Shown here: positions 1 to 64,000 of the stretch, piece by piece
Layout of the letters: the number at the start of each line of letters is the position of its first letter
How positions within the stretch are numbered: position 1 is the stretch's first letter
DNA from: Hylemonella sp.
GTDB lineage: Bacteria > Pseudomonadota > Gammaproteobacteria > Burkholderiales > Burkholderiaceae_C
Length of the DNA: 64,000 nt
Assembly: GCF_027532185.1 (NCBI RefSeq)
Contig: NZ_JAPZSV010000003.1
Span: 434,001-498,000, forward strand
Reading direction: 5' to 3'
Notes under the pieces: model-generated
What the model was told of the DNA's origin: nothing
Seen by the model: only the letters and a program-made list of their open reading frames with translations
The model's database searches: none
Program-made: the position numbers and the translations under genes

Positions 1-572
1 AAGCCGAAGTCACCCACGCGGTTGACCAGGAAAGCCTTCATGTTGGCAAAGATGGCCGTGGGCTTGTTGAACCAGAAGCCGATCAGCAGGTAGGACACCA
101 GACCCACCGCCTCCCAGCCGAAGAAGAGCTGGAGCAGGTTGTTGCTCATGACCAGCATGAGCATGGAGAAGGTGAAGAGCGAGATGTAGGCGAAGAAACG
201 GTTGTAGCCCTCGTCCTCTTCCATGTAGCCGATGGTGTAGATGTGCACCATCAGGGACACGAAGGTCACCACGCACATCATCATGGCCGTCAGGCCGTCG
301 ACCAGGAAGCCGACTTCCATCTTCAGGCCGCCGACCACCATCCATTCATAGATGGTGGCATTGAAGCGCGCGCCGTCCATGGCCACGCTCTTGAGCGTCA
401 TGGCCGACAGAATGAAGGCGATCAGCACGCCCAGGATGGTGAAGGTGTGCGAGAGGCGGCGGCCGATCCAGTTGCCGCCCATCTTGGTGCCGAAGATGCC
501 GGCCAGGATGGCCCCGGCCAGCGGCGCCAGCGGGATGGCCAGCAGGGTGGATGCGTTCAGGGTTGCGCTCAT
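1..572 (-). CDS. nuoL: NADH-quinone oxidoreductase subunit L (partial, 3' end beyond window)
   Basis: Antiporter-like membrane subunit at the distal end of the complex I membrane arm, thought to pump protons. About 190 N-terminal residues are present, and the frame runs off the window start. The visible part has several hydrophobic helices, including the segment with GWEAVGLVSYLLIGFW that is typical of NuoL. The start is the ATG at 570-572, giving MSATLNAST. It follows nuoK by 6 bases and is the last visible gene of the nuo operon. A wrong-frame open stretch over the same bases is only a shadow. Confidence 0.95.
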   Translation of the reverse strand, partial: MSATLNASTLLAIPLAPLAGAILAGIFGTKMGGNWIGRRLSHTFTILGVLIAFILSAMTLKSVAMDGARFNATIYEWMVVGGLKMEVGFLVDGLTAMMMCVVTFVSLMVHIYTIGYMEEDEGYNRFFAYISLFTFSMLMLVMSNNLLQLFFGWEAVGLVSYLLIGFWFNKPTAIFANMKAFLVNRVGDFG

Positions 573-578
573 CTTGTT

Positions 579-887
579 TTAACCCTTGAGCTCGTTGAGT
601 TCGTCCACGTTGATGCTGGACTTGTTGCGGAACAGCAGCACCAGGATGGCCAGGCCGATGGCAGACTCGGCCGCGGCCACGGTGAGGATGAAGAACACGA
701 AGACCTGGCCGTGCATATCACCCAGGTAGTGGGAGAAGGCCACGAAGTTCAGGTTCACCGCCAGCAGCATGAGCTCGATGGCCATGAGCAGGACGATGAG
801 GTTCTTACGGTTCAGGAAGATGCCGACGACCGCGATGGCAAACAGCGCGGCGCCCAGCGTGAGGTAGTGACCGAGCGTGAGCGTCAT
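579..887 (-). CDS. nuoK: NADH-quinone oxidoreductase subunit K
   Basis: Small (102 aa) membrane subunit of complex I, related to the MrpC antiporter subunit. Three hydrophobic helices are visible. The second and third contain the conserved membrane glutamates of this family, in [17 protein letters not shown] and [16 protein letters not shown], which belong to the proton channel. The length is normal for the family. Its start overlaps the nuoJ stop by 4 bases, so translation is probably coupled. Confidence 0.97.
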
Positions 888-1525
888 TCTTTCTTCTCCT
901 CGGGGGCCGCAGCGGGTGCGGCCTGGGTGGGCGCCACCTTGACGATCTGCAGACGGTCGGCGGCGCGCACGCGGACCTGGATGGCCGGGTCGATGGCCTT
1001 GCTGTCCTTGCGCTCGCGCAGGGTCAGCGCGATGGCGGCGATCATGGCCACCAGCAGGATGGCCGCAGCCACCTGGATGGGGTACACATACTCGGTGTAG
1101 AGCAGGATGCCCAGGGCCTTGGCGTTGTCCACCTCGACGGCCTGGCCGATGGCCTGTGCGACAGCGGGCTCCTCGGTGACGCGGAAGCCCGTGAGCAGCA
1201 CGGCGGCCATCTCGAAAACCACGACGGCGCCCAGGGTGGCGGCCAGAGGCAGATGCTTCCAGAAGCCCTGGCGCATCTGGTCAATCTTGATGTCCAGCAT
1301 CATGACGACGAAGAGGAACAGCACCATCACCGCGCCCAGGTAGACCAGCACCAGGGCGACGGCCAGGAACTCGGCTTCGAGCAGCAGCCAGATGGCCGAG
1401 GCCTGCGAAAAGGAGAGCATGAGGTAGAGCACGGCGTGCACGGGGTTGCGCGCCGTGATGACCCGGAAGGCCGCGAACAGCAGCACCGCCGAGAACAGGA
1501 AGAAGAAACCGGTTTTGACGTCCAT
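884..1525 (-). CDS. nuoJ: NADH-quinone oxidoreductase subunit J
   Basis: Membrane subunit of complex I, 213 aa, with five predicted hydrophobic helices in the first 170 residues. The conserved motif [17 protein letters not shown], which holds the pi-bulge helix of the family, is present. The C-terminal 40 residues are a charged tail ending in an Ala/Pro/Glu-rich stretch, slightly longer than in enteric NuoJ but common in betaproteobacteria. It lies between nuoI and nuoK in the usual order. Confidence 0.96.
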
Positions 1526-1552
1526 GGTCTTGTTTCGCTTGTTCGTGGCGCC

Positions 1553-2056
1553 TCAGCGGTACTTCGCGTCGGCCGCCTTGGCCGCAGCGATCTCGGGCTC
1601 GTAGCGGTCGCCCACGGCCAGCAGCATGTCCTTGGTGAAGTACAGGTCGCCGCGTTTTTCGCCGTGGTATTCGAGGATATGGGTCTCGACGATGGAGTCC
1701 ACCGGGCAGCTCTCTTCGCAGAAACCGCAGAAGATGCACTTGGTCAGGTCGATGTCGTAACGCGTGGTGCGGCGGCTGCCGTCACTGCGCACCTCGGACT
1801 CGATGGTGATGGCCATGGCCGGGCAGACGGCCTCGCAGAGCTTGCAGGCGATGCAGCGCTCTTCGCCGTTCTCGTAGCGGCGCAGGGCATGCAGGCCACG
1901 GAAGCGCGGCGACAGCGGGGTCTTCTCTTCCGGGTACTGCAGCGTGACCTTGCGGGCGAAGGTGTAGCGGCCTGTCAGGGCCATGCCCTTGACGAGCTCC
2001 ACGAGCATGAAGCTCTTGAAGAAGTCCTTGAGGGAAAAGGCGGATGCGGCTTGCAT
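1553..2056 (-). CDS. nuoI: NADH-quinone oxidoreductase subunit I (2x 4Fe-4S)
   Basis: Peripheral-arm subunit that passes electrons through clusters N6a and N6b towards the quinone site. Two ferredoxin-type motifs are visible, [12 protein letters not shown] and [12 protein letters not shown], so all eight ligand cysteines are present. The 167 aa length is normal for the short betaproteobacterial form. The gene lies 9 bases after nuoH and is transcribed with it. Confidence 0.97.
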
Positions 2057-2065
2057 GTCGTCCCC

Positions 2066-3148
2066 TTAGTTCCAGATGTTCCACGGCGTCTGCATCCAGA
2101 TGCCGACGACGAGCAGCCACACCAGGGTGACCGGGATGAAGATCTTCCAGCCCAGACGCATGATCTGGTCGTAACGGAAACGCGGGAAGGTGGCGCGGAT
2201 CCAGATAAACATGGACACGACGACGAAGGTCTTGAGACCCAGCCAGATCCAGCCCGGGATGGCGTTGAACAGGGCGCTGTCGATGGGCGGGTACCAGCCA
2301 CCGAGGAACATGACCACGGCCAGGATGGAGACCAGCCACATGCTGGCGTATTCGGCCAGGAAGAAGATGGCAAAGCCCATGCCCGAGTACTCGACCATGT
2401 GGCCGGCCACGATCTCGGCCTCGCCCTCGACGACGTCGAAGGGGTGGCGGTTGGTCTCGGCCACGGAGGAGATCAGGTAGACGATGAAGATGGGCAGCAG
2501 CGGCAGCCAGTTCCAGGACAGGAAGTTCAGGCCCATGTCGGCGAAATAGCCCTGGCCCTGCCCCACCACGATGTCGGTCATGTTCATGCTGGCCGAAACC
2601 ATGAGCACCACCAGGAAGCAAAAGCCCATGGCGATCTCGTAGCTCACCATCTGTGCCGAGGCACGCAGCGCACCCAGGAAGGCGTACTTGGAGTTGGAGG
2701 CCCAGCCCGCGATGATCACGCCGTAGACCTCGATCGAGGTGATGGCCATGATCAGCATGAGGCCGACGTTGACGTTGGTCAGCGCGACATCGGGCCCGAA
2801 GGGAATCGCCACCCAGGCGGCCAGCGCCGGCATGATGGCCATGATGGGACCGAGCACGAACAGGCCCTTGGCCGCGGCCGTGGGCTGGATGATTTCCTTG
2901 GTCAGCAGCTTGAGCGCGTCGGCAATCGGCTGCAGCAGGCCCATGGGGCCCACGCGGTTGGGACCCAGGCGCACCTGCATGAAGCCCAGCAGCTTGCGCT
3001 CCCACAGCGTGAGGTAGGCCACGGCGCCCATGAGCGGTGCGAGCACGCAGACGATCTTGAGCAGGTTCCAGAGCACGGGCCAGGCCAGCTCGGCCCACCA
3101 GCCGGCGGCGAGCAGGTTCAGGCCCCAGTTGTAGAAGGCGTCGATCAT
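2066..3148 (-). CDS. nuoH: NADH-quinone oxidoreductase subunit H
   Basis: Membrane subunit that forms most of the quinone chamber of complex I. It has 360 aa and about eight transmembrane helices. Family signatures are visible: [19 protein letters not shown] near residue 50 and the acidic loop [20 protein letters not shown] near residue 215. The ATG at 3146-3148 overlaps the nuoG stop, indicating coupled translation. Confidence 0.97.
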
Positions 3149-5250
3149 GCCGCCACTCCTTCACGGGCGTCGGCCGTCAGTTGCAGCGACGGCGCGCGAC
3201 GGACCAGGCCGTCGAGTTGGTAGATGGCCGCCGACACGGGCTCGCCCGCCGGGGCGTCGAGCCGGATCGCAGCCTGGGTCGCATTCGACAGGTTCGCCGC
3301 CTTAGCCGTGGCCGCAGCGAGAACCTCTTGCGAGGACTCGAAGTCGAAGCCGCTCACGCCCAGCAGATTGCCAAGCACGCGCAGCACCTTCCAGGCCGGA
3401 CGCGTCTCGCCCAGGGGCTTGACCACGGCGTGGAAGCTCTGCACGCGGCCTTCGGCGTTGACGAAGCTGCCCGAGGTCTCGCTGAAAGGCGCGATGGGCA
3501 GCAGCACGTCGCTGAACGCGAGGTTGGTCTTGAAGGGGCTAAGGGTCACGACCATCTCGGCCTGGTTCAGGCCGGCGGCCGCGGCGGCACCGGCGGCGGT
3601 GTCCTCGGGCTCCACATTGAGCAGCACGGCAGCCTTGAGACCACCGGCCAGCATCTGGCCGGCGTTCAGGCCCGCGCCTTGCGGCTGGGCGCCGACCCAC
3701 TGCGCACCCACGGTGTTGGCAGCTTCGGTGAGGTAGCCCACGCTGGCACCCGTCTGGGCACCGATCCAGTTGGCCAGGGCCAGCAGGCTGGAGGCGTTGG
3801 CCGCGTGCGCGGCGGCATTGCCCAGCAGCACGGCCTTGCGCTCGCCGCCGATCAGCGACGCGGCAATGGCCTTGGCTTCAGGCGTCGCCTGACCGGCGGC
3901 TGGTGCGCTCACGCCCTTCTCGGCGGCGATGGCGGCGGCCACATTGGCCAGGGCCTGGGCCCACTGCCCTGCTTCGCTCACGACAGCGTTGGCCAGCTTG
4001 ATGGCCCACGCATCGGCGTCCTTGAGCAGCCTCTTCGAGGTGATGGTGTTGAGCTGCGCACCGTGGCGCACCGCCTGGCGCAGACGCTGCGCGTAGAGCG
4101 GATGGTCCTTGCGCAGATTGGAGCCGACCACGAGCACGCGCTGCAGCTGCGTGAGCGCGGCGATCGGCAGGCCCAGCCAGCGCACGCCTTCGCTCTTGCC
4201 GAATTCGGCGTTGCGCAGGCGGTAATCGATGTTGTCGCTGCCCAGACCGCGGATCAGGCCAGCCGCAAGGTACAGCTCTTCGAGCGTGCTGTGCGGGCTG
4301 ACGAGCGCGCCGATGGCGGCAGCGCCGTGCTGGTCCTTGACACCCTTGAGGCCGTTGGCCACATATTCCAGGGCGGTCTGCCAGTCGACTTCCTTCCACT
4401 CCCCCCCCTGCTTGAGCATGGGCTGGGTCAGGCGATCAGCCCCATTGAGGGCTTCGTAGGAATAACGGTCGCGGTCGGCGATCCAGCACTCGTTGACCGC
4501 ATCGTTCTCCAGCGGCACCACACGCAGGACCTGGTTGTTCTTGACCTGCACGATCAGGTTGGCACCGGTCGAGTCGTGCGGGGACACGGACTTGCGACGA
4601 CCCAGCTCCCAGGTGCGGGCCTGGTAGCGGAAGGGCTTGCTGGTCAGCGCGCCCACGGGGCAGATGTCGATCATGTTGCCCGAAAGCTCGGAGTCCACCG
4701 AATGGCCGACAAAGGTCTCGATCTCGGAATGCTCGCCGCGGTGGCTCATGCCGAGCTCCATCACGCCGGCAATCTCCTGGCCGAAGCGCACGCAGCGCGT
4801 GCAGTGGATGCAGCGGCTCATCTCCTCCATGGAGATCAGCGGGCCCACGTCCTTGTGGAAGACCACGCGCTTCTCTTCCTGGTAGCGGGAGGAGGAACCG
4901 CCGTAGCCCACGGCGAGGTCCTGCAGCTGGCACTCACCGCCCTGGTCGCAGATGGGGCAGTCGAGCGGGTGGTTGATCAGCAGGAACTCCATGACCGACT
5001 TCTGGGCCTTGAGGGCCTTGTCGGTCTGGGTGCGCACCACCATGCCCTGGGTCACGGGCGTGGCGCAGGCCGGCATGGGCTTGGGCGCCTTCTCCACGTC
5101 GACCAGGCACATGCGGCAGTTGGCCGCGATGCTGAGCTTCTTGTGATAACAGAAGTGGGGGATGTAGACCTTGGCCTTCTCGGCTGCATGCATGACCATG
5201 CTGCCTTCCGCCACCTCCACCTTCTTGCCGTCGAGTTCGATTTCAATCAT
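3145..5250 (-). CDS. nuoG: NADH-quinone oxidoreductase subunit G
   Basis: Largest peripheral-arm subunit (701 aa), carrying the chain of Fe-S clusters that follows NuoE/F. The N-terminal 2Fe-2S ferredoxin domain is seen in [17 protein letters not shown]. The His-Cys cluster N5 region is [18 protein letters not shown], and further cluster ligands lie in [10 protein letters not shown]. The C-terminal two thirds is a molybdopterin-oxidoreductase-like fold that binds no cofactor in this family. The gene starts 11 bases after nuoF. Confidence 0.96.
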
Positions 5251-5261
5251 GGTGTGCTCGC

Positions 5262-6614
5262 TCAGACGTGGGTCCCGGCCGTACAGGACTTGTGGGCCAC
5301 GTGGGCTTCGAATTCGTGCCGGAAGTGCTTGATCATGGCGCGCACCGGCATGGCGGCGGCGTCACCGAGCGCACAGATCGTGCGGCCCTGGATGTTCTCG
5401 GCCACGTTGTCCAGCAGGTCCAGGTCTTCGGGGCGACCCTGACCTTCCTTGATGCGGTCGACCACACGCGAGAGCCAGCCTGTGCCTTCGCGGCAGGGCG
5501 TGCACTGGCCGCAGGACTCGTGCATGTAGAAGTAGGACAGGCGCTGCAGCGACTCGACCATGCAGCGGCTGTCGTCCATCACGATGACGGCGCCCGAACC
5601 CAGCATGGAGCCGGCCTTGGCGATGGAGTCGTAGTCCATCGTGCACTCCATCATGATGTTGGCGGGCAGCACCGGGGCGGAAGAACCGCCGGGGATCACG
5701 GCCTTGAGCTGACGGCCCTTGCGCACGCCGCCCGCGAGTTCGAGCAGCTTGCTGAAAGGCGTGCCGAGCGGGATCTCGTAGTTGCCCGGCTTTTCGACGT
5801 CACCACTGACCGAGAAGATCTTGGTGCCGCCGTTGTTGGGCTTGCCGCATTCGAGGTAGGCCTGGCCGCCGTGGCGAATGATCCAGGGCACGGCCGCGAA
5901 GGTCTCGGTGTTGTTGATCGTGGTCGGCTTGCCGTAGAGGCCGAAGCTGGCCGGGAACGGCGGCTTGAAGCGCGGCTGGCCCTTCTTGCCCTCAAGCGAT
6001 TCGAGCAGCGCGGTCTCTTCGCCGCAGATGTAGGCGCCGAAACCGTGGTGCGCATGCAGCTGGAAGCTGAAGCTGCTGCCGGCAATGTTGTTGCCCAGCA
6101 GGCCGGAAGCACGGGCCTCTTCCAGCGCTTCTTCGAAGCGCTCGTAGACCTCGAAGATCTCGCCGTGGATGTAGTTGTAGCCCACCGTGATGCCCATGGC
6201 ATAGGCCGCGATGGCCATGCCCTCGATCACGATGTGCGGGTTGTACATGAGGATGTCGCGGTCCTTGCAGGTCCCGGGCTCGCCCTCGTCCGAGTTGCAG
6301 ACCAGGTATTTCTGCCCCGGGAACTGGCGCGGCATGAAGCTCCACTTCAGGCCGGTGGGGAAACCGGCGCCGCCACGGCCGCGCAGGGCCGATTCCTTGA
6401 CGGTGGCAATCACCTGGTCCTGCGTGAGCCCTTCGCCGCCATCCTTGCCCAGGATCTTGCGCAGGGCCTGGTAGCCGCCGCGCGCCTCGTAGTCCTTGAG
6501 GCGCCAGTTGCTGCCGTTGAGGCCGGCGTAGATCTGGGGGTTGATGTGGCGGTCGTGGAAGCAGGTCTGCACGCCGGTGGCGGCAAACTGCGCGAGGATC
6601 TGTTCAGCTTTCAT
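5262..6614 (-). CDS. nuoF: NADH-quinone oxidoreductase subunit F (NADH/FMN binding)
   Basis: NADH dehydrogenase entry subunit, 450 aa, binding NADH, FMN and cluster N3. Visible motifs are the glycine-rich NADH/FMN site [15 protein letters not shown] and the cluster N3 motif [15 protein letters not shown], with the fourth cysteine in TICALGD. I chose the ATG at 6612-6614 ([10 protein letters not shown]), which overlaps the nuoE stop in an ATGA arrangement. The open frame continues upstream but only as a shadow of nuoE. Confidence 0.97.
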
Positions 6615-7102
6615 CACTGGGCCTCCGCCTTCTTGAGGCCGTCGATCAGCTGGTCGAGCTTGTCGTTGCTCATGAAGCTGCACATGGTGCGGTCGTTGAC
6701 CAGCATCACGGGCGAGTCGGCGCAGGCGCCCAGGCACTCGCTCTGCTGCAGCGTGAACATCCCGTCGGGCGTGGTCTGCCCCATGGCAATGCCCAGCTTC
6801 TGCTCCAGGTGCTTGAGCGCCTTGCTGCCGTCGCGCAGCTGGCACGGCAGATTGGTGCAGACGTTAAGCTTGTACTTGCCCACCGGCCGGCGGTTGTACA
6901 TGTTGTAGAAGGTCGTGACCTCATGCACGGCCATCGGCGCCATGCCCAGGTAGGCGGCGATCTCGGCCTCGCTGTCGGTGCTGACGTAGCCCTGCTCCTG
7001 CTGCACGATGGACAGACAGGCCATGACGGCCGACTGCTTCTGCTCAGGCGGGTATTTCGCGACTTCCTTGGCGAAGCGCGCCTTGGTGGACTCAGAGATC
7101 AT
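6614..7102 (-). CDS. nuoE: NADH-quinone oxidoreductase subunit E (2Fe-2S)
   Basis: Thioredoxin-like 2Fe-2S subunit (cluster N1a) that partners NuoF in the NADH dehydrogenase module. The four cysteine ligands are visible in CTNLPC and ECLGAC in the second half of the 162 aa protein. Its start overlaps the nuoD stop by 4 bases and its stop overlaps the nuoF start, so the D-E-F segment looks translationally coupled. Confidence 0.96.
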
Positions 7103-8352
7103 CGGTCAATCTCTCCAAACACGATATCCAGGGTGCCGATGATGGCGACGGCATCGGCCAGCATGTGGCCGCGCGCCAGCTCATCGAGCGTGGCCAGATG
7201 GGCAAAGCCCGGGGCACGGATCTTGAGGCGGTAGGGTTTGTTGGCACCGTCGCTCACCATGTAGATGCCGAACTCGCCCTTGGGATGCTCGACCGCGGCA
7301 TACGCCTCGCCCGCGGGCACGCGGAACCCTTCAGTGAAGAGCTTGAAGTGGTGGATCAGCTCTTCCATGTTCGACTTCATGGCCTCACGGGCCGGCGGTG
7401 CCACCTTGTGGTTGTCGGTGATGACGGGGCCGGGGTTGGCACGCAGCCAGTCCACGCACTGCTTGATGATGCGGTTGGACTCGCGCATCTCCTGCACACG
7501 CACGAGGTAGCGGTCGTAGCTGTCGCCGGTCTTGCCCACGGGAATGTCGAAGTCCACGCGGTCGTAGGCGTCGTAGGGCTGGGTCTTGCGCAGATCCCAG
7601 GCCAGGCCCGAGCCACGCAGCATGGGGCCGGTCATGCCCAGGTTCAGCGCCCGCTCGGCCGTCACGACACCGATGCCCACCGTACGCTGCTTCCAGATGC
7701 GGTTGTCGGTCAGCAGCGTCTCGTACTCGTCCACGCACTTGGGGAAGCGCTGCGTGAAGTCGTCGATGAAGTCCAGCAGCGAACCGCTGCGCTTGGCGTT
7801 GAGGGCTGCGAGCGAGCTGGCGCTGCGCACCTTGCTGGCCTGGTGCTGCGGCATGCTGTCGGGCAGGTCGCGGTAGACGCCGCCCGGACGGAAGTAGGCC
7901 GCGTGCATGCGCGCGCCCGACACCGCCTCGTACATGTCGAACAAATCCTCGCGTTCGCGGAAGGTATAGATCAGGATGGTGGAGCTGCCGCAGTCGTTGC
8001 CGTGCGAGCCCAGCCACATCAGGTGGTTGAGCAGGCGCGTGATCTCGCCGAACATGGTGCGGATGTACTTGGCGCGCAGCGGCACTTCCAAACCCAGCAT
8101 CTTCTCGATGGCCAGGCAGTAGGCCTGCTCGTTGCACATCATCGAGACATAGTCCAGGCGGTCCATGTAAGGCAGCGACTGGATGTAGGTCTTGCTCTCG
8201 GCCAGCTTCTCGGTGGCGCGGTGCAGCAGGCCGATGTGCGGATCGGCACGCTGGACGACCTCGCCGTCGAGCTCGAGCACCAGGCGCAGCACGCCGTGGG
8301 CGGCCGGGTGCTGGGGACCAAAATTCAGCGTGTAATTCTTGATCTCGGCCAT
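7099..8352 (-). CDS. nuoD: NADH-quinone oxidoreductase subunit D
   Basis: Connecting-arm subunit (417 aa) homologous to the large subunit of [NiFe] hydrogenases. It lines the quinone-binding site with NuoB. The family N-terminus with [20 protein letters not shown] and the loop [14 protein letters not shown] are present. NuoC and NuoD are separate genes here. The 150 bases between them contain a copy of a C-rich intergenic palindromic repeat, unusual inside this otherwise tightly packed operon. Confidence 0.97.
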
Positions 8353-8410
8353 ATCAATTGCCCGACTTCAGCTCGCGGCGCATGCGAGCATGGTTTTGAA
8401 AATCGTGAAA

Positions 8411-8499
8411 CACCGCGGAACCGGCTCGGCCGGGCCGCTGGTGTTGCCCCCTGCAAGGGGGGTGGCGGAGCGACACGCAGTGCGCGAAGACTGGGGGTG
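8411..8499 (-). repeat. C-rich palindromic intergenic repeat, copy 1 (between nuoC and nuoD)
   Basis: On the minus strand this stretch starts with CACCCCCAGTC, has a CCCCCC...GGGGGC hairpin in the middle, and ends with ACCAGCGGCCCGGC facing AGCCGGTTCC. The same end module occurs on the plus strand at 28712-28792, and the front module at 45283-45349. It is non-coding and lies inside the nuo operon, so it must be transcribed. It may act as an mRNA-stability or pausing element (inference). Confidence 0.7.
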
Positions 8500-8502
8500 T
8501 GC

Positions 8503-9111
8503 TCATTTGATTCCGCCGTAGTTGTCTTCACGGATGATGCGCGGCGTGATCTCGCGCGGCTCGATGGTCACGGGCTGGTAGACCACGCGTTTGAGTTCGG
8601 CGTCGTAACGCATCTCGACGTGACCCGAGAGCGGGAAGTCCTTGCGGAAAGGGTGGCCGATGAAGCCGTAGTCGGTCAGGATGCGACGCAGATCGTCGTG
8701 GCCTTCGAAAACGATACCGTAGAGGTCGAAAGCCTCGCGCTCGTACCAGTTGGCGGCTCGCCAGACATCGACCAGCGAATCGACGACAGGAAAATCGTCA
8801 TCAGCCGCAAAGACGCGCAGACGCAGGCGCTGGTTCAGGCTGACGGAAAGCAGATGCGAGACCACGGCATAACGCGCGCCCTCCCAGGCACCCTCGCCGT
8901 AGGTGGAGTAGTCGACACCGCACAGGTCGATCAGCTGCTCGAACTGGCAGCCGGGCGCGTCGCGCAGGATCTGCGCGGCGGCACGGTAGTCCTTGGCGGC
9001 GACCTCGACGGTCACCTCGTCCAGGCGCAGCTCGATGCGACGGACCTTGTCGCCGAGCGCGGCTGCGACGGTGTTCTTGATGGTTTCGGGGTTCACGGCA
9101 ACAGCAGTCAT
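8503..9111 (-). CDS. nuoC: NADH-quinone oxidoreductase subunit C
   Basis: Connecting-arm subunit of complex I, 202 aa, about the normal length for the separate (non-fused) NuoC. The family signature [24 protein letters not shown] is visible in the middle third, followed by the conserved [12 protein letters not shown]. The gene lies 13 bases after nuoB. Its stop is followed by the repeat-bearing spacer before nuoD. Confidence 0.96.
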
Positions 9112-9124
9112 CGACAGGCTCCGA

Positions 9125-9604
9125 TCAGACGCGTGCGATGGTCTGCGTACGGCGGACCTTCTGTTGCAGCTGGATGATGCCGTAGATCAGCGCCTCGGCC
9201 GTGGGCGGGCAGCCCGGCACGTAGACGTCCACCGGCACGATGCGGTCGCAGCCACGCACGACGGAGTAGCTGTAGTGGTAGTAGCCGCCACCGTTGGCGC
9301 AGGAGCCCATGGAGATGACCCAGCGCGGCTCGCTCATCTGGTCGTAGACCTTGCGCAGCGCGGGCGCCATCTTGTTGCACAGCGTGCCGGCCACGATCAT
9401 CAGGTCGGACTGGCGCGGGCTGGCACGGAACACCTCGGAGCCGAAGCGGGCGATGTCGTATCGCGCCGCGGCCGCGTGCATCATCTCCACCGCGCAGCAG
9501 GCCAGACCGAAGGTCATGGGCCAGAGCGAGCCGGTCTTGGCCCAGTTCACCACCGTGTCGTAACTGGTGGTGACGAAGCCTTCTTTCATCACGCCTTCAA
9601 TCAT
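9125..9604 (-). CDS. nuoB: NADH-quinone oxidoreductase subunit B (cluster N2)
   Basis: Carries the terminal cluster N2 that reduces quinone. The tandem cysteines in [11 protein letters not shown] and the further ligands in GSCANGGG and [12 protein letters not shown] are visible, which completes the N2 ligand set. At 159 aa the protein is of normal length. It is preceded by nuoA and followed by nuoC. Confidence 0.97.
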
Positions 9605-9630
9605 GGCTGCTTCCTCGTCAAGAGTTCAGT

Positions 9631-9990
9631 TCATTCCCAGTCCAGAGCGCCTTTTTTCCACTCGTAGACAAAGCCCACGACGAGGATGGCGATGAACACC
9701 ATGGCGGCCCAGAAGCCGACCGCGCCCACGTCCTTGAGCGCCACGGCCCAGGGGAAGAGGAAGGCGATTTCCAGGTCGAACAGGATGAACAGGATGGCCA
9801 CGAGGTAGTAGCGCACGTCGAACTTCATGCGCGCGTCTTCAAACGCTTCGAAGCCGCATTCGTAAGGGGAGTTTTTGGCTGCGTCGGGACGGTTGGGCCC
9901 GAGGATGTAGCCGATCACCTGGGGGATGACCCCGACGGCGATGCCGACCAAGATGAACAGGAGGACGGGGAGGTACTGATCGAGATTCAT
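9631..9990 (-). CDS. nuoA: NADH-quinone oxidoreductase subunit A
   Basis: First gene of the operon. A small membrane subunit (119 aa) with three predicted helices and the family motif [20 protein letters not shown] after helix 1, which holds the conserved loop cysteine. The gene starts about 55 bases downstream of the tRNA-Leu gene, with a strong GC hairpin in between. Confidence 0.97.
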
Positions 9991-10015
9991 CTTGAAATGC
10001 TGATCACCGTTGGTG

Positions 10016-10038
10016 CCGGCCGGGCGCTGCCCGGCCGG
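10016..10038. repeat. 10-bp GC inverted repeat between tRNA-Leu and nuoA
   Basis: CCGGCCGGGC, a 3-base loop (GCT), then GCCCGGCCGG: a perfect stem 8 bases downstream of the tRNA CCA end. No T-run follows on either strand, so a classical Rho-independent terminator is unlikely. It could be a 3'-processing or stability stem, or a Rho-dependent pause site. Confidence 0.6.
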
Positions 10039-10046
10039 TCGTTATC

Positions 10047-10131
10047 TGGTGCCGTCGGCGAGACTCGAACTCGCACAGCTTTCGCCACTACCCCCTCAAG
10101 ATAGCGTGTCTACCAATTTCACCACGACGGC
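10047..10131 (-). tRNA. tRNA-Leu (anticodon GAG), CCA encoded
   Basis: Read on the minus strand it folds as a class II tRNA. The acceptor arm is GCCGTCG pairing CGACGGC, the D arm is typical of leucine tRNAs, and the anticodon loop TTGAGGG gives GAG, which reads CUC/CUU. A variable arm and the T-arm GTTCGAGTC are present. The 3' CCA is encoded. It sits between secG and nuoA and is probably processed from a secG-tRNA transcript or from its own promoter. Confidence 0.95.
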
Positions 10132-10195
10132 TAGTCTCTGATGCCGGCCTCGCATGAGGGTTGATTTCGGCTCAACCGGCAGCCTCAGAGTTTAC

Positions 10196-10231
10196 CCCGA
10201 ATTACCCCCTCTCCCCGAGGAGAAATTCGGG
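10196..10231. repeat. Inverted repeat downstream of secG
   Basis: CCCGAATT and AATTCGGG arms enclose a pyrimidine-rich loop just after the secG stop and before tRNA-Leu. It lacks a clear T-run. It could be a weak terminator for secG or a processing stem. Confidence 0.4.
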
Positions 10232-10246
10232 AAATCTTGACTCAGG

Positions 10247-10648
10247 TCATCGCGCCGGAATCTGCGCGGGGCCCGGTGCGGCAGGAGCCGCGGGCTCGGA
10301 TGCGGGCGCCGTGCCGGCGGGCGCAGCTCCCGGAATCTGGGATGCTGTTTCAGGCACAGCCGGCGCGGTCACCGCGGGATTCTCCAGCACGCTGCCCGAG
10401 CTTGCGGGCTTGGCATTGCCGACGTAGGCCAGCGCCAGCGTGCAGAGGAAGAACACCGTGGCCAGCACGGCCGTGGTGCGCGAGAGGAAGTTGGCACTGC
10501 CGCTGGCACCGAACAGGCTGCCCGAGGAGCCGCTGCCGAAGGCCGCGCCCATGTCGGCACCCTTGCCGTGCTGGACCAGCACCAGACCGATCATGGCCAC
10601 GGCCGCGAGGATCTGCACCGTGATGAGGATGGATACGACGAAACTCAT
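10247..10648 (-). CDS. secG: Preprotein translocase subunit SecG
   Basis: Small accessory subunit of the SecYEG channel that aids SecA-driven export. There are two hydrophobic helices at about residues 3-25 and 52-75, with the family loop GKGADMGAAFGSGSSGSLFG between them. The C-terminal 50 residues are a low-complexity Pro/Ala-rich tail, longer than in enterics but usual in Comamonadaceae. It is followed by tRNA-Leu and preceded by tpiA, a common betaproteobacterial order. Confidence 0.95.
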   Translation of the reverse strand: MSFVVSILITVQILAAVAMIGLVLVQHGKGADMGAAFGSGSSGSLFGASGSANFLSRTTAVLATVFFLCTLALAYVGNAKPASSGSVLENPAVTAPAVPETASQIPGAAPAGTAPASEPAAPAAPGPAQIPAR

Positions 10649-10685
10649 GTTGACTCCTAGAGGGGGATGCAGGCTGCCAGCGATG

Positions 10686-11429
10686 TCAGCCTGCAGCAGA
10701 AATGATGGTCAGGAAATCCGGGGCCTTGAGCGAGGCGCCACCGATCAGGCCGCCGTCGATGTCGGGCTGGGCCAGCAGCTGTGCGGCATTGGCCGCATTC
10801 ATGCTGCCGCCGTAGAGGATCTTCACGCGCTCAGGATGCGGCGTGGCCGCCTTGAGCTGCGCACGCAGCACCGCATGCACAGCCTGCGCCTGCTCGGGCG
10901 TGGCGGTCTTGCCGGTGCCGATGGCCCAGACGGGCTCGTAGGCCACGACGATCTCGCTGATGCAGTGGCCGTTGAGATGGATCACCGCGGCCAGCTGGCG
11001 CTTGACCACTTCTTCCGTCTTGCCGGCTTCACGCTCGGCCAGGGACTCGCCCACGCAGACGATGGGCGTCACGCCATTGGCCAGCACGCGCTGGGCCTTG
11101 GCGGCCACGGCGGCATCGGTCTCGCCGTGGTACTGGCGGCGTTCCGAATGGCCCACGATGGCGTAGCGCACGCCAAAGTCCTTGAGCATGGCCACCGAGA
11201 CCTCACCGGTGTAGGCACCGAGCTCGTGCGCCGACACGTCCTGCGCACCGAGCTCCACCGGGCTCGTGGCCAGCAACGCCTGGCACTGCGCGAAGTACGG
11301 CGCGGGCACGCAGACCGCGATGTCGCAGGCCGGGTCTTTCAGCCCGGAGAGGATGCCCTTGAGCAGCGTCTGGTTGGCGGCGAGGCCGCCATTCATCTTC
11401 CAGTTGCCGGCTATCAGCTTACGGCTCAT
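10686..11429 (-). CDS. tpiA: Triose-phosphate isomerase
   Basis: Interconverts dihydroxyacetone phosphate and glyceraldehyde 3-phosphate in the cytosol. 247 aa, TIM barrel. Catalytic residues are visible: Lys in AGNWKMNG, His in VGHSERRQ, Glu in [11 protein letters not shown]. The start is the ATG at 11427-11429, which overlaps the stop of the upstream oxidoreductase. The tpiA stop lies inside an inverted repeat (GCAGGCTG...CAGCCTGC, 10669-10694) before secG. Confidence 0.97.
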
Positions 11430-12445
11430 GCCTTCCCCCAGGTCAGCACGATCTTGCCGATGTGCTGGTTCGATTCCATCAGCGCGTGCGCCTTGGCAGC
11501 ACCGCTGCCGGTGGGATCGGCTGCATCGACCGCCGCAAAGGTGCTGTGGATCACGGGCTTGATCTTGCCGGCTTCGATCAGCGGCCAGGCGTGCTTCAGG
11601 CAGGCCTGGGCGATGGCGGCCTTGAAGGCCACCGGACGCGGACGCAGCGTGGAGCCGGTGATGGTCAGGCGCTTGCGCAGCACCAGACCGGCGTTGAAAT
11701 TGCTCTTGGTGCCACCCTGCACGGCGATGATGACGATGCGACCGTCTTCGGCCAGGCTCTCGACCTCGCGCGCGACGTACTCGCCGCCCACCATGTCGAG
11801 GATCACGTCCACACCCTTGCCATCCGTCAGGCGCTTGACCTCGTCCTTGAAGTCCTGCGTCTTGTAGTTGATGGCATGGTCGGCGCCCAGCTTCACACAG
11901 GCGGCGCACTTGTCGTCGCTGCCGGCCGTGACGATGACCTTGGCACCCCAGGCCTTGGCCAGCTGGATGGCGGTCACGCCGATGCCGCTCGACCCACCCT
12001 GGATCAGCAGGGTCTCGCCCGGCTGCAGATGGCAGCGGTCGAAGACATTGCTCCAGACGGTGAAGAAGGTCTCGGGCAGCGAGGCCGCCTCCACGTCGCT
12101 CAGGCCCTTCGGGTACGGCAGGGTTTGCGCAATGGGTGCCGTGCAGAGCTCGGCATAGCCACCGCCGGCCACCAAGGCGCAGACCTTGTCACCGAGCTTG
12201 AAGCCGGCCGTGGCCAATTCGGTGGCGTTACCGCCCACGATCTCGCCGGCCACTTCCAGGCCGGGAATGTCGGAAGCGCCCGGCGGCACCGGATAGTTGC
12301 CCTGACGCTGGAACACGTCGGGGCGGTTGATGCCGCTGGCGGCCACGCGGATCAGCAGCTCGCCGGCCGCGGGCACCGGGTCGGGGCGCTGGCCCAGACG
12401 CAGCACCTCGGGCGCACCGTAGGAAGTGATTTCGATGGCTTTCAT
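11426..12445 (-). CDS. NAD(P)H-quinone oxidoreductase, zinc-free MDR family (PIG3-like)
   Basis: Medium-chain reductase of 339 aa. It has the N-terminal GroES-like fold ([19 protein letters not shown]) and a Rossmann NADPH site around residue 150 ([21 protein letters not shown]). Structural-zinc cysteine clusters are absent, which is typical of quinone oxidoreductases of the PIG3/Qor type. It probably reduces quinones or reactive carbonyls in the cytosol. Its stop overlaps the tpiA start (ATGA), so the two are co-translated. Confidence 0.85.
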
Positions 12446-12511
12446 GGTCTTCTCATCCGGCCCCCGCCGACGCGGCGGCGGGGTGCCCGGTTCAGTCGCA
12501 ATGAACGGGAA

Positions 12512-14644
12512 TCAGCCCTGCTCGCTGCCGGCCGGGGCCTGCTGCTGTTCCGGGCGGTCCAGCAGCGCCTTCATGGACAGCTTGACGCGACCCTTCTCGT
12601 CAGTCTCCAGCACCTTGACCTTTACGATCTGTCCTTCGGACAGGTAGTCCGTGACCTTCTCGACGCGCTCATGCGCGATCTGGCTGATGTGCAGCAGGCC
12701 GTCCTTGCCGGGCAGCAGGTTGACCAGGGCGCCGAAGTCCAGGATCTTGGTGATCGGGCCTTCGTAGACCTTGCCCACTTCCACTTCGGCCGTGATCTCG
12801 GCGATGCGGCGCTTGGCCTCGTCGGCCTTGGCGCCGTCGGTGGAGGCGATGGTGATGGTGCCGTCTTCCGCGATGTCGATCTGGGTGCCGGTCTCTTCGG
12901 TCAGCGCACGGATCACGGCGCCGCCCTTGCCGATCACGTCACGGATCTTCTCGGGGTTGATCTTCATGGTGTACAGGCGCGGGGCGAACTGCGACACCTC
13001 GGTCTTGGCCTCGGCCACGGCTTCCTGCATCTTGCCCAGGATGTGCATGCGTGCTTCCTTGGCCTGGGCCAGGGCGACCTGCATGATTTCCTTGGTGATG
13101 CCCTGGATCTTGATGTCCATCTGCAGGGCGGTGATGCCGTTGGTGGTACCGGCCACCTTGAAGTCCATGTCGCCCAGGTGATCTTCGTCACCCAGGATGT
13201 CGGTCAGCACGGCGAAGCGGTTCTCTTCCTTGATCAGGCCCATGGCGATGCCGGCCACGTGGGCCTTCATCGGCACGCCGGCGTCCATCAGCGACAGGCA
13301 GCCGCCGCAGACCGAAGCCATCGACGAGGAGCCGTTGGACTCGGTGATCTCGGACACCACACGCATGGTGTAGGGGAACTCTTCCTTGGTCGGCAGCACG
13401 GCCACCAGGGCGCGCTTGGCCAGACGGCCGTGGCCGATCTCGCGGCGCTTGGGGCTGCCCACGCGGCCCGTCTCGCCGGTGGCGAAGGGAGGCATGTTGT
13501 AGTGCAGCATGAAGCGGTCTTCGAACTCGCCGGCCAGCGCGTCGATGCGCTGGGCGTCGCGTTCGGTGCCCAGGGTGGTGATCACCAGCGCCTGGGTCTC
13601 ACCACGCGTGAACAGCGAGGAGCCGTGGGTACGCGGCAGCACGCCGTTGCGGATCTCGATGGGACGCACGGTGCGGGTGTCGCGGCCGTCGATGCGCGGC
13701 TCGCCGGCCAGGATCTGGCCACGCACGATCTTGGCTTCGATCTCGAACAGCAGGCCTTCCACGGCCACGCTGTCGAATTCCACGCCGTCGGCCTTGAGGC
13801 CGGCCATCACGTCGGCGTAGGCCGCGCGGCAGGCTTGAGTACGGGCCTGCTTGTTGCGGATCTGGTAGGCGGCTTCGAGTTTGGCCTTGGCCAGACCCTG
13901 GACCTTGGCGATCAGCGCCTCGTCCTTGGCCGGGGCCTTCCAGTCCCACACCGGCTTGCCGGCGTCGCGCACCAGCTCATGGATGGCGTTGATGGCGATC
14001 TTGCCCTGCTCGTGGCCAAACACCACGGCGCCCAGCATGATCTCTTCGGACAGCTGCTGGGCTTCGGATTCCACCATCAGCACAGCGGCTTCGGTACCGG
14101 CGACCACCAGGTCCATCTGGCTGTCCTTGCGCTGGGTCTGGCCCGGGTTCAGGACGTATTCGCCGTTGATGTAGCCCACACGCGCGGCGCCAATGGGGCC
14201 GTTGAAGGGGATGCCGGAGACCGACAGGGCCGCCGAGGTGGCGATCATGGCGGCAATGTCGGCGTCGACTTCGGGGTTCAGCGACAGGGTGTGGATCACC
14301 ACCTGCACTTCGTTGAAGAAGCCTTCGGGGAACAGCGGGCGGATCGGGCGGTCGATCAGGCGGCTGGTCAGGGTCTCCAGCTCGCTGGGACGGCCTTCAC
14401 GCTTGAAGAAGCTGCCCGGGATCTTGCCGGCGGCATAGGTCTTCTCGATGTAGTCGACGGTCAGGGGGAAGAAGTCCTGGCCGGCCTTAGCGTCGGTCTT
14501 GGCGACCACGGTGGCCAGCACCACGGTGCCGTCGATGTCCAGCATCACGGCGCCGCTGGATTGGCGCGCGATCTCGCCGGTTTCCATGGTGACCGTGTGC
14601 TGGCCCCACTGGAAGGTCTTGCTGACTTTGTTGAACATGCTCAT
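12512..14644 (-). CDS. pnp: Polyribonucleotide nucleotidyltransferase (PNPase)
   Basis: Phosphorolytic 3'-5' exoribonuclease of the mRNA-decay machinery, 710 aa. There are two RNase PH-like halves with an alpha-helical linker, then a KH domain (about 555-610, [19 protein letters not shown]) and an S1 domain (about 620-690, [20 protein letters not shown]). The length is normal. It sits downstream of rpsO, as in many proteobacteria. Its leader contains a perfect 10-bp stem that could serve RNase III/PNPase autoregulation as known in enterics. Confidence 0.97.
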
Positions 14645-14724
14645 GTGAGTTCTCCTGTTCGTTGTCGGGGAGGACAGTGCCGCCTCCCCTTACGGCCCGG
14701 AGCCCGCATCACAGAACACGATGC

Positions 14725-14770
14725 CATTCCAGAGAACATCGAGGAGATCGGCCCGATTTCCTCTGGAATG
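14725..14770 (-). other. Hairpin in the pnp leader
   Basis: CATTCCAGAG (14725-14734) pairs perfectly with CTCTGGAATG (14761-14770). On the minus strand this lies about 80 bases before the pnp start. In enteric bacteria a long leader stem cut by RNase III is the target of PNPase autoregulation. The position fits that role, but the mechanism here is inferred. Confidence 0.45.
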
Positions 14771-14809
14771 ACACAGCTTCGCTCTGTTTTTGCCTGCTCC
14801 GAAGTGCAA

Positions 14810-14842
14810 AGCGCCTGAGCCAGTCGTGCTAACTCAGGCGCT
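14810..14842 (-). terminator. Stem-loop after rpsO (probable leaky terminator)
   Basis: AGCGCCTGAG and CTCAGGCGCT form a perfect 10-bp stem with a 13-base loop, about 22 bases after the rpsO stop. Only a short TTT follows on the minus strand, so read-through into pnp is likely, as with the rpsO-pnp terminator of enterics. Confidence 0.55.
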
Positions 14843-14864
14843 GTTACTCATTGCCTTACGGCGT

Positions 14865-15131
14865 TTACTTGCGCAGACCCAGCTTGGTGATCAGCGCGGT
14901 GTAGCGGTCGGCGTCCTTGGCCTTCAGGTAGTCCAGCAGCTTGCGGCGGCGGCTCACCATGCGCAGCAGGCCGCGGCGACCGTGGTGGTCCTTGGCGTGG
15001 GTCTTGAAGTGGGGGGTCAGCTCGTTGATACGGGCGGTCAGCAGAGCGACCTGGACTTCGGGGCTGCCGGTGTCGTTGGCGGCGCGGGCATTGGCCTTGA
15101 CAACTTCGGCCTTGACGCTGGAGGCGATCAT
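14865..15131 (-). CDS. rpsO: 30S ribosomal protein S15
   Basis: Primary 16S rRNA-binding protein of the central domain of the 30S subunit. 88 aa, the usual length. Conserved residues are present, including [16 protein letters not shown] and [16 protein letters not shown], the rRNA-contacting helix region, followed by [20 protein letters not shown] -10 box lies about 130 bases upstream. Confidence 0.97.
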
Positions 15132-15260
15132 TTCATGTTTCCTGTAAAGCGGAACGCCGGTCCATGCGGCCGGAACGTCCCAGGGGTTTCAACTTGCGCC
15201 GGTGGCTGGAACTGCTGCCGGCGTGCGATTCGCAGCCCTCTCAGGCCGCAAAACCGTCGA

Positions 15261-15289
15261 ATTATAGCCCAATCCCTGATCTGCGAGCA
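15261..15289 (-). promoter_or_regulatory. Candidate sigma-70 promoter of rpsO
   Basis: A consensus -10 box (TATAAT) reads on the minus strand at 15266-15261. The region 17 bases further upstream has only a weak -35 match. The position leaves a leader of about 120 bases before rpsO, room for the S15 autoregulatory mRNA fold known in other bacteria. Confidence 0.5.
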
Positions 15290-15294
15290 GCTAC

Positions 15295-16458
15295 TTACTT
15301 CGCACGCTCCAGCCAGACCCGCAAGCGCGCCACGCCCTGGGCCAGACGCTGCGGGTCTTGGGACGCAAAACACCAGCGCAGCCAGCCCGCCGATTCCGGG
15401 GCAAAGGCCTCGCCGGGCGCCAGGCCCAGGCCGGCCTCGCGCACTAGGCGCTTGGCCGTGTCCACCGCATCCGGGTAGCCCGCTAGCCGGAAAAAGGCGT
15501 ACATGCCGGCCGTCGGCTTGGCCAGCTCCACGCCCGGCACGGCCTGCAGCAAAGGCAGCAGGGTGTCCCGGCAGGTCTTGAGGTGAGCCACCACGCGCGG
15601 CGTGATCTCCCCTGCCCGCTGCAAGGCCGCCACGGCCGCACGCTGGGTGAAGACGCTGGCGCAGGAGGTGTTGAACTCGATGAGCTTGCCCACATCGTGC
15701 GTGCTGGCCGGCGGCAGCACCAGCCAGCCCAGGCGCCAGCCCGTCATCAGGAAGGCCTTGGAGAAACTGCCCACGACCATGAGCCGGTCTTCGGACGAGG
15801 CAATGTCCAGGAAGCTCGGCGCACAGCCATTGGCCCGGTCATCCTCGTAATAAAGCTGCGAATACACCTCGTCGGCCAGGATCCAGGTGCCGGTCTGGCG
15901 GCAGTGGTCCAGGATGCGCTGCTGCTCGGCACGCGTCAGCGTCCAGCCCGTGGGATTGCTCGGGGCATTGAGCACCAGCAACTTGGTGGCCGGCGTCACG
16001 GCCGCCAGCAGGGCATCCAGATCCAGCGTCCAGGCCCCAGCCACCGGCTGGAGCGGCACAGGCTTGAGCCGCGCGCCCAGGATGCGCGGCTGCGCCGTGA
16101 GGTTGGGCCAGACCGGGGTGACGATGGCCACCTCGTCGCCGGCCTCCAGCAGGGCCTGCATGGCGATCATCAGCGCGTTGACGCCGCCGGAGGTGATGGC
16201 CAGCCGGTCCGGCGCCACCGTGCCGTGCAGGCGCGTCAGGTGCAGGGCCAGCGCCGCGCGCAGCTCGGGCAGGCCCAGGTTGTGGCTGTAGAAGGTCTCG
16301 CCCTTTTGCAGTGAGTCGATCGCGGCCTGGCGGATGAGGTCCGGCGTGACCTCGTCGCCTTCGCCAAACCAGAAGGCCAGCACATCGCTGCGGCCCAGGC
16401 CGGCATTGGCCACTTCACGGATCTTGGATTCTTCGAGGTCTTGGATGACTTGGCGCAT
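15295..16458 (-). CDS. PLP-dependent class I/II aminotransferase
   Basis: Fold-type I aminotransferase of 387 aa. The PLP-binding lysine is seen in GSFSKAFLMTGWRLGW, with the upstream NAPSNPTGW motif and the ILADEVYSQLYYE segment holding the PLP-contacting Asp and Tyr. The substrate cannot be told from sequence. The family includes aspartate- and aromatic-type enzymes. It is a single gene, divergent from the small heat-shock gene, with 225 bases between them. Confidence 0.85.
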   Translation of the reverse strand: MRQVIQDLEESKIREVANAGLGRSDVLAFWFGEGDEVTPDLIRQAAIDSLQKGETFYSHNLGLPELRAALALHLTRLHGTVAPDRLAITSGGVNALMIAMQALLEAGDEVAIVTPVWPNLTAQPRILGARLKPVPLQPVAGAWTLDLDALLAAVTPATKLLVLNAPSNPTGWTLTRAEQQRILDHCRQTGTWILADEVYSQLYYEDDRANGCAPSFLDIASSEDRLMVVGSFSKAFLMTGWRLGWLVLPPASTHDVGKLIEFNTSCASVFTQRAAVAALQRAGEITPRVVAHLKTCRDTLLPLLQAVPGVELAKPTAGMYAFFRLAGYPDAVDTAKRLVREAGLGLAPGEAFAPESAGWLRWCFASQDPQRLAQGVARLRVWLERAK

Positions 16459-16592
16459 GGGAAAACGGTGATGGGTTGACAGCAGCCATCCATTGTGCCG
16501 CCCCGCGCGCGGACTGCAGGGCCAGGTGAGATAGCGCTGCCAGGAACCATTTCAAGAGCTCAGGCGCAAAAAATTTCCCCGCTCTCGCCACT

Positions 16593-16623
16593 CTTGAAAA
16601 ACTTGCAGCCCAGGCCCAGCTAT
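16593..16623 (+). promoter_or_regulatory. Candidate heat-shock (sigma-32) promoter of hsp20
   Basis: CTTGAAA at 16593-16599, a 15-base spacer, then CCCAGCTAT at 16615-16623. This resembles the sigma-32 pattern CTTGAAA ... CCCCATNT. It lies 60 bases before the start of an hsp20 gene. The -10 part is imperfect. Confidence 0.4.
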
Positions 16624-16683
16624 CCCCCACGGCCGGCGACGCACCCGCTCCCGGACCCCCATCAACCTCCAAGGAGTAAGACC

Positions 16684-17043
16684 ATGCTGTTTGTCCCCGT
16701 CATCCGCCGTTCCGCCCTCGTGCCCTCGCTGCGCGCCTTCGACCGCTTCTTCGGCGACAACACCCCGACCGAGCAAGCCACCACGACTGTGGAAGACAAG
16801 GCCTACGAGCTGACCTTCGACGTGCCCGGCGTCAGCCGCGAGCAGCTGTCCATCGGCATCGAAGGCAATGTGATCCGCATCGAGACCCTACCCGAAGCCA
16901 AGCGCCAGTACAAGGCCGCCTACGAGCTGCCGCAGGACATCGACGTGAGCAAGAGCGAAGCCAAGCTGGAAAACGGCGTGCTCACGCTCAAGCTGGCCAA
17001 GGTGCTGCCCGAGAGCAAGGCCGTGAAGCTGGCGATCAACTGA
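16684..17043 (+). CDS. Small heat-shock protein, Hsp20/alpha-crystallin family
   Basis: ATP-independent holdase chaperone of 119 aa. The alpha-crystallin domain spans about residues 35-110. It includes YELTFDVPGVSREQLSIGIEGN and the family signature LENGVLTLKLAK. A short C-terminal KLAIN could play the I-x-I role of oligomer contacts. The start is the ATG at 16684 behind AAGGAGTAAGACC. It is shorter than IbpA-type proteins. The gene stands alone and is followed by a strong terminator. Confidence 0.9.
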   Translation: MLFVPVIRRSALVPSLRAFDRFFGDNTPTEQATTTVEDKAYELTFDVPGVSREQLSIGIEGNVIRIETLPEAKRQYKAAYELPQDIDVSKSEAKLENGVLTLKLAKVLPESKAVKLAIN

Positions 17044-17060
17044 TCCCGCACTCATGCATG

Positions 17061-17092
17061 AAAAAAGGCCGCGAAGTTCGCGGCCTTTTTTT
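17061..17092 (+). terminator. Rho-independent terminator after hsp20
   Basis: AAAAAAGGCCGCG, loop AAGTT, CGCGGCCTTTTTTT. The A-run and T-run on both sides allow it to work on either strand, so it could also terminate transcripts from the minus-strand gene at 17176-17712. Confidence 0.9.
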
Positions 17093-17175
17093 ACTTCAAC
17101 ACCAGACGTCCCAGGCCTTTCGCGCCTAGAGCATCAGCTCGAAGAGACTGAAATGAAGCAATAGCAAGAGGATTG

Positions 17176-17712
17176 TCAGGTAAAGCTTTCACACCTCTTT
17201 AACTGAGTAATAGCCGCCTCTAGATTGGGTGCGGGGGTCAGGTACCACTCTGTAATAACCCGAAGCGATTCAGCAGCACTTTCGAGCATATCTATATCGA
17301 CGCAGACGCTTTGCTTAGCAAAACCCGCCTTGCTCCGCAGATTTCCTTTTTCTCTGATCCAAGAATTCTCCTCTTCGGAAACGGACCATACAGAGTGAAC
17401 CACACGGTTCCTAAATTCTTCAGCGACATAAAGCGCTCGTCGAGCGAGCTCGATATCAGCTTCAAAGTCAAAGTGATTCTTTGCCTTCTTTGGAAACAAA
17501 GCAACGAGAAGGTCTACCTTCTGCCGATAACTCATCGCCGCCATCACAGAATACCGATCGTCGAGCGGATTTAGTCCAAGCAAGTCAGCCAATATCTCCG
17601 CAACCCATAGCTCTATCTGCTGAAACCTTACAACGATGTGCCCGATTGCAGCAAAAAGCCTGGTTCTGTCAGCCTCTGTCAGAGCTAGTTTGGACTGATT
17701 CACGTCATTCAC
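17176..17712 (-). CDS. Hypothetical protein with HEPN-like RNxxxH motif
   Basis: 178 aa, mostly helical, with no signal peptide or membrane segment. Residues near 100 read EEFRNRVVHSVW. The RNRVVH core fits the R-N-x3-H signature of HEPN ribonucleases and HEPN-like defence proteins, but I cannot assign a family. Base composition is clearly more AT-rich than in the neighbours, which suggests recent acquisition. No antitoxin (MNT) partner is adjacent: upstream is hsp20 on the other strand, and downstream is tsaD. It could also be a structural helical protein. Confidence 0.65.
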   Translation of the reverse strand: MNDVNQSKLALTEADRTRLFAAIGHIVVRFQQIELWVAEILADLLGLNPLDDRYSVMAAMSYRQKVDLLVALFPKKAKNHFDFEADIELARRALYVAEEFRNRVVHSVWSVSEEENSWIREKGNLRSKAGFAKQSVCVDIDMLESAAESLRVITEWYLTPAPNLEAAITQLKRCESFT

Positions 17713-17736
17713 TCAACAATGGCGCATACAGTGGCG

Positions 17737-18792
17737 TCAGACAGACTGACTGATCGCATCCAGCGGCCAGCGCGGCTTGACCTCGAAGGTGTAGGCGCGG
17801 GTGGCTTCCTGCTGGCCCGCCTGCAAGCGCATGGCAGCGGCCATGGCGATCATGGCGCCGTTGTCGGTGCACAGGTGCAGCTCGGGGTAGTGCACGCGCA
17901 CCTTGCGTTTCATGCACGCGGCATTGAGCTGCTCGCGCAGCAGCTTGTTGGCGCCCACGCCGCCGGCCACGACCAGGCGCTTCATGCCCGTGGCGTCCAG
18001 CGCGGCGAGTGATTTCTTCACCAGCACCTCGACGATCGCGGCCTGCGTGGACGCGGCGAGGTCCGCCTTGCGCACTTCCAGTTCATCCCCCAGGCGCTGC
18101 GCCTGCGTGAGCACGGCGGTCTTGAGGCCGGCGAAAGAGAAGTCGAGGTTGCCGCTGTGCAAGAGCGGGCGCGGCAGCTTGAAGGCCGCGCCGTCGCCCT
18201 GCTCCGCCAGCCTGGCCAGCGCGGGACCACCGGGGTAGCCCAGGCCCATGAGCTTGGCCGACTTGTCGAAGGCCTCGCCCGCGGCATCGTCGATGGTCTC
18301 GCCGAGCATCTCGTAGCGGCCCACGCCGTCCACGCGCATGAGCTGGGTATGGCCACCCGAAACCAGCAGAGCGACGAAGGGAAACTCCGGCGGGTCGACA
18401 CTGAGGAAGGGCGAGAGCAGATGGCCTTCGAGGTGGTGCACGCCCAGCACCGGCTTGCCCAGGGCTGCGCCCAAGGCGCAGGCCACGCCCGCACCGACCA
18501 GCAGCGCGCCGGCCAGGCCGGGGCCGCGGGTGTAGGCCACCACATCGATGTCTTTCAAGGTCTTGCCGGCCTCGGCCATGACCTGGTTCGTCAGCGGCAG
18601 CACCCGGCGGATGTGATCGCGGCTGGCGAGTTCGGGCACCACGCCGCCGTAGGCCTGATGCATCTCGATCTGGCTGTAGAGCGCGTGCGAGAGCAGACGG
18701 GGCACGCCCACACCTCGCGACTCCACCAGGGCCACGCCCGTTTCGTCGCAGGAGGATTCGATGCCGAGGATCAGGGGTGCCACATCTGTCAT
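17737..18792 (-). CDS. tsaD: tRNA N6-adenosine threonylcarbamoyltransferase TsaD
   Basis: Transfers threonylcarbamoyl to A37 of ANN-decoding tRNAs, acting with TsaB and TsaE. 351 aa from the ATG at 18790-18792 ([19 protein letters not shown]). A frame extension 6 codons upstream has a weaker start. The ASKHA fold shows the nucleotide motif [14 protein letters not shown], the metal-binding histidines in [12 protein letters not shown], and SGGHTQLM. It lies 46 bases downstream of the SDR gene on the same strand and may be read through from that operon. Confidence 0.96.
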
Positions 18793-18838
18793 GCGGCGAG
18801 TGTAGGCCAAGGCCCCTGCCCTGTGCCCGCGCCGGGGC

Positions 18839-19606
18839 TCACTTCATGACCAAACCGCCATCCACCACCAGCACCTGCCCGGTGACAAAACGGCTCCAGT
18901 CCGAGGCCAGGAAAAGCACGGGACCGGCCACATCCTCGGGCCGCGCGATGCGGCGCAGCGGCGTCTGGGCCACGATGGTTTCCTTCACGTCTTCCTTGGT
19001 GGCGCGGCTCGCGTCGGTCGGATACACCAGACCGGGCGCCACGCAGTTGACGCGGATGCCCAGGGGGCCGAGCTCGGCCGCGAGGTTGCGCGAGTAGCCC
19101 ACGAGCGCGGACTTGGCCGTGGCGTAGTCGTGGTACGGGACCACGGGCCGCTCGACCAGATCACTTGCGAGATTGACGATATTGCCCTGCGCGCGCTGGC
19201 GCATGCCGGGCAGCACGGCCTGGCAGACGTGGTGGGTGGTGCGCACCGCGCCCTCGAACTGCGCCTGGTAGTCGGCCCAGTCGGTTTCCCAGTAGCGCTT
19301 GCGTTGCTCGGGGTCGAAGCGATACGGCGCGAAGGCGTTGTTGACCAGCACGTCGATGCGGCCGAGCTCCGCCTGGATCTGCGCCACCATGGCCTGTACC
19401 TGGGCTGCGTCGCTCACGTCGGCACGGATCGCCCAGGCATCGCCACCGGCGGCCTTGCAGTCGGCCACCACGGCCTCGGCCGCTGCCTCGTTGCGCAGGT
19501 AGTTGACGACCACAAAGCCGCCTTCGGCCGCGAAGGCACGCGCAATCGCCGCGCCGATGCCGCGGCTGGCGCCGGTGACGAGGATGACCTGGCCCTGGAA
19601 TTTCAT
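18839..19606 (-). CDS. SDR-family NAD(P)-dependent oxidoreductase (last gene of TPP-riboswitch operon)
   Basis: Short-chain dehydrogenase of 255 aa with the cofactor motif TGASRGIG at residues 11-18, NNAFAP near 90, a catalytic Ser in NLASD and YHDYATAK supplying Tyr and Lys. It resembles FabG-like 3-oxoacyl reductases, but its context argues for another substrate. It is the last gene behind the ABC transporter, LuxC and LuxE homologues, 16 bases from the binding-protein gene. It could reduce the aldehyde made by the LuxC homologue to an alcohol (inference). Confidence 0.85.
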
Positions 19607-19622
19607 GGTCTGGCCCTGCGGC

Positions 19623-20621
19623 TTACTTCGACTTGCCCGGCAGCAGGTCCTGGCTGACCACGGCCTTCATGTCGAGGTCGCGCTCGATCAGGCCGATCTG
19701 CTTCCAGGCCACGGCGCCTTTCTGCAGCATCTCGACGTCGATGGCGCCCAGGCCTTTCTGCTGGGTCAGCGGCGAGACGCTGGTGGCATTGCGCAGCTTG
19801 ATCACTTCCAGATTCACGGCCTCGTTCTGGCCGTTGATGGCGCGCTTGACGGCGAGCTTCGCAGCCTCGTCCGGCTGGTCCATCATCCACTGTGCGCTGT
19901 CGCGGTAGGCGGCGAGGAAACGGCGCAGCACGTCCTTGCGCTTCTGATAGGTCTCCTCGCGCACCACGAACAGGTCGCTGGAGAGGTTGAGCGAATCGCG
20001 CACTTCCATCACGTTGACCTCGCCCACGCCGCGCGCGCGTGCCACCAACAGGCCGGTGTCGGTGGCGGCGGTGGCGTCCACCTGGCCCTGCATCAGCGGC
20101 GCGAAGTTGAGCAGGCCGGTGACGACGATGGTCACGTCCTTGGTGCTCAGGCCGGCCTGGTTCAGCAGCAGCTGCAGATTGGCCAGCGTGCCACTGGAGA
20201 GGCTGTAGACACCGATCTTCTTGCCCTTGAGGTCGGCGGGCTTGCGGATGTTGGCGCTCTTGAGCGAGACCACGTTGAAGACATTCTGCGGATAGATGTC
20301 GTAGATGGCGCGCAGCTTCTCACCCTTGTCGAGCGCGGCGTAGAAGGAACCGGGGTCGGTGAAGGCCACGTCGGCCTGGCCGCTGAGCAGGTTGCGCACC
20401 GCGTCGCCGCCGCCCGTGCCCGGCATGTAGACCAGCTCGATGCCGCGCGCACGGAAGAAGCCCTTGTCGGGTTCGACCAGCAGGTTGGTCACCTCGGAGA
20501 TCGGGCCGCCCCAGCTGGCCATGGTGATCTTTTCCAGCTTGGCGTCCTGGGCACCGGCCGTGGGCCCGAGCAGGCTCAGCGCGGCCAGGGCCAGCAGGGC
20601 ACGCAGGGTGTGTCGTTTCAT
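19623..20621 (-). CDS. ABC transporter substrate-binding protein, NMT1/ThiY-like (NitT/TauT type)
   Basis: Periplasmic binding protein of 332 aa with a clear signal peptide (MKRHTLRALLALAALSLLG, cleavage after about GAQ). The fold is the NMT1/TauA type: GGGDAVRNLLSGQADVAFTD and ADLKGKKIGVYSLSSGT. This family includes the pyrimidine-binding ThiY as well as nitrate, sulfonate and riboflavin binders. Control by a TPP riboswitch points to a thiamin-related ligand such as a pyrimidine or thiazole derivative (inference). It lies 10 bases after the permease gene. Confidence 0.85.
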   Translation of the reverse strand: MKRHTLRALLALAALSLLGPTAGAQDAKLEKITMASWGGPISEVTNLLVEPDKGFFRARGIELVYMPGTGGGDAVRNLLSGQADVAFTDPGSFYAALDKGEKLRAIYDIYPQNVFNVVSLKSANIRKPADLKGKKIGVYSLSSGTLANLQLLLNQAGLSTKDVTIVVTGLLNFAPLMQGQVDATAATDTGLLVARARGVGEVNVMEVRDSLNLSSDLFVVREETYQKRKDVLRRFLAAYRDSAQWMMDQPDEAAKLAVKRAINGQNEAVNLEVIKLRNATSVSPLTQQKGLGAIDVEMLQKGAVAWKQIGLIERDLDMKAVVSQDLLPGKSK

Positions 20622-20631
20622 GGTGTCATCC

Positions 20632-21393
20632 TCAGTTCGAAGAAAAAAAATAGGTACTCAGCAGCTTGCGCTCCAGCCACAGCGTGGCCTCGTAGAGCAG
20701 CAGGCCGATGGCGGTGATCAGTAGCAGCACGGCGAACATCAGCGGCGTGTCCATGGAGCCCTGCGCGGCGATGATGAGCGCACCCAGCCCGCGGCTGGCG
20801 CCGATGAACTCGCCCACCACGGCGCCCACCAGTGCCAGCACCACGGCCACGCGCAGGCCGGCCAGGATGGCGGGCAGGCTGGCCGGCAGCTTGAGCCGCC
20901 ACAGGGTCTGGGCGCGTGTGGCGCCAAGCATGCGGAACAATTCGAGGCGCGCGGGGTCCACCTGCGCGATGCCGGTCAGCGTGTTCTCCAGCAGCGGGAA
21001 AAAGCAGATCAGCGCCGTGATGACCACCGTGGGCGTGGTCCCGAAGCCGAACCAGACAATGAAGAGCGGCAGCAGCGCGAGCTTGGGCACCACCTGGCTG
21101 GTCACCACATAAGGCATGAGAACACGGCGCAGCACGGCCGATTCACCGAGCAGCACGCCGCCTGCAAATCCCAGCAGCACGCCCAGCCCCAGCCCCAGAC
21201 CCAGCTCCAGCAGGGTCTGGGCGATATGGGGCCAGAGGTAACCCGTGGCCAGACCACGGCTGAGCGCGGCGGCGATCACGCTGGGGGCAGGCAGCACCAG
21301 GGGCGAGAACCTGAAGGCCTGCACAGCCCATTCCCAGGCCAGCAGGAGCAACACCAGAAGCGCCAGGGCGAGCAGACGTGGGTACTTCGTCAT
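20632..21393 (-). CDS. ABC transporter permease, NitT/TauT type (ThiX-like)
   Basis: Inner-membrane permease of 253 aa with about six helices. The EAA-type coupling loop is seen in EFIGASRGLGALI. The start is the ATG at 21391-21393 (MTKYPRLLAL), which overlaps the stop of the ATPase gene. Together with the ATPase and the binding protein it makes a complete single-permease importer. Confidence 0.88.
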   Translation of the reverse strand: MTKYPRLLALALLVLLLLAWEWAVQAFRFSPLVLPAPSVIAAALSRGLATGYLWPHIAQTLLELGLGLGLGVLLGFAGGVLLGESAVLRRVLMPYVVTSQVVPKLALLPLFIVWFGFGTTPTVVITALICFFPLLENTLTGIAQVDPARLELFRMLGATRAQTLWRLKLPASLPAILAGLRVAVVLALVGAVVGEFIGASRGLGALIIAAQGSMDTPLMFAVLLLITAIGLLLYEATLWLERKLLSTYFFSSN

Positions 21394-22148
21394 GCAACGC
21401 TCTCCCCGTCCATCGCATGCCTCAACTCGGCGCACAGGGCATTGAAAGCCGCCCCGTAGCGCACATCCTGCACACGCGGGCGCGGCAAGTCGACACGCAC
21501 ATCGTGGCGGATCCGGCCTGCATCCATCACGGCCACACGGTCGGCCAGGTAGACCGCCTCGGCGATATCGTGCGTGACGAAAAACACCGGCGTGCCGCGC
21601 TCGCGGCAGACGGCCAGCAATGCGTCCTGCAGCTCCTCGCGCGTGATCGCGTCCAGCGCGGCAAAGGGTTCGTCCATCAGCAGGATGGAGGGCCCGGGCA
21701 GCAAGGCACGCGCAATCGCCACGCGGCTCTGCTGCCCCCCCGACAGCTGACGCGGGCGATGCTGCAGGTGCGCGCCCAGGCCCAGCTGCGTGAGCAGCGC
21801 CTCGGCGCGCGCCATGTCGTCCGCGCCAACCTTGCCTTGCAGGCTCAGGGGCAGCAGCACGTTGTCGCGCACGCTGAGCCAGTCCAGCAGCGTGGGCTGC
21901 TGGAACACGAAACCGATGTGCGGCCCGGGCGCCGGCAGCGGCCGGCCCTGCAGCAGCACGGTGCCTGCATCCGGACGCAGCAGGCCCGCAGCGAGCTTGA
22001 GCAGGGTCGTCTTGCCGCAGCCGCTGCGACCCACGAGGCAGTGGAACTCACCCGGCGCGATGTCCCAGTCCACGGCCTGCACCACGGGCGGCCAGCCCGG
22101 GAAGGTGTAGCTCACCCGGCGCATGTCGAGAAAGGGCGCGGCACTCAT
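21390..22148 (-). CDS. ABC transporter ATP-binding protein, NitT/TauT type (ThiZ-like)
   Basis: Nucleotide-binding subunit of 252 aa. Walker A is GRSGCGKTTLL (about 44-54), the ABC signature is LSGGQQSRVAIARAL, and Walker B is ILLMDEPFAALD. The start is the ATG at 22146-22148 (MSAAPFLDMRRV), 10 bases after the LuxC-like gene. The NitT/TauT subfamily also includes ThiZ, consistent with thiamin-precursor uptake. Confidence 0.88.
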   Translation of the reverse strand: MSAAPFLDMRRVSYTFPGWPPVVQAVDWDIAPGEFHCLVGRSGCGKTTLLKLAAGLLRPDAGTVLLQGRPLPAPGPHIGFVFQQPTLLDWLSVRDNVLLPLSLQGKVGADDMARAEALLTQLGLGAHLQHRPRQLSGGQQSRVAIARALLPGPSILLMDEPFAALDAITREELQDALLAVCRERGTPVFFVTHDIAEAVYLADRVAVMDAGRIRHDVRVDLPRPRVQDVRYGAAFNALCAELRHAMDGESVA

Positions 22149-22158
22149 CGTCAAACTT

Positions 22159-23607
22159 TCAGTCCCGATACGCAGCGTGCTGCTCGGCCGCATCTTCGGC
22201 CGACTGCTCCAGCTCGACCATGCGCACGAGGTCCAGCAGCGAGAAACGTCCGTCGTGATGCCAGCCGGCCTCGGGCGCAGTCATCTGACCCAGGGCGCAG
22301 ATGCGTGTGGCGCCAGCGCGGCCCAGGCCTTCGGCCAGGGCGTGCAGCTCTTGCGGTGCGGCGGCGATACCAACGGTCTGCAGATAGTCGCGCTGCGCAG
22401 CGAGCGGCGGCAGCGTTTCGTCGAGCACGGCCACGGCCTGCACCTGGACCGTGCGATTGAGTGCGCAGGGCAGCAAGGGGCCGGCCTGCTCCGCGTAGGC
22501 CACGGCCCAGGGGGCACTCGCATCGCCGATCAGTTCCACCGAGCCATCCTGGCCCTGGAGTTCCTGCCCCTGACGCCAGCCCGCCACGCCGGCAGCCTCT
22601 TCCAGGCTCAGCGCGCGACGTGCAAACTTGTGCTGCAGGGCCGAAAGCTCGCCGGCCAGGGCCTGGGCGAACTCGCGCGGGCTCACGCGGCCGCCACGGG
22701 CGACGTAATAGGTGTGCGGTGAATAACAACCCTGCTGCTCATAGCGCACCACGTCCAGCGCCGCCGCACGTGCCACCGCCGGCAGGTGCTGCGCGTCCAG
22801 CGCAGCGGCCGAGACCAGCCCCACACTGAGCTTGTGGCCGTGCGGCAGGAAACGCGTGCTCACGGGCAACTGCTGGCGCAGCGCGGCCAGGGTCTCGTTG
22901 CCGCCGTAGGCCAGCACGGTGTCGGCCTCGGCATACAACGCACGCTCGCTTTCCGTGTCACCGCCCTTGAAGCTGACGATGGCCAGCGCGTCGGCCAGCT
23001 TCGGCTCCACCTCGGCCAGCAGGCGCGCAAACAGCGCCGCAAAAAGAGGCTCGGCACTGGCCACCTTGCCCACGGCCGGCGCCTTGACCAGCAGGCCGCA
23101 GACCAGACTCCACAGCGGCAGGCCCGGCACATTGCCGGCCCAGACGTGCACCAGCAGCTCGGGACCGAGCGCGCGCGCCATGCCGCCCTTGACGCGCGGC
23201 TGGAATTCATCGAGCAGCTTGGGATTGGCAAAGTCCTCGGCCACGAAGCGCTGCAGCTGCGGCGCGCGGAAGGTCTTGAGGTAGGCGTTGAGCCCGAGAC
23301 GCACCATCTCGGCGTCGAAGCCGGTGATGCGCGGCAGCAGCTGGTCGAGCTGCTGGCGGTAGGGGTCCTGCGCGTCGAGCAGGCGCGCGATGGCGCGGTC
23401 GACGGCGGCGATGATCTGTGAAACAGAGAGCGCCCGGATCTGCGCCCCGCCCTGCGTGCGCACATGGCGTGCCAGCGCCTGCAGCTGTCCGGGCGTGAGT
23501 TGCGGCACGCTCACCTCTAGGCGCTGCCCCCCCTCGCCAAAGATCAGCGTGTGCCAGGCCAGCTCTTCGGCCTTCAGACCGGGGAGATAAGCCGCAGCGA
23601 TCTTCAT
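22159..23607 (-). CDS. LuxC-like acyl-CoA / acyl-protein reductase
   Basis: 482 aa protein of the LuxC family, aldehyde-dehydrogenase fold. LuxC takes an acyl group from acyl-LuxE or acyl-CoA onto an active-site cysteine and reduces it with NADPH to the aldehyde. The probable nucleophile is Cys294 in YEQQGCYSPHTYYV. The region LLVHVWAGNVPGLPLWSLV fits the family. The start is the ATG at 23605-23607, overlapping the luxE-like stop by 4 bases. No luciferase (luxAB) or luxD is nearby, so bioluminescence is not the role. It sits in a TPP-riboswitch operon, which is unusual. Reduction of an activated thiamin-related carboxylate is my inference. Confidence 0.85.
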   Translation of the reverse strand: MKIAAAYLPGLKAEELAWHTLIFGEGGQRLEVSVPQLTPGQLQALARHVRTQGGAQIRALSVSQIIAAVDRAIARLLDAQDPYRQQLDQLLPRITGFDAEMVRLGLNAYLKTFRAPQLQRFVAEDFANPKLLDEFQPRVKGGMARALGPELLVHVWAGNVPGLPLWSLVCGLLVKAPAVGKVASAEPLFAALFARLLAEVEPKLADALAIVSFKGGDTESERALYAEADTVLAYGGNETLAALRQQLPVSTRFLPHGHKLSVGLVSAAALDAQHLPAVARAAALDVVRYEQQGCYSPHTYYVARGGRVSPREFAQALAGELSALQHKFARRALSLEEAAGVAGWRQGQELQGQDGSVELIGDASAPWAVAYAEQAGPLLPCALNRTVQVQAVAVLDETLPPLAAQRDYLQTVGIAAAPQELHALAEGLGRAGATRICALGQMTAPEAGWHHDGRFSLLDLVRMVELEQSAEDAAEQHAAYRD

Positions 23608-24737
23608 GCGCGTGCCGCCCTGAGAAATTCGTCCACTGCCAGCGAGCAACCCTTGGCCTGCGCGCCCTGGGCCCGGCCCAGCAGCAGGAAGCCACCGTCA
23701 ACTTCCACGCCCACGTCTTCGGTCAGGATGGTGGTGACCGAGTTGTAGTTGCCCAGGTCGGTGTGGGCGAGGATGCCGCGCTCACCTTTCGGCACGTCCT
23801 GCCCGGTGAGCGGGTCCAGCACGCGGGAGCGGATCCAGTGCGGGCCGGACTTGACGGCCGGCAGCACGGCATTGCCCGCGTCGTAGAACTGCGTGCTGAG
23901 TTCCGTCATGCCGTACATATTGATGCAGGCGCTACGCGGCACGCCGAAGGTGAACGTGAGCTGGTCGTAGAACTCGTCCATGGCCATCTCGCGCGACTGG
24001 CCTTTGAATCCGCCGGTGTCGAGCAGGCGGCTGCCCGCAGGCAGCTGGAAACGCAGGCCCCGCTCACGCAGCGCATCCATCAGGTGCACGAAGCTGTAGC
24101 TCGCGCCCAGCACCGCAAAAGTCTCACCGCTCTCCTGCACCTGGGCCAGCGTGGCGCACAGCGCGTCGAGCTGCAGGCCCGCGTTGTCCAGGTAGTAGCG
24201 GCTGTCGGGCGTGCCGAAGGTCTGCAAAGCCAGGGCCAGGTAGTGCGCTAGCGAGGAGTTGGGCATGAGCTGTTCGTCAGGGAAGAGGATGCCCATGCGC
24301 ATGCGCTCCCGCCCGGCCATGAAACGTGCCTGGAAGTTGCGCGTCATGGAAAGATCGTAGACCGCGAGGTCAGGGTGCCAGTGCCGGCCCTTGACGTCGC
24401 CGCGGGTGGTGCCGCTGGTCTGGAAGACGCGCGCGCACAGATCAGTCGGCACGCAGCTCAGCGTCAGGTCCTTGAAGCCGTTGATGGGAACCGCCGGAAT
24501 CTCGCGCCAGCGTTTCACCGTGCGCGGCGTGCGGCCACGCTGCTGGCAGAACTTCTGGAACGCCGGGTTGTGCTGGAACTGGTGCGCGTAGAGGCGCAGG
24601 GCCAGGGCATTGAAATCCGCCTCGCTCACCGCATCGCGCGCGATGAAGGCGAGCAGCTCCGGCACGGGTCCGGCTGCGGTTGGCGACGATGCCTGGAGAG
24701 TCTCTGCCACGACGTCCTTTCTTTCTGTGCCATGCAC
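23604..24737 (-). CDS. LuxE-like acyl-protein synthetase (first gene of TPP-riboswitch operon)
   Basis: Member of the LuxE family, related to adenylating enzymes. It activates a carboxylate with ATP as acyl-AMP and holds the acyl group on a cysteine. Visible are the nucleotide motif VFQTSGTTRGDVKG (about 104-117), NMYGMTELSTQFYD near 270, and a cysteine 14 residues from the C-terminus in AKGCSLAVDEF, where the acylated Cys of LuxE lies. No in-frame ATG exists near the 5' end. I give GTG at 24735-24737 (GGAG five bases upstream), but GTG at 24708-24710 behind AAAGGA is an equal alternative. The TPP riboswitch ends about 40 bases upstream. Confidence 0.82.
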   Translation of the reverse strand: MHGTERKDVVAETLQASSPTAAGPVPELLAFIARDAVSEADFNALALRLYAHQFQHNPAFQKFCQQRGRTPRTVKRWREIPAVPINGFKDLTLSCVPTDLCARVFQTSGTTRGDVKGRHWHPDLAVYDLSMTRNFQARFMAGRERMRMGILFPDEQLMPNSSLAHYLALALQTFGTPDSRYYLDNAGLQLDALCATLAQVQESGETFAVLGASYSFVHLMDALRERGLRFQLPAGSRLLDTGGFKGQSREMAMDEFYDQLTFTFGVPRSACINMYGMTELSTQFYDAGNAVLPAVKSGPHWIRSRVLDPLTGQDVPKGERGILAHTDLGNYNSVTTILTEDVGVEVDGGFLLLGRAQGAQAKGCSLAVDEFLRAARA

Positions 24738-24778
24738 ATGTGCTCCGAAAGGTGTGGCAGGACGGGTGGGGCCTGCAG

Positions 24779-24890
24779 ACAGCTCTTCTTACGTCGGTAT
24801 GATCCGAGTCAAGTTCACGGGTTCGGTATCGGGATCGGGTCCCACCATCTCAGCTGTCCACCACGTGGACAACACCCCGGAGCAGGGCTG
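24779..24890 (-). promoter_or_regulatory. TPP riboswitch (thi box) controlling luxE-luxC-ABC-SDR
   Basis: On the minus strand the aptamer order is clear. It starts with the 5' GGGGTG, followed by the P3 hairpin GTCCAC-GTG-GTGGAC, then GCTGAGATGG. An extended P3a-like region comes next. The thi-box core follows as GTGAACTTGACTCGGATCATACCGACGTAAGAAG, given here only in parts: GAACTTGA, CGGATCATACCG, ACGTAAGAA. These match the conserved CTGAGA, GAACCTGATC and GGATAATGCC-GCGTAGGAA positions of TPP aptamers. It lies just before the GTG start of the luxE-like gene, so control is probably at translation initiation or by termination. No long T-run is seen. Confidence 0.9.
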
Positions 24891-24919
24891 ATTCTATGCC
24901 ATGCACCCGGCTGATGACT
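24891..24919 (-). promoter_or_regulatory. Candidate promoter of the TPP-riboswitch operon
   Basis: TAGAAT reads on the minus strand at 24896-24891. Transcription from it would start near 24884, right at the 5' edge of the riboswitch aptamer. The -35 region is a poor match. Confidence 0.4.
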
Positions 24920-25012
24920 GGGCGCCGCCAACCTGATGTATTGCTTGTGTGCGCCGCGCCCCAATGCGGTGCTTGCGCCAGAGATGAACAGTTGCTGGAC
25001 AATTCCGTCGTC

Positions 25013-26224
25013 ATGAATTCCGGACTCAACTTCCTCGTCGCCGCCCGCCAGTGCGAGATCAGCGAGCTCGAACACTTGGCGCTGACCAGCGAACTGGTCG
25101 GCGTGATCGGCCGTCTCGTGCACGCGCTGCAGCGCGAACGCGGCATCTCCAACGTCTACCTGGCTTCGCGCGGCGCGCGCTTTGGCGATGCCCTGCAGCA
25201 GCAGGTGGCCGACTGCGAGGCCGTGCAGGCCCAGGTGCTCACGCGGCTGGACGCGCTCGACACCGACGCCCGCCGCGTGCGCAACGGAGCGCGCCTGTTC
25301 AGCCGCATCGCCTTCGTGCTGCACGCGCTCGAGGGCCTGCCGGCGCTGCGGCAGCGCGTCAGCACCCAGAGCGTGCCGGCCGAAGAGGCCACGGCCACCT
25401 ACACCCGCCTAATCGCCGGCCTGCTCAACGTGGTCTTCGAGGCCGCCGACAGCGCCACCGACCCCAAGATCTCGCGCGCCCTGGTGGCCCTCTTCCACTT
25501 CCTGCAGGGCAAGGAATACGCAGGCCAGGAGCGCGCCTTCGGCGGCGCGGCCTACGCCTCGGGCCAGATCGACGCGGCGCACCGCCAGCAGTGGCAGCAC
25601 CTGATCGAGGCGCAAGAGGCCTGCCTGCAGGTCTTCCGCGATTTCTCCGACGAAGCCGTGCGCAGCGCCTGGCAGGCCAGCCTGCCAGTGGAGGCCGTCA
25701 ACACGCTCGAACGCATGCGCCGTGTGGCCTCGGCCAATGCCCATGGCACGCTGGACCCGAATGCCAGCGCCACCTGGTACGAGGCCTGCACCCTGCGCAT
25801 CGACGCCATGAAGTCCTTCGAGGACCAGCTGGCCGCCAATCTGCGCCTGCTCTGCGACGAGCGCATCGCCCAGGCCCACGCCGACCTGCGCGACCAGCAG
25901 GCCATCCTGGACGCGCTGCAGCGCCAGGCCGGAGACGCCGGCAACGAGCCCCCGGCCCTGCTGGGCCCGCACCTGGAGCGCTCCATCCTGGGCATGGTGC
26001 AGGAACAGTCGCGCCGCCTGCAGAGCATGAGCGACGAGCTCGAAACCGCGCGCGCCGCGCTCAACGAGCGCAAGGTCATCGAGCGTGCCAAGGGCCTGCT
26101 CATGGCCTCGCGCAAGCTCAGCGAAGACGAGGCCTACAAGATGCTGCGCCAGACCGCGATGAACCAGGGCCGGCGCCTGGTGGATGTGGCCAAGACCGTG
26201 CTCGCCATGTCCGACTACCTCTGA
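25013..26224 (+). CDS. Nitrate-responsive antiterminator, NIT + ANTAR domains (NasR-like)
   Basis: 403 aa cytosolic regulator. The N-terminal 300 residues match the NIT nitrate/nitrite-sensing domain (VHALQRERGISNVYLAS near residue 40). The last 55 residues are an ANTAR RNA-binding domain (VIERAKGLLMASRKLSEDEAYKMLRQTAM). NasR of Klebsiella binds leader RNA of the nasF operon when nitrate is present and prevents termination. Here two leaders with the required hairpins lie downstream (nrtA at 26403-26504, nirB at 33581-33670). I use the ATG at 25013 (MNSGLNFLVAAR). The frame is open further upstream without family similarity. Confidence 0.9.
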   Translation: MNSGLNFLVAARQCEISELEHLALTSELVGVIGRLVHALQRERGISNVYLASRGARFGDALQQQVADCEAVQAQVLTRLDALDTDARRVRNGARLFSRIAFVLHALEGLPALRQRVSTQSVPAEEATATYTRLIAGLLNVVFEAADSATDPKISRALVALFHFLQGKEYAGQERAFGGAAYASGQIDAAHRQQWQHLIEAQEACLQVFRDFSDEAVRSAWQASLPVEAVNTLERMRRVASANAHGTLDPNASATWYEACTLRIDAMKSFEDQLAANLRLLCDERIAQAHADLRDQQAILDALQRQAGDAGNEPPALLGPHLERSILGMVQEQSRRLQSMSDELETARAALNERKVIERAKGLLMASRKLSEDEAYKMLRQTAMNQGRRLVDVAKTVLAMSDYL

Positions 26225-26369
26225 CCGCGGCGCCCGCGCACTTCATGGTGCGACGCACAATAAGAGTGCCTACGCACCCGCACAGCGGCCGCAAGTGGGT
26301 CTGACCGGATGAAAACAAGTCCTTGTTTTCAAACAACTTTCTCCTGAAACACCCACACGGGACTCAGCC

Positions 26370-26386
26370 TGGCACGGTATCTGCTT
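26370..26386 (+). promoter_or_regulatory. Sigma-54 promoter of the nitrate transporter operon
   Basis: TGGCACGGTATCTGCTT matches the -24/-12 consensus TGGCACG-N4-TTGCWT at all but one position. The GG (26371-26372) and GC (26383-26384) elements have the strict sigma-54 spacing. Transcription would start near 26395, just before the antiterminator hairpins. This implies nitrogen control through NtrC. An imperfect dyad GCAC-N6-GTGC near 26239 may be an activator site, but its spacing is one base off the NtrC norm. Confidence 0.8.
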
Positions 26387-26402
26387 GATGCCTACCAAGT
26401 CC

Positions 26403-26458
26403 GGCCAATGGCGGCCTGACCCAGGTCTCTCAGAGACATCTCTGGACAACGGCGTCCA
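26403..26458 (+). promoter_or_regulatory. ANTAR-type antiterminator RNA motif, nrtA leader (two hexaloops)
   Basis: Hairpin P1: GGCC, loop AATGGC, GGCC (26403-26416). Hairpin P2: TGGAC, loop AACGGC, GTCCA (26443-26458). Both loops are six bases with A at position 1 and G at position 4, the signature of ANTAR target RNA. P2 shares bases with the left arm of the following terminator, so the two folds exclude each other. A third hairpin lies in the 26-base linker. Confidence 0.8.
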
Positions 26459-26504
26459 TTCCCTGCCACCCGAATGGGCGGCGGTGGAATGGGTGCCGTT
26501 TTTT
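26449..26504 (+). terminator. Regulated leader terminator before nrtA
   Basis: Left arm 26449-26462 (ACGGCGTCCATTCC) pairs with the right arm 26486-26499, with G-U pairs. An inner TGCCACCC/GGGCGGCGG stem extends the hairpin and TTTTTT follows. It ends about 30 bases before the nrtA start, so it must be read through for expression. This fits control by the NIT-ANTAR protein. Confidence 0.85.
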
Positions 26505-26534
26505 GTTTGTGCCTCGTCCGTAATGGAGTTCATC

Positions 26535-27788
26535 ATGCAAGACCCCGTGATCGCCAACGCCGCCGGTCCGTCCCGCCGCACCGTTCTTCAGGCCGCCGCC
26601 GTCGGCGCCGTGGGCCTGACACCTGCCCTGCGTGCCGCCGTCTACGCCGCGGGCTCGGACGCCCCCGAGAAGAAGGAAGTCAAGATCGGCTTCATCCCGC
26701 TGACCGACTGCGCCAGCGTCGTGATGGCCTCGGTGCTGGGCATCGACCAGAAATACGGGGTCAAGATCATCCCCACCAAGGAAGCGAGCTGGGCCGGCGT
26801 GCGCGACAAGCTGGTCAACGGTGAACTCGACATGGCCCACGTGCTCTGGGGTCTGATCTACGGCGTGCACATGGGGGTCTCGGGCCCCAAGAAGGACATG
26901 GCCATCCTGATGAACCTCAACCACAACGGCCAGGCCATCACCCTGAGCAAGAAACTCGCCGACAAGGGCGCGGTGGACGCGGCCAGCCTGGCCAAGCTGA
27001 TGGCCACGGACAAACGCGAATACACCTTCGCCCAGACCTTCCCCACCGGCACGCACGCCATGTGGCTGTATTACTGGCTGGCCTCGGCCGGCATCAACCC
27101 CATGAAGGACGCCAAGGTCATCACCGTGCCGCCCCCCCAGATGGTGGCCAATATGCGCGTGGGCAATATGGATGGCTACTGCGTGGGCGAGCCCTGGAAC
27201 CACCGCGCCATCATCGACGGCATCGGTATCACCGCTGCCACCACCCAGGACATCTGGAAGGACCACCCGGAGAAGGCCCTGGGCACCACGGCCGAGTTCG
27301 TCAAGAAGTACCCGAACACCGCGCGCGCTGTCACCGCCGCCATCATCGAAGCGGGCAAGTGGATCGACGCCGGCCTGCAGAACAAGCTCAAGATGGCCGA
27401 GACCGTGGCTGACAAGAGCTACGTCAACACCAGCGTCGACGCGATCAACCAGCGCATCCTGGGTCGTTACCAGGACGGCATGGGCAAGACCTGGGACGAC
27501 CCCAACCACATGAAGTTCTACAACGACGGTGCCGCCACCTTTCCTTACCTCACCGACGGCATGTGGTTCCTGACCCAGCACAAGCGCTGGGGTCTGCTGA
27601 AAGAACACCCCGATTACCTGGCCATGGCCAAACAGGTCAACCAGATCGACATCTACAAGCAGGCCGCCACCGCCGCCAAGGCCAGCCTGCCCAAGAGCGA
27701 TATGCGCACGAGCAAGATGATCGACGGCGTGGTCTGGGATGGCAAGGACCCGAAGAAGTACACCGACAGTTTCAAGATCAAGGCCTGA
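26535..27788 (+). CDS. nrtA: Nitrate ABC transporter substrate-binding protein (NrtA/NasF-like), Tat-exported
   Basis: Nitrate/nitrite binding protein of 417 aa. The N-terminus has a twin-arginine signal (PSRRTVLQAAAVGAVG). The mature part shows the CmpA/NrtA fold: KIGFIPLTDCASVVMASVLG, MAHVLWGLIYGVHMGVSG and MDGYCVGEPWNHRAI. I chose the ATG at 26535 behind GGAG with 6-base spacing. An in-frame ATG at 26523 is also possible. It is the first gene of nrtABC and is preceded by the sigma-54 promoter and regulated leader. Confidence 0.92.
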   Translation: MQDPVIANAAGPSRRTVLQAAAVGAVGLTPALRAAVYAAGSDAPEKKEVKIGFIPLTDCASVVMASVLGIDQKYGVKIIPTKEASWAGVRDKLVNGELDMAHVLWGLIYGVHMGVSGPKKDMAILMNLNHNGQAITLSKKLADKGAVDAASLAKLMATDKREYTFAQTFPTGTHAMWLYYWLASAGINPMKDAKVITVPPPQMVANMRVGNMDGYCVGEPWNHRAIIDGIGITAATTQDIWKDHPEKALGTTAEFVKKYPNTARAVTAAIIEAGKWIDAGLQNKLKMAETVADKSYVNTSVDAINQRILGRYQDGMGKTWDDPNHMKFYNDGAATFPYLTDGMWFLTQHKRWGLLKEHPDYLAMAKQVNQIDIYKQAATAAKASLPKSDMRTSKMIDGVVWDGKDPKKYTDSFKIKA

Positions 27789-27810
27789 GGGCACCAGCAA
27801 GGAGACCATC

Positions 27811-28710
27811 ATGGTCAGCGCCGTCTTTCACCCCCCCGCCAGCCTCAGCGCCGAGTCCACGCCCCCGGCTGAGCGCAAGCCGGCCGCCGCCACCGCGGTG
27901 CCGTCGCTCGTCAAGGCCCCCGGCTACGACTGGCGCGGCCTGTTCCTGCGGGTCGTCCCGCCGCTGCTGGGCCTGGCCCTGCTGGTGGGCATCTGGTCCC
28001 TGATCTCGGCCACCAGCGGCAGCAGCATCCCCAGCCCCGCCGAGACCTGGAAGCAGGCGCTCACGCTTTTCAGCGACCCCTTCTACCGCAAGGGACCGAA
28101 CGACCAGGGCGTAGGCTGGAACGTGCTGATGTCGCTCGAGCGTGTGGCCCTGGGCTTCGGCCTGGCGGCGCTGGTCGGCATCCCGGCCGGTTTCATGATC
28201 GGGCGCTTCACCTTCCTGAGCCGCATGTTCAACCCGCTGATCAGCCTGCTGCGCCCGGTGTCACCGCTGGCCTGGCTGCCCATCGGCCTGCTGGTCTTCA
28301 AGGGCGCCAACCCGGCCGCCATCTGGACCATCTTCATCTGCTCGATCTGGCCCATGATCATCAACACCGCCGTGGGTGTGCAGCGCGTGCCGCAGGACTA
28401 CATGAACGTCGCGCGCGTGCTGCAGCTCTCCGAGTGGAAGATCGTCACCAAGATCCTCTTCCCCGCCGTGTTGCCTTATATGCTGACCGGCGTGCGCCTG
28501 GCCGTGGGTACGGCCTGGCTGGTGATCGTCGCGGCCGAGATGCTGACCGGCGGCGTGGGCATTGGCTTCTGGGTCTGGGACGAGTGGAACAACCTCAACG
28601 TCAAGAACATCATCATTGCCATCTTCGTGATCGGCATCGTCGGCCTGGTACTCGAATTTGCTCTCATCAAACTCGCCACCGCCTTCACCTTCGAAGAAGT
28701 CAAAAATTAG
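27811..28710 (+). CDS. nrtB: Nitrate ABC transporter permease (NrtB)
   Basis: Inner-membrane permease of 299 aa with a 45-residue cytosolic N-terminus and about six helices. The sequence SAEMLTGG-like coupling segment is seen as AAEMLTGGVGIGFWVWDEWN. The start is the ATG at 27811 behind AAGGAGACC. It lies between nrtA (22-base gap) and the ATPase gene. Confidence 0.92.
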   Translation: MVSAVFHPPASLSAESTPPAERKPAAATAVPSLVKAPGYDWRGLFLRVVPPLLGLALLVGIWSLISATSGSSIPSPAETWKQALTLFSDPFYRKGPNDQGVGWNVLMSLERVALGFGLAALVGIPAGFMIGRFTFLSRMFNPLISLLRPVSPLAWLPIGLLVFKGANPAAIWTIFICSIWPMIINTAVGVQRVPQDYMNVARVLQLSEWKIVTKILFPAVLPYMLTGVRLAVGTAWLVIVAAEMLTGGVGIGFWVWDEWNNLNVKNIIIAIFVIGIVGLVLEFALIKLATAFTFEEVKN

Positions 28711-28711
28711 C

Positions 28712-28792
28712 CCACCCCTGAGCCGCGCCCCAGGGCGCGTCACCCCCTCAAAGGGGCGCCACCAGCGGCCCGGCAAAGCCGGTTCCTCGGTG
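28712..28792 (+). repeat. C-rich palindromic intergenic repeat, copy 2 (between nrtB and nrtC)
   Basis: Non-coding spacer with CACCCCTGAGCCGCGCC, a CCCCCTCAAAGGGG hairpin and the module ACCAGCGGCCCGGC...GCCGGTTCC. The last module is shared with the copy at 8411-8499 (opposite strand). Like copy 1, it sits inside an operon. Confidence 0.7.
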
Positions 28793-28818
28793 GCCCCCGG
28801 ACAAGCACGGAGAACATC

Positions 28819-29655
28819 ATGAGCGAATCGCTGAGTACCAAGTACATCGAGATCCAGGGCGTGGAGCAGACCTTCAAGACCGCCAAGGGCCTCTTCCCTG
28901 CGCTGCGTGACATCAACCTCACGGTCGCCAAGGGCGAGTTCGTGGCGCTGATCGGCCACTCGGGCTGCGGCAAGTCCACGCTGCTCAACCTGATCGCTGG
29001 CCTCACCACGCCCACCAACGGTGCGCTGATCTGCGCCAACCGCGAGATCGCCGGCCCCGGCCCCGAGCGCGCGGTGGTGTTCCAGAACCATTCCCTGCTG
29101 CCCTGGCTGACCTGCTATGAGAACGTCTACCTTGCGGTAGAACGCGTCTTCGGCGCGGCCAGCAAGAGCACAGGAGCACCGGCCGAGAACAAGGCCCAGC
29201 TCAAGGCCCGCACCGAAGCCGCCCTGGCCCTGGTGGGCCTGACGCACGCTGCGCAGAAGCGCCCGGGCGAAATCTCGGGTGGCATGAAGCAGCGCGTGGG
29301 TATCGCCCGCGCCCTCTCCATGGAGCCCCAGGTGCTGCTGATGGACGAGCCCTTCGGCGCGCTGGACGCCCTGACGCGCGCCAAGCTGCAGGACGAGCTG
29401 CTGGAGATCGTGGCCCGCACGAAGAGCACCGTGGTCATGGTCACGCACGACGTCGACGAGGCCGTGCTGCTGTCCGACAAGATCGTCATGATGACCAACG
29501 GGCCCGCCGCCACCATCGGCGAGGTGCTCAAGGTGGATCTGCCGCGCCCGCGTTCGCGCGTGGCGCTGGCCGAAGACCCGCACTACCTGCACTGCCGCAA
29601 GGCAGTGATCGACTTTCTCTACACCCGGCAGGGGCACGTGGAAAAGGCCGCCTGA
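28819..29655 (+). CDS. nrtC: Nitrate ABC transporter ATP-binding protein (NrtC/NrtD-like)
   Basis: ATPase of the nitrate importer, 278 aa. Walker A is GHSGCGKSTLL, the signature is ISGGMKQRVGIARAL, and Walker B is VLLMDEPFGALD. It lacks the C-terminal NrtA-like regulatory domain of cyanobacterial NrtC, so in domain structure it resembles NrtD/NasD. A partial C-rich repeat follows its stop (about 29662-29690). Confidence 0.9.
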   Translation: MSESLSTKYIEIQGVEQTFKTAKGLFPALRDINLTVAKGEFVALIGHSGCGKSTLLNLIAGLTTPTNGALICANREIAGPGPERAVVFQNHSLLPWLTCYENVYLAVERVFGAASKSTGAPAENKAQLKARTEAALALVGLTHAAQKRPGEISGGMKQRVGIARALSMEPQVLLMDEPFGALDALTRAKLQDELLEIVARTKSTVVMVTHDVDEAVLLSDKIVMMTNGPAATIGEVLKVDLPRPRSRVALAEDPHYLHCRKAVIDFLYTRQGHVEKAA

Positions 29656-29707
29656 ACAAGCTCCCCCTGAGCCGCGCCTGCGGCAAGTGCTTGATCGACG
29701 CAGCCGT

Positions 29708-30127
29708 TCAGCCGCGGATCTGCACCGCCAGTTCCGAACTGAAAGCCACGGCGTAACGCGGTGCGTACACGCGCAGCAGCAGACCACCGCAGACGATGAG
29801 CAGCAGGGCCAGGGGGATGCCCTGCGGGTTCAGGAAGAAGTGGAACAGCACGACCACCGCCATGATGGGCGCCAGCAGGGCCAGGCCCAGCGCCGGGGCG
29901 CGGTTGCTCAGCAGGCAGAGAGCGCCGACCAGCTCCACGGTTTTCATGAAGGGCCAGAAGAAGCCCGTGGCCTTGAGGGCCGCCTCCAGTGCCAGGCCGC
30001 GCTCGGAAGTGGGCGGATGCATCAGATGCGAGCCCGTGGCGACGAAGAAGAAACCGTCGATCGCGCCTGCCAGAAAAATCAAGCCCAGCACCACCCGCGG
30101 CACCGTGACCATCCAGTACACCTTCAT
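29708..30127 (-). CDS. DoxX-like membrane protein
   Basis: 139 aa with four predicted helices, starting at the ATG 30125-30127 (MKVYWMVTVPRVVLG). The arrangement LGLIFLAGAIDGFFF ... KTVELVGALCLLSNR is that of DoxX/DoxD-type membrane proteins, which have no single known function. Several are linked to redox balance. It converges on the nrt operon and is not obviously part of it. Confidence 0.7.
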   Translation of the reverse strand: MKVYWMVTVPRVVLGLIFLAGAIDGFFFVATGSHLMHPPTSERGLALEAALKATGFFWPFMKTVELVGALCLLSNRAPALGLALLAPIMAVVVLFHFFLNPQGIPLALLLIVCGGLLLRVYAPRYAVAFSSELAVQIRG

Positions 30128-30302
30128 TGCATTGCTCCCTTGTTGTGATGTCGGCCCTGACCGGGCCCGGCTGCAACGCAGCCTTCTGCGATGCAAGCGG
30201 CGCAGTCTAGTGAGGCCGCCGCGCGATGAACATCCCACAAACTGGGGAGGTGCCCTGCCGGGGTAGGTACCCGCTCACGGGCTCAGGGGCATGGAGACAG
30301 GC

Positions 30303-30677
30303 TCAGCCGCGCGTCCACTGCGCCAGATGCAGCAGCACGCCGGACGGATCCCACACATAGGTGACCAGCGCACCATAAGGCTCTTGCCTGGGCTCGACTA
30401 CGCGGGCGCCAGGGTAAAGGCCGCTACCAATCACCGGCTTGATCTGCGCGTAGCAGGCCTGCGCGTCCTGCACCGTGAGGTGCAACATGGTGTTCTCGGC
30501 CCAGTCCTTCACGTAGTAGGCCTGCAGATAGAAGCTGTGCCCGCCGTTCTCCAGCAGGGCCAGGGTCTCGTCGGACCACGTGATCTTCCACCCCAGCGCT
30601 TCGTAGAAGGCCTTGGAGACGGCGAAGTCCTGGGCGGGAATGAAGGGGCGGACGTCGGAGATGTGGAGTTCAGGCAT
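30303..30677 (-). CDS. VOC (glyoxalase/bleomycin-resistance) family protein
   Basis: 124 aa with the beta-alpha-beta-beta-beta module of the vicinal oxygen chelate fold: VRPFIPAQDFAVSKAFYEALGW at the start and WDPSGVLLHLAQW at the end. The metal ligands cannot be fixed with certainty (candidates are His in MLHLTV and Glu/His near the C-terminus). The substrate is unknown. It is a single gene. Confidence 0.75.
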   Translation of the reverse strand: MPELHISDVRPFIPAQDFAVSKAFYEALGWKITWSDETLALLENGGHSFYLQAYYVKDWAENTMLHLTVQDAQACYAQIKPVIGSGLYPGARVVEPRQEPYGALVTYVWDPSGVLLHLAQWTRG

Positions 30678-30744
30678 TCAAGCGTTTGATTTGCACAGCG
30701 TACCAGGCAACCTATTGGGTTTCATCTCGAGCTAAAGGCAGGCG

Positions 30745-31554
30745 TCACTTTAGGAAATCGTACTTGGAAGCATCAACTTGATAGAACTTGACCGGTTCAC
30801 TACGTACGCCAATTCCATACTCAGCAAAGAGATCCATTAATTCCTCCTGCTCGATGAAATGAACGGGAGCCTTACCGGACTCCATGGCCTTCTGACGCGC
30901 AACCTCGTTCAAATGCGTTGTTGTGACAAGAATCCCCTGCTGACACTGATAAGACGAAAGGTTGTCGCGTAGCGTACTAACGTCCTTGGGACCAATCTTC
31001 AAGTTTGTAGATTTGCATTTGCATTGGATGGCAATCCGAGTCTTCAGGATCCCATCGCGCTTCTCGCAAACAATGTCAACTCCTTAGTCGTCCTTGCCAC
31101 CGATGACTTCAACAGCTTCATATCCCATAGCCACAAGTAGCTCAGCCACCATTAGTTCAAAGTTAGGCCCATTGTTTGCCGAGGTCAGACGCTTGTGCAA
31201 GTCGGCAGTCGCCGCTTGTCGAGACTCGCGAATCTGATCTAGCGCAGACTTTGCGGCTGCAGTTGGCGTGCCTGCCTCTAGGTCAACAAGACTGAACAGG
31301 CCATCCCCCAAAAACACAAACCGCTGAGGCTCACCGCGCTGCTCCCGCCGCTTCATGTCGCTGCGAATCGATACGTGCATCGATATATGAGGAGTCTGCG
31401 ACTCTGTAGCCACAAGCTTTTGCGCCAAAGCCCGCTTGGTGAGCTCCTTATGGCTTAGCGCTTTGCCAGCAGCGCGCAGTAGTTGTTCAGCAGCGTCCGT
31501 AAAGGAAAGCGGAGCATCCGCAACAGCTTTGACAGTTGTTTGCTTTGTAGACAT
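30745..31554 (-). pseudogene. HARE-HTH + Mrr-type restriction endonuclease-like gene, interrupted by one in-frame stop
   Basis: Two open segments lie in the same frame, 31554-31087 and 31083-30745, separated only by TAA at 31086-31084. The first encodes MSTKQTTV, a HARE-HTH domain (about residues 15-90, SFTDAAEQLLRAAGKALSHKEL) and GPNFELMVAELLVAMGYEAVEV. The second continues GVDIVCEKRDG, IAIQCKCKS and a C-terminal Mrr-like half. The stop falls inside the nuclease motif (GGKDD-stop-GVD...QCK), so a truncated product would lose the catalytic Asp and Gln-x-Lys. Base composition is AT-rich relative to the neighbours. It could be a decayed defence gene, a very recent nonsense mutation or a sequencing error. 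Confidence 0.75.
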
Positions 31555-31686
31555 GACAGGGCTTGTGATACCTAATGTGACGCGAAAGGAGTATCTACGT
31601 GTCAATTGAGCTCACCCGCTCCCCCCTTTTGTGATGTGGGTGTGCCTGCTTTATAGCAGCCCTCCCACAAAACTGAATGCACCACC

Positions 31687-33429
31687 CTACTTCGGCAAAA
31701 ACAACAACCAGTAGATCAACAGCACGTTGAACAAAGCACTGACAGCAAACAACAGCTTCCACACAAAGGCCGGGTCCCGCTGCATCAGCGGTGACGCCGG
31801 TGGTGCCGTGAGCGGGCGCGAGGCCCCACGCTCCAGCGCCAGCAGAAACTCCTCCGCCGTCTCGAAACGCTGGCGCTTGTCGCGCGCCACAGCTTTCAAC
31901 ACCACGTGGTCCAGCCAGATGGGCACTTCAGGGTTATAGCGGCTGGGGGATTGCGGGTCGCGGTAGTAGCGGCCGCTCTGGTAGGGCAGCACCTCGCCGT
32001 AGGGCAGCTTGCCGTCGGTGAGCAGCTGGTAGAGCGTGACGCCCACAGCGAAGAGGTCGCTCTGCGCGTCGGGGGCCTCGGGCGGCACGCTGGTGTCCAC
32101 GCCGCCCGCGCGCAGGGCAAAGCCCCATTGTTCGGGGTTGACGTGGCTGGGGGTGCCGGCGTGCAGTTCGCGCAGGGCGGCGGGTTCGCGCCCGCTCAAG
32201 GCCACGCCCAGGTCCAGCAGGCGCAGCACGCCATCGGTGCCCAGGTGCAGGTTGGTGGGCTGGAGGTCGCGGTGCACCACGCTCTGGCGGTGCAGGCGGC
32301 CCAGGGCCTGTAGCACCTGGGTGGCCAGATCCACCACCTGCGCGGGTGCAAAGCGGTGCTTGCGCGCCAGCATCTGCGCCAGGGTCTCACCCGGGTACCA
32401 GTCGTAGAGCAGGTACAGCGCGGTCTGGCCCTTGCCGCCCGGCGGCCCCGCGTGCAGCCGCCGCAAGGATCCGGCAGCGCCCGTGTGCTGCAGATGGCGC
32501 CCCAGCCAGGCCTCGTGGCCCAGGGCGTCCAGTTGGTCGGCGTCGTAGGCGCGTGAGGGGTGCAGGGTCTTGAGGGCGTAGTCCTGGCCGCTGCGTTGGT
32601 CGTGGACCCGGTAGAGCAGCCGCACGCCGTTGTCGGCCACCCGTTCTTCCACCCGCAGGCCATCGATCACGTCACCTGGGTTCAGTCGCACAGGCACGGG
32701 CAGTCGCGGTGCGCCGGGCAGGGTCGCGTCCATCAGGCCGAGGACACGCACCACCAGGGCGGTGGCGTTGTCATGGCTGCCGGCACGGATTGCGGCCTGC
32801 ACCAAGCTGTCGGCGATGGCCTGGGCCTGGGCCAACTCCGCCATCTCGGCCAGCTGGCGCAGACGCAGCGAGCGATGGACGCCATCACTCAGGAGGATGA
32901 ATACATCACCGACCTGCAGCTCCCCCTGCATGAAGTCCACCACGAGAGGGTCCTCGGCGCCCAGCACGCGCGTGAGCTGGTAGGGGGCGTCGCGGCGCGA
33001 CATGACATGGTCCACGGTGAGCTGGGTGACCTGTCCCTCGCGCAGCAGGTAGGCCCGGGTGTCCCCCACATGCGCCAGAGTCCAGGCCGCGCCACGCAGC
33101 ACCAGGGCGGTGAGCGTGGTGAGGCCGACGGCGGGGGCGCTACGCCGGTTCGAGGCGGCCAGCCAGGCGTTCTGCGCGGTGATCAGCCGGTCCAGCGCGA
33201 GAGGGGTATCCCAGCTTTGGGGTGTGCCGTAGTAGTCGCGCACCAAGGTGGTGACCGACGTCTGGGCGGCATCTCGGCCCAGACCACCGGCGCTGACGCC
33301 GTCGGCGATAGCGGCGATCACGCCCATGGCCTCCTGCCCCTCCTCGGGCAGCATGGCGCCCGCAAAGTCTTCATTGACCGGCTTGGCACCGGCCAGCGAG
33401 GTGTAGGCAATGTCCATGGCGAGGCTCAT
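31687..33429 (-). CDS. Bifunctional PP2C phosphatase / serine-threonine protein kinase, membrane-anchored
   Basis: 580 aa fusion starting at the ATG 33427-33429 (MSLAMDIAYTSLAG). Residues 1-245 form a PP2C phosphatase with metal-binding aspartates in IAAIADGVSAGG, LAHVGDTRAYL, ILLSDGVH and GSHDNAT. Residues about 270-545 form a kinase with the Lys in DYALKTLHP and the catalytic loop HRDLQPTN (Gln for the usual Lys). DLG replaces DFG. The C-terminus is a single membrane helix (FVWKLLFAVSALFNVLLIYW). It is divergent from nirB, as similar fusions are in Pseudomonas nitrate-assimilation clusters. Its target is unknown. Confidence 0.88.
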   Translation of the reverse strand: MSLAMDIAYTSLAGAKPVNEDFAGAMLPEEGQEAMGVIAAIADGVSAGGLGRDAAQTSVTTLVRDYYGTPQSWDTPLALDRLITAQNAWLAASNRRSAPAVGLTTLTALVLRGAAWTLAHVGDTRAYLLREGQVTQLTVDHVMSRRDAPYQLTRVLGAEDPLVVDFMQGELQVGDVFILLSDGVHRSLRLRQLAEMAELAQAQAIADSLVQAAIRAGSHDNATALVVRVLGLMDATLPGAPRLPVPVRLNPGDVIDGLRVEERVADNGVRLLYRVHDQRSGQDYALKTLHPSRAYDADQLDALGHEAWLGRHLQHTGAAGSLRRLHAGPPGGKGQTALYLLYDWYPGETLAQMLARKHRFAPAQVVDLATQVLQALGRLHRQSVVHRDLQPTNLHLGTDGVLRLLDLGVALSGREPAALRELHAGTPSHVNPEQWGFALRAGGVDTSVPPEAPDAQSDLFAVGVTLYQLLTDGKLPYGEVLPYQSGRYYRDPQSPSRYNPEVPIWLDHVVLKAVARDKRQRFETAEEFLLALERGASRPLTAPPASPLMQRDPAFVWKLLFAVSALFNVLLIYWLLFLPK

Positions 33430-33522
33430 GCCTGTTCTCTGTGCAAGTTTGATGCCGGTGATGGTGCATCCGGCGGGGGGCCTCTGTGCCGGTGAAGGCC
33501 GGCTTGCTGCATTGCACCAGCC

Positions 33523-33539
33523 TGGCATGGCAATTGCAT
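33523..33539 (+). promoter_or_regulatory. Sigma-54 promoter of the nirB operon
   Basis: TGGCATGGCAATTGCAT fits the -24/-12 consensus with GG at 33524-33525 and GC at 33536-33537, exact spacing. The start of transcription would be near 33549, about 160 bases before nirB, leaving space for the antiterminator leader. Confidence 0.82.
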
Positions 33540-33580
33540 AGCTCTCGGCGTACCCGGCCAAAGTTGGCCCACTATCACTC

Positions 33581-33625
33581 TTCCGGTGCAAAGGCGGATC
33601 GGAAGCAGACAGGACAAAGGCGTCC
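33581..33625 (+). promoter_or_regulatory. ANTAR-type antiterminator RNA motif, nirB leader (two hexaloops)
   Basis: P1: TTCCGGTGC, loop AAAGGC, GGATCGGAA (33581-33604, one mismatch and one G-U). P2: GGAC, loop AAAGGC, GTCC (33612-33625). Both loops have A1 and G4. P2 overlaps the left arm of the terminator (from 33616), so the two folds exclude each other. The spacing between P1 and P2 is 7 bases. Confidence 0.85.
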
Positions 33626-33670
33626 ACACATGCACTGCCCAGCGGCAGTCCATCTGTGGACGCCTTTTTT
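33616..33670 (+). terminator. Regulated leader terminator before nirB
   Basis: AAAGGCGTCCACA (33616-33628) pairs with TGTGGACGCCTTT (33655-33667). An inner ACTGCC/GGCAGT stem fills the loop and the T-run reaches 33670. It ends 38 bases before the nirB start and must be suppressed for nitrite-reductase expression. Confidence 0.9.
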
Positions 33671-33708
33671 GTTTGGCACGCCTCATTTGGATAGACGGAG
33701 AGTTGGCG

Positions 33709-36168
33709 ATGAAAAAACTAAAACTGGTGATGATCGGCAATGGCATGGCCGGTGTGCGCTCGCTGGAAGAACTGCTGAAGATCGCGCCCGATCTGTACGA
33801 GATCACGGTCTTCGGGGCCGAGCCCCACCCCAACTACAACCGCATCCTGCTCTCGCCCGTGCTGGCAGGGGAGCAGAAGCTGGAGGAAATCATCCTCAAT
33901 GACTGGGCCTGGTACCAGGACAACGGCATCACCCTGCACGCGGGCTACACCGTGACCGACGTGGACCGCGTCAAGCGTGTGGTGCACGCCACGAACGCCC
34001 AGGGCAAGACCATCAGCACCGGCTACGACCGCCTGATCCTGGCCACGGGCTCCAACCCCTTCATCCTGCCCGTGCCAGGCAAAGACCTGAAAGGCGTGCT
34101 GGCCTACCGCGACATCGCCGACACCGAGGCCATGATCGAAGCGGCCGCCAAATACAAGCACGCGGTGGTCATCGGCGGCGGCCTGCTGGGCCTGGAAGCC
34201 GCCAACGGCCTGATGAAACGCGGCATGACAGTCAGCGTGGTGCATGTGATGCCCTGGCTCATGGAACGCCAGCTCGACGACGTGGCGGGCAAGATGCTGC
34301 AGAGGTCGCTCGAAGACCGCGGCATGCAGTTCCTGATCGGCGCGCAGACGCAGGAACTGGTGGGCGGCGCGGACGGCCGCGTCAAGGCGGTGAAGTTCAA
34401 GGACGGCAGCGAGGTGCCGGCCGACCTGGTGGTCATGGCCGTCGGCATCCGCCCCAACACGGCGCTGGCCGAGAAGATGGGCCTGCACGTGAACCGCGGC
34501 ATCGTGGTCAGCGACACCCTGCAGACCACCACCGATGCGCGCATCTACGCCGTGGGTGAATGCGCGGCCCACCGCGGCATCGCCTACGGCCTGGTGGCGC
34601 CCTTGTTCGAGCAAGGCAAGGTGCTGGCCAACCACCTGGCCGAGTTCGGCATCGGTCGCTATACCGGCTCGCTCACCTCGACCAAGCTCAAGGTCACGGG
34701 CATCGACCTGTTCAGCGCCGGCAACTTCATGGGCGGCGAGGACACCGAAGAGATCGTGATGAGCGACCCGGCCGGCGGCGTCTACAAGAAGCTGGTGCTC
34801 AAGGACGACAAGCTCGTGGGCGCCTGCCTCTACGGCGACACGGTCGACGGCTCCTGGTACTTCAAGCTGCTGCGCGACGGCCGCACGGTCAGCGATATCC
34901 GCGACAAGCTGATGTTTGGCGAATCCAATATCGGTGACGCCGGCCACGAGGGCCACAGCAAGGCCGCTGCCATGGCCGACAGCGACGAGGTCTGCGGCTG
35001 CAACGGCGTGACCAAGGGCACGATCTGCAAGGCCATCAAGGACAAGGGCCTGTTCACGCTGGACGAGGTGCGCAAGCACACCAAGGCCAGCGCCTCCTGC
35101 GGCTCCTGCACCGGCCTGGTGGAACAGATCCTCATGTTCACGGCCGGTGGCGACTACTCGGCCACACCCAAGACCAAGGCCATGTGCGGCTGCACGGACC
35201 ACGGCCACCAGGCCGTGCGCGAGGCCATCGTGGCCCACAAGCTGCTGACCATCGCCGACGTCTTCAAGGCCATGAACTGGAAGACGCCCAATGGCTGCGC
35301 CAGCTGCCGCCCGGCCGTCAACTACTACCTCATCAGCAGCTGGCCCAAGGAGGCCAAGGACGATCCGCAGAGCCGCTTCATCAACGAGCGCAGCCACGCC
35401 AACATCCAGAAGGACGGCACCTACAGCGTAATTCCGCGCATGTGGGGCGGCGAGACCACGGCCGACGAGCTGCGCCGCATCGCCAACGCAGTGGACAAGT
35501 ACAAGATCCCCACCGTCAAGGTCACGGGCGGCCAGCGCATCGACCTGCTGGGCGTGAAGAAGGAAGACCTGCAGGCCGTCTGGAACGACATCGGCATGCC
35601 CAGCGGCCACGCCTACGCCAAGGCCCTGCGCACGGTGAAGACCTGCGTGGGCAGCGAATGGTGCCGCATGGGCACGCAGGACAGCACGCAGATGGGCAAG
35701 GACCTGGAGCGCGCCATGTGGCGCATGTACGCGCCGCACAAGGTCAAGTTCGCCGTCTCGGGCTGCCCGCGCAACTGCGCCGAGGCCGGTATCAAGGACG
35801 TGGGCATCATCGGCGTCGATTCCGGCTGGGAGATGCACATTGCCGGCAACGGCGGCATCAAGACCGAGGTGGCGCATTTCTTCACCAAGCTCAAGACGGC
35901 TGAGGAAGTGCTGGAGTACACCGGTGCCTTCATGCAGCTCTACCGCGAGGAAGGCTGGTACCTGGAACGCACGGTGCACTACGTGAACCGCGTGGGCCTG
36001 GACTACGTGAAGAAGAAGATTCTGGACGACCACGAAGGCCGCAAGGCCCTGTGGGAGCGCCTGCAGTTCGCGCTGGACGGTGAGCCCGATCCCTGGTTCG
36101 AGACGACCAAGGCACAGGTGGACACGCGCCAGTTCATCCCGATCAAGGTGGAAGGAGTCAATGCATGA
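33709..36168 (+). CDS. nirB: Assimilatory nitrite reductase large subunit NirB (NADH, siroheme)
   Basis: Reduces nitrite to ammonium with NAD(P)H. 819 aa from the ATG at 33709 (MKKLKLVMIGNGMAG). Domain order: FAD/NAD-dependent reductase (1-400), two BFD-like 2Fe-2S modules (cysteines in EVCGCNGVTKGTIC, CGSCTGL, MCGC, GCASCRP), a NiR/SiR half-domain, and the siroheme/4Fe-4S domain (CVGSEWCRMG and SGCPRNCAEAG). All cluster cysteines are present. Expression is set by the sigma-54 promoter and ANTAR leader. The stop overlaps the next gene (ATGA). Confidence 0.96.
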   Translation: MKKLKLVMIGNGMAGVRSLEELLKIAPDLYEITVFGAEPHPNYNRILLSPVLAGEQKLEEIILNDWAWYQDNGITLHAGYTVTDVDRVKRVVHATNAQGKTISTGYDRLILATGSNPFILPVPGKDLKGVLAYRDIADTEAMIEAAAKYKHAVVIGGGLLGLEAANGLMKRGMTVSVVHVMPWLMERQLDDVAGKMLQRSLEDRGMQFLIGAQTQELVGGADGRVKAVKFKDGSEVPADLVVMAVGIRPNTALAEKMGLHVNRGIVVSDTLQTTTDARIYAVGECAAHRGIAYGLVAPLFEQGKVLANHLAEFGIGRYTGSLTSTKLKVTGIDLFSAGNFMGGEDTEEIVMSDPAGGVYKKLVLKDDKLVGACLYGDTVDGSWYFKLLRDGRTVSDIRDKLMFGESNIGDAGHEGHSKAAAMADSDEVCGCNGVTKGTICKAIKDKGLFTLDEVRKHTKASASCGSCTGLVEQILMFTAGGDYSATPKTKAMCGCTDHGHQAVREAIVAHKLLTIADVFKAMNWKTPNGCASCRPAVNYYLISSWPKEAKDDPQSRFINERSHANIQKDGTYSVIPRMWGGETTADELRRIANAVDKYKIPTVKVTGGQRIDLLGVKKEDLQAVWNDIGMPSGHAYAKALRTVKTCVGSEWCRMGTQDSTQMGKDLERAMWRMYAPHKVKFAVSGCPRNCAEAGIKDVGIIGVDSGWEMHIAGNGGIKTEVAHFFTKLKTAEEVLEYTGAFMQLYREEGWYLERTVHYVNRVGLDYVKKKILDDHEGRKALWERLQFALDGEPDPWFETTKAQVDTRQFIPIKVEGVNA

Positions 36169-36938
36169 AACGACGCGAACTGCTGCTTCTGGCTGCCGCC
36201 GCGCCCTTTGCTGCGCAGGCCCAGGTGCTCGATCTGAACGACGCGATCAACAAGGCCGGGCGCCAGCGCATGCTCTCGCAGCGCATGGCCAAGGCCTGGC
36301 TGGCCCTGGTGCACAAGACGGAGAGCGGCACGGCCAAGGCGGTGCTGGAACGCTCGATGGCCCTGTTCGACCGCCAACTGGTGGAGCTCAAGGCCTATGC
36401 GCCCAACGCCGAGCTGCGCAAGACCTATGCCGACCTCGAAACCGCCTGGAGCGACTACAAGGCCCTGCTGGTGGGCAAGCTGCCCTCGCAGGACGGCGCT
36501 GCCGGCCTGCTCAATACCGACGCACGTGTGCTGGCGCTGGCCCACCAGGGCACGGTGCAGTACGAGGCCGTCTCCAACAAACCCGTCGGCAAGCTCGTCA
36601 ACGTGGCAGGCCGCCAGCGCATGCTCTCGCAGCGCATGGCCAAGTATTTTTATGCCGCGGCCCTGAAGGTCGAGCCCGCGCAGGCGCAGACCGAGATCGG
36701 CAAGGCGCGCACCGAGTTCCTGAGCGCCATGGAGCTGCTGCGCAATGCGCCCGAGGCCACGGCGCCCATCAAGGACCAGCTGGCCCTGGCCGACAACCAG
36801 TGGCTGTTCTTTGACATGGCGCTCAAGGAAATCAACACCGCAGGCCCCAAGGCCCTGTCCGACATGTTCGTGACCAGCGAGAACCTGCTGAGCGTCATGG
36901 ATCGCATCACCGGTCTGTACGCCGGTCTGAAAGCTTGA
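36165..36938 (+). CDS. Exported protein with two PilJ/NarX-type nitrate-box motifs (inside nirBD operon)
   Basis: 257 aa with an N-terminal signal peptide (KRRELLLLAAAAPFAAQAQ). Two copies of GRQRMLSQRMAK occur, near residues 32-43 and 148-159. Each begins a four-helix PilJ-type unit. The motif is the nitrate-binding P-box seen in the periplasmic part of NarX/NarQ and in the PilJ-like MCP N-terminal domain. No histidine kinase, HAMP or methyl-accepting part follows, so this is a free periplasmic protein. It is co-translated with nirB (4-base overlap) and precedes nirD. A nitrate/nitrite-binding or buffering role is plausible but unproven. Confidence 0.8.
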   Translation: MKRRELLLLAAAAPFAAQAQVLDLNDAINKAGRQRMLSQRMAKAWLALVHKTESGTAKAVLERSMALFDRQLVELKAYAPNAELRKTYADLETAWSDYKALLVGKLPSQDGAAGLLNTDARVLALAHQGTVQYEAVSNKPVGKLVNVAGRQRMLSQRMAKYFYAAALKVEPAQAQTEIGKARTEFLSAMELLRNAPEATAPIKDQLALADNQWLFFDMALKEINTAGPKALSDMFVTSENLLSVMDRITGLYAGLKA

Positions 36939-36949
36939 GGAGTATGGAT

Positions 36950-37339
36950 ATGAGTGAATGGAAACCCATCTGCCGCGTCGAGGACATCCCCGTGCTGGGC
37001 TCGCGCCGTGTCGCGCGCCCGCAGGGCATGGCCGTGGCCGTGTTCCGCAACGACCAGGACCAGGTCTTCGCCCTGCTCGACCGCTGCCCGCACAAGGGTG
37101 GCCCGCTCTCGCAAGGCATCGTCTTCGGCACCAGCGTGGCCTGCCCGCTGCACAACTGGACCATCGGCCTCGATACCGGCTGTGCCCGCGCACCCGATGA
37201 AGGCAGCACACCCCGCTTCGCCGTGAAGGTGGTGGACGGTGTGGTGCAGCTGGACGGCAGGGAGCTCGCCACCCTGGCGCTGGACATGGCGCCGCCCGTG
37301 GCCGGGCCCTGCACGCGAAAGACGGCGTCCTGCGCCTGA
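36950..37339 (+). CDS. nirD: Nitrite reductase small subunit NirD (Rieske-type)
   Basis: 129 aa Rieske-fold protein and partner of NirB. Cluster ligands are visible as CPHKGG and CPLHNW. I chose the ATG at 36950 (MSEWKPICRVEDIPVLG) since GAGGAG at 36937-36942 gives normal spacing. The ATG at 36944 is too close to it. The C-terminal 20 residues extend beyond the core fold. Confidence 0.93.
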   Translation: MSEWKPICRVEDIPVLGSRRVARPQGMAVAVFRNDQDQVFALLDRCPHKGGPLSQGIVFGTSVACPLHNWTIGLDTGCARAPDEGSTPRFAVKVVDGVVQLDGRELATLALDMAPPVAGPCTRKTASCA

Positions 37340-37364
37340 GTCACGACGCTATCGAGGCCCCCGC

Positions 37365-37463
37365 ATGCACAAGGAAACGCGCTCCACCTGCCCCTACTGT
37401 GATCTCGCGGCTGGCGCCGCGGATCGCTTTGCGAGTATTGGGAACACCTCCGTAGGGGCCTGA
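37365..37463 (+). other. Short ORF duplicating the first 12 codons of nasA
   Basis: Encodes 32 aa. Its first 12 residues, MHKETRSTCPYC, are identical to NasA. The 36 bases differ from the nasA start (37465-37500) at six positions, all silent. After codon 12 the frame diverges and ends in TGA one base before the nasA ATG. It has its own GAGG ribosome site. It may be a remnant of an older nasA 5' end left by gene replacement, or a translated leader peptide. Confidence 0.6.
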
Positions 37464-37464
37464 T

Positions 37465-40269
37465 ATGCATAAGGAAACACGTTCGACGTGCCCCTACTGC
37501 GGTGTGGGCTGTGGCGTGATCATCGAGTCGCGGCGCGACCAGATCATCGGTGTGCGCGGGGATCCCGATCATCCGGCCAACTTCGGCCGCCTCTGCTCCA
37601 AGGGCTCCACCTTGCACCTCACGGCCACGCCCGAGGTGACCTTGCAGACCCGCCTGCTGCGACCGATGCAACGATTGCAGCGCGATGCCGCGCCCCAGCC
37701 CCTGGCCTGGGACGCCGCGCTGGACCTGGCGGCCACGCGGTTTGCGGACACCATCCGCACGCATGGCCCCGACGCGGTGGGCTTTTACGTGAGCGGGCAA
37801 CTGCTCACCGAGGACTACTACGTCTACAACAAACTGGCCAAAGGCCTGATTGGCACCAACAACATCGACACCAACTCGCGCCTGTGCATGAGCAGCGCCG
37901 TGGCCGGCTACAAGCTCACGCTGGGGGCCGATGCGCCCCCCGCCAGCTATGAGGACGTGAACCACGCCGACTGTCTGTTCATCACCGGCTCGAACGCAGC
38001 CTGGGCTCACCCCATCCTGTTCCGACGTATCGAGGATGCGAAGAAGCAGCGGCCCGAGATGAAAGTCGTCGTCGTGGACCCGCGCCGCACCGACACCGCC
38101 AGCACGGCCGATCTTTTTGTGCAGATCCAGCCCGGCACCGACGTGGCGCTTTACCACGGCATGTTGCACCTCATGCTCTGGGAGGGCTGGACCGACGCGA
38201 ACTACATCGCCACGCGTACCAACGGCTTCGACGCGCTCAAGGCCCTGGTGCGCGACTACACGCCCGACATGGTGGTGCAGACCTGCGGCATCCCCAAGGA
38301 CACCTTGTACGAAGCCGCCCGCCTCTTCGCCACCTCCAAAGCCACGCTGAGCCTCTACTGCCAGGGGCTCAACCAGAGCAGCAGCGGCACGGCCAAGAAC
38401 GCCGCGCTCATCAATCTGCACCTGGCCACGGGCCAGATCGGCAAGCCGGGTGCCGGCCCCTTCTCGCTCACCGGCCAGCCCAATGCCATGGGCGGCCGTG
38501 AAGTGGGTGGCCTGGCCAATTTGCTGAGTGCCCACCGTGATCTGTCCAACCCGCAGCACCGTGCAGAAGTCGCCGCGCTCTGGGGCGTGCCCTCGGTACC
38601 CGAGAAGCCGGGCAAGACCGCGGTGGAAATGTTCCAGGCCGCAGCCGATGGCGAGATCAAGGCGCTATGGATAGCCTGCACCAACCCCGCGCAGAGCATG
38701 CCGGACCTGAGCACCGTGCGCCGCGCCCTGCAACGCGCCGAGTTCGTCGTGGTGCAGGAGGCTTTCCTCACCACCAGCACCTGCGACTACGCCGACCTGC
38801 TGCTGCCCGCCACCACCTGGGGCGAGAAGGATGGCACCGTGACCAACAGCGAGCGTCGCATCAGCCGCGTACGACCCGCCGTGGCCGCACCGGGTCAGAC
38901 CCGACACGACTGGCAGATCGGCGTGGACTTCGCGCGCCGTCTGCAGGCGCAGGGCATCGGTCCGCGCGGCGCGCTCTTCCCCTACGAGACGCCGGAGTCG
39001 GTCTGGAACGAGCACCGCGAATCCACACGCGGGCGCGACCTGGACATCACCGGCATGAGCTACACGCAGCTTGAAGAAGCACCGCAGCAGTGGCCGCTGC
39101 CAGAAGGTGCCACGGCGGGCAAGCAACGCCTCTACGAAGACGGCGTCTTCCCCACCGCAGATGGCCGGGCGCGCTTTGCCGCCGTCGCCTACCAGCCCGT
39201 GGCCGAGGCGCGCGAATCGCGTTTCCCCTTCGCACTGACCACAGGCCGTCTGCGTGACCAGTGGCACGGCATGAGCCGCACCGGCACCCTGGGCCGCCTC
39301 TTCGGCCATGTGGCCGAACCTGTGGTGCAGATGAATGCGGGCGACATGGTGCGACGCGGCCTCAAGGAAGGTGAGCTGGTCCATGTGACCAGCAAACGGG
39401 GCTCCATCGTCGTGCCCCTGCAGGCCAGCGAAGAACTGGCCAGCGGCCAGGCCTTCATGGCCATGCACTGGGGCCCCGAGTTCGTGAGCGGCGTCAGCAG
39501 CGCAGGCCAGCCGCTGGCCGGCGTCAACGCGCTGACCACCTCCAGCTACTGCCCCACATCCAAGCAGCCGGAGCTCAAGCACGCCGCCGTCAAGATCCTC
39601 AAAGCCGAACTGCCCTGGACCCTGCTGGCCATGGCCTGGCTGCCGGCCGAACGCGCACTGGCTGCACGCGAGGCGCTGCGCCGCTTGATGACACGCTTCC
39701 CCTTTGCAAGCTGCGTGCCGTTTGCGAATGCTGCGCCCCTCGACGGCGAAGCCGGTGCGCAGCCCACGGGCCTGCTGTTCCGCGCCGCGGCACACGAGCC
39801 CGTGCCCGATGAACTGTTGGCCGAGATCGAAACCCTGCTGGGCCTGGATGCGGCGGGCGCGCTGCGCTACGCCGACCGTAAGCGCGGCCAGCGCCGGGCC
39901 GCCCTGCTGGATCGCCAGAGCGACAAGACCACGCTGCGCGCCGTGCTGCTGGCCGGCGACACCAGCGCCGAGAGCTGGATCCGCAGCCTGCTGCAGCAGG
40001 AGCTGCCCGCGCAGAGTTATGGCCGCCTGATCCTGCTGCCCGGCGCCCAGGCCCCGGTGGCCATGCCCGCGCGCAGCCGCCAGGTCTGCACCTGCTTCAA
40101 CGTCAGCGAAGAGGCCATCACCGGCACGCTGGCGCAATGCAGCGGCAGCGACAGCGAGCGTCTGGCCGCGCTGCAGCAGACCCTGAAGTGCGGCACCAAC
40201 TGCGGTTCCTGCGTGCCCGAGCTGCAGCGCCTCGTGCGCCGCACCCTCCCGCTCAAGCAGGCGGCATGA
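37465..40269 (+). CDS. nasA: Assimilatory nitrate reductase, molybdopterin catalytic subunit
   Basis: Reduces nitrate to nitrite in the cytosol. 934 aa. The N-terminal 4Fe-4S motif is CPYCGVGCG plus GRLCSKGS. A Mo-bisMGD oxidoreductase core follows. The C-terminal 60 residues form a BFD-like 2Fe-2S domain (QVCTCFNVSEEAI ... CGTNCGSCVPELQRLV). No Tat signal is present, which fits an assimilatory rather than periplasmic enzyme. A separate NAD(P)H/FAD electron-transfer gene is not seen nearby, so the donor may be NirB-type or ferredoxin. It is followed by cobA. Confidence 0.95.
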   Translation: MHKETRSTCPYCGVGCGVIIESRRDQIIGVRGDPDHPANFGRLCSKGSTLHLTATPEVTLQTRLLRPMQRLQRDAAPQPLAWDAALDLAATRFADTIRTHGPDAVGFYVSGQLLTEDYYVYNKLAKGLIGTNNIDTNSRLCMSSAVAGYKLTLGADAPPASYEDVNHADCLFITGSNAAWAHPILFRRIEDAKKQRPEMKVVVVDPRRTDTASTADLFVQIQPGTDVALYHGMLHLMLWEGWTDANYIATRTNGFDALKALVRDYTPDMVVQTCGIPKDTLYEAARLFATSKATLSLYCQGLNQSSSGTAKNAALINLHLATGQIGKPGAGPFSLTGQPNAMGGREVGGLANLLSAHRDLSNPQHRAEVAALWGVPSVPEKPGKTAVEMFQAAADGEIKALWIACTNPAQSMPDLSTVRRALQRAEFVVVQEAFLTTSTCDYADLLLPATTWGEKDGTVTNSERRISRVRPAVAAPGQTRHDWQIGVDFARRLQAQGIGPRGALFPYETPESVWNEHRESTRGRDLDITGMSYTQLEEAPQQWPLPEGATAGKQRLYEDGVFPTADGRARFAAVAYQPVAEARESRFPFALTTGRLRDQWHGMSRTGTLGRLFGHVAEPVVQMNAGDMVRRGLKEGELVHVTSKRGSIVVPLQASEELASGQAFMAMHWGPEFVSGVSSAGQPLAGVNALTTSSYCPTSKQPELKHAAVKILKAELPWTLLAMAWLPAERALAAREALRRLMTRFPFASCVPFANAAPLDGEAGAQPTGLLFRAAAHEPVPDELLAEIETLLGLDAAGALRYADRKRGQRRAALLDRQSDKTTLRAVLLAGDTSAESWIRSLLQQELPAQSYGRLILLPGAQAPVAMPARSRQVCTCFNVSEEAITGTLAQCSGSDSERLAALQQTLKCGTNCGSCVPELQRLVRRTLPLKQAA

Positions 40270-40288
40270 AGCTTGCAAGGCATTCCGT

Positions 40289-41083
40289 ATGCAAGTCCCA
40301 CACATCCCGCTGACCGGTTCCTGCACCCTCGTGGGCGCCGGCCCCGGCGACCCCGAGCTGCTCACGCTCAAGGCCGTCAAGGCCATCGCGCGCGCCACCC
40401 TGATCCTGGTCGACGATCTGGTCAACGAGGCCGTGCTCGTGCACGCCCAGCCCGGCGCGCGCATCGTGCACGTGGGGAAACGCGGCGGCTGCAGCTCCAC
40501 GCCGCAGTCCTTCATCGAAAAGCTCATGATCACCGCGGTGCGCGAAGGCGAACATGTGGTGCGCCTCAAGGGCGGTGACCCCTACGTCTTCGGCCGCGGC
40601 GGCGAAGAGGTGCAGCACCTGGGCGAAGCCGGCATCCGCGTCGAGGTGGTCAACGGCATCACCTCGGGCCTGGCCGCTGCCAGCAGCCTGGGCGCGCCGC
40701 TCACGCACCGCGACCATGCCCATGGCGTGCTCTTCATCACCGGCCACGCCAAGCCCGGCGGTCGCATGCCCGACTGGGCCGCTCTGGCGGCCACGGCCCA
40801 TGCCGAACAACTCACGTTCGTGATCTACATGGGCGTGAGTGGCGCCCAGCAGATCGAGGCCGGCCTGCTCAGCGGCCTGCCGGGCAGCACCCCCGCGGCC
40901 CTGGTGCAGCACGCCAGCCTGCCCACGCAGCGCCAGGCCCTCACCACGCTGGATCAGTTGCACGCCACCCTGGTGCGTGAAGAACTGGGCAGCCCCTGCA
41001 TCATCGTGGTGGGGGATGTCTTGCGGGGCGTGGCCTGCGCCGCCAATAACGTACCCGAACTGGCCCGGCGCATGGCGGTCTGA
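40289..41083 (+). CDS. cobA: Uroporphyrinogen-III C-methyltransferase
   Basis: SAM-dependent enzyme making precorrin-2, the precursor of the siroheme of NirB (and of cobalamin). 264 aa, with family motifs VGAGPGDPELLTLKA (about 14-28), RLKGGDPYVFGRGGEE and VNGITSGLAAA. It has only the SUMT domain, without the CysG dehydrogenase/chelatase half. Its position behind nasA makes it part of the nitrate operon, which matches cofactor supply to demand. Confidence 0.94.
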   Translation: MQVPHIPLTGSCTLVGAGPGDPELLTLKAVKAIARATLILVDDLVNEAVLVHAQPGARIVHVGKRGGCSSTPQSFIEKLMITAVREGEHVVRLKGGDPYVFGRGGEEVQHLGEAGIRVEVVNGITSGLAAASSLGAPLTHRDHAHGVLFITGHAKPGGRMPDWAALAATAHAEQLTFVIYMGVSGAQQIEAGLLSGLPGSTPAALVQHASLPTQRQALTTLDQLHATLVREELGSPCIIVVGDVLRGVACAANNVPELARRMAV

Positions 41084-41168
41084 CCCCCGCGGCTCTGGCC
41101 GCACCGGCCGCCACAGCTACACTGCGAGCCAGCCGCGACACGACGGCGCACACCACAGGGGAGGCGAC

Positions 41169-42293
41169 ATGCTCAAGGATCTCAACGAACTCGCCGAGGG
41201 CTCGGGCCCGCTCCAACCCGGCACCGGCCTGGTCACGGGCGTGCTGGCGCTCACGCTGGCTTTTCTCTGTTTTCTGGGTGTCCTGGCCTTCCACTTCCCC
41301 GAATACCTGACCACGCCCGAGCTGCGCAAGAGCTACGACGTCGACACCCTGCGCACCGTCATGTTCGTCGCCATGGTGATTGCCGGCGGCCTGTCCCTCG
41401 TCAACGTGCTCTTCAACCGCTCACGCTGGCTCTCGGCCTTCGCCTTCCTGCTGGTGGCGCTGACGGCCCTGCTGGGCGGCCACAAGGTGCCGGTCACCGA
41501 CTTCGCCGACCACACGCCCTACATCGGCCTGGACTGGTTCATCCTGGACCTGCTGGGCTCCTCGCTGATCTTCATCTTCGTCGAGAAACTCTTCGCCCTG
41601 CGCAAGGAGCAGCCCATCTTCCGCCCTGAGTGGCAGACCGACCTGAACCACTTCATCGTCAACCACATGGTGGTGGGCTTCATCCTGCTGGCCACCAACC
41701 TGCTGGTGCACCGCCTCTTCGGCTGGGCCGCGGCCGACGGCATCCAGGCCTGGGTGCGCGACCTGCCCTTCTGGGCGGCCGTGCTGCTGATCCTCCTGGT
41801 GGCCGACCTCGTGCAGTACTGGACGCACCGCGCCTACCACGAGGTCCCCCTGCTCTGGCGCCTGCACGCCGTGCACCACAGCGCCAAGAGCATGGACTGG
41901 CTGGCCGGTTCGCGCCAGCACCTGCTGGAGCTGCTGATCACCCGCACCCTGGTGCTGGCGCCCATCTTCGTGCTGGGCTTCTCCAAGGAAGTCATCGACA
42001 CCTACATCGTGATCGTCGGCTTCCAGGCCGTGTTCAACCACGCCAACGTCAGCGTGCGCCTGGGCCCGCTGCGCTATGTCATCGTCACGCCCAACTTCCA
42101 CCACTGGCACCACAGCCAGGACCAGGAGGCGCTGGACCGCAACTACGCGGCGCACTTCGCCTTCCTGGACTACCTCTTCGGCACCGCGGTGAAAAGCACC
42201 AAGCTCTGGCCTGAGCGTTACGGCGTGCTGGGTGACTACGTGCCCGACGGCTTCTTCAAGCAGCTGAAGTTCCCCTTCACCTGGAAAGGCTGA
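41169..42293 (+). CDS. Sterol desaturase / fatty-acid hydroxylase family membrane protein
   Basis: 374 aa, from the ATG at 41169 (MLKDLNELAEGSG), with about seven helices. The three histidine boxes of the diiron fatty-acid hydroxylase superfamily are present: HRAYH, HAVHHS and HHWHHSQ. The substrate is unknown (lipid or carotenoid-like). It follows cobA by 85 bases and may be in the nitrate transcript, though no link of this family to nitrate use is established. Confidence 0.85.
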   Translation: MLKDLNELAEGSGPLQPGTGLVTGVLALTLAFLCFLGVLAFHFPEYLTTPELRKSYDVDTLRTVMFVAMVIAGGLSLVNVLFNRSRWLSAFAFLLVALTALLGGHKVPVTDFADHTPYIGLDWFILDLLGSSLIFIFVEKLFALRKEQPIFRPEWQTDLNHFIVNHMVVGFILLATNLLVHRLFGWAAADGIQAWVRDLPFWAAVLLILLVADLVQYWTHRAYHEVPLLWRLHAVHHSAKSMDWLAGSRQHLLELLITRTLVLAPIFVLGFSKEVIDTYIVIVGFQAVFNHANVSVRLGPLRYVIVTPNFHHWHHSQDQEALDRNYAAHFAFLDYLFGTAVKSTKLWPERYGVLGDYVPDGFFKQLKFPFTWKG

Positions 42294-42426
42294 ATCCCGC
42301 GCCACGCTGGTGCGGGGTGCACCACGCCGTGCGCCGCAGCGCCGCTGCGAACTGGCCCGCAGCTTGCTAGAGCTAGTGCAACCGGGCGCTCAAGGTGAGC
42401 GTCCGGTGCTCCAGCCGGTGCCTGCC

Positions 42427-43137
42427 ATGAACACAAGCCCTACCTCGCTCACGACCTACACCCCGCGCACCCTCACCACGCTCCAGAAGACGGAGCTGCC
42501 CGCGCACATCAAGGGCCTCTCCCTCGTCAACCTGGCCGCGCGCCAGCGTATGCTCTCGCAGCGCATGATTCTGCAGACCCTGCTGGCTTCGCGCGGGGAC
42601 GCACAGAAATTCGAGGCGGCCCGGCGCAGCCTGCAGATCTTCAGCGAAAGCCAGCAACATCTGCTGGGCACCATCCAGCAGCTGGACAAAGCCGCGGCGG
42701 AAAAGATCGATGCCACCTACCACGGCCCGCGCGGCGTCGGCCCCGTGATCACGGAATTCATGCAGCTCATGCAGCGCACGCTGGAGCAAATCGAACGCAA
42801 GGCCTCCAGCGTGGCCGAATCGCTGATCGAGCTCGTGGGCCTGACCGACCGCATCCTCGATGCGCTCAACACCGCGACCACGGCCTTCGACGAGGTCACC
42901 AAGGCCAAGTCCGAGGCCATGATGAAGGAGCTCGCGGGCATCGTGGGCGACATCCAGAGCGTGGCCAAGGAAGCCAAGGTGGTGAGCTTCAACGCCCAGA
43001 TCATGGCGGCACGCGCCGGCCAGCACGGCCGTGAGTTCGCCGTTGTCGCCAACGTGCTCTCGGACATCACAGGGGAGATCGACGGGCTGACGCGCAAGGC
43101 GGCGGTGCTGGCGGACCGGAACAAGCTCGCGGCTTGA
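42427..43137 (+). CDS. Cytosolic PilJ-motif / methyl-accepting-type signalling protein
   Basis: 236 aa with no signal peptide or membrane helix, starting at the ATG 42427. Residues about 38-50 read NLAARQRMLSQRM, the same nitrate-box core as in the exported protein at 36165-36938. The C-terminal 100 residues resemble the coiled coil of methyl-accepting proteins (VVSFNAQIMAARAGQHGREFAVVANVL) but stop short after the hairpin tip. It may be a cytosolic nitrate sensor feeding a chemotaxis-like array. Its partner is unknown. Confidence 0.7.
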   Translation: MNTSPTSLTTYTPRTLTTLQKTELPAHIKGLSLVNLAARQRMLSQRMILQTLLASRGDAQKFEAARRSLQIFSESQQHLLGTIQQLDKAAAEKIDATYHGPRGVGPVITEFMQLMQRTLEQIERKASSVAESLIELVGLTDRILDALNTATTAFDEVTKAKSEAMMKELAGIVGDIQSVAKEAKVVSFNAQIMAARAGQHGREFAVVANVLSDITGEIDGLTRKAAVLADRNKLAA

Positions 43138-43349
43138 AACCTATTTCTCCCGCACTGGCTAGTTCACCCATCACAGCAATGGGACTGCAACCGCTCCAGA
43201 ATCACCCCGAACCACCTTCCGAGAGGCATGGTCCACGCACAGTACGCAATCTGAGCTTGATGGCGAGAAGCAGGATATCAACAAGCCATGGCGTCGTGGC
43301 GGTTATGTGAAATGTGAGGCCTGACCAAGACCTGCTATCCCCCGCTCTC

Positions 43350-43781
43350 TCACGAGCAGTCTCGTATCGTCTGCGCGTTATAAGTCGCGCCAATAAAGTT
43401 GACACTCGCGCCATCTCTCATTCCGTCGTGTCTCTTTATCGCGAGTCTCATGCCATTCAGGCAATAACCACTCAAATCCTTTCGTTTGGTCCAGCCGTTC
43501 GCGAGAAGCACCGCTTCATATCTATCTGTCAGCATTTCGCTCCAACCGACGTCGCTCATTACCAAAAGCACATGAGCGCTGCCATACTTGGCATTCTCCG
43601 TTCTTTCAATCACAGTCCCCCCAGCTTCCAGCATGCGAGCGATATCGACTCGCATACGGAGAATTTTCTCCTCTGAATCAGTTGGATTTTTCTTAAGTGC
43701 AAGGTAGAGGACACACCCTACTGCAAGCAAAAAAAGACCGGTAAAAAAAGTTCGCTTATTAACAGCCATCCGTTTAATCAT
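43350..43781 (-). CDS. Hypothetical membrane-anchored protein, AT-rich
   Basis: 143 aa with one N-terminal membrane helix (FFTGLFLLAVGCVLYLAL), then a mixed alpha/beta soluble part with two cysteines (GYCLNGMRL and the terminal DCS). Starts at Met1 (43779-43781) or Met5 are possible. Base composition is much lower in GC than in the flanks. The ATG overlaps the stop of an open tail (43774-43878) in ATGATTAA fashion, as in toxin-immunity or effector pairs. The family is not recognised; an orphan immunity protein is one option. Confidence 0.6.
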   Translation of the reverse strand: MIKRMAVNKRTFFTGLFLLAVGCVLYLALKKNPTDSEEKILRMRVDIARMLEAGGTVIERTENAKYGSAHVLLVMSDVGWSEMLTDRYEAVLLANGWTKRKDLSGYCLNGMRLAIKRHDGMRDGASVNFIGATYNAQTIRDCS

Positions 43782-43878
43782 CGCTGCCTATTCCTGGAAC
43801 TACATACACAGGTAACGCCGCACTAGTGCCAAATCCTCCATTTGGATTCGCAGAAACGGGATAGAACGGGGCCGCGCC
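43774..43878 (-). pseudogene. C-terminal tail of a lost gene
   Basis: An open stretch of 34 codons without an ATG reads ...PFYPVSANPNGGFGTSA...PGIGSDD-stop and overlaps the start of the next gene by 8 bases. An in-frame stop lies directly upstream (43879-43881). It looks like the remaining 3' end of a larger gene, possibly an effector paired with the following protein. The rest of the region up to 44054 shows nothing else coding. Confidence 0.35.
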
Positions 43879-44054
43879 TTACATTTGACGTCATCCCCTC
43901 CTCACGGTCGCGTTCACCACACGGCTTACCGTGGCGTAGCTTACGCCGAAAAGAGCAGTGCCCTGCAGCTCGTCTTCACTGAGATTACGGTCGTTGGAAG
44001 TCTCGGTGACGGACATCAGAGCCAGCCGATACGCGAGGTCCTACACTCTGGGCC

Positions 44055-45275
44055 ATGCAACAGTTTGACGTGGTGGTGGTCGGCGCGGGTGCGGCCGGCC
44101 TGTTCTGTGCCAGCGTGGCCGGGCAGCGTGGCCTCAAGGTGCTGGTCATCGACCATGCGGCCAAGGTGGCCGAGAAGATCCGCATCTCGGGGGGCGGGCG
44201 CTGCAACTTCACCAACCGCGACATCGACGTGCGCCAGCCGCACAAGCACTTTCTCAGCGAGAACCCGAACTTCTGCCGCTCGGCGCTGAGCCGCTACACC
44301 CCGGCCGACTTCATCGCCCTGCTGCAACGCGACGGCATTGCCTTCCATGAGAAGCACAAGGGACAGCTCTTCTGCGACCGTTCCGCGGACGACATCATCC
44401 AGCTGCTGCTGCGCGAGTGTGACAAGGGCGGCGTGACGCGCTGGCAGCCCTGCAGCGTGCAGGCCGTGCGCCATGGTTCGGGCGGCTACGAGCTCGACAC
44501 CGAACGGGGCCCGGTGCAGAGCCGTGCACTGGTGATCGCCACCGGCGGCCTGTCCATCCCCAAGATCGGCGCCACGGATTTCGGCTACCGCATCGCCCGG
44601 CAGTTCGGCCTGAAGATCGTCGAGACGCGCCCGGCACTCGTGCCCCTGACCTTCGACGGCGCGGCCTGGGCACCCTGCGCCGGCCTGTCCGGACTGGCCC
44701 TGCCCGTGCAGATCGAGACCGGCAGCAAGAAGGAGCGTATGGCCTTCCTCGAAGACCTGCTGTTCACCCACCGCGGCCTCTCCGGCCCGGGGGTGCTGCA
44801 GATCTCCAGCTACTGGAAGCCCCAGACACCCATCCGCATCAACCTGGCGCCCGATCAGGATCTGGCCGCGCGCCTGGCCGAGGCCAAGGCCCGCTCCCGC
44901 AAGCTCATCGTCAACGAACTCGCCGCCCTGCTGCCCAGCCGACTGGCCGAGGCCTGGGCGGGGCAGGACCCGGCCTGGCAGCGCCCGGTCAACGAGGCCG
45001 GCGACAAGGCCCTGGCTGCGCTGGCCGAGAAACTCAGCCGCTGGGAGCTCACGCCCACGGGCACCGAGGGCTATGCCAAAGCCGAGGTGACCGCCGGCGG
45101 GGTCGACACCCGGGAGCTCTCGGGTCAGACGATGGAGGCGCAGAAGCAGCCGGGGCTGTATTTCATCGGGGAGGTGGTGGATGTCACCGGCTGGCTGGGC
45201 GGTTACAACTTCCAGTGGGCTTGGGCAAGCGCTCACGCCTGCGGCGTGGCGCTCGCCCAGCCCACTGGGGCCTGA
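44055..45275 (+). CDS. NAD(P)/FAD-dependent oxidoreductase, HI0933/YhiN (BaiN) family
   Basis: 406 aa flavoprotein. The FAD-binding GxGxxG motif is in VVVGAGAAGLFCASVAG, and ISGGGRCNFTN near residue 45 is the family signature. The C-terminus has GGVDTRELSGQTMEAQ and GWLGGYNFQWAWASA, also typical. The cellular role is poorly known in this family. It is a single gene, followed by a repeat and the rpsU promoter. Confidence 0.88.
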   Translation: MQQFDVVVVGAGAAGLFCASVAGQRGLKVLVIDHAAKVAEKIRISGGGRCNFTNRDIDVRQPHKHFLSENPNFCRSALSRYTPADFIALLQRDGIAFHEKHKGQLFCDRSADDIIQLLLRECDKGGVTRWQPCSVQAVRHGSGGYELDTERGPVQSRALVIATGGLSIPKIGATDFGYRIARQFGLKIVETRPALVPLTFDGAAWAPCAGLSGLALPVQIETGSKKERMAFLEDLLFTHRGLSGPGVLQISSYWKPQTPIRINLAPDQDLAARLAEAKARSRKLIVNELAALLPSRLAEAWAGQDPAWQRPVNEAGDKALAALAEKLSRWELTPTGTEGYAKAEVTAGGVDTRELSGQTMEAQKQPGLYFIGEVVDVTGWLGGYNFQWAWASAHACGVALAQPTGA

Positions 45276-45282
45276 TGAGTTC

Positions 45283-45349
45283 CACCCCCAGGGCCCTCAC
45301 TGCGTGTAGGGCCCTGCCCCCTCCCGGGGGCAGGCCGCCTGCGGCGGCC
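45283..45349 (+). repeat. C-rich palindromic intergenic repeat, copy 3 (upstream of rpsU)
   Basis: Begins CACCCCCAG and contains CACTGCGTGT and CCCCCTCCCGGGGGC. It matches the front module of copy 1 (8411-8499). It sits between the flavoprotein gene and the rpsU promoter and could act as a terminator-like element. Confidence 0.65.
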
Positions 45350-45374
45350 ATGGCTTTAGGGTTCCGGGGTCGGG

Positions 45375-45402
45375 TTGCCGGGTTTGGCTGAGTCGCTATA
45401 AT
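45375..45402 (+). promoter_or_regulatory. Sigma-70 promoter of rpsU
   Basis: TTGCCG (45375-45380), a 16-base spacer and TATAAT (45397-45402). The leader of about 120 bases contains GCCCCGCC ... GGCGGGG arms that can form a hairpin. Confidence 0.65.
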
Positions 45403-45529
45403 GTTGGACTTTGCTGGCATAGCCCCGCCGGCCAAATACTAGTTACAGGCGGGGCACTTCGCGTACACGGCGTCCGGGCCCGATCTTCCCAGCCACCCTC
45501 TGTCCGCACAATTCGGAAACCATTACGTA

Positions 45530-45742
45530 ATGACGACCATCCGTGTAAAAGAAAACGAGCCGTTTGACGTGGCTCTGCGCCGCTTCAAGCGCACCATCGA
45601 AAAGCTGGGCCTGCTGACCGATCTGCGCGCCCGCGAGTTCTACGAGAAGCCCACCGCCGAGCGCAAGCGCAAGAAGGCCGCCGCCGTCAAGCGCAACTAC
45701 AAGCGCATCCGCTCGATGCAGCTGCCCAAGAAGCTGTACTGA
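45530..45742 (+). CDS. rpsU: 30S ribosomal protein S21
   Basis: Small basic 30S protein (70 aa) that helps mRNA engagement at the anti-Shine-Dalgarno platform. The sequence has the family N-terminus [20 protein letters not shown] and the Lys/Arg-rich helix [15 protein letters not shown]. The usual macromolecular-synthesis neighbours dnaG and rpoD are absent. yqeY follows instead, an order common in betaproteobacteria. Confidence 0.97.
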
Positions 45743-45780
45743 TCGGCGCAGCGGGGTCCTCGACCTCAAGCTATCCAAGA

Positions 45781-45817
45781 ACCCGCGCCCGGGACGCCAG
45801 GCGCGGGTTTTGTTTTT
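45781..45817 (+). terminator. Terminator after rpsU
   Basis: ACCCGCGC and GCGCGGGT arms followed by TTTTGTTTTT. It ends just before the yqeY ribosome site, so yqeY expression depends on partial read-through or its own signals. Confidence 0.8.
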
Positions 45818-45832
45818 CTCCGGAGATTTCCT

Positions 45833-46279
45833 ATGTCCCTCAAAGACCAGATCAACGACGACATGAAGGCCGCGATGCGCGCCAAGGACAGCGAGCGCCT
45901 GGGCACCATCCGCCTGCTGCTGGCTGCGATGAAGCAGAAGGAAGTGGACGAGCGTGTCACGCTCGATGACGCCGCCGTGGTGTCCATCGTCGACAAGCTG
46001 ATCAAGCAGCGCAAGGACTCGGTGGCCGCCTATGTGCAGGCCGCGCGCCAGGACCTGGCCGACAAGGAGAGCGCGGAGATCAAGGTGCTCGAGGCCTATC
46101 TGCCCCAGCGCCTCTCGGCCGAGGAAGTGGCCGCCGAGGTGAAGGCCATCGTGGCCGAACTCGGCGCCAAGGGCCCGGGCGACATGGGCAAGGTCATGGG
46201 CGTGGTCAAGACCCGTCTGGCCGGCAAGGCCGAGATGGGCCAGGTCTCGGCTGCCGTGAAGGCCGCGCTGGCGGGCTGA
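45833..46279 (+). CDS. yqeY: GatB/YqeY domain protein
   Basis: 148 aa protein with the YqeY domain that resembles the tRNA-binding tail of GatB: MSLKDQINDDMKAAMRAKDSERLGTIRLLLAA and the C-terminal GPGDMGKVMGVVKTRLAGKAEMG. A role in tRNA or aminoacylation quality control is suspected in the family but not settled. It lies 90 bases after rpsU, behind a terminator. Confidence 0.9.
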   Translation: MSLKDQINDDMKAAMRAKDSERLGTIRLLLAAMKQKEVDERVTLDDAAVVSIVDKLIKQRKDSVAAYVQAARQDLADKESAEIKVLEAYLPQRLSAEEVAAEVKAIVAELGAKGPGDMGKVMGVVKTRLAGKAEMGQVSAAVKAALAG

Positions 46280-46299
46280 ACGCCCGCCCCGGCCTCCCT

Positions 46300-47790
46300 T
46301 TACAAAGGGCGACCCTGACGCGCGACCAGCCAGGCTGGCGCGTCCTGCAGGCTGACCGGGCGCAGAAAGCGCGCCAGCGCCGCATCACCTACCGAGGTGC
46401 TCTCGGGCCGGGTGCTGCTGGGCCAGGGGCCGCCGTGCTGCTGCGCCGCTGTGACGGCCACACCCGTGGGCACACCGGCAAACAGCACCCGGCCGGCAAT
46501 CGCCATAGCGCCGCGCACCAGCGCCTGCGCATCCGAACTCTCCGTCTGCGCGCCCCAGACCGTGACGGTCAGCGAACCGCCCACGGCCTGCAGCACCTGC
46601 AGGGCCTGGGCCACGCTGGCCGCACGCACCACGAGGCTGCTGGGACCGAAGACCTCTTCACGTAGCGCGGCCTTGGCGATGAAGGCTTCAGCACCGACCT
46701 GGGCCAGCACCGGGCGCGGCGGCTGGCCGGCCGCGGCCACCTCGTGCATGACGAAGCTCGCACCGGCCTCGCCCCAATGGGCGATGCCCTTCTCGAAATT
46801 GCTGCGCATACCCTGCGTGAGCATGGCGTGCGGGTTCTGGCCGGCCAGGGCCTGCGCCAGCTGCTGCACGAAAGCGTCGTTGATGCCACGTGCCTCTGCG
46901 TCGACATCCAGCAGCACGACCACGCCCGGGTTCGTGCAGAACTGCCCGCAGCCCAGGGCGATGGAGCCGGCCAGCGTGGTGGCCAGCTCGGCGCCCTTGG
47001 CCTGGAGTTCAGCCGGCAAGGCAATCACGGGGTTGATGGAGCCGAGTTCACCGAAGAAGGGAATGGGGCGCGGACGCGCTGCGGCCTCGGCCGCCAGCGC
47101 GGCACCGCCGCGCGTGGAACCCGTGAAGGCCGCCGCGGCCATGGCCGGGTGGCGCACGAGCTGCACGCCTACCTCGTTGCTCGCCCCCTGCACCAGGCCC
47201 ACGAGGCCGGCCGGCAGCTTCTGGGCCGCGAGCACCTGCTGGATCAACTCCCAGGTCTGGCGGGTGAGCTGCGGATGACCCGGATGGCCCTTGATCACGA
47301 CCGGGCAGCCGGCCGCCAAGGCGGAAGCCGTGTCACCACCAAGCACCGAGAAGGCGAAGGGAAAATTGCTGGCTGCGTACATGGCTACCGGGCCCAGGGG
47401 CACGGACCAGCGCTGCATGGCGGGATGACCTGCGGGCGGAGCGCCCGCCACGGCGGGATCGTCGACATATTCAAATGGCACACCGCGCTCGGCGATGTCG
47501 GCGAAACGGCGCAGCTGGAAGGCCGTGCGGTCGAGTTCGCCGTTGAGGCGCACCGGGCCCAGCGCGGTCTCCTGGTCGGCCAGGGCGACCAGGGCTTCAC
47601 GACCGGCTTCGAGACCGGCAGCCAGGGCACGCAGCAGCGTGGCGCGTTGTGCGCCACTGCTGGCCTGCCAGAGCGGAAAGGCCGCAGCGGCGGCGTTGGC
47701 GGCGGCATCGATGTCGGCGGCCGTGGAGGCGGTCAGCGTACCCAGCACCTCGCCGGTGCGTGCGTTGTAGGAGGAGAAGGTGGTGCTCAT
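46300..47790 (-). CDS. 2-oxoglutarate semialdehyde dehydrogenase (aldehyde dehydrogenase, NADP+)
   Basis: ALDH-fold enzyme of 496 aa. The catalytic Cys is in GQFCTNPG, the general-base Glu in FFGELGSINP, and the cofactor region around AFTGSTRGG. It belongs to the KGSADH-type subgroup often found with aldarate genes. It would oxidise 2-oxoglutarate semialdehyde, made by KdgD, to 2-oxoglutarate. It is the last gene of the minus-strand cluster, 15 bases after gudD. Confidence 0.88.
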   Translation of the reverse strand: MSTTFSSYNARTGEVLGTLTASTAADIDAAANAAAAAFPLWQASSGAQRATLLRALAAGLEAGREALVALADQETALGPVRLNGELDRTAFQLRRFADIAERGVPFEYVDDPAVAGAPPAGHPAMQRWSVPLGPVAMYAASNFPFAFSVLGGDTASALAAGCPVVIKGHPGHPQLTRQTWELIQQVLAAQKLPAGLVGLVQGASNEVGVQLVRHPAMAAAAFTGSTRGGAALAAEAAARPRPIPFFGELGSINPVIALPAELQAKGAELATTLAGSIALGCGQFCTNPGVVVLLDVDAEARGINDAFVQQLAQALAGQNPHAMLTQGMRSNFEKGIAHWGEAGASFVMHEVAAAGQPPRPVLAQVGAEAFIAKAALREEVFGPSSLVVRAASVAQALQVLQAVGGSLTVTVWGAQTESSDAQALVRGAMAIAGRVLFAGVPTGVAVTAAQQHGGPWPSSTRPESTSVGDAALARFLRPVSLQDAPAWLVARQGRPL

Positions 47791-47805
47791 GTCGTGTCTC
47801 AGGAA

Positions 47806-49140
47806 TCAGCGCACCAGGCAGGGACGCTTGTGGTCGAATTTCCAGCCAGGGATCAGGTACTGCATGGCCATCGCGTCATCGCGCGCGCCCAGGCCGTGCT
47901 GCATGTACAGCTGGTGCGCCTTCTCGACCTCGACCATGTCGAGTTCCACGCCCAGGCCCGGCTTCTTGGGCACCTGCACATGGCCGCCGACGATCTGCAG
48001 CGGCTCCTTGGTCAGGCGCTGGCCGTCCTGCCAGATCCAGTGCGTGTCGATGGCCGTGACCTTGCCGGGCGCCGCGGCACCCACGTGGGTGAACATGGCC
48101 AGCGAGACGTCGAAATGGTTGTTGGAATGCGAGCCCCAGGTCAGGCCCCAGTCGCGGCAGGTCTGTGCCACGCGCACGGAACCGGCCATGGTCCAGAAAT
48201 GCGGATCGGCCAGCGGAATGTCCACGCTCTGCAGTGCCAAAGCGTGCGCGAGCTGGCGCCAGTCGGTGGCGATCATGTTGGTGGCGGTGGGTAGGCCGGT
48301 AGCGCGGCGGAACTCGGCCATGACCTCGCGACCGCTGAAGCCGTCTTCGGCACCGCAGGGGTCCTCGGCGTAAGCGACCACGCCGCGCATGCGCTGGCCC
48401 AGACGGATCGCGTCCTTGAGCAGCCAGCCGCCGTTCGGGTCCAGGGTCACGCGCGCCTGTGGGAAGCGCTCGTGCAGCGCCGTGACCGCGTCGACCTCTT
48501 CGTCGCCGCGCAGCACACCGCCCTTGAGCTTGAAATCGTTGAAGCCGTAACGCGCATAGGCGGCCTCGGCCAGGCGCACCACAGCCTCGGGCGTCATGGC
48601 CTCTTCGTGGCGCAGGCGGAACCAGTCGTTGTCGGCATCCGGCTCGCTGGCATAGGGGAGATCGGTCTTCTTGCGATCTCCCACAAAGAACAGGTAACCC
48701 AGCATTTCCACGGACTCGCGCTGCTGCCCTTCGCCCAGCAGGGCCGCCACGGGCACGTCCAGGTGCTGGCCCAGCAAATCGAGCAGGGCCGATTCGACCG
48801 CGGTGACGGCATGGATGGCGGTGCGCAGATCGAAGGTCTGCAGGCCGCGGCCGCCGGCGTCGCGGTCGGCAAACGTGGCCTGCATCTGCTGCAGCACGCG
48901 CTGGTGCGCGCCGATGGGCTGGCCCACGACGAGCGCACGCGCGTCTTCCAGCGTCTGGCGGATCTTCTCGCCACCGGGCACCTCGCCCACGCCGGTGCGG
49001 CCGGCGTTGTCGCGCAGGATCAGCAGGTTGCGGGTGAAGAAAGGCGCATGGGCGCCGCTGAGGTTGAGCAGCATGCCGTCACGGCCGGCGACGGGGATGA
49101 CGCGCAGCTCGGTGACGATGGGGGTCGTAGCGTTGGGCAT
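47806..49140 (-). CDS. gudD: Glucarate dehydratase
   Basis: Enolase-superfamily dehydratase converting D-glucarate to 5-dehydro-4-deoxy-D-glucarate. 444 aa from the ATG at 49138-49140 ([16 protein letters not shown]). Visible are the KLKGG segment with the catalytic Lys pair ([13 protein letters not shown]), the metal ligands in [20 protein letters not shown] and NMIATDW, and the catalytic His in [11 protein letters not shown] terminator separates it from the upstream binding-protein gene. Confidence 0.93.
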
Positions 49141-49156
49141 GGACAGTAGCGTAGAG

Positions 49157-49200
49157 CGAAAAAACAAACCCGCCCCGGCTGTCTGGGCCGCGGGCGGGTG
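49157..49200 (-). terminator. Terminator between the Bug binding-protein gene and gudD
   Basis: On the minus strand ACCCGCCC pairs with GGGCGGGT and is followed by TTTGTTTTTT. It lies after the transporter-protein stop (49212) and before gudD, so gudD either has its own promoter or relies on read-through. Confidence 0.75.
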
Positions 49201-49211
49201 CCGGACCGGGA

Positions 49212-50165
49212 TCAGTCAGCCGTGATCTTGCGGCTTTCGATCAGCTTCTTCCAGCGGGCGAACTCGGCCGCCTGGAAGGCCGTGAACTGGGCCGGCGTGC
49301 TGGCCACGATCTCGAAGCCCACGTCCAGCAGACGCGCCTTGATCTGCGGGTCGTTCAGGCCAGCGGCGATGGCGGCGTGCAGCTTGGTCTTGACGTCAGC
49401 CGGCAGGCCCTTGGGGCCGGCGATGGCCTGCCAGGAGTAGACGTTGGCGTCCTTGATGCCGGACTCTTCCAGCGTCGGCACATTGGGCAGCAGCGGCGAA
49501 CGCTGGGCGCTGGTGATGGCCAGGGCCTTGAGCTTGCCGGCCTTGATCTGCGGCATGGCGGTGTTGATGTTCATGAAGGACGAGTCCACCTGGTTGCCCA
49601 GCAGGTCGTTCATCACCGGGCCGCCGCCCTTGTAGGGCACGTGGATGCCAGTGGTGCTGGTCTGCTGCCAGAAGAGTTCGGCCGTGAGGTGGTCGCTGCT
49701 GCCGTTGCCCGAGGACGCGAAGGTCATCTTGTTCGGATTGGCGCGCAGGAAGGCCAGCACGTCGTTGATCGAGTTGTGCGCCGAGGCCGCGGGCACCACG
49801 AGCACATTCGGCGCCTGCACGGCCACGCTGATGTAGTCGAAGTCGGTGAGCGCGTTGTAGGGCACCTTGGCGATGAGGTGCGGGGCGATCACATAGGGGC
49901 CGAGCGAAGCGACCAGCAGGGTGTGGCCGTCCGGTGCCGAGCGCGCCACCTGGCTGGCGCCGATGGTGCCCGTGGCACCGGCCTTGTTGTCGACGACGAA
50001 GGTGCCGCCGAGCTTTTCCTGCAGCTTGGGCGCGAGCACGCGCGCGATCTGGTCGGTCGAGCCACCCGGCGGGAAAGGCACGAGCAGGGTCACCGGTTTG
50101 TCCGGCCAGGCCCAGGCACTGCAGGCGGCAGCCGCCAGCGTCAGGGTGGTCAGCAACTTCTTCAT
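49212..50165 (-). CDS. Tripartite tricarboxylate transporter substrate-binding protein (Bug/TctC family)
   Basis: Periplasmic binding protein of 317 aa with a signal peptide ([18 protein letters not shown]). Family motifs are [22 protein letters not shown]-like [13 protein letters not shown] and [13 protein letters not shown]. The start is the ATG at 50163-50165, with AAGGAG 6 bases upstream. No TctA/TctB membrane genes are nearby, which is common for Bug proteins. The ligand is probably an aldarate, by context. Confidence 0.88.
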
Positions 50166-50208
50166 GGTCATCTCCTTCATGGTTGTAAGAATGCAAAGGC
50201 GGACGTCT

Positions 50209-51120
50209 TTACTGGGGGCCCAGCTTCTTGATCAGCGCGGCGAGTTCGTCCATCTCGTCGGGCTTGAGGTCGGTGAGCGGTGCACGCACGGGGCCAGCGT
50301 CGTGGCCCACGAGCTTGGCGCCAGCCTTGACGATGCTCACGGCATAGCCGTGGCCCTTGTTCCGGATCTTCAGATAGGGCATGAAGAAGTCGCGCAGCAG
50401 GCGGTGCTGGGTGGCCATGTCGTCCTTGGCGACCGCGTGGTAGAAGTCCATCGCCGTCTTGGGGATGAAGTTGAACACCGCCGATGAGTACACCGGTGTA
50501 CCCAGGGCCTTGTAAGCCGCGGCATAGACCTCGGCCGTGGGCAGGCCGCCGAGGTAGGCGAAACGGTCGCCCATGTGCATGTAGATCGAGGACATCAGTT
50601 CGATGTCGCCGATGCCGTCCTTGAAACCGATCAGGTTGGGGCAGCGCTCGGCCAGGATGGCCAGCGATTCGGGGGTGAGGCGGCAGACGTTACGGTTGTA
50701 GACGATGACGCCGAACTTCACGCTTTTGCACACCGCCTCCACATGGGCGATCAGGCCTTCCTGGCCGGCTTCGGTCAGGTAATGCGGTAGCAGCAGGATG
50801 CCGTGGGCACCGGCGCGCTCGGCTTCCTGCGCGCACTGGATGGCAAAGCGCGTCGGGCCACCGGCACCGGCAATGATGGGTACCTTGCCACGGCAGGTGT
50901 CGACCGCCGTCTTGATGATCTTCGGAAACTCATCGGCCGTCAGCGAGAAGAACTCGCCCGTGCCGCCGGCGGCGAACAGCGCACTGGCGCCATAAGGGGC
51001 CAGCCATTCGAGGCGGGCGGCATAACCCTTGGCATTGAAGTCACCCTGGGCGTCGAAATCCGTCAACGGGAACGACAGCAGTCCATGGGACATGATGGAT
51101 TTGAGCTCTTGCGGATTCAT
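50209..51120 (-). CDS. kdgD: 5-dehydro-4-deoxyglucarate dehydratase
   Basis: Class I aldolase-type (DapA-like) decarboxylating dehydratase, 303 aa. It converts 5-dehydro-4-deoxy-D-glucarate to 2-oxoglutarate semialdehyde, CO2 and water. The Schiff-base Lys is in [10 protein letters not shown], the Tyr in VIVYNRNVC, and [15 protein letters not shown] is the substrate loop. It sits first in the minus-strand catabolic set with a probable GntR operator upstream. Confidence 0.95.
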
Positions 51121-51185
51121 GGGTCTCCTGTGGAATCGGCGGGTGGTAGTCAGACCGTCAAGTAGTGGCAGCCTTTGAATTTGTT

Positions 51186-51206
51186 GTCAGTCATCATACA
51201 ACTTTG
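51186..51206 (-). promoter_or_regulatory. Candidate GntR operator upstream of kdgD
   Basis: Minus strand: AGTTGTATGATGACTGACAAC, with GTTGT and ACAAC forming a dyad. The half AGTTGTATGA recurs in the gntR-garD intergenic region (52060-52069). FadR-type GntR proteins bind short dyads of the TTGT...ACAA kind. Confidence 0.5.
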
Positions 51207-51257
51207 CATGAAGCTGTCAAACCCCTTCAGGCGGCTCGGAATCCGCGACGGGCCCGC

Positions 51258-52004
51258 TTACTTGCCGGTTTGCGGTGACAGGCCGGCGGCGCGGCGGCGG
51301 CGCTCGCGGCTGTTGGCCAGATGGGTGCGCATGGCTGCGCGGGCGGCCTCGACGTCCTGGCTGGCGATGGCGTCGTAGATGTTCTCGTGCTCGGCGTTGG
51401 CGCGCTGCAGGTAGTTGCGCTGGGCCTCCTGCGCCCCCGCCTCCGCCCCCAGGCGCGCGCGCGGGATGATCATGGCGCCCAGCGTGCCCATGAGTTCGGC
51501 GAAATGCGGGTTCTGGGTGGCACGCGCCACTTCGAGGTGGAACTGGAAGTCCGGCCCCACGGCGTCGCGCCCCTGGGCCAGGGCGGCCGAAAAGGCGTCC
51601 AGCGCCGAGCGCATCTGGACCAGGTTCTCCGGCGTGCGGCGCAGGGCGGCCAGCGCCGCGGCCTCGGTCTCCAGGCCGATGCGCAGCTCCAGCACGGCGA
51701 TCACGTCGTGCAAGGTGCCCATCTGCTCGGGCGCGATGCGAAAGGCCGCGCCGTCACCCAGCCCCACCACGAAAGTACCGATGCCGTGGCGCGTTTCCAC
51801 CAGGCCCGAGGCCTGCAGCTTGGAGATGGCTTCGCGCACCACGGTGCGGCTGACACCGAACTCTTCCATGATGGCCGCCTCGGTGGGCAGCTTGTCACCC
51901 GGGGCGATGCGCCCGTCGCGGATGCGGTCGCCCAGCGACTCCACCAGCTCCAGCGCCAGGGTCCGGGGACGGCGACGGACCGGCTGGGACAGCGATGCAC
52001 TCAT
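51258..52004 (-). CDS. GntR/FadR-family transcriptional regulator of the aldarate cluster
   Basis: 248 aa. The N-terminal winged HTH (residues 15-85) shows LVESLGDRIRDGRIAPGDKLPTE split over the fold, then FGVSRTVVREAISKLQASGLVETRHGIGTFV. The C-terminal FCD domain (100-230) is all-helical with probable metal-ligand His residues near LEVARATQNPHFAELM. It is divergent from garD and upstream of kdgD, so it likely controls both transcripts, probably as a repressor released by an aldarate. Confidence 0.9.
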   Translation of the reverse strand: MSASLSQPVRRRPRTLALELVESLGDRIRDGRIAPGDKLPTEAAIMEEFGVSRTVVREAISKLQASGLVETRHGIGTFVVGLGDGAAFRIAPEQMGTLHDVIAVLELRIGLETEAAALAALRRTPENLVQMRSALDAFSAALAQGRDAVGPDFQFHLEVARATQNPHFAELMGTLGAMIIPRARLGAEAGAQEAQRNYLQRANAEHENIYDAIASQDVEAARAAMRTHLANSRERRRRAAGLSPQTGK

Positions 52005-52059
52005 TAGGGTTTACCCTTGATTCTTGGCAATTGACATCGACACAACGAAGCTCGAAGAT

Positions 52060-52083
52060 AGTTGTATGACAACATACGACAAA
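52060..52083. promoter_or_regulatory. Candidate GntR operator in the gntR-garD intergenic region
   Basis: AGTTGTATGACAACATACGACAA contains the dyad GTATG-ACAA-CATAC (52064-52077) and shares AGTTGTATGA with the site before kdgD. It sits between the divergent starts and can serve both. Confidence 0.5.
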
Positions 52084-52178
52084 ATGCAAGTCGTAACAGC
52101 ACTGTAGCCGATCCGCCCCCGCACGCCGTTTCCAGCACCCCACATCTGCAGCCCGCGCGGACGACACCCCATCCCGAC

Positions 52179-53741
52179 ATGAATCCCCAGCCCATCATCA
52201 TCCGCATGCAGGCCACCGACAACGTGGCCATCGTCGCCAACGAGGGCGGACTGCCTGCCGGCACAGCCCTGCCCGCCGAAGGCATCACCCTGCGCGACAA
52301 GGTGCCGCAGGCGCACAAGGTCGCGCTGGTCGACATCGCGGCCGGTGCGCCGGTGCTGCGCTACGGCGTGCCCATCGGTTACGCCAAGACCGCCATCGCG
52401 GCCGGCAGCTGGGTGCACGAACGCCTGCTGGACATGCCCGCGGCGCGCGAACTGCAGGGCCTGCCCATGGCCACGGTCAAGCCACCGCCGCTGCCGCCGC
52501 TGGAGGGCTACACCTTCGAGGGTTACCGCAACGCCGACGGCTCGGTGGGCACGCGCAACCTGCTGGCCATCACCACCACGGTGCAGTGCGTGGCCGGCGT
52601 GGTGGACGTGGCCGTGGAACGCATCCGCAAGGAGCTGCTGCCCAAGTATCCCAACGTCGACGGCGTGGTGGGCCTGGAACACACCTACGGCTGCGGCGTG
52701 GCCATCGACGCACCCGAGGCGCCGATCCCGATCCGCACTCTGCGCAATATCAGCCTCAACCCCAACTTCGGCGGCGAGGTCATGGTGATCAGCCTGGGCT
52801 GCGAGAAGCTGCAGCCCGAGCGCCTGCTGCCCCCGGGCAGCATCCCCATCAGCGGCGACGGCAAGGACACCGCGCTGGACGTGGTCTGCCTGCAGGACGC
52901 CGCACACGTGGGCTTCATGAGCATGATCGACCACGTCGTGGCCCAGGCCGACGTGCACCTGAAACGCCTGAATGCACGTCGCCGCGAGACGGTGCCCGCC
53001 AGCGAGCTGGTGGTCGGTGTGCAATGCGGCGGCAGCGATGCCTTCAGCGGCGTCACCGCCAACCCGGCCGTGGGTTATATGGCCGACCTGCTGGTGCGCG
53101 CCGGCGCCACCATCATGTTCAGCGAGAACACCGAGGTGCGCGACGCCGTGGAGCAGCTCACGAGCCGCGCCGCTACGCCCGAGGTGGCCTTGTCCATCGT
53201 GCGCGAACTGGGCTGGTACGACCAGTACCTGGAGCGCGGCCGTGTGGACCGCGCGGCCAACACCACGCCCGGCAACAAGGCCGGCGGTCTCTCGAACATC
53301 GTCGAGAAGGCCATGGGCTCCATCATCAAGAGCGGCACCGCGCCGATTGCCCACGTGCTCTCGCCTGGCAACAAGCTGAGCCGTGAGCAGCGTGGCCTGG
53401 TCTATGCCGCCACGCCCGCGAGCGACTTCATCTGCGGCACGCTGCAGCTGGCCGCGGGCATGAACCTTCACGTCTTCACCACCGGCCGCGGCACGCCTTA
53501 CGGCCTGGCCGAGTGCCCGGTGGTCAAGGTGGCCACGCGCACCGAGCTGGCCAATCGCTGGCACGACCTCATGGACGTGAACGCCGGCCGCGTGGCTGAT
53601 GGCGAGATCAACATCGAGCAAGCCGGCTGGGAACTGTTCCATCTGCTGCTCGACGTCGCCAGCGGGCGGAAGAAGACCTGGGCCGAGCAGTGGAAGCTGC
53701 ACAACGCGCTCGTTCTATTTAATCCCGCACCCGTGACCTGA
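52179..53741 (+). CDS. garD: Galactarate dehydratase (UxaA/GarD family)
   Basis: Fe-dependent dehydratase making 5-dehydro-4-deoxy-D-glucarate from galactarate. 520 aa from the ATG at 52179 ([15 protein letters not shown]). The N-terminal SAF domain (about 15-95) is followed by the UxaA/GarD catalytic part with [39 protein letters not shown] and [11 protein letters not shown]. The frame is open for 39 codons upstream without family similarity. It is divergent from gntR. Confidence 0.92.
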
Positions 53742-53783
53742 ACCCCAGAGCACCTGATTTTCAAAACCATCAAGGAGACCCCC

Positions 53784-54737
53784 ATGCTGTCCACCTTCCG
53801 CAAAACCTGGGCCGGCGTCCTACTGGCCGCCCTGGGCCTGGGCGCCACCGCCCAGACCGGTCCCATCAAGATCGTCGTGCCCTACCCGCCCGGCGGTTCG
53901 TCGGACATCATCGCGCGCGCCATCAGCCAGCCCCTGTCCGACGCGCTCAAGCAGCCCGTCATCGTCGAGAACCGCGCCGGCGCCAATGGCAACCTGGGCG
54001 CCGATCTGGTGGCCAAATCCAAGGCCGACGGCCTGACCCTGCTGCTGTGCGACACCGGCGCGCTGGCCATCAGCCCCTCGATCTACAAGCTGCCCTTTGA
54101 CCCGTCCAAGGACCTGCGTGGTGTGACCATGCTGGCCTACTCGCCGCACATGCTGGTGGTCCACCCCTCGGTGCCGGCCAACAACCTCAAGGAGCTCGTT
54201 GAGCTGTCGAAGAAGTCGGAGCTCAACTTCGCCGTCACGGCCATGGGCAGCGCGCCGCATCTCGCGGGTGTGTCGGTGCAGCGCGCCAGCGGCGCGAATT
54301 GGGCCTACATCCCCTACAAGGGCGGCGTGCAGGCCGTGACCGACACCATCGCCGGCCAGACCCAGGTCACCATGAACGGCATGCTGGCCACTCTGCCCCA
54401 TGTGCAGAGCGGCAAGCTCAAGGTGCTGGCCATCTCCAAGGGCTCGCGCATGCCCCTGGTGGCCAACATGCCCACGCTGGCCGAGCAGGGTCTCAAGGGC
54501 TTCGAGTCCGGCACCTGGCAAGGCGTGCTCGTGCCCGCGGGCACGCCCAAGGCTGTGGTCGACAAGCTCAACGCCGCCCTGGTGCAGGTCATCCGTAGCC
54601 CCGAGGTGCGCAGCCGCCTGACGGCCCAGGGCGCCGAGGTCGTGACCATGGCGCCTGAAGAGCAGGACAAGTTCTTCAACAAGGAACGCGCGCGCTGGCA
54701 GGCCGTGGTCAACGAGGCCCAGATCAAGCTGGACTGA
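53784..54737 (+). CDS. Tripartite tricarboxylate transporter substrate-binding protein (Bug/TctC family), second copy
   Basis: 317 aa with a signal peptide (LSTFRKTWAGVLLAALGLGA). Family motifs are VPYPPGGSSDIIARAI, VENRAGANGNLGADLVA and YKGGVQAVTDTIAGQ. It is clearly divergent from the copy at 49212-50165. The gene follows garD by 42 bases, with AAGGAG before its ATG. It is probably the galactarate binder, again without membrane partners. Confidence 0.88.
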   Translation: MLSTFRKTWAGVLLAALGLGATAQTGPIKIVVPYPPGGSSDIIARAISQPLSDALKQPVIVENRAGANGNLGADLVAKSKADGLTLLLCDTGALAISPSIYKLPFDPSKDLRGVTMLAYSPHMLVVHPSVPANNLKELVELSKKSELNFAVTAMGSAPHLAGVSVQRASGANWAYIPYKGGVQAVTDTIAGQTQVTMNGMLATLPHVQSGKLKVLAISKGSRMPLVANMPTLAEQGLKGFESGTWQGVLVPAGTPKAVVDKLNAALVQVIRSPEVRSRLTAQGAEVVTMAPEEQDKFFNKERARWQAVVNEAQIKLD

Positions 54738-54758
54738 GCCGCGGCTGTCCCGTATGCA

Positions 54759-54790
54759 AAAGGGCCGCCCATGGGCGGCCCTTGTTTTTT
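54759..54790 (+). terminator. Terminator after the garD operon
   Basis: AAGGGCCGCCC, loop AT, GGGCGGCCCTT, then GTTTTTT: an 11-bp perfect stem. It ends just before the convergent pmbA stop. Confidence 0.92.
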
Positions 54791-54803
54791 ACGCGGCGCG
54801 GCG

Positions 54804-56195
54804 TCAGCTGCCCGCCACCTTCATCCGGTTGATCAGGATCGAGCCCACGGTCTTGGCACCGTAGTTGTAGGCGTCGGCCCCTACGGCAGTGATGCCCATG
54901 AGCATGTCCTTCATATTGCCGGCGATGGTGATCTCCTGCACCGGGTAGGCGATGCGGCCCTTCTCCACCCAATAGCCGCTGGCGCCACGCGAGTAGTCGC
55001 CCGTCACGTAGTTCACGCCCTGACCCATGAGTTCGGTCACAAAAAGGCCCGTGCCCAGTTTCTGCAGCATGGCGTCGAGGTCGTCGCCCGGCTGCGTCTG
55101 GCGCGAGCTCAGGATCAGGTTGTGCGAACCACCGGCATTGCCCGTGGTCTTCATGCCCAGCTTGCGCGCCGAATAGCTGCTCAGGAAATAGCCCTGCACG
55201 CGACCGGCCTCGATGATCGAACGCGCCTGCACGCGCACGCCTTCCTCGTCGAAGGGCGAGCTGCCCTTGCCGCGCAGCAGGAAGGGATCCTCCAGCACAT
55301 CGATGTGGCCGGGCAGCACCTGCGTGCCCAGCGAGTCGAGCAGGAAGGAGCTCTTGCGGTAGAGCGCGCCACCGCTGAGCGCCTGCACCAGCGCGCCCAT
55401 CAGCCCGGCGGCCAGCGGAGATTCGAAGAGCACGGGCACTTCGCGCGTGCTGATCTTGCGCGCCTTGAGGCGGCTCAGCGCGCGTTCGGCGGCGTAACGG
55501 CCAATGGCTTCGGGCAGGGCCAGGTCTTCGGGGTGGCGGTGCGAGCTGTACCAGTAGTCGCGCTGCATGTCCTCGCCCTTGCCCGCGATGGGCGAGACCG
55601 AGATGGAGTGGCGCGAGCTGGCGTAGCCGCCGCGGAAACCCCGCGTGTGGGCGCTGAAGAAATGCGACTGCTGGGCCGAGACGGCTGCGCCCTCGCTGTT
55701 GGTGATGCGCTTGTCGGTCTGGAAGGCAGCGGCCTCGGTGGCACGTGCCAGCTCGGCGGCTTCTTCGCTGCGGATGGCCCAGGGATGGAAGAGGTCGAGC
55801 TCGCGCCCGGCCTCGTCGTGGCGCACGATGTCCTCGGCGTCGGGCAGACCGGCCACCGGGTCTTCGGCGGTGAAGCGCGCGATGTCGTAGGCGGCCTGCA
55901 CGGTCTGCTCGATCGCCGCGCGCGAGAAATCGGAGGTGCTGGCATTGCCACGCCGCTGGCCCAGGTAGACGGTGACGCCGAGGGACTTGTCGCGGTTGCG
56001 CTCCACGTTCTCCAGCTCGCCCTTGCGCACCGAGACGCTCAGGCCGCAGCCTTCGGAGGCCTCGGCCCCCGCATCGGTGGCACCGAGCTTCTTGGCGTGG
56101 GCCAGGGCGGCATCCACCAGTTCTTCAAAAGTGTCGCGGCTGTAGCTGAAACCGCTGTCAGCGCCGGTGTGGGCACGGGGATCGGGTTTGTTCAT
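54804..56195 (-). CDS. pmbA: TldE/PmbA family metalloprotease component
   Basis: 463 aa partner of TldD in a heterodimeric protease that matures microcin B17 and CcdA-like peptides in enterics. PmbA lacks the HExxxH site, and none is seen here. Family features are visible: the N-terminal VSVRKGELENVERNRDKSLGV split across strands, and the C-terminal GVNYVTGDYSRGASGYWVEKG. tldD is not in the window. It is divergent from darP. Confidence 0.93.
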   Translation of the reverse strand: MNKPDPRAHTGADSGFSYSRDTFEELVDAALAHAKKLGATDAGAEASEGCGLSVSVRKGELENVERNRDKSLGVTVYLGQRRGNASTSDFSRAAIEQTVQAAYDIARFTAEDPVAGLPDAEDIVRHDEAGRELDLFHPWAIRSEEAAELARATEAAAFQTDKRITNSEGAAVSAQQSHFFSAHTRGFRGGYASSRHSISVSPIAGKGEDMQRDYWYSSHRHPEDLALPEAIGRYAAERALSRLKARKISTREVPVLFESPLAAGLMGALVQALSGGALYRKSSFLLDSLGTQVLPGHIDVLEDPFLLRGKGSSPFDEEGVRVQARSIIEAGRVQGYFLSSYSARKLGMKTTGNAGGSHNLILSSRQTQPGDDLDAMLQKLGTGLFVTELMGQGVNYVTGDYSRGASGYWVEKGRIAYPVQEITIAGNMKDMLMGITAVGADAYNYGAKTVGSILINRMKVAGS

Positions 56196-56257
56196 GGCGA
56201 GGCTATGATACTTGCCCGTGCGCCTGGAAACGGCGCCTCCTCCAATATCCCCCAGAC

Positions 56258-56917
56258 ATGTCGCGCAAACCCAAAAAAGGCTATTACGTCAGAGGCCAGT
56301 TCGTCGCCGAAGGCAGCGAACTCGACCTGGAACTCAAGCGCGAGCTCAAGGGTGACGTGGACATCAGCCGTACCGACCTCAAGCGCGAAAGCACCGAGCT
56401 GCAGAAACTCGGTGAAGAGCTGCTGACGCTGCGCGCCGACCTCATGGAAAAGCTGGACCTGCCGGACAAGCTGGTCGACGCCCTGGCCGAAGCCAAGCGC
56501 ATCACCAACTTCGAGGGCAAGCGTCGCCAGATGCAGTATGTAGGCAAGCTCATGCGCCAGCTCGACCCCGAGGCACGCGAAGCCGCACGCGCCGCGCTGG
56601 TGGAACAACACATGCCCTCGGCCCGCGAGACCGCCCTGCTGCACACGGCCGAGCAATGGCGCGACCGACTGATCGCCAGCGATGACGCGCTGGCCCAGTG
56701 GATGGCTGACTTCCCGCAGACCGACAGCCAGCAACTGCGCGCCCTGGTGCGCCAGGCGCGCAAGGACGCCCCGCCCGTGGGCAAGGCCGAGGTGTCGCAG
56801 GGCCTGGCACCGCGCCAGGGCCGCGCCTACCGCGAGATCTTCCAGCTGGTGCGGGAGCTGCTCGCTGCCGTCGACGCGTCCGATGCTGAACACGCCCCCG
56901 AGAACCCCGATGAGTAA
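56258..56917 (+). CDS. darP: Ribosome biogenesis factor DarP (YjgA)
   Basis: 219 aa, helical. It assists late 50S assembly in enterics. The family N-terminus KRESTELQKLGEELLTL and the conserved RRQMQYVGKLMR are present, with the C-terminal LVREL helix. The stop overlaps the mog start by 8 bases, so the two are coupled. Confidence 0.92.
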   Translation: MSRKPKKGYYVRGQFVAEGSELDLELKRELKGDVDISRTDLKRESTELQKLGEELLTLRADLMEKLDLPDKLVDALAEAKRITNFEGKRRQMQYVGKLMRQLDPEAREAARAALVEQHMPSARETALLHTAEQWRDRLIASDDALAQWMADFPQTDSQQLRALVRQARKDAPPVGKAEVSQGLAPRQGRAYREIFQLVRELLAAVDASDAEHAPENPDE

Positions 56918-57503
56918 TTTCGACCCCCTCAAGATCGGCATCGTCTCCATCAGCGACCGCGCCTCCAGCGGCGTCTATGAAGACAAGGGCCTGCCCGCGC
57001 TACAGGACTGGCTCACGCGTGCCCTCAGGAACCCCATCACCTTCGAACCACGGCTCATCCCCGACGAGCAGGCACGCATCAGCGCCACGCTGATCGAGCT
57101 GGTCGATGCCGGCTGTTCGCTGGTGCTCACCACCGGTGGCACCGGCCCGGCCCTGCGCGACGTCACGCCCGAGGCCACGCTGGCCGTGGCGCACAAGGAG
57201 ATGCCGGGTTTCGGCGAGCAGATGCGCCAGATCAGCCTGAAGTTCGTGCCGACCGCCATCCTCTCGCGCCAGGTGGCCGTGATCCGCGACAAATCGCTGA
57301 TCATCAACCTGCCGGGCCAGCCCAAGTCCATCCAGGAAACGCTCGAAGGACTCAAGGATGCCGAGGGCAAATCGGTGGTGGCGGGCATCTTCGCGGCGGT
57401 GCCCTACTGCGTGGACCTGATCGGTGGCCCCTACATGGAAACCAACGACGAGGTCTGCAAGGCCTTCCGTCCCAAGTCAGCCATCCGCGCACCCAGGGCC
57501 TGA
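56910..57503 (+). CDS. mog: Molybdopterin adenylyltransferase
   Basis: MogA-type enzyme that adenylates molybdopterin before molybdenum insertion, and so supplies the cofactor of NasA. 197 aa from the ATG at 56910 (MSNFDPLKIGIVSISDRASSG). The TTGGTGPALRDVTPEA motif is the MPT/ATP-binding loop. LPGQPKSIQETLEGL fits the family. Confidence 0.95.
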   Translation: MSNFDPLKIGIVSISDRASSGVYEDKGLPALQDWLTRALRNPITFEPRLIPDEQARISATLIELVDAGCSLVLTTGGTGPALRDVTPEATLAVAHKEMPGFGEQMRQISLKFVPTAILSRQVAVIRDKSLIINLPGQPKSIQETLEGLKDAEGKSVVAGIFAAVPYCVDLIGGPYMETNDEVCKAFRPKSAIRAPRA

Positions 57504-57509
57504 ACTCCT

Positions 57510-58382
57510 GTGCCCCTGACGCACCTGCTGCTCGCCCTGGCCGTGGTCGCGGTCTGGGGCAGCAATTTCGTCGTCATCAAGTTCGGCCTCACCGAGCTGC
57601 CGCCCCTGTTGCTGGCCACGATGCGCTTTGCGCTCAGCGCCCTGCCCTGGCTTTTCTTCATCCGCCGACCCGCCGTGGCCTGGCGCTACCTCGTGGGCTA
57701 CGGCGTGCTCATGGGCTTCATGTTCGGTCTGCTCTTCCTGTCCATGCGCAGCGACGTGACGCCGGGCCTGGCCTCGCTGCTCATGCAGTCCCAGGTCTTC
57801 ATGACGCTGCTGCTCGTGGCCTGGCTGCAGCACGAGCGCATGCCGCGTATCCAGTTCGCCGGCCTGAGCCTGGCCACCACGGGCTTTGCGCTGATCGCCT
57901 GGGCTGGATTCACGCAGGCGCACGACGTCACGCCGCTGGGCCTGGGTCTCGCACTGAGCGGCGCCTTCTGCTGGGCCTGCGCCAACGTGGTCTCACGCAG
58001 CATCGGCAAGGTCGACATGCTGGGCTTCATGGTCTGGAGCTCGATCTTTGCCGTGCCGCCCCTGCTGGTGCTGAGCCTGAGCTTCGAAGGCGTGGCTGCC
58101 ATCACCGAGGCGCTGCCACGCGCCAGCCTGGCCGCCTGGGCGGCCATGCTCTGGCAGGCCCTGGGCAACACACTGTTCGGATTTGGCGCCTGGGGCTGGC
58201 TGCTGGCGCGGCACCCGGCCGCCACCATCACGCCCCTGGCGCTGCTGATCCCGGTCTTCGGCATGGGTAGCTCGGCGCTGATCCTGGGTGAACCGCTGCA
58301 GGCCTGGAAGCTGGGCGCGGCGGCGCTGGTGATGGCCGGACTAGCGGTCAGCGTGCTGGGCGCGCGGTGGCGCGCCCGTTGA
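57510..58382 (+). CDS. EamA/DMT-superfamily transporter
   Basis: 290 aa with ten hydrophobic helices in two EamA repeats (about 5-135 and 145-285). Sequence features are AVWGSNFVVIKFGL at the start and the second-repeat LALLIPVFGMGSSALILGEPL. The start is GTG at 57510, with no clear ribosome site. The substrate is unknown; the family exports amino acids and other small metabolites. It lies 6 bases after mog. Confidence 0.88.
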   Translation: MPLTHLLLALAVVAVWGSNFVVIKFGLTELPPLLLATMRFALSALPWLFFIRRPAVAWRYLVGYGVLMGFMFGLLFLSMRSDVTPGLASLLMQSQVFMTLLLVAWLQHERMPRIQFAGLSLATTGFALIAWAGFTQAHDVTPLGLGLALSGAFCWACANVVSRSIGKVDMLGFMVWSSIFAVPPLLVLSLSFEGVAAITEALPRASLAAWAAMLWQALGNTLFGFGAWGWLLARHPAATITPLALLIPVFGMGSSALILGEPLQAWKLGAAALVMAGLAVSVLGARWRAR

Positions 58383-59156
58383 TCACTTGCCGATCAGCTG
58401 GTTGAGCTTGTCTTTTTCGAACTGCTCTTCGCGCGCCGCATCGCAGGGCACGCAGTCGGCAGCGGCCTTGCTGGTCGAGAGCTTCTCGATGGCCTGCCAG
58501 AGCAGCGCGATCTGGTGCTCGTGGCCTGAGGCGTTGTCGACCAGACCGCGCAAGGCCTGGCTCAGCGGATCATCTTCCAGCGTGATGCCGTAAGCCGTGA
58601 ACTTCTTTTCCGGCGCGGTCACGTCGGCGCTCTGCCCTTCCTTGGACGGAATGATGCGCGCCGGAATACCCACCGCCGTGGCGCCCGCGGGCACGGGCTT
58701 GATCACCACGGCATTGCTGCCGATCTTGGCGCCGTCACCCACCTCGAAGCCGCCCAGCACCTTGGCGCCCGCGCTCACCACCACGTCCTTGCCCAGCGTG
58801 GGATGGCGCTTGGTGCCCTTGTAGAGCGAGGTACCGCCCAGCGTGACACCGTGGTAGATGGTGCAGCCATCGCCCACCTCGGCCGTCTCGCCGATGACCA
58901 CGCCCATGCCATGGTCGATGAAGACGCGCTGCCCGATCCTGGCGCCCGGGTGGATCTCGATGCCCGTGAGCCAGCGGCTCATGTGCGAGATGAAACGCCC
59001 CAGCCACTTCAGGCCGTGCGTCCAGCACCAGTGGCCCCAGCGGTGCATCACGATGGCGTGCAGACCCGGATAGCAGGTCAGCACCTCCCAGGCGCTGCGC
59101 GCGGCCGGGTCACGGTCGAGGATGCACTGGATGTCGGAGCGAAGGCGGGCAAACAT
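58383..59156 (-). CDS. cysE: Serine O-acetyltransferase
   Basis: Makes O-acetylserine for cysteine synthesis. 257 aa from the ATG at 59154-59156 ([13 protein letters not shown]). The left-handed beta-helix shows the catalytic Asp/His region [20 protein letters not shown] and hexapeptide repeats through [16 protein letters not shown]. The C-terminal 60 residues extend past the core and contain a CVPC pair, unlike short CysE. It follows trmJ by 10 bases. Confidence 0.94.
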
Positions 59157-59166
59157 GGGAGCTAGT

Positions 59167-59937
59167 CTAGCGCTTGGCACGAGACGCTGTTTCCAGCATG
59201 GCCTTGGCAACACCTCTGAGGATATGGACTTCCTCCTGGGTCAGTTGCGCACGGTTGAACAAGGCGTTGAGGCGCGGCATGAGTTTCTTGGGCGCCTGCG
59301 GGTCGAGGAAATCCACCGCTACCAGGGCCTGCTCCAGATGCGCCAGCAGGCCGGCCAGCTGGGGCGCGTCGGCCCGCACGGGCGGGGCCGTGGCCTCCTG
59401 CACCGCAAAACCGCCCAGGGCCATCCGCCATTCGTAGGCGATGAGCTGCACGGCCGCGGCCAGGTTGAGCGAGCCGAAGGTCGGGTTGGTCGGGATGCTG
59501 AGACAGGTGTGGCAACGGTACACGTCTTCGTTGCGCATGCCGAAGCGTTCGGACCCGAAGAGAAACGCCACGCCCTGCGCGCCCGCCTCGGGTGTGGCCG
59601 TCTGGGCCAGCTGGGCGAAGTGCTCGCGCGGCGCGCGCGTGGGCGGTCCGAAGTCGCGCGGGGTCATGGCCGTGGCGCACAGATGCGTCATGCCCTCCAG
59701 CGCCTCATCGAGGGTCTCGACGATGCGGGCTTTCTCCAGCACATCGTTGGCACCGCTGGCGCGTTCGATCGTTTCCTGGCGCCGCAGCACATTGGCCCAG
59801 CGCGGCGCCACCAGCACCAGTTCATCAAAGCCCATGACCTTGAGCGCCCGCGCCGCCGCGCCCACATTGCCGGCATGGCTGGTCTGGATCAGGACGAAGC
59901 GGGTGCGGAATCCGGGGCTGGACGGGTCGGTTTGCAT
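59167..59937 (-). CDS. trmJ: tRNA (cytidine/uridine-2'-O-)-methyltransferase TrmJ
   Basis: SPOUT methyltransferase for position 32 of tRNAs. 256 aa, with [18 protein letters not shown] at the start and the SAM-knot motifs [15 protein letters not shown] and [14 protein letters not shown]. The ATG is at 59935-59937. A TTG one codon upstream is not needed. It is co-transcribed with cysE and divergent from suhB. Confidence 0.93.
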
Positions 59938-59956
59938 CAAAAACAGGCAAGACGGG

Positions 59957-60003
59957 TAGAATCTCGTCTATTGTCGCCGCCCGCATCGCCGGACGGCGTT
60001 TTT
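59957..60003 (+). promoter_or_regulatory. Candidate suhB promoter -10 with leader attenuator hairpin
   Basis: TAGAAT at 59957-59962 is a plausible -10 (TTGCAT at 59932, spacer 19, weak). Shortly after, CGCCG (59975-59979) and CGGCG (59994-59998) flank a short loop and are followed by TTTTT. A terminator-like hairpin would form at the very start of the suhB mRNA. Confidence 0.4.
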
Positions 60004-60061
60004 GTTCTTCGCTCACCGGGGGACGCGGCATGTTCGCGGCCCCCTCAACGCCTCACAATTT

Positions 60062-60976
60062 ATGTCGTCCCCCAATCTGCACCCCATGCTCAACGTGGCC
60101 ATCAAGGCCGCCCGCGCCGCCGGCGCCATCATCAACCGCGCCGCTCTCGATGTCGAATCGGTGCGCGTCTCGCAGAAACAGGTGAACGACTTTGTGACCG
60201 AGGTCGACCACGCCAGCGAAGAAGCCATCATCGACACCCTGCTCACCGCCTACCCGGGCCACGGCATCTGGGGTGAAGAAACGGGCCGCACGCGCGGCGC
60301 CAAGGATTCAGACCACGTCTGGATCATCGACCCGCTGGACGGCACCACCAACTTCATCCACGGCTTCCCGGTCTATTGCGTGAGCATCGCGCTCACCGTC
60401 AAGGGCAAGGTCGAGCAGGCCGTGGTCTACGACCCCACCCGCAACGACCTCTTCACCGCCACCAAGGGCCGGGGCGCCTTCCTCAACGAGCGCCGCATCC
60501 GTGTGAGCAAGCGCACCCAGCTCTCGCAAAGCCTGATCTCCACCGGCTTCCCCTTCCGCAAGGGCGACAACTTCCAGGCCTACCTGGCCATGATGGGCGA
60601 GGTCATGCAACGCACCGCCGGCCTGCGCCGCCCCGGTGCCGCCGCGCTGGACCTGGCCTATGTGGCTGCGGGTTTCACCGACGGTTTCTTCGAGACCGGC
60701 CTGAGCCCCTGGGACGTGGCCGCAGGCTCGCTGCTGGTCACCGAGGCCGGCGGCCTGGTGGGCAACTTCACCGGTGAGCCCGAGTTCATGGAACACAAGG
60801 AATGCCTGGCCGGCAACCCGCGCATCTACGGCCAGCTCGTGCCCATCCTGCACAAGTACAGCAAGTTTGCCGGTGCCGGTGAAAAAGCCCAGGCGCGCCA
60901 GAACGCCGAGAAGCTCACGCTGTCCGGCAACAGCAGCGAAGCCGGCGACGAGCGGGATCAGGGCAACTTCGAGTAA
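60062..60976 (+). CDS. suhB: Inositol-1-monophosphatase SuhB
   Basis: 304 aa Mg-dependent phosphatase of the IMPase family. In enterics SuhB is also part of the rRNA antitermination complex with NusA. Metal-site motifs are EETG (residue about 77) and [11 protein letters not shown] (near 95), with [17 protein letters not shown] near the C-terminus. The start at ATG 60062 gives [18 protein letters not shown]. The ATG at 60086 is the alternative. The last 35 residues are a polar tail. Confidence 0.94.
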
Positions 60977-61000
60977 GTCCGCCGTCCCAGGTCGCGCGAG

Positions 61001-63973
61001 CTAGGCGGGGATCACCGTGTGCCCGAGCGGCCCCGGCCGTCCGAACAGATAGCCCTGGAACACGGTGCAGCCGTTGTCCAGCAGGAACTGGCGCTGCCCC
61101 TCGCTCTCCACCCCCTCGGCCACGGCCTGCAGCTCCATGCTCTGGGCCAGGGCGAGGATGGTGCGCACGATGGCCGCGTCGTTCGGATCGGTCAGCACGT
61201 CGCGCACAAAGCCCTGGTCGATCTTGAGCTGGTCCAGCGGCAGGCGCTTGAGGTAGCTCAGCGATGAGTAGCCGGTGCCGAAGTCGTCCAGCGCAAAGCG
61301 CACGCCGCGCTCGCGCAGCGCCCCCATCTTGCGGATCGCGTCCTCCACGTCGGAGATCAGCACGCTCTCGGTGAGTTCGAGCTTGAGGCGCTGCGGGTCG
61401 GCGCCCGTCTCCTCCAGCACGGCCTGCACCTGGGCCACGAAGTCGTTCTGGCGGAACTGGCGCGCGCTCACATTGACCGCCAGGCTCAGCTCGCGCGTGG
61501 CCGGCTCACCGGCCCAGGCCACGAGCTGGCGGCAGGCCGTGCGCAGCACCCACTGGCCGATGTTCAGGATCAGGCCGCTCTGCTCGGCCAGGGCGATGAA
61601 CTCGGCCGGCGACACCAGGCCGCGCCGCGGATGGCGCCAGCGCAGCAAGGCCTCGTAGCCCAGGATGCGGCTACGCCCGTCGACCACGGGCTGGTAGTGC
61701 AGCAGCAGCTCGTCGCGCTGCAGGCCCGTGCGCAGGTCGGCGTCGAGCGCCGCGCGCGCGAGCACGGTGGCCTGCATCTGCGGATCGAAGAAGCGCAGGG
61801 TGTTGCGCCCGGCCGCCTTGGCCTGGTACATGGCCACATCGGCACGCTTGAGCAGCTCGTCCACACCCAGGATGGCGCCCGAGAACAGCGTGATACCGAT
61901 GCTGGGCGAACTGTTGTGCTCGCGACCGACCAGCTCGTAGGGCGCGTTGAGGCGCTTGAGGATCTTCTCGGCCACCAGCTCGGCCTGGCGCGCGGCATCG
62001 GTGTCGCTCTCGTTGAGGTCTTCGAGCATCACCACGAACTCGTCGCCGCCAAAGCGCGCGGCCGTGTCACCCTCGCGCAGGCAGGACACCAGGCGCAGCG
62101 CCACCTGTTCGAGCAGCAGGTCGCCCACATCGTGGCCCAGGGTGTCGTTGAGGTCCTTGAAATTGTCCAGGTCGATGAAGAGCAGCGCACCATAGCGTTT
62201 GCTGCGCGCGCTCGTGACCTGGGCGTGGGCCAGCCGGTCCATCAGCAGGCGGCGGTTGGGCAGGCCCGTCAGCGTGTCGTAGAAGGCCAGGCGCTGGGTC
62301 TCGTCTTCGGCGCGCTTGCGCTTGCTGATGTCACGCCCGATGCCGCGGTAGCCCTTGAAGACGCCGCGCTCGTCGAAGAAAGGCGCCCCGCTCACGGCGA
62401 CCCAGTAGGTCTGGCCTTCAGCGTCCAGGCGCTGCATCTCCAGATCGCGGAAGGGCTGGTGCGATTCGAGCACCCGGCGGTGCAGGGCCCAGTCCTCCTC
62501 GCTCAGGTTCATGGCCCCGAGCTCCCAGCGCGTCTTGCCGATGCTGTCAGCCTGGGTCATGATGGACTTGCCCTCGCGGTAGCCCGCAAAGCTCGTGAAG
62601 CGGAACTGCGCGTCGGTTTCCCAGTACCAGTCGGACGACAGGTCGGTGAGGCTGCGGAAGCGGGACTCGCTCTCCTGCAGGCGCTGCTCGGCCAGCTTGC
62701 TCTCGGTGATGTCACGCACCGCGCCATACGAGGCCAGCTTGCCGTCGGCCTCGCGCACCGTGACCGAATTGCCGCGCACCCAGCGGGTGCCGCCCCCGGG
62801 CTGGCGCACGCGGAACTCGTGCTGCCAGACCCCACCGTCATGATGCGAGGCGCGCATGGACTCGAACAGCGCGGGCATGTCCTCGGGCTCGATCGACGCG
62901 AACAGCGTACGCGCATCTTGCCGTACCGCCTCAGGTCGGACGTGGAACATGCTGCGCACGCTTTCGTTGATGAAAGGAAAGCTCACATGGCCGTCGTCGC
63001 GCTGCTGGTACTGGAACAGCACGTCCGGCACGCGGCTGGTGAGCTTCTCGATGAACTCCAGCTTGTCCTGCAGTGCGCTGGTAGCCTGGCGCTCGGCGGT
63101 GATGTCCTGGATCACGCCAAAGTCGATGGGCTCACCCCGGGCGTTGAACTGGCGGTGCAGACTGGAGCGCAGCCACACCTGCGCACCGTCGACGCGGAAG
63201 GCGCGGTATTCGAAAGGTACGCCCCGCATCGCGAGACGCTCTTCGCTGAACATGGCCAAGTCATCCGGGTGGATGGATCGCCGGGCCTGCTCGCTGCTCA
63301 TCACCGACGTGCTGTCCGGGTCCAGGCCACGGATCATGCGCAAGCCCTTGGACCAGACGATCGTCTGCCCATCCGGCGAGGCGATCCAGTAACCAACGCC
63401 GGCCAGGCGCTCGGTCAGTTCATGCAGGGCCAGCTGCTGGCTCAGCTGCTCGTTGGCTTGCGCCAGCGCCAGCTCGCCCGCGCGCAAGGACTCCTCGGCC
63501 ATGCGCTCGATCGTGACGTCCTTGACGTACATCAGGATGTGCTTCTCGCCCGCCACATCGATCAGGGTGCCGTTGAGACGCACCAGGCGCTTGCCCTTGT
63601 CCTTGAAGGAGACGATGACGTCCTGGTCCCGCAGACGGCCGCTGACCCTGAGCTCGGCCAGGGCCGCGTCGCGGGTGTCGTGATCCGACCAATAGCCGAT
63701 CTCCACCACCGTGTGGCCGATGACCTCGTCGCGCGTGAACCCTGTGAGCGCCAGCCACTCGCGATTGACGTCAACGATCAGGCCGTCTTCCAGGCGCGAC
63801 AGGCCGATGGCCTCGGGGCTTTCGTCGAAAGCGGCCGTGAACAGCTGCTCCGTGTGGCGACGCTGGCGCTCCAGCAACTCCCAGTCCCGCTCGCGCAGCT
63901 GCAGGCGTGCCTCGGCCTCACGCAACTGTGCGCGCAGTCGTTCCAGCTCACCCTTGTCGTCTGAAGAACCCAT
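61001..63973 (-). CDS. PAS-GGDEF-EAL protein (cyclic-di-GMP turnover)
   Basis: 990 aa soluble sensor. An N-terminal coiled coil (1-45) precedes about four PAS/PAC units (roughly 45-160, 185-290, 305-415 and 430-545, each ending in a D-I-T/D-V-T-type PAC edge). A GGDEF domain follows with intact RFGGDEF near residue 641. The EAL domain has YEALLRW near 774 and catalytic segments ELTES, DDFGTGYSS and AEGVES. Both active sites look complete, so it may make and break c-di-GMP. The signal is unknown; no membrane segment is seen. The 27 bases after its start to the window end hold nothing recognisable. Confidence 0.93.
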   Translation of the reverse strand: MGSSDDKGELERLRAQLREAEARLQLRERDWELLERQRRHTEQLFTAAFDESPEAIGLSRLEDGLIVDVNREWLALTGFTRDEVIGHTVVEIGYWSDHDTRDAALAELRVSGRLRDQDVIVSFKDKGKRLVRLNGTLIDVAGEKHILMYVKDVTIERMAEESLRAGELALAQANEQLSQQLALHELTERLAGVGYWIASPDGQTIVWSKGLRMIRGLDPDSTSVMSSEQARRSIHPDDLAMFSEERLAMRGVPFEYRAFRVDGAQVWLRSSLHRQFNARGEPIDFGVIQDITAERQATSALQDKLEFIEKLTSRVPDVLFQYQQRDDGHVSFPFINESVRSMFHVRPEAVRQDARTLFASIEPEDMPALFESMRASHHDGGVWQHEFRVRQPGGGTRWVRGNSVTVREADGKLASYGAVRDITESKLAEQRLQESESRFRSLTDLSSDWYWETDAQFRFTSFAGYREGKSIMTQADSIGKTRWELGAMNLSEEDWALHRRVLESHQPFRDLEMQRLDAEGQTYWVAVSGAPFFDERGVFKGYRGIGRDISKRKRAEDETQRLAFYDTLTGLPNRRLLMDRLAHAQVTSARSKRYGALLFIDLDNFKDLNDTLGHDVGDLLLEQVALRLVSCLREGDTAARFGGDEFVVMLEDLNESDTDAARQAELVAEKILKRLNAPYELVGREHNSSPSIGITLFSGAILGVDELLKRADVAMYQAKAAGRNTLRFFDPQMQATVLARAALDADLRTGLQRDELLLHYQPVVDGRSRILGYEALLRWRHPRRGLVSPAEFIALAEQSGLILNIGQWVLRTACRQLVAWAGEPATRELSLAVNVSARQFRQNDFVAQVQAVLEETGADPQRLKLELTESVLISDVEDAIRKMGALRERGVRFALDDFGTGYSSLSYLKRLPLDQLKIDQGFVRDVLTDPNDAAIVRTILALAQSMELQAVAEGVESEGQRQFLLDNGCTVFQGYLFGRPGPLGHTVIPA

Positions 63974-64000
63974 GTGTATCGATGCGCACGGCTCGCCGCC

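Follow-up and report, generated by a model that had tools for sequence, protein, structure and literature searches.

A conserved TPP riboswitch-luxE-luxC transporter operon with a proposed role in salvage of the thiamin pyrimidine

What would a LuxE-type acyl-protein synthetase and a LuxC-type reductase do behind a TPP riboswitch, next to an ABC importer? The question is raised by a locus in a 64,000-nucleotide stretch of Hylemonella sp. DNA (the window). The first-pass annotation had described a TPP aptamer heading a packed LuxE-LuxC-ABC-SDR unit of six genes and had proposed that an oxidised thiamin moiety is salvaged under thiamin control.

A riboswitch-headed operon of six genes

Rfam, Pfam, and ORF coordinates bear out the described architecture. 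The genes luxE, luxC, abcA (ATPase), abcP (permease), sbp (binding protein), and sdr are tightly packed on the minus strand, with the riboswitch at their head. The aptamer (THI element; 24769..24889, minus strand) scores 55.6 bits against Rfam RF00059 (E 3.5e-8; gathering score 54.3), was recovered again in a whole-genome search, and is the only Rfam match listed for the window at the gathering threshold. Folding predicted a hairpin that covers the region of the luxE start and is no stabler than shuffled sequence (z -0.81 and -0.09), and therefore no riboswitch mechanism is claimed; TPP presumably represses the operon.

The first gene, luxE (23604..24710, minus strand), encodes a LuxE-type adenylating acyl-protein synthetase (PF04443, 4.2e-20, 72.4 bits; cut-off 24.9) and probably starts at the GTG at 24710, behind AAAGGA, rather than at 24737, the position to which its longest ORF extends. 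An ATGA overlap joins it to luxC (22159..23607, minus strand), which encodes a LuxC-type acyl-thioester reductase (PF05893, 1.6e-85, 287.9 bits; cut-off 21) and probably starts at the ATG at 23607 (longest ORF to 23649). The start of abcA (21390..22148, minus strand; PF00005) is probably at 22148, 10 bases 3' of luxC (longest ORF to 22193). Its product is a NitT/TauT-type ABC ATPase, for which the top NCBIfam models, ntrCD and TauB, both scored under their cut-offs. A second ATGA overlap leads into abcP (20632..21393, minus strand; longest ORF to 21435), a NitT/TauT-type permease gene (PF00528). By ORF coordinates, sbp (19623..20621, minus strand), for an NMT1/THI5/ThiY-like periplasmic substrate-binding protein (PF09084, 9.7e-50), follows after 10 bases, and sdr (18839..19606, minus strand), for a short-chain dehydrogenase/reductase (PF13561/PF00106), after a further 16. 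A scan of nine proteins at and near the operon found no luciferase.

A profile search matched LuxE to 7xc6_E (3.4e-27), in the Photobacterium LuxC-LuxE fatty acid reductase complex. The match covers KGCSL/Cys364, the acyl-acceptor cysteine near the LuxE C-terminus, which is also Cys364 in Photobacterium. Cys308 of LuxC aligned with the active cysteine of 7xc6_A. Numbered on the longest ORFs (luxE to 24737, luxC to 23649), the two cysteines are at least 99% conserved among 66 aligned sequences, gaps set aside. In overall sequence, however, the operon proteins are distant from the Photobacterium pair and fall far under the NCBIfam equivalog cut-offs: the model for fatty-acid LuxE, NF052244 (cut-off 550), gives LuxE 66 bits, and the long-chain-fatty-acyl reductase model NF052251 (cut-off 750) gives LuxC 78.5 bits. 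The nearest folds to the LuxE model were aryl-acid ligases of the PaaK type; 7xc6 was absent from its first 50 fold matches, and the phenazine biosynthesis proteins 3hgv/3hgu, presumably EhpF, stood at rank 28.

The AlphaFold model of the binding protein (mean pLDDT 89) ranked the FAMP-binding ThiY 3ix1 first among PDB folds, at 18% identity, followed by thiamin-bound 4nmy, 3qsl, and THI5. By sequence, the best PDB match was 3qsl (ligand unknown), with 3ix1 sixth in one search and eighth in another. The operon thus has the make-up of a ThiXYZ-type system, that is, a TPP-controlled ABC operon with a binding protein homologous to ThiY/THI5. The THI5 HMP-P synthase is a cytosolic suicide enzyme that consumes PLP and histidine. 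An N-terminus that looks by eye like a signal peptide, together with the adjoining permease and ATPase genes, would speak for a binding protein rather than a THI5-type enzyme here.

Conservation of the locus and thiamin genes of its carriers

The six-gene order is kept in 56/66 loci from Burkholderiales and Alphaproteobacteria, and 7 others are interrupted by contig ends; various bacteria from fresh water and soil are among the carriers. Conservation of the riboswitch-luxE link in relatives, which the first-pass annotation had set as its own test, was observed in 54/58 genomes, where a TPP riboswitch precedes luxE by at most 1.4 kb. The orthologous aptamers at other carrier loci scored in part above and in part below the RF00059 cut-off. 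With both gene order and riboswitch conserved, the unit is far from a chance arrangement. Three operons (L064, L072, and L084) lacked a TPP riboswitch, none being recovered by a laxer Rfam scan, and the genome of one of them (G435, carrying L072) yielded none anywhere in the genome search.

Variants of the locus tie it to known thi genes. One cluster (L022) reads riboswitch-thiD-luxE-luxC-abcA-abcP-sbp-sdr-thiE-thiO-thiG; thiD lies directly ahead of luxE in three others (L058, L060, and L066), and thiD, thiE, thiO, and thiG share a cluster with the operon in several carriers lacking ThiC. At L080, a CytX-like permease of a putative HMP transporter family lies between riboswitch and luxE. Genome G430 has the set divided into two TPP-riboswitch units, luxE-luxC-sdr and ATPase-permease-SBP; sdr remains with luxE-luxC where the transporter sits elsewhere (L067). 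The sdr gene was found in all 59 loci that are not cut off before its position.

The expected link with thiamin auxotrophy was found in part: ThiC is missing in 22/58 carriers, whereas 36/58 keep it. Isolates without ThiC include Limnohabitans Jir72 and Ramlibacter lithotrophicus. Loss of ThiC had seemed to mark carriers (22/58 against 54/399), and this was dropped after like-for-like counts. ThiC was missing in 1/8 carriers against 53/391 non-carriers in an even sample of the order, where the operon therefore does not go with ThiC loss, and in 6/24 against 43/338 (p 0.12) among isolates and near-complete genomes. It should be noted that the 22/58 share includes many metagenome bins, in which an assembly gap mimics "ThiC missing, ThiG kept" (L034, L038, and L041 especially). 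On a quick LuxE-LuxC tree, the thiC state changed at least 12 times, of which single changes may be assembly gaps.

A narrower result was retained: carriers without ThiC keep ThiG. A ThiG match above 190 bits was present in 21/22 of them, compared with 13/53 ThiC-less non-carriers of the order (Fisher p 7.5e-9, uncorrected for kinship); with isolates and near-complete genomes only, the counts were 6/6 and 10/43 (p 0.0006, again uncorrected for kinship). Overall, ThiG exceeded 190 bits in 57/58 carriers, a full ThiG not being found in G430, and ThiD was above cut-off in 56/58. TenA was not found in 38/58 carriers; it occurs in 3 of the 22 without ThiC, compared with 7/13 ThiC-less, ThiG-bearing genomes without the operon. 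No CytX match exceeded the curated cut-off in the 58 genomes, and the four above 200 bits are hence called CytX-like only; one of these belongs to the 22 ThiC-less carriers, 18 of which lack both TenA and a CytX-like permease.

A proposed route to the pyrimidine and its alternatives

We consider it likely that the operon, repressed by TPP, salvages the pyrimidine moiety of thiamin by importing a carboxylated pyrimidine and reducing it to HMP. The importer with its ThiY-like binding protein would take up the acid, most likely 4-amino-2-methylpyrimidine-5-carboxylate. LuxE would adenylate the carboxylate at the expense of ATP and hold the acyl group on Cys364, from which it would pass to Cys308 of LuxC and be reduced with NAD(P)H to the aldehyde, a course (acid, acyl-AMP, acyl-enzyme, aldehyde) that would parallel that of the Photobacterium enzymes. 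The SDR would then convert the aldehyde to the alcohol, HMP. Low cellular TPP would permit expression through the riboswitch. For carriers with ThiC the route may be a supplement, and those without ThiC would rely on the operon or on HMP itself for their pyrimidine. Of the earlier salvage proposal, thiamin control is strengthened by the conserved riboswitch-luxE link, and the carboxylate and the reductive direction are suggested by the enzyme families. Among the moieties the proposal had considered, the pyrimidine is favored by the retention of ThiG and ThiD in ThiC-less carriers, by the clustering of thiD, thiE, and thiG with the operon, and by a binding-protein fold nearest to a pyrimidine-binding protein. 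The candidate acid is named as a thiamin metabolite in rat urine in a reference title in PMC7780320; no report of its occurrence in water or soil was found.

An alternative that would still be pyrimidine salvage, and that we regard as unlikely, is that the importer carries HMP, FAMP, or another known pyrimidine while LuxE, LuxC, and SDR act on a different modification. The ThiY-like fold would suit such a ligand, and the binding protein could be the "thiY" annotated in ThiC-less Limnohabitans in passages of PMC12637900. HMP itself, however, would require ThiD only, and FAMP or another aminopyrimidine would require TenA, which is absent from 19 of the 22 ThiC-less carriers; moreover, LuxE and LuxC retain the residues for carboxylate activation and thioester reduction.

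The carboxylate might also be made by the cell. That LuxE, LuxC, and SDR finish HMP in a ThiC-independent de novo synthesis, with the transporter importing a building block, appears improbable to us: carriers without ThiC or TenA exist, isolates included, and the enzyme unit is separable from the transporter, yet no gene besides known thi genes tracks the operon across loci (flanks compared with 16 query proteins), and permease and binding protein are kept at every locus that reaches their position, counting the split set of G430. A related conjecture, to which we give little credence, is that these three enzymes form the end of a ThiC-independent pyrimidine route and that bacteria currently classed as HMP auxotrophs (Limnohabitans, some Ramlibacter) are independent of external HMP, with the pyrimidine derived either from a carboxylate produced in the cell or from a pool of pyrimidine acid that has escaped measurement.

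The ThiG/ThiD profile speaks against two further forms of salvage. Restoration of thiamin from its intact oxidised form, thiamin acetic acid, which we regard as very improbable, accords with thiamin-bound 4nmy being the second PDB fold of the binding protein; it would, however, render ThiG, ThiO, ThiE, and ThiD dispensable, and these are kept and clustered in ThiC-less genomes. Conversion of 4-methylthiazole-5-acetate to hydroxyethylthiazole, also raised in the first-pass annotation, would need identical chemistry and fit TPP control. We find it more improbable still, because thiazole synthesis is retained in nearly all carriers searched, whereas ThiC is missing in 22, and the kinase gene seen in the clusters is thiD. 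Finally, the LuxE and LuxC of bioluminescence work on tetradecanoyl groups, but a fatty-acid or fatty-aldehyde role placed by chance behind a TPP riboswitch is barely credible given the conserved riboswitch, the thi gene clustering, and the low equivalog scores.

Relation to known systems and significance

The operon shares with Photobacterium LuxC-LuxE both protein families and their aligned, conserved catalytic cysteines; it differs in having a TPP riboswitch, an importer, and an SDR, with no luxA, luxB, or luxD among the neighbors scanned. The EhpF-EhpG pair of griseoluteic acid synthesis reduces a ring carboxylate to a hydroxymethyl group. It serves antibiotic synthesis, EhpF is a remote relative, and we know of no TPP riboswitch or importer associated with the pair. 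As in the operon, an adenylating enzyme adjoins an aldehyde-dehydrogenase-type gene (passages of PMC11278526), and the pair acts after phenazine-1,6-dicarboxylic acid (passages of PMC3175449).

FAMP salvage by the ThiXYZ/ThiY importer and TenA resembles the operon in its TPP riboswitch control, its NitT/TauT-type importer, and the 3ix1 fold, and in both cases HMP would be delivered to ThiD. The operon is set apart by the frequent lack of TenA among its carriers and by its predicted chemistry, acid reduction instead of aminopyrimidine hydrolysis. The vitamer cHET (carboxythiazole) belongs to the thiazole branch; it carries its carboxylate at C2, and this group is not known to undergo reduction to an alcohol. 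The use of cHET in plankton nonetheless offers a precedent for an environmental vitamer that is a carboxylated precursor of thiamin (passages of PMC12637900 and PMC10881298).

No description of this TPP riboswitch-LuxE-LuxC salvage combination was found among the literature matches listed, from a search with most subscription journals outside it. TPP riboswitch and LuxE were mentioned together in a single paper (PMC6482342), and thiamin and acyl-protein synthetase in another (PMC3599157), each on another subject by its title. If correct, the proposed route would be a branch of thiamin salvage that starts from an acid and is run by enzymes known from bioluminescence, and it would give one LuxE/LuxC subfamily a concrete function. 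It would point to a vitamer, the pyrimidine carboxylate, beyond the B1 compounds listed in passages of PMC10881298, and common bacteria of fresh water that are now read as strictly auxotrophic for HMP would have to be seen differently.

Operon organization and surroundings in the window

The TPP riboswitch and the six-gene operon proposed in the first-pass annotation were both confirmed. The aptamer lies at 24889-24769 on the minus strand (RF00059, 55.6 bits, gathering score 54.3) and is followed on the same strand by six packed genes encoding LuxE, LuxC, an ABC ATPase, a permease, an NMT1/THI5-type binding protein (SBP), and an SDR, with ATGA overlaps at two junctions. The genome (3.33 Mb, 100% complete) contains three TPP riboswitches, located at the operon, at thiC, and at thiO-thiG-thiE with a divergent thiD. 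ThiC, ThiG, and ThiD were identified by family searches, and thiO and thiE by similarity to named proteins. Given these genes, the bacterium can apparently synthesize its own thiamin, and it has the operon as well.

Divergent from the operon, on the plus strand at 24896-28710, are genes for a NIT-ANTAR regulator (PF08376, PF03861) and an NMT1_2-type SBP as well as a permease-like ORF, by their look a nitrate uptake block. This block is probably unrelated to the operon, as it adjoins it only in the Curvibacter-like loci among those compared. At 17737-18810 (minus strand), tsaD comes shortly after the SDR gene in the same orientation and is possibly cotranscribed with the operon in Curvibacter-like genomes; in the other loci compared, tsaD is not adjacent to the SDR gene.

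Conservation of the operon, its riboswitch, and neighboring thiamin genes

LuxE orthologues are clearly set apart from other LuxE-like proteins by score. In a sample of 399 Burkholderiales genomes, 14 LuxE matches were obtained at E <= 0.001, eight of at least 502 bits and the remaining six of at most 41.3 bits; in a phylum sample of 398 genomes, 6 of 23 matches scored at least 589 bits and the next one 72. A pattern scan of a species-genome collection, which detects close relatives only, yielded 58 loci from genomes titled as Curvibacter, Limnohabitans, Ramlibacter, Malikia, Alcaligenaceae, other Burkholderiales, Azospirillum, and further Alphaproteobacteria. Of note, one of the compared loci (L076) comes from a metagenome bin named Chitinophaga pinensis, yet its operon groups with Malikia in the LuxE-LuxC tree; this label is probably a naming or binning error.

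Comparison of 66 loci (the window, 7 from the genome sample, and the 58 from the scan) revealed the same six-gene order on one strand in 56. Seven of the ten exceptions reach a contig end. Two others, L063 and L065, have no ATPase gene between luxC and the permease gene, and their importer would need an ATPase borrowed from elsewhere. The last, L067, is reduced to luxE-luxC-sdr, and a second TPP riboswitch heads ATPase-permease-SBP on a different contig of the same genome (G430). This naturally occurring separation links the SDR with LuxE-LuxC and groups the transporter genes together, with both units behind TPP riboswitches.

The riboswitch-luxE link, whose conservation in relatives the first-pass annotation had named as a check, was found in 54 of the 58 carrier genomes searched (8 from the order sample and 50 of the 58 pattern-scan loci), with the riboswitch no more than 1.4 kb ahead of luxE and on its strand. 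The four counted as lacking it include L057, where only 272 bases separate the luxE start from the contig end; at the operons of L064, L072, and L084, no TPP riboswitch was detected even by a laxer Rfam scan. A thiD gene lies between riboswitch and luxE in L058, L060, L066, and L022, and a CytX-like permease gene in L080. In L077, thiC is immediately upstream of luxE, the two standing in tandem around 7844-11065, and each seems to have a TPP riboswitch of its own. Another genome carries a divergent pair of TPP riboswitches, one on each strand (G417, contig C36, 218132-218444).

Thiamin genes also flank the operon downstream. In L022, from a ThiC-less genome (G240), a single strand carries riboswitch-thiD-luxE-luxC-ATPase-permease-SBP-SDR-thiE-thiO-thiG, a thiamin pathway with the operon standing in place of thiC. 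In 14 loci from Limnohabitans, Malikia, and relatives, the SDR gene is followed by thiD on the opposite strand and then by thiO-thiG on the operon's strand; thiE is present in 13 of these, while L082 stops within thiG.

Predicted substrate of the operon

LuxE Cys364 and LuxC Cys308, which we take to be the acyl-carrying residues, are at least 99% conserved (66 aligned sequences, gaps excluded). The SDR retains its TGxxxGxG and YxxxK motifs in the alignment. In PDB 7xc6, the LuxE chain was matched by a profile of 16 LuxE orthologues across the KGCSL motif containing Cys364, and LuxC aligned to the reductase chain of this entry at a cysteine in a like setting (QQ-x-C). The nearest folds to the LuxE model (mean pLDDT 86.9) are PaaK-type aryl-acid ligases, and 7xc6 is absent among the best 50 fold matches listed. 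The best PDB fold for the SBP model (mean pLDDT 89) is the formylaminopyrimidine-binding ThiY (3ix1), followed by a thiamin-bound SBP (4nmy), an exported protein with unknown ligand (3qsl), and THI5; by sequence, 3qsl came first and 3ix1 sixth or eighth. Taken together, the LuxE, LuxC, and SDR residues and the LuxE and SBP folds suggest that the operon imports a pyrimidine acid, most likely 4-amino-2-methylpyrimidine-5-carboxylate, and reduces it to HMP, the usable alcohol form.

We found no report of this acid occurring in water. Among the literature matches listed, no title or abstract opening described this gene combination, and passages from PMC3766115, a survey of TPP regulons, name neither LuxE nor LuxC. 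The thiY annotated in ThiC-less Limnohabitans, in a passage of PMC12637900, may be the operon's SBP.

Thiamin gene content of the carriers

ThiC, the pyrimidine-making enzyme, is present in 36/58 carriers and in 345/399 genomes of the order. ThiD is above cut-off in 56/58 carriers and ThiG matches above 190 bits in 57/58 (two partial), G430 giving 33.7 bits only. Without ThiC, 21/22 carriers have such a ThiG match versus 13/53 non-carriers of the order (Fisher p = 7.5e-9, kinship ignored). Of these non-carriers, 27 match ThiG at E <= 0.001 and 17 are above the family cut-off, all beyond the 13 scoring below 31 bits; by that cut-off, the comparison is 22/22 versus 17/53 (kinship ignored). The three ThiC-less non-carriers in the window's family all lack ThiG.

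Because a metagenome bin missing thiC through an assembly gap would mimic this profile, the count was repeated on six firm ThiC-less carriers: Limnohabitans Jir72, B9-3, and JirII-31, Ramlibacter lithotrophicus, and R. paludis, which are isolates judging by their titles, plus G240 at 98% completeness. ThiG is present in all six, compared with 10/43 near-complete ThiC-less non-carriers (p = 0.0006, kinship ignored), and none has TenA. Overall, TenA occurs in 20/58 carriers (two weak matches), and in 3/22 ThiC-less carriers versus 7/13 ThiC-less, ThiG-bearing non-carriers (p = 0.013). The CytX search matched 14 of the 58 carriers at E <= 0.001, none above cut-off; four, one of them ThiC-less, exceed 200 bits. 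The 18/22 ThiC-less carriers with neither TenA nor a CytX-like permease above 200 bits may have another pyrimidine importer, such as ThiV.

In like-for-like counts, carriers do not lack ThiC more often than non-carriers: it is absent from 1/8 carriers versus 53/391 non-carriers in the even order sample and, when only isolates and near-complete genomes are counted, from 6/24 versus 43/338 (p = 0.12). A quick tree of LuxE-LuxC implies at least 12 changes of thiC state, although some of these may be gaps. The thiC of one carrier (G427; L092, 5112-6882) gives matches spread over several reading frames, with a single stop, reflecting either a decayed gene or assembly errors.

The suggested co-occurrence with thiamin auxotrophy holds only in part, since 36/58 carriers have ThiC; thiD and thiE cluster with the operon at several loci, and ThiC-less carriers retain ThiG. 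The earlier proposal that an oxidised thiamin moiety is imported and reduced under thiamin control is strengthened and, by the retained ThiG, the clusters, and the SBP fold, narrowed to the pyrimidine branch, with the acid as its predicted substrate. With ThiC present in most carriers, the operon would act primarily as a supplement.
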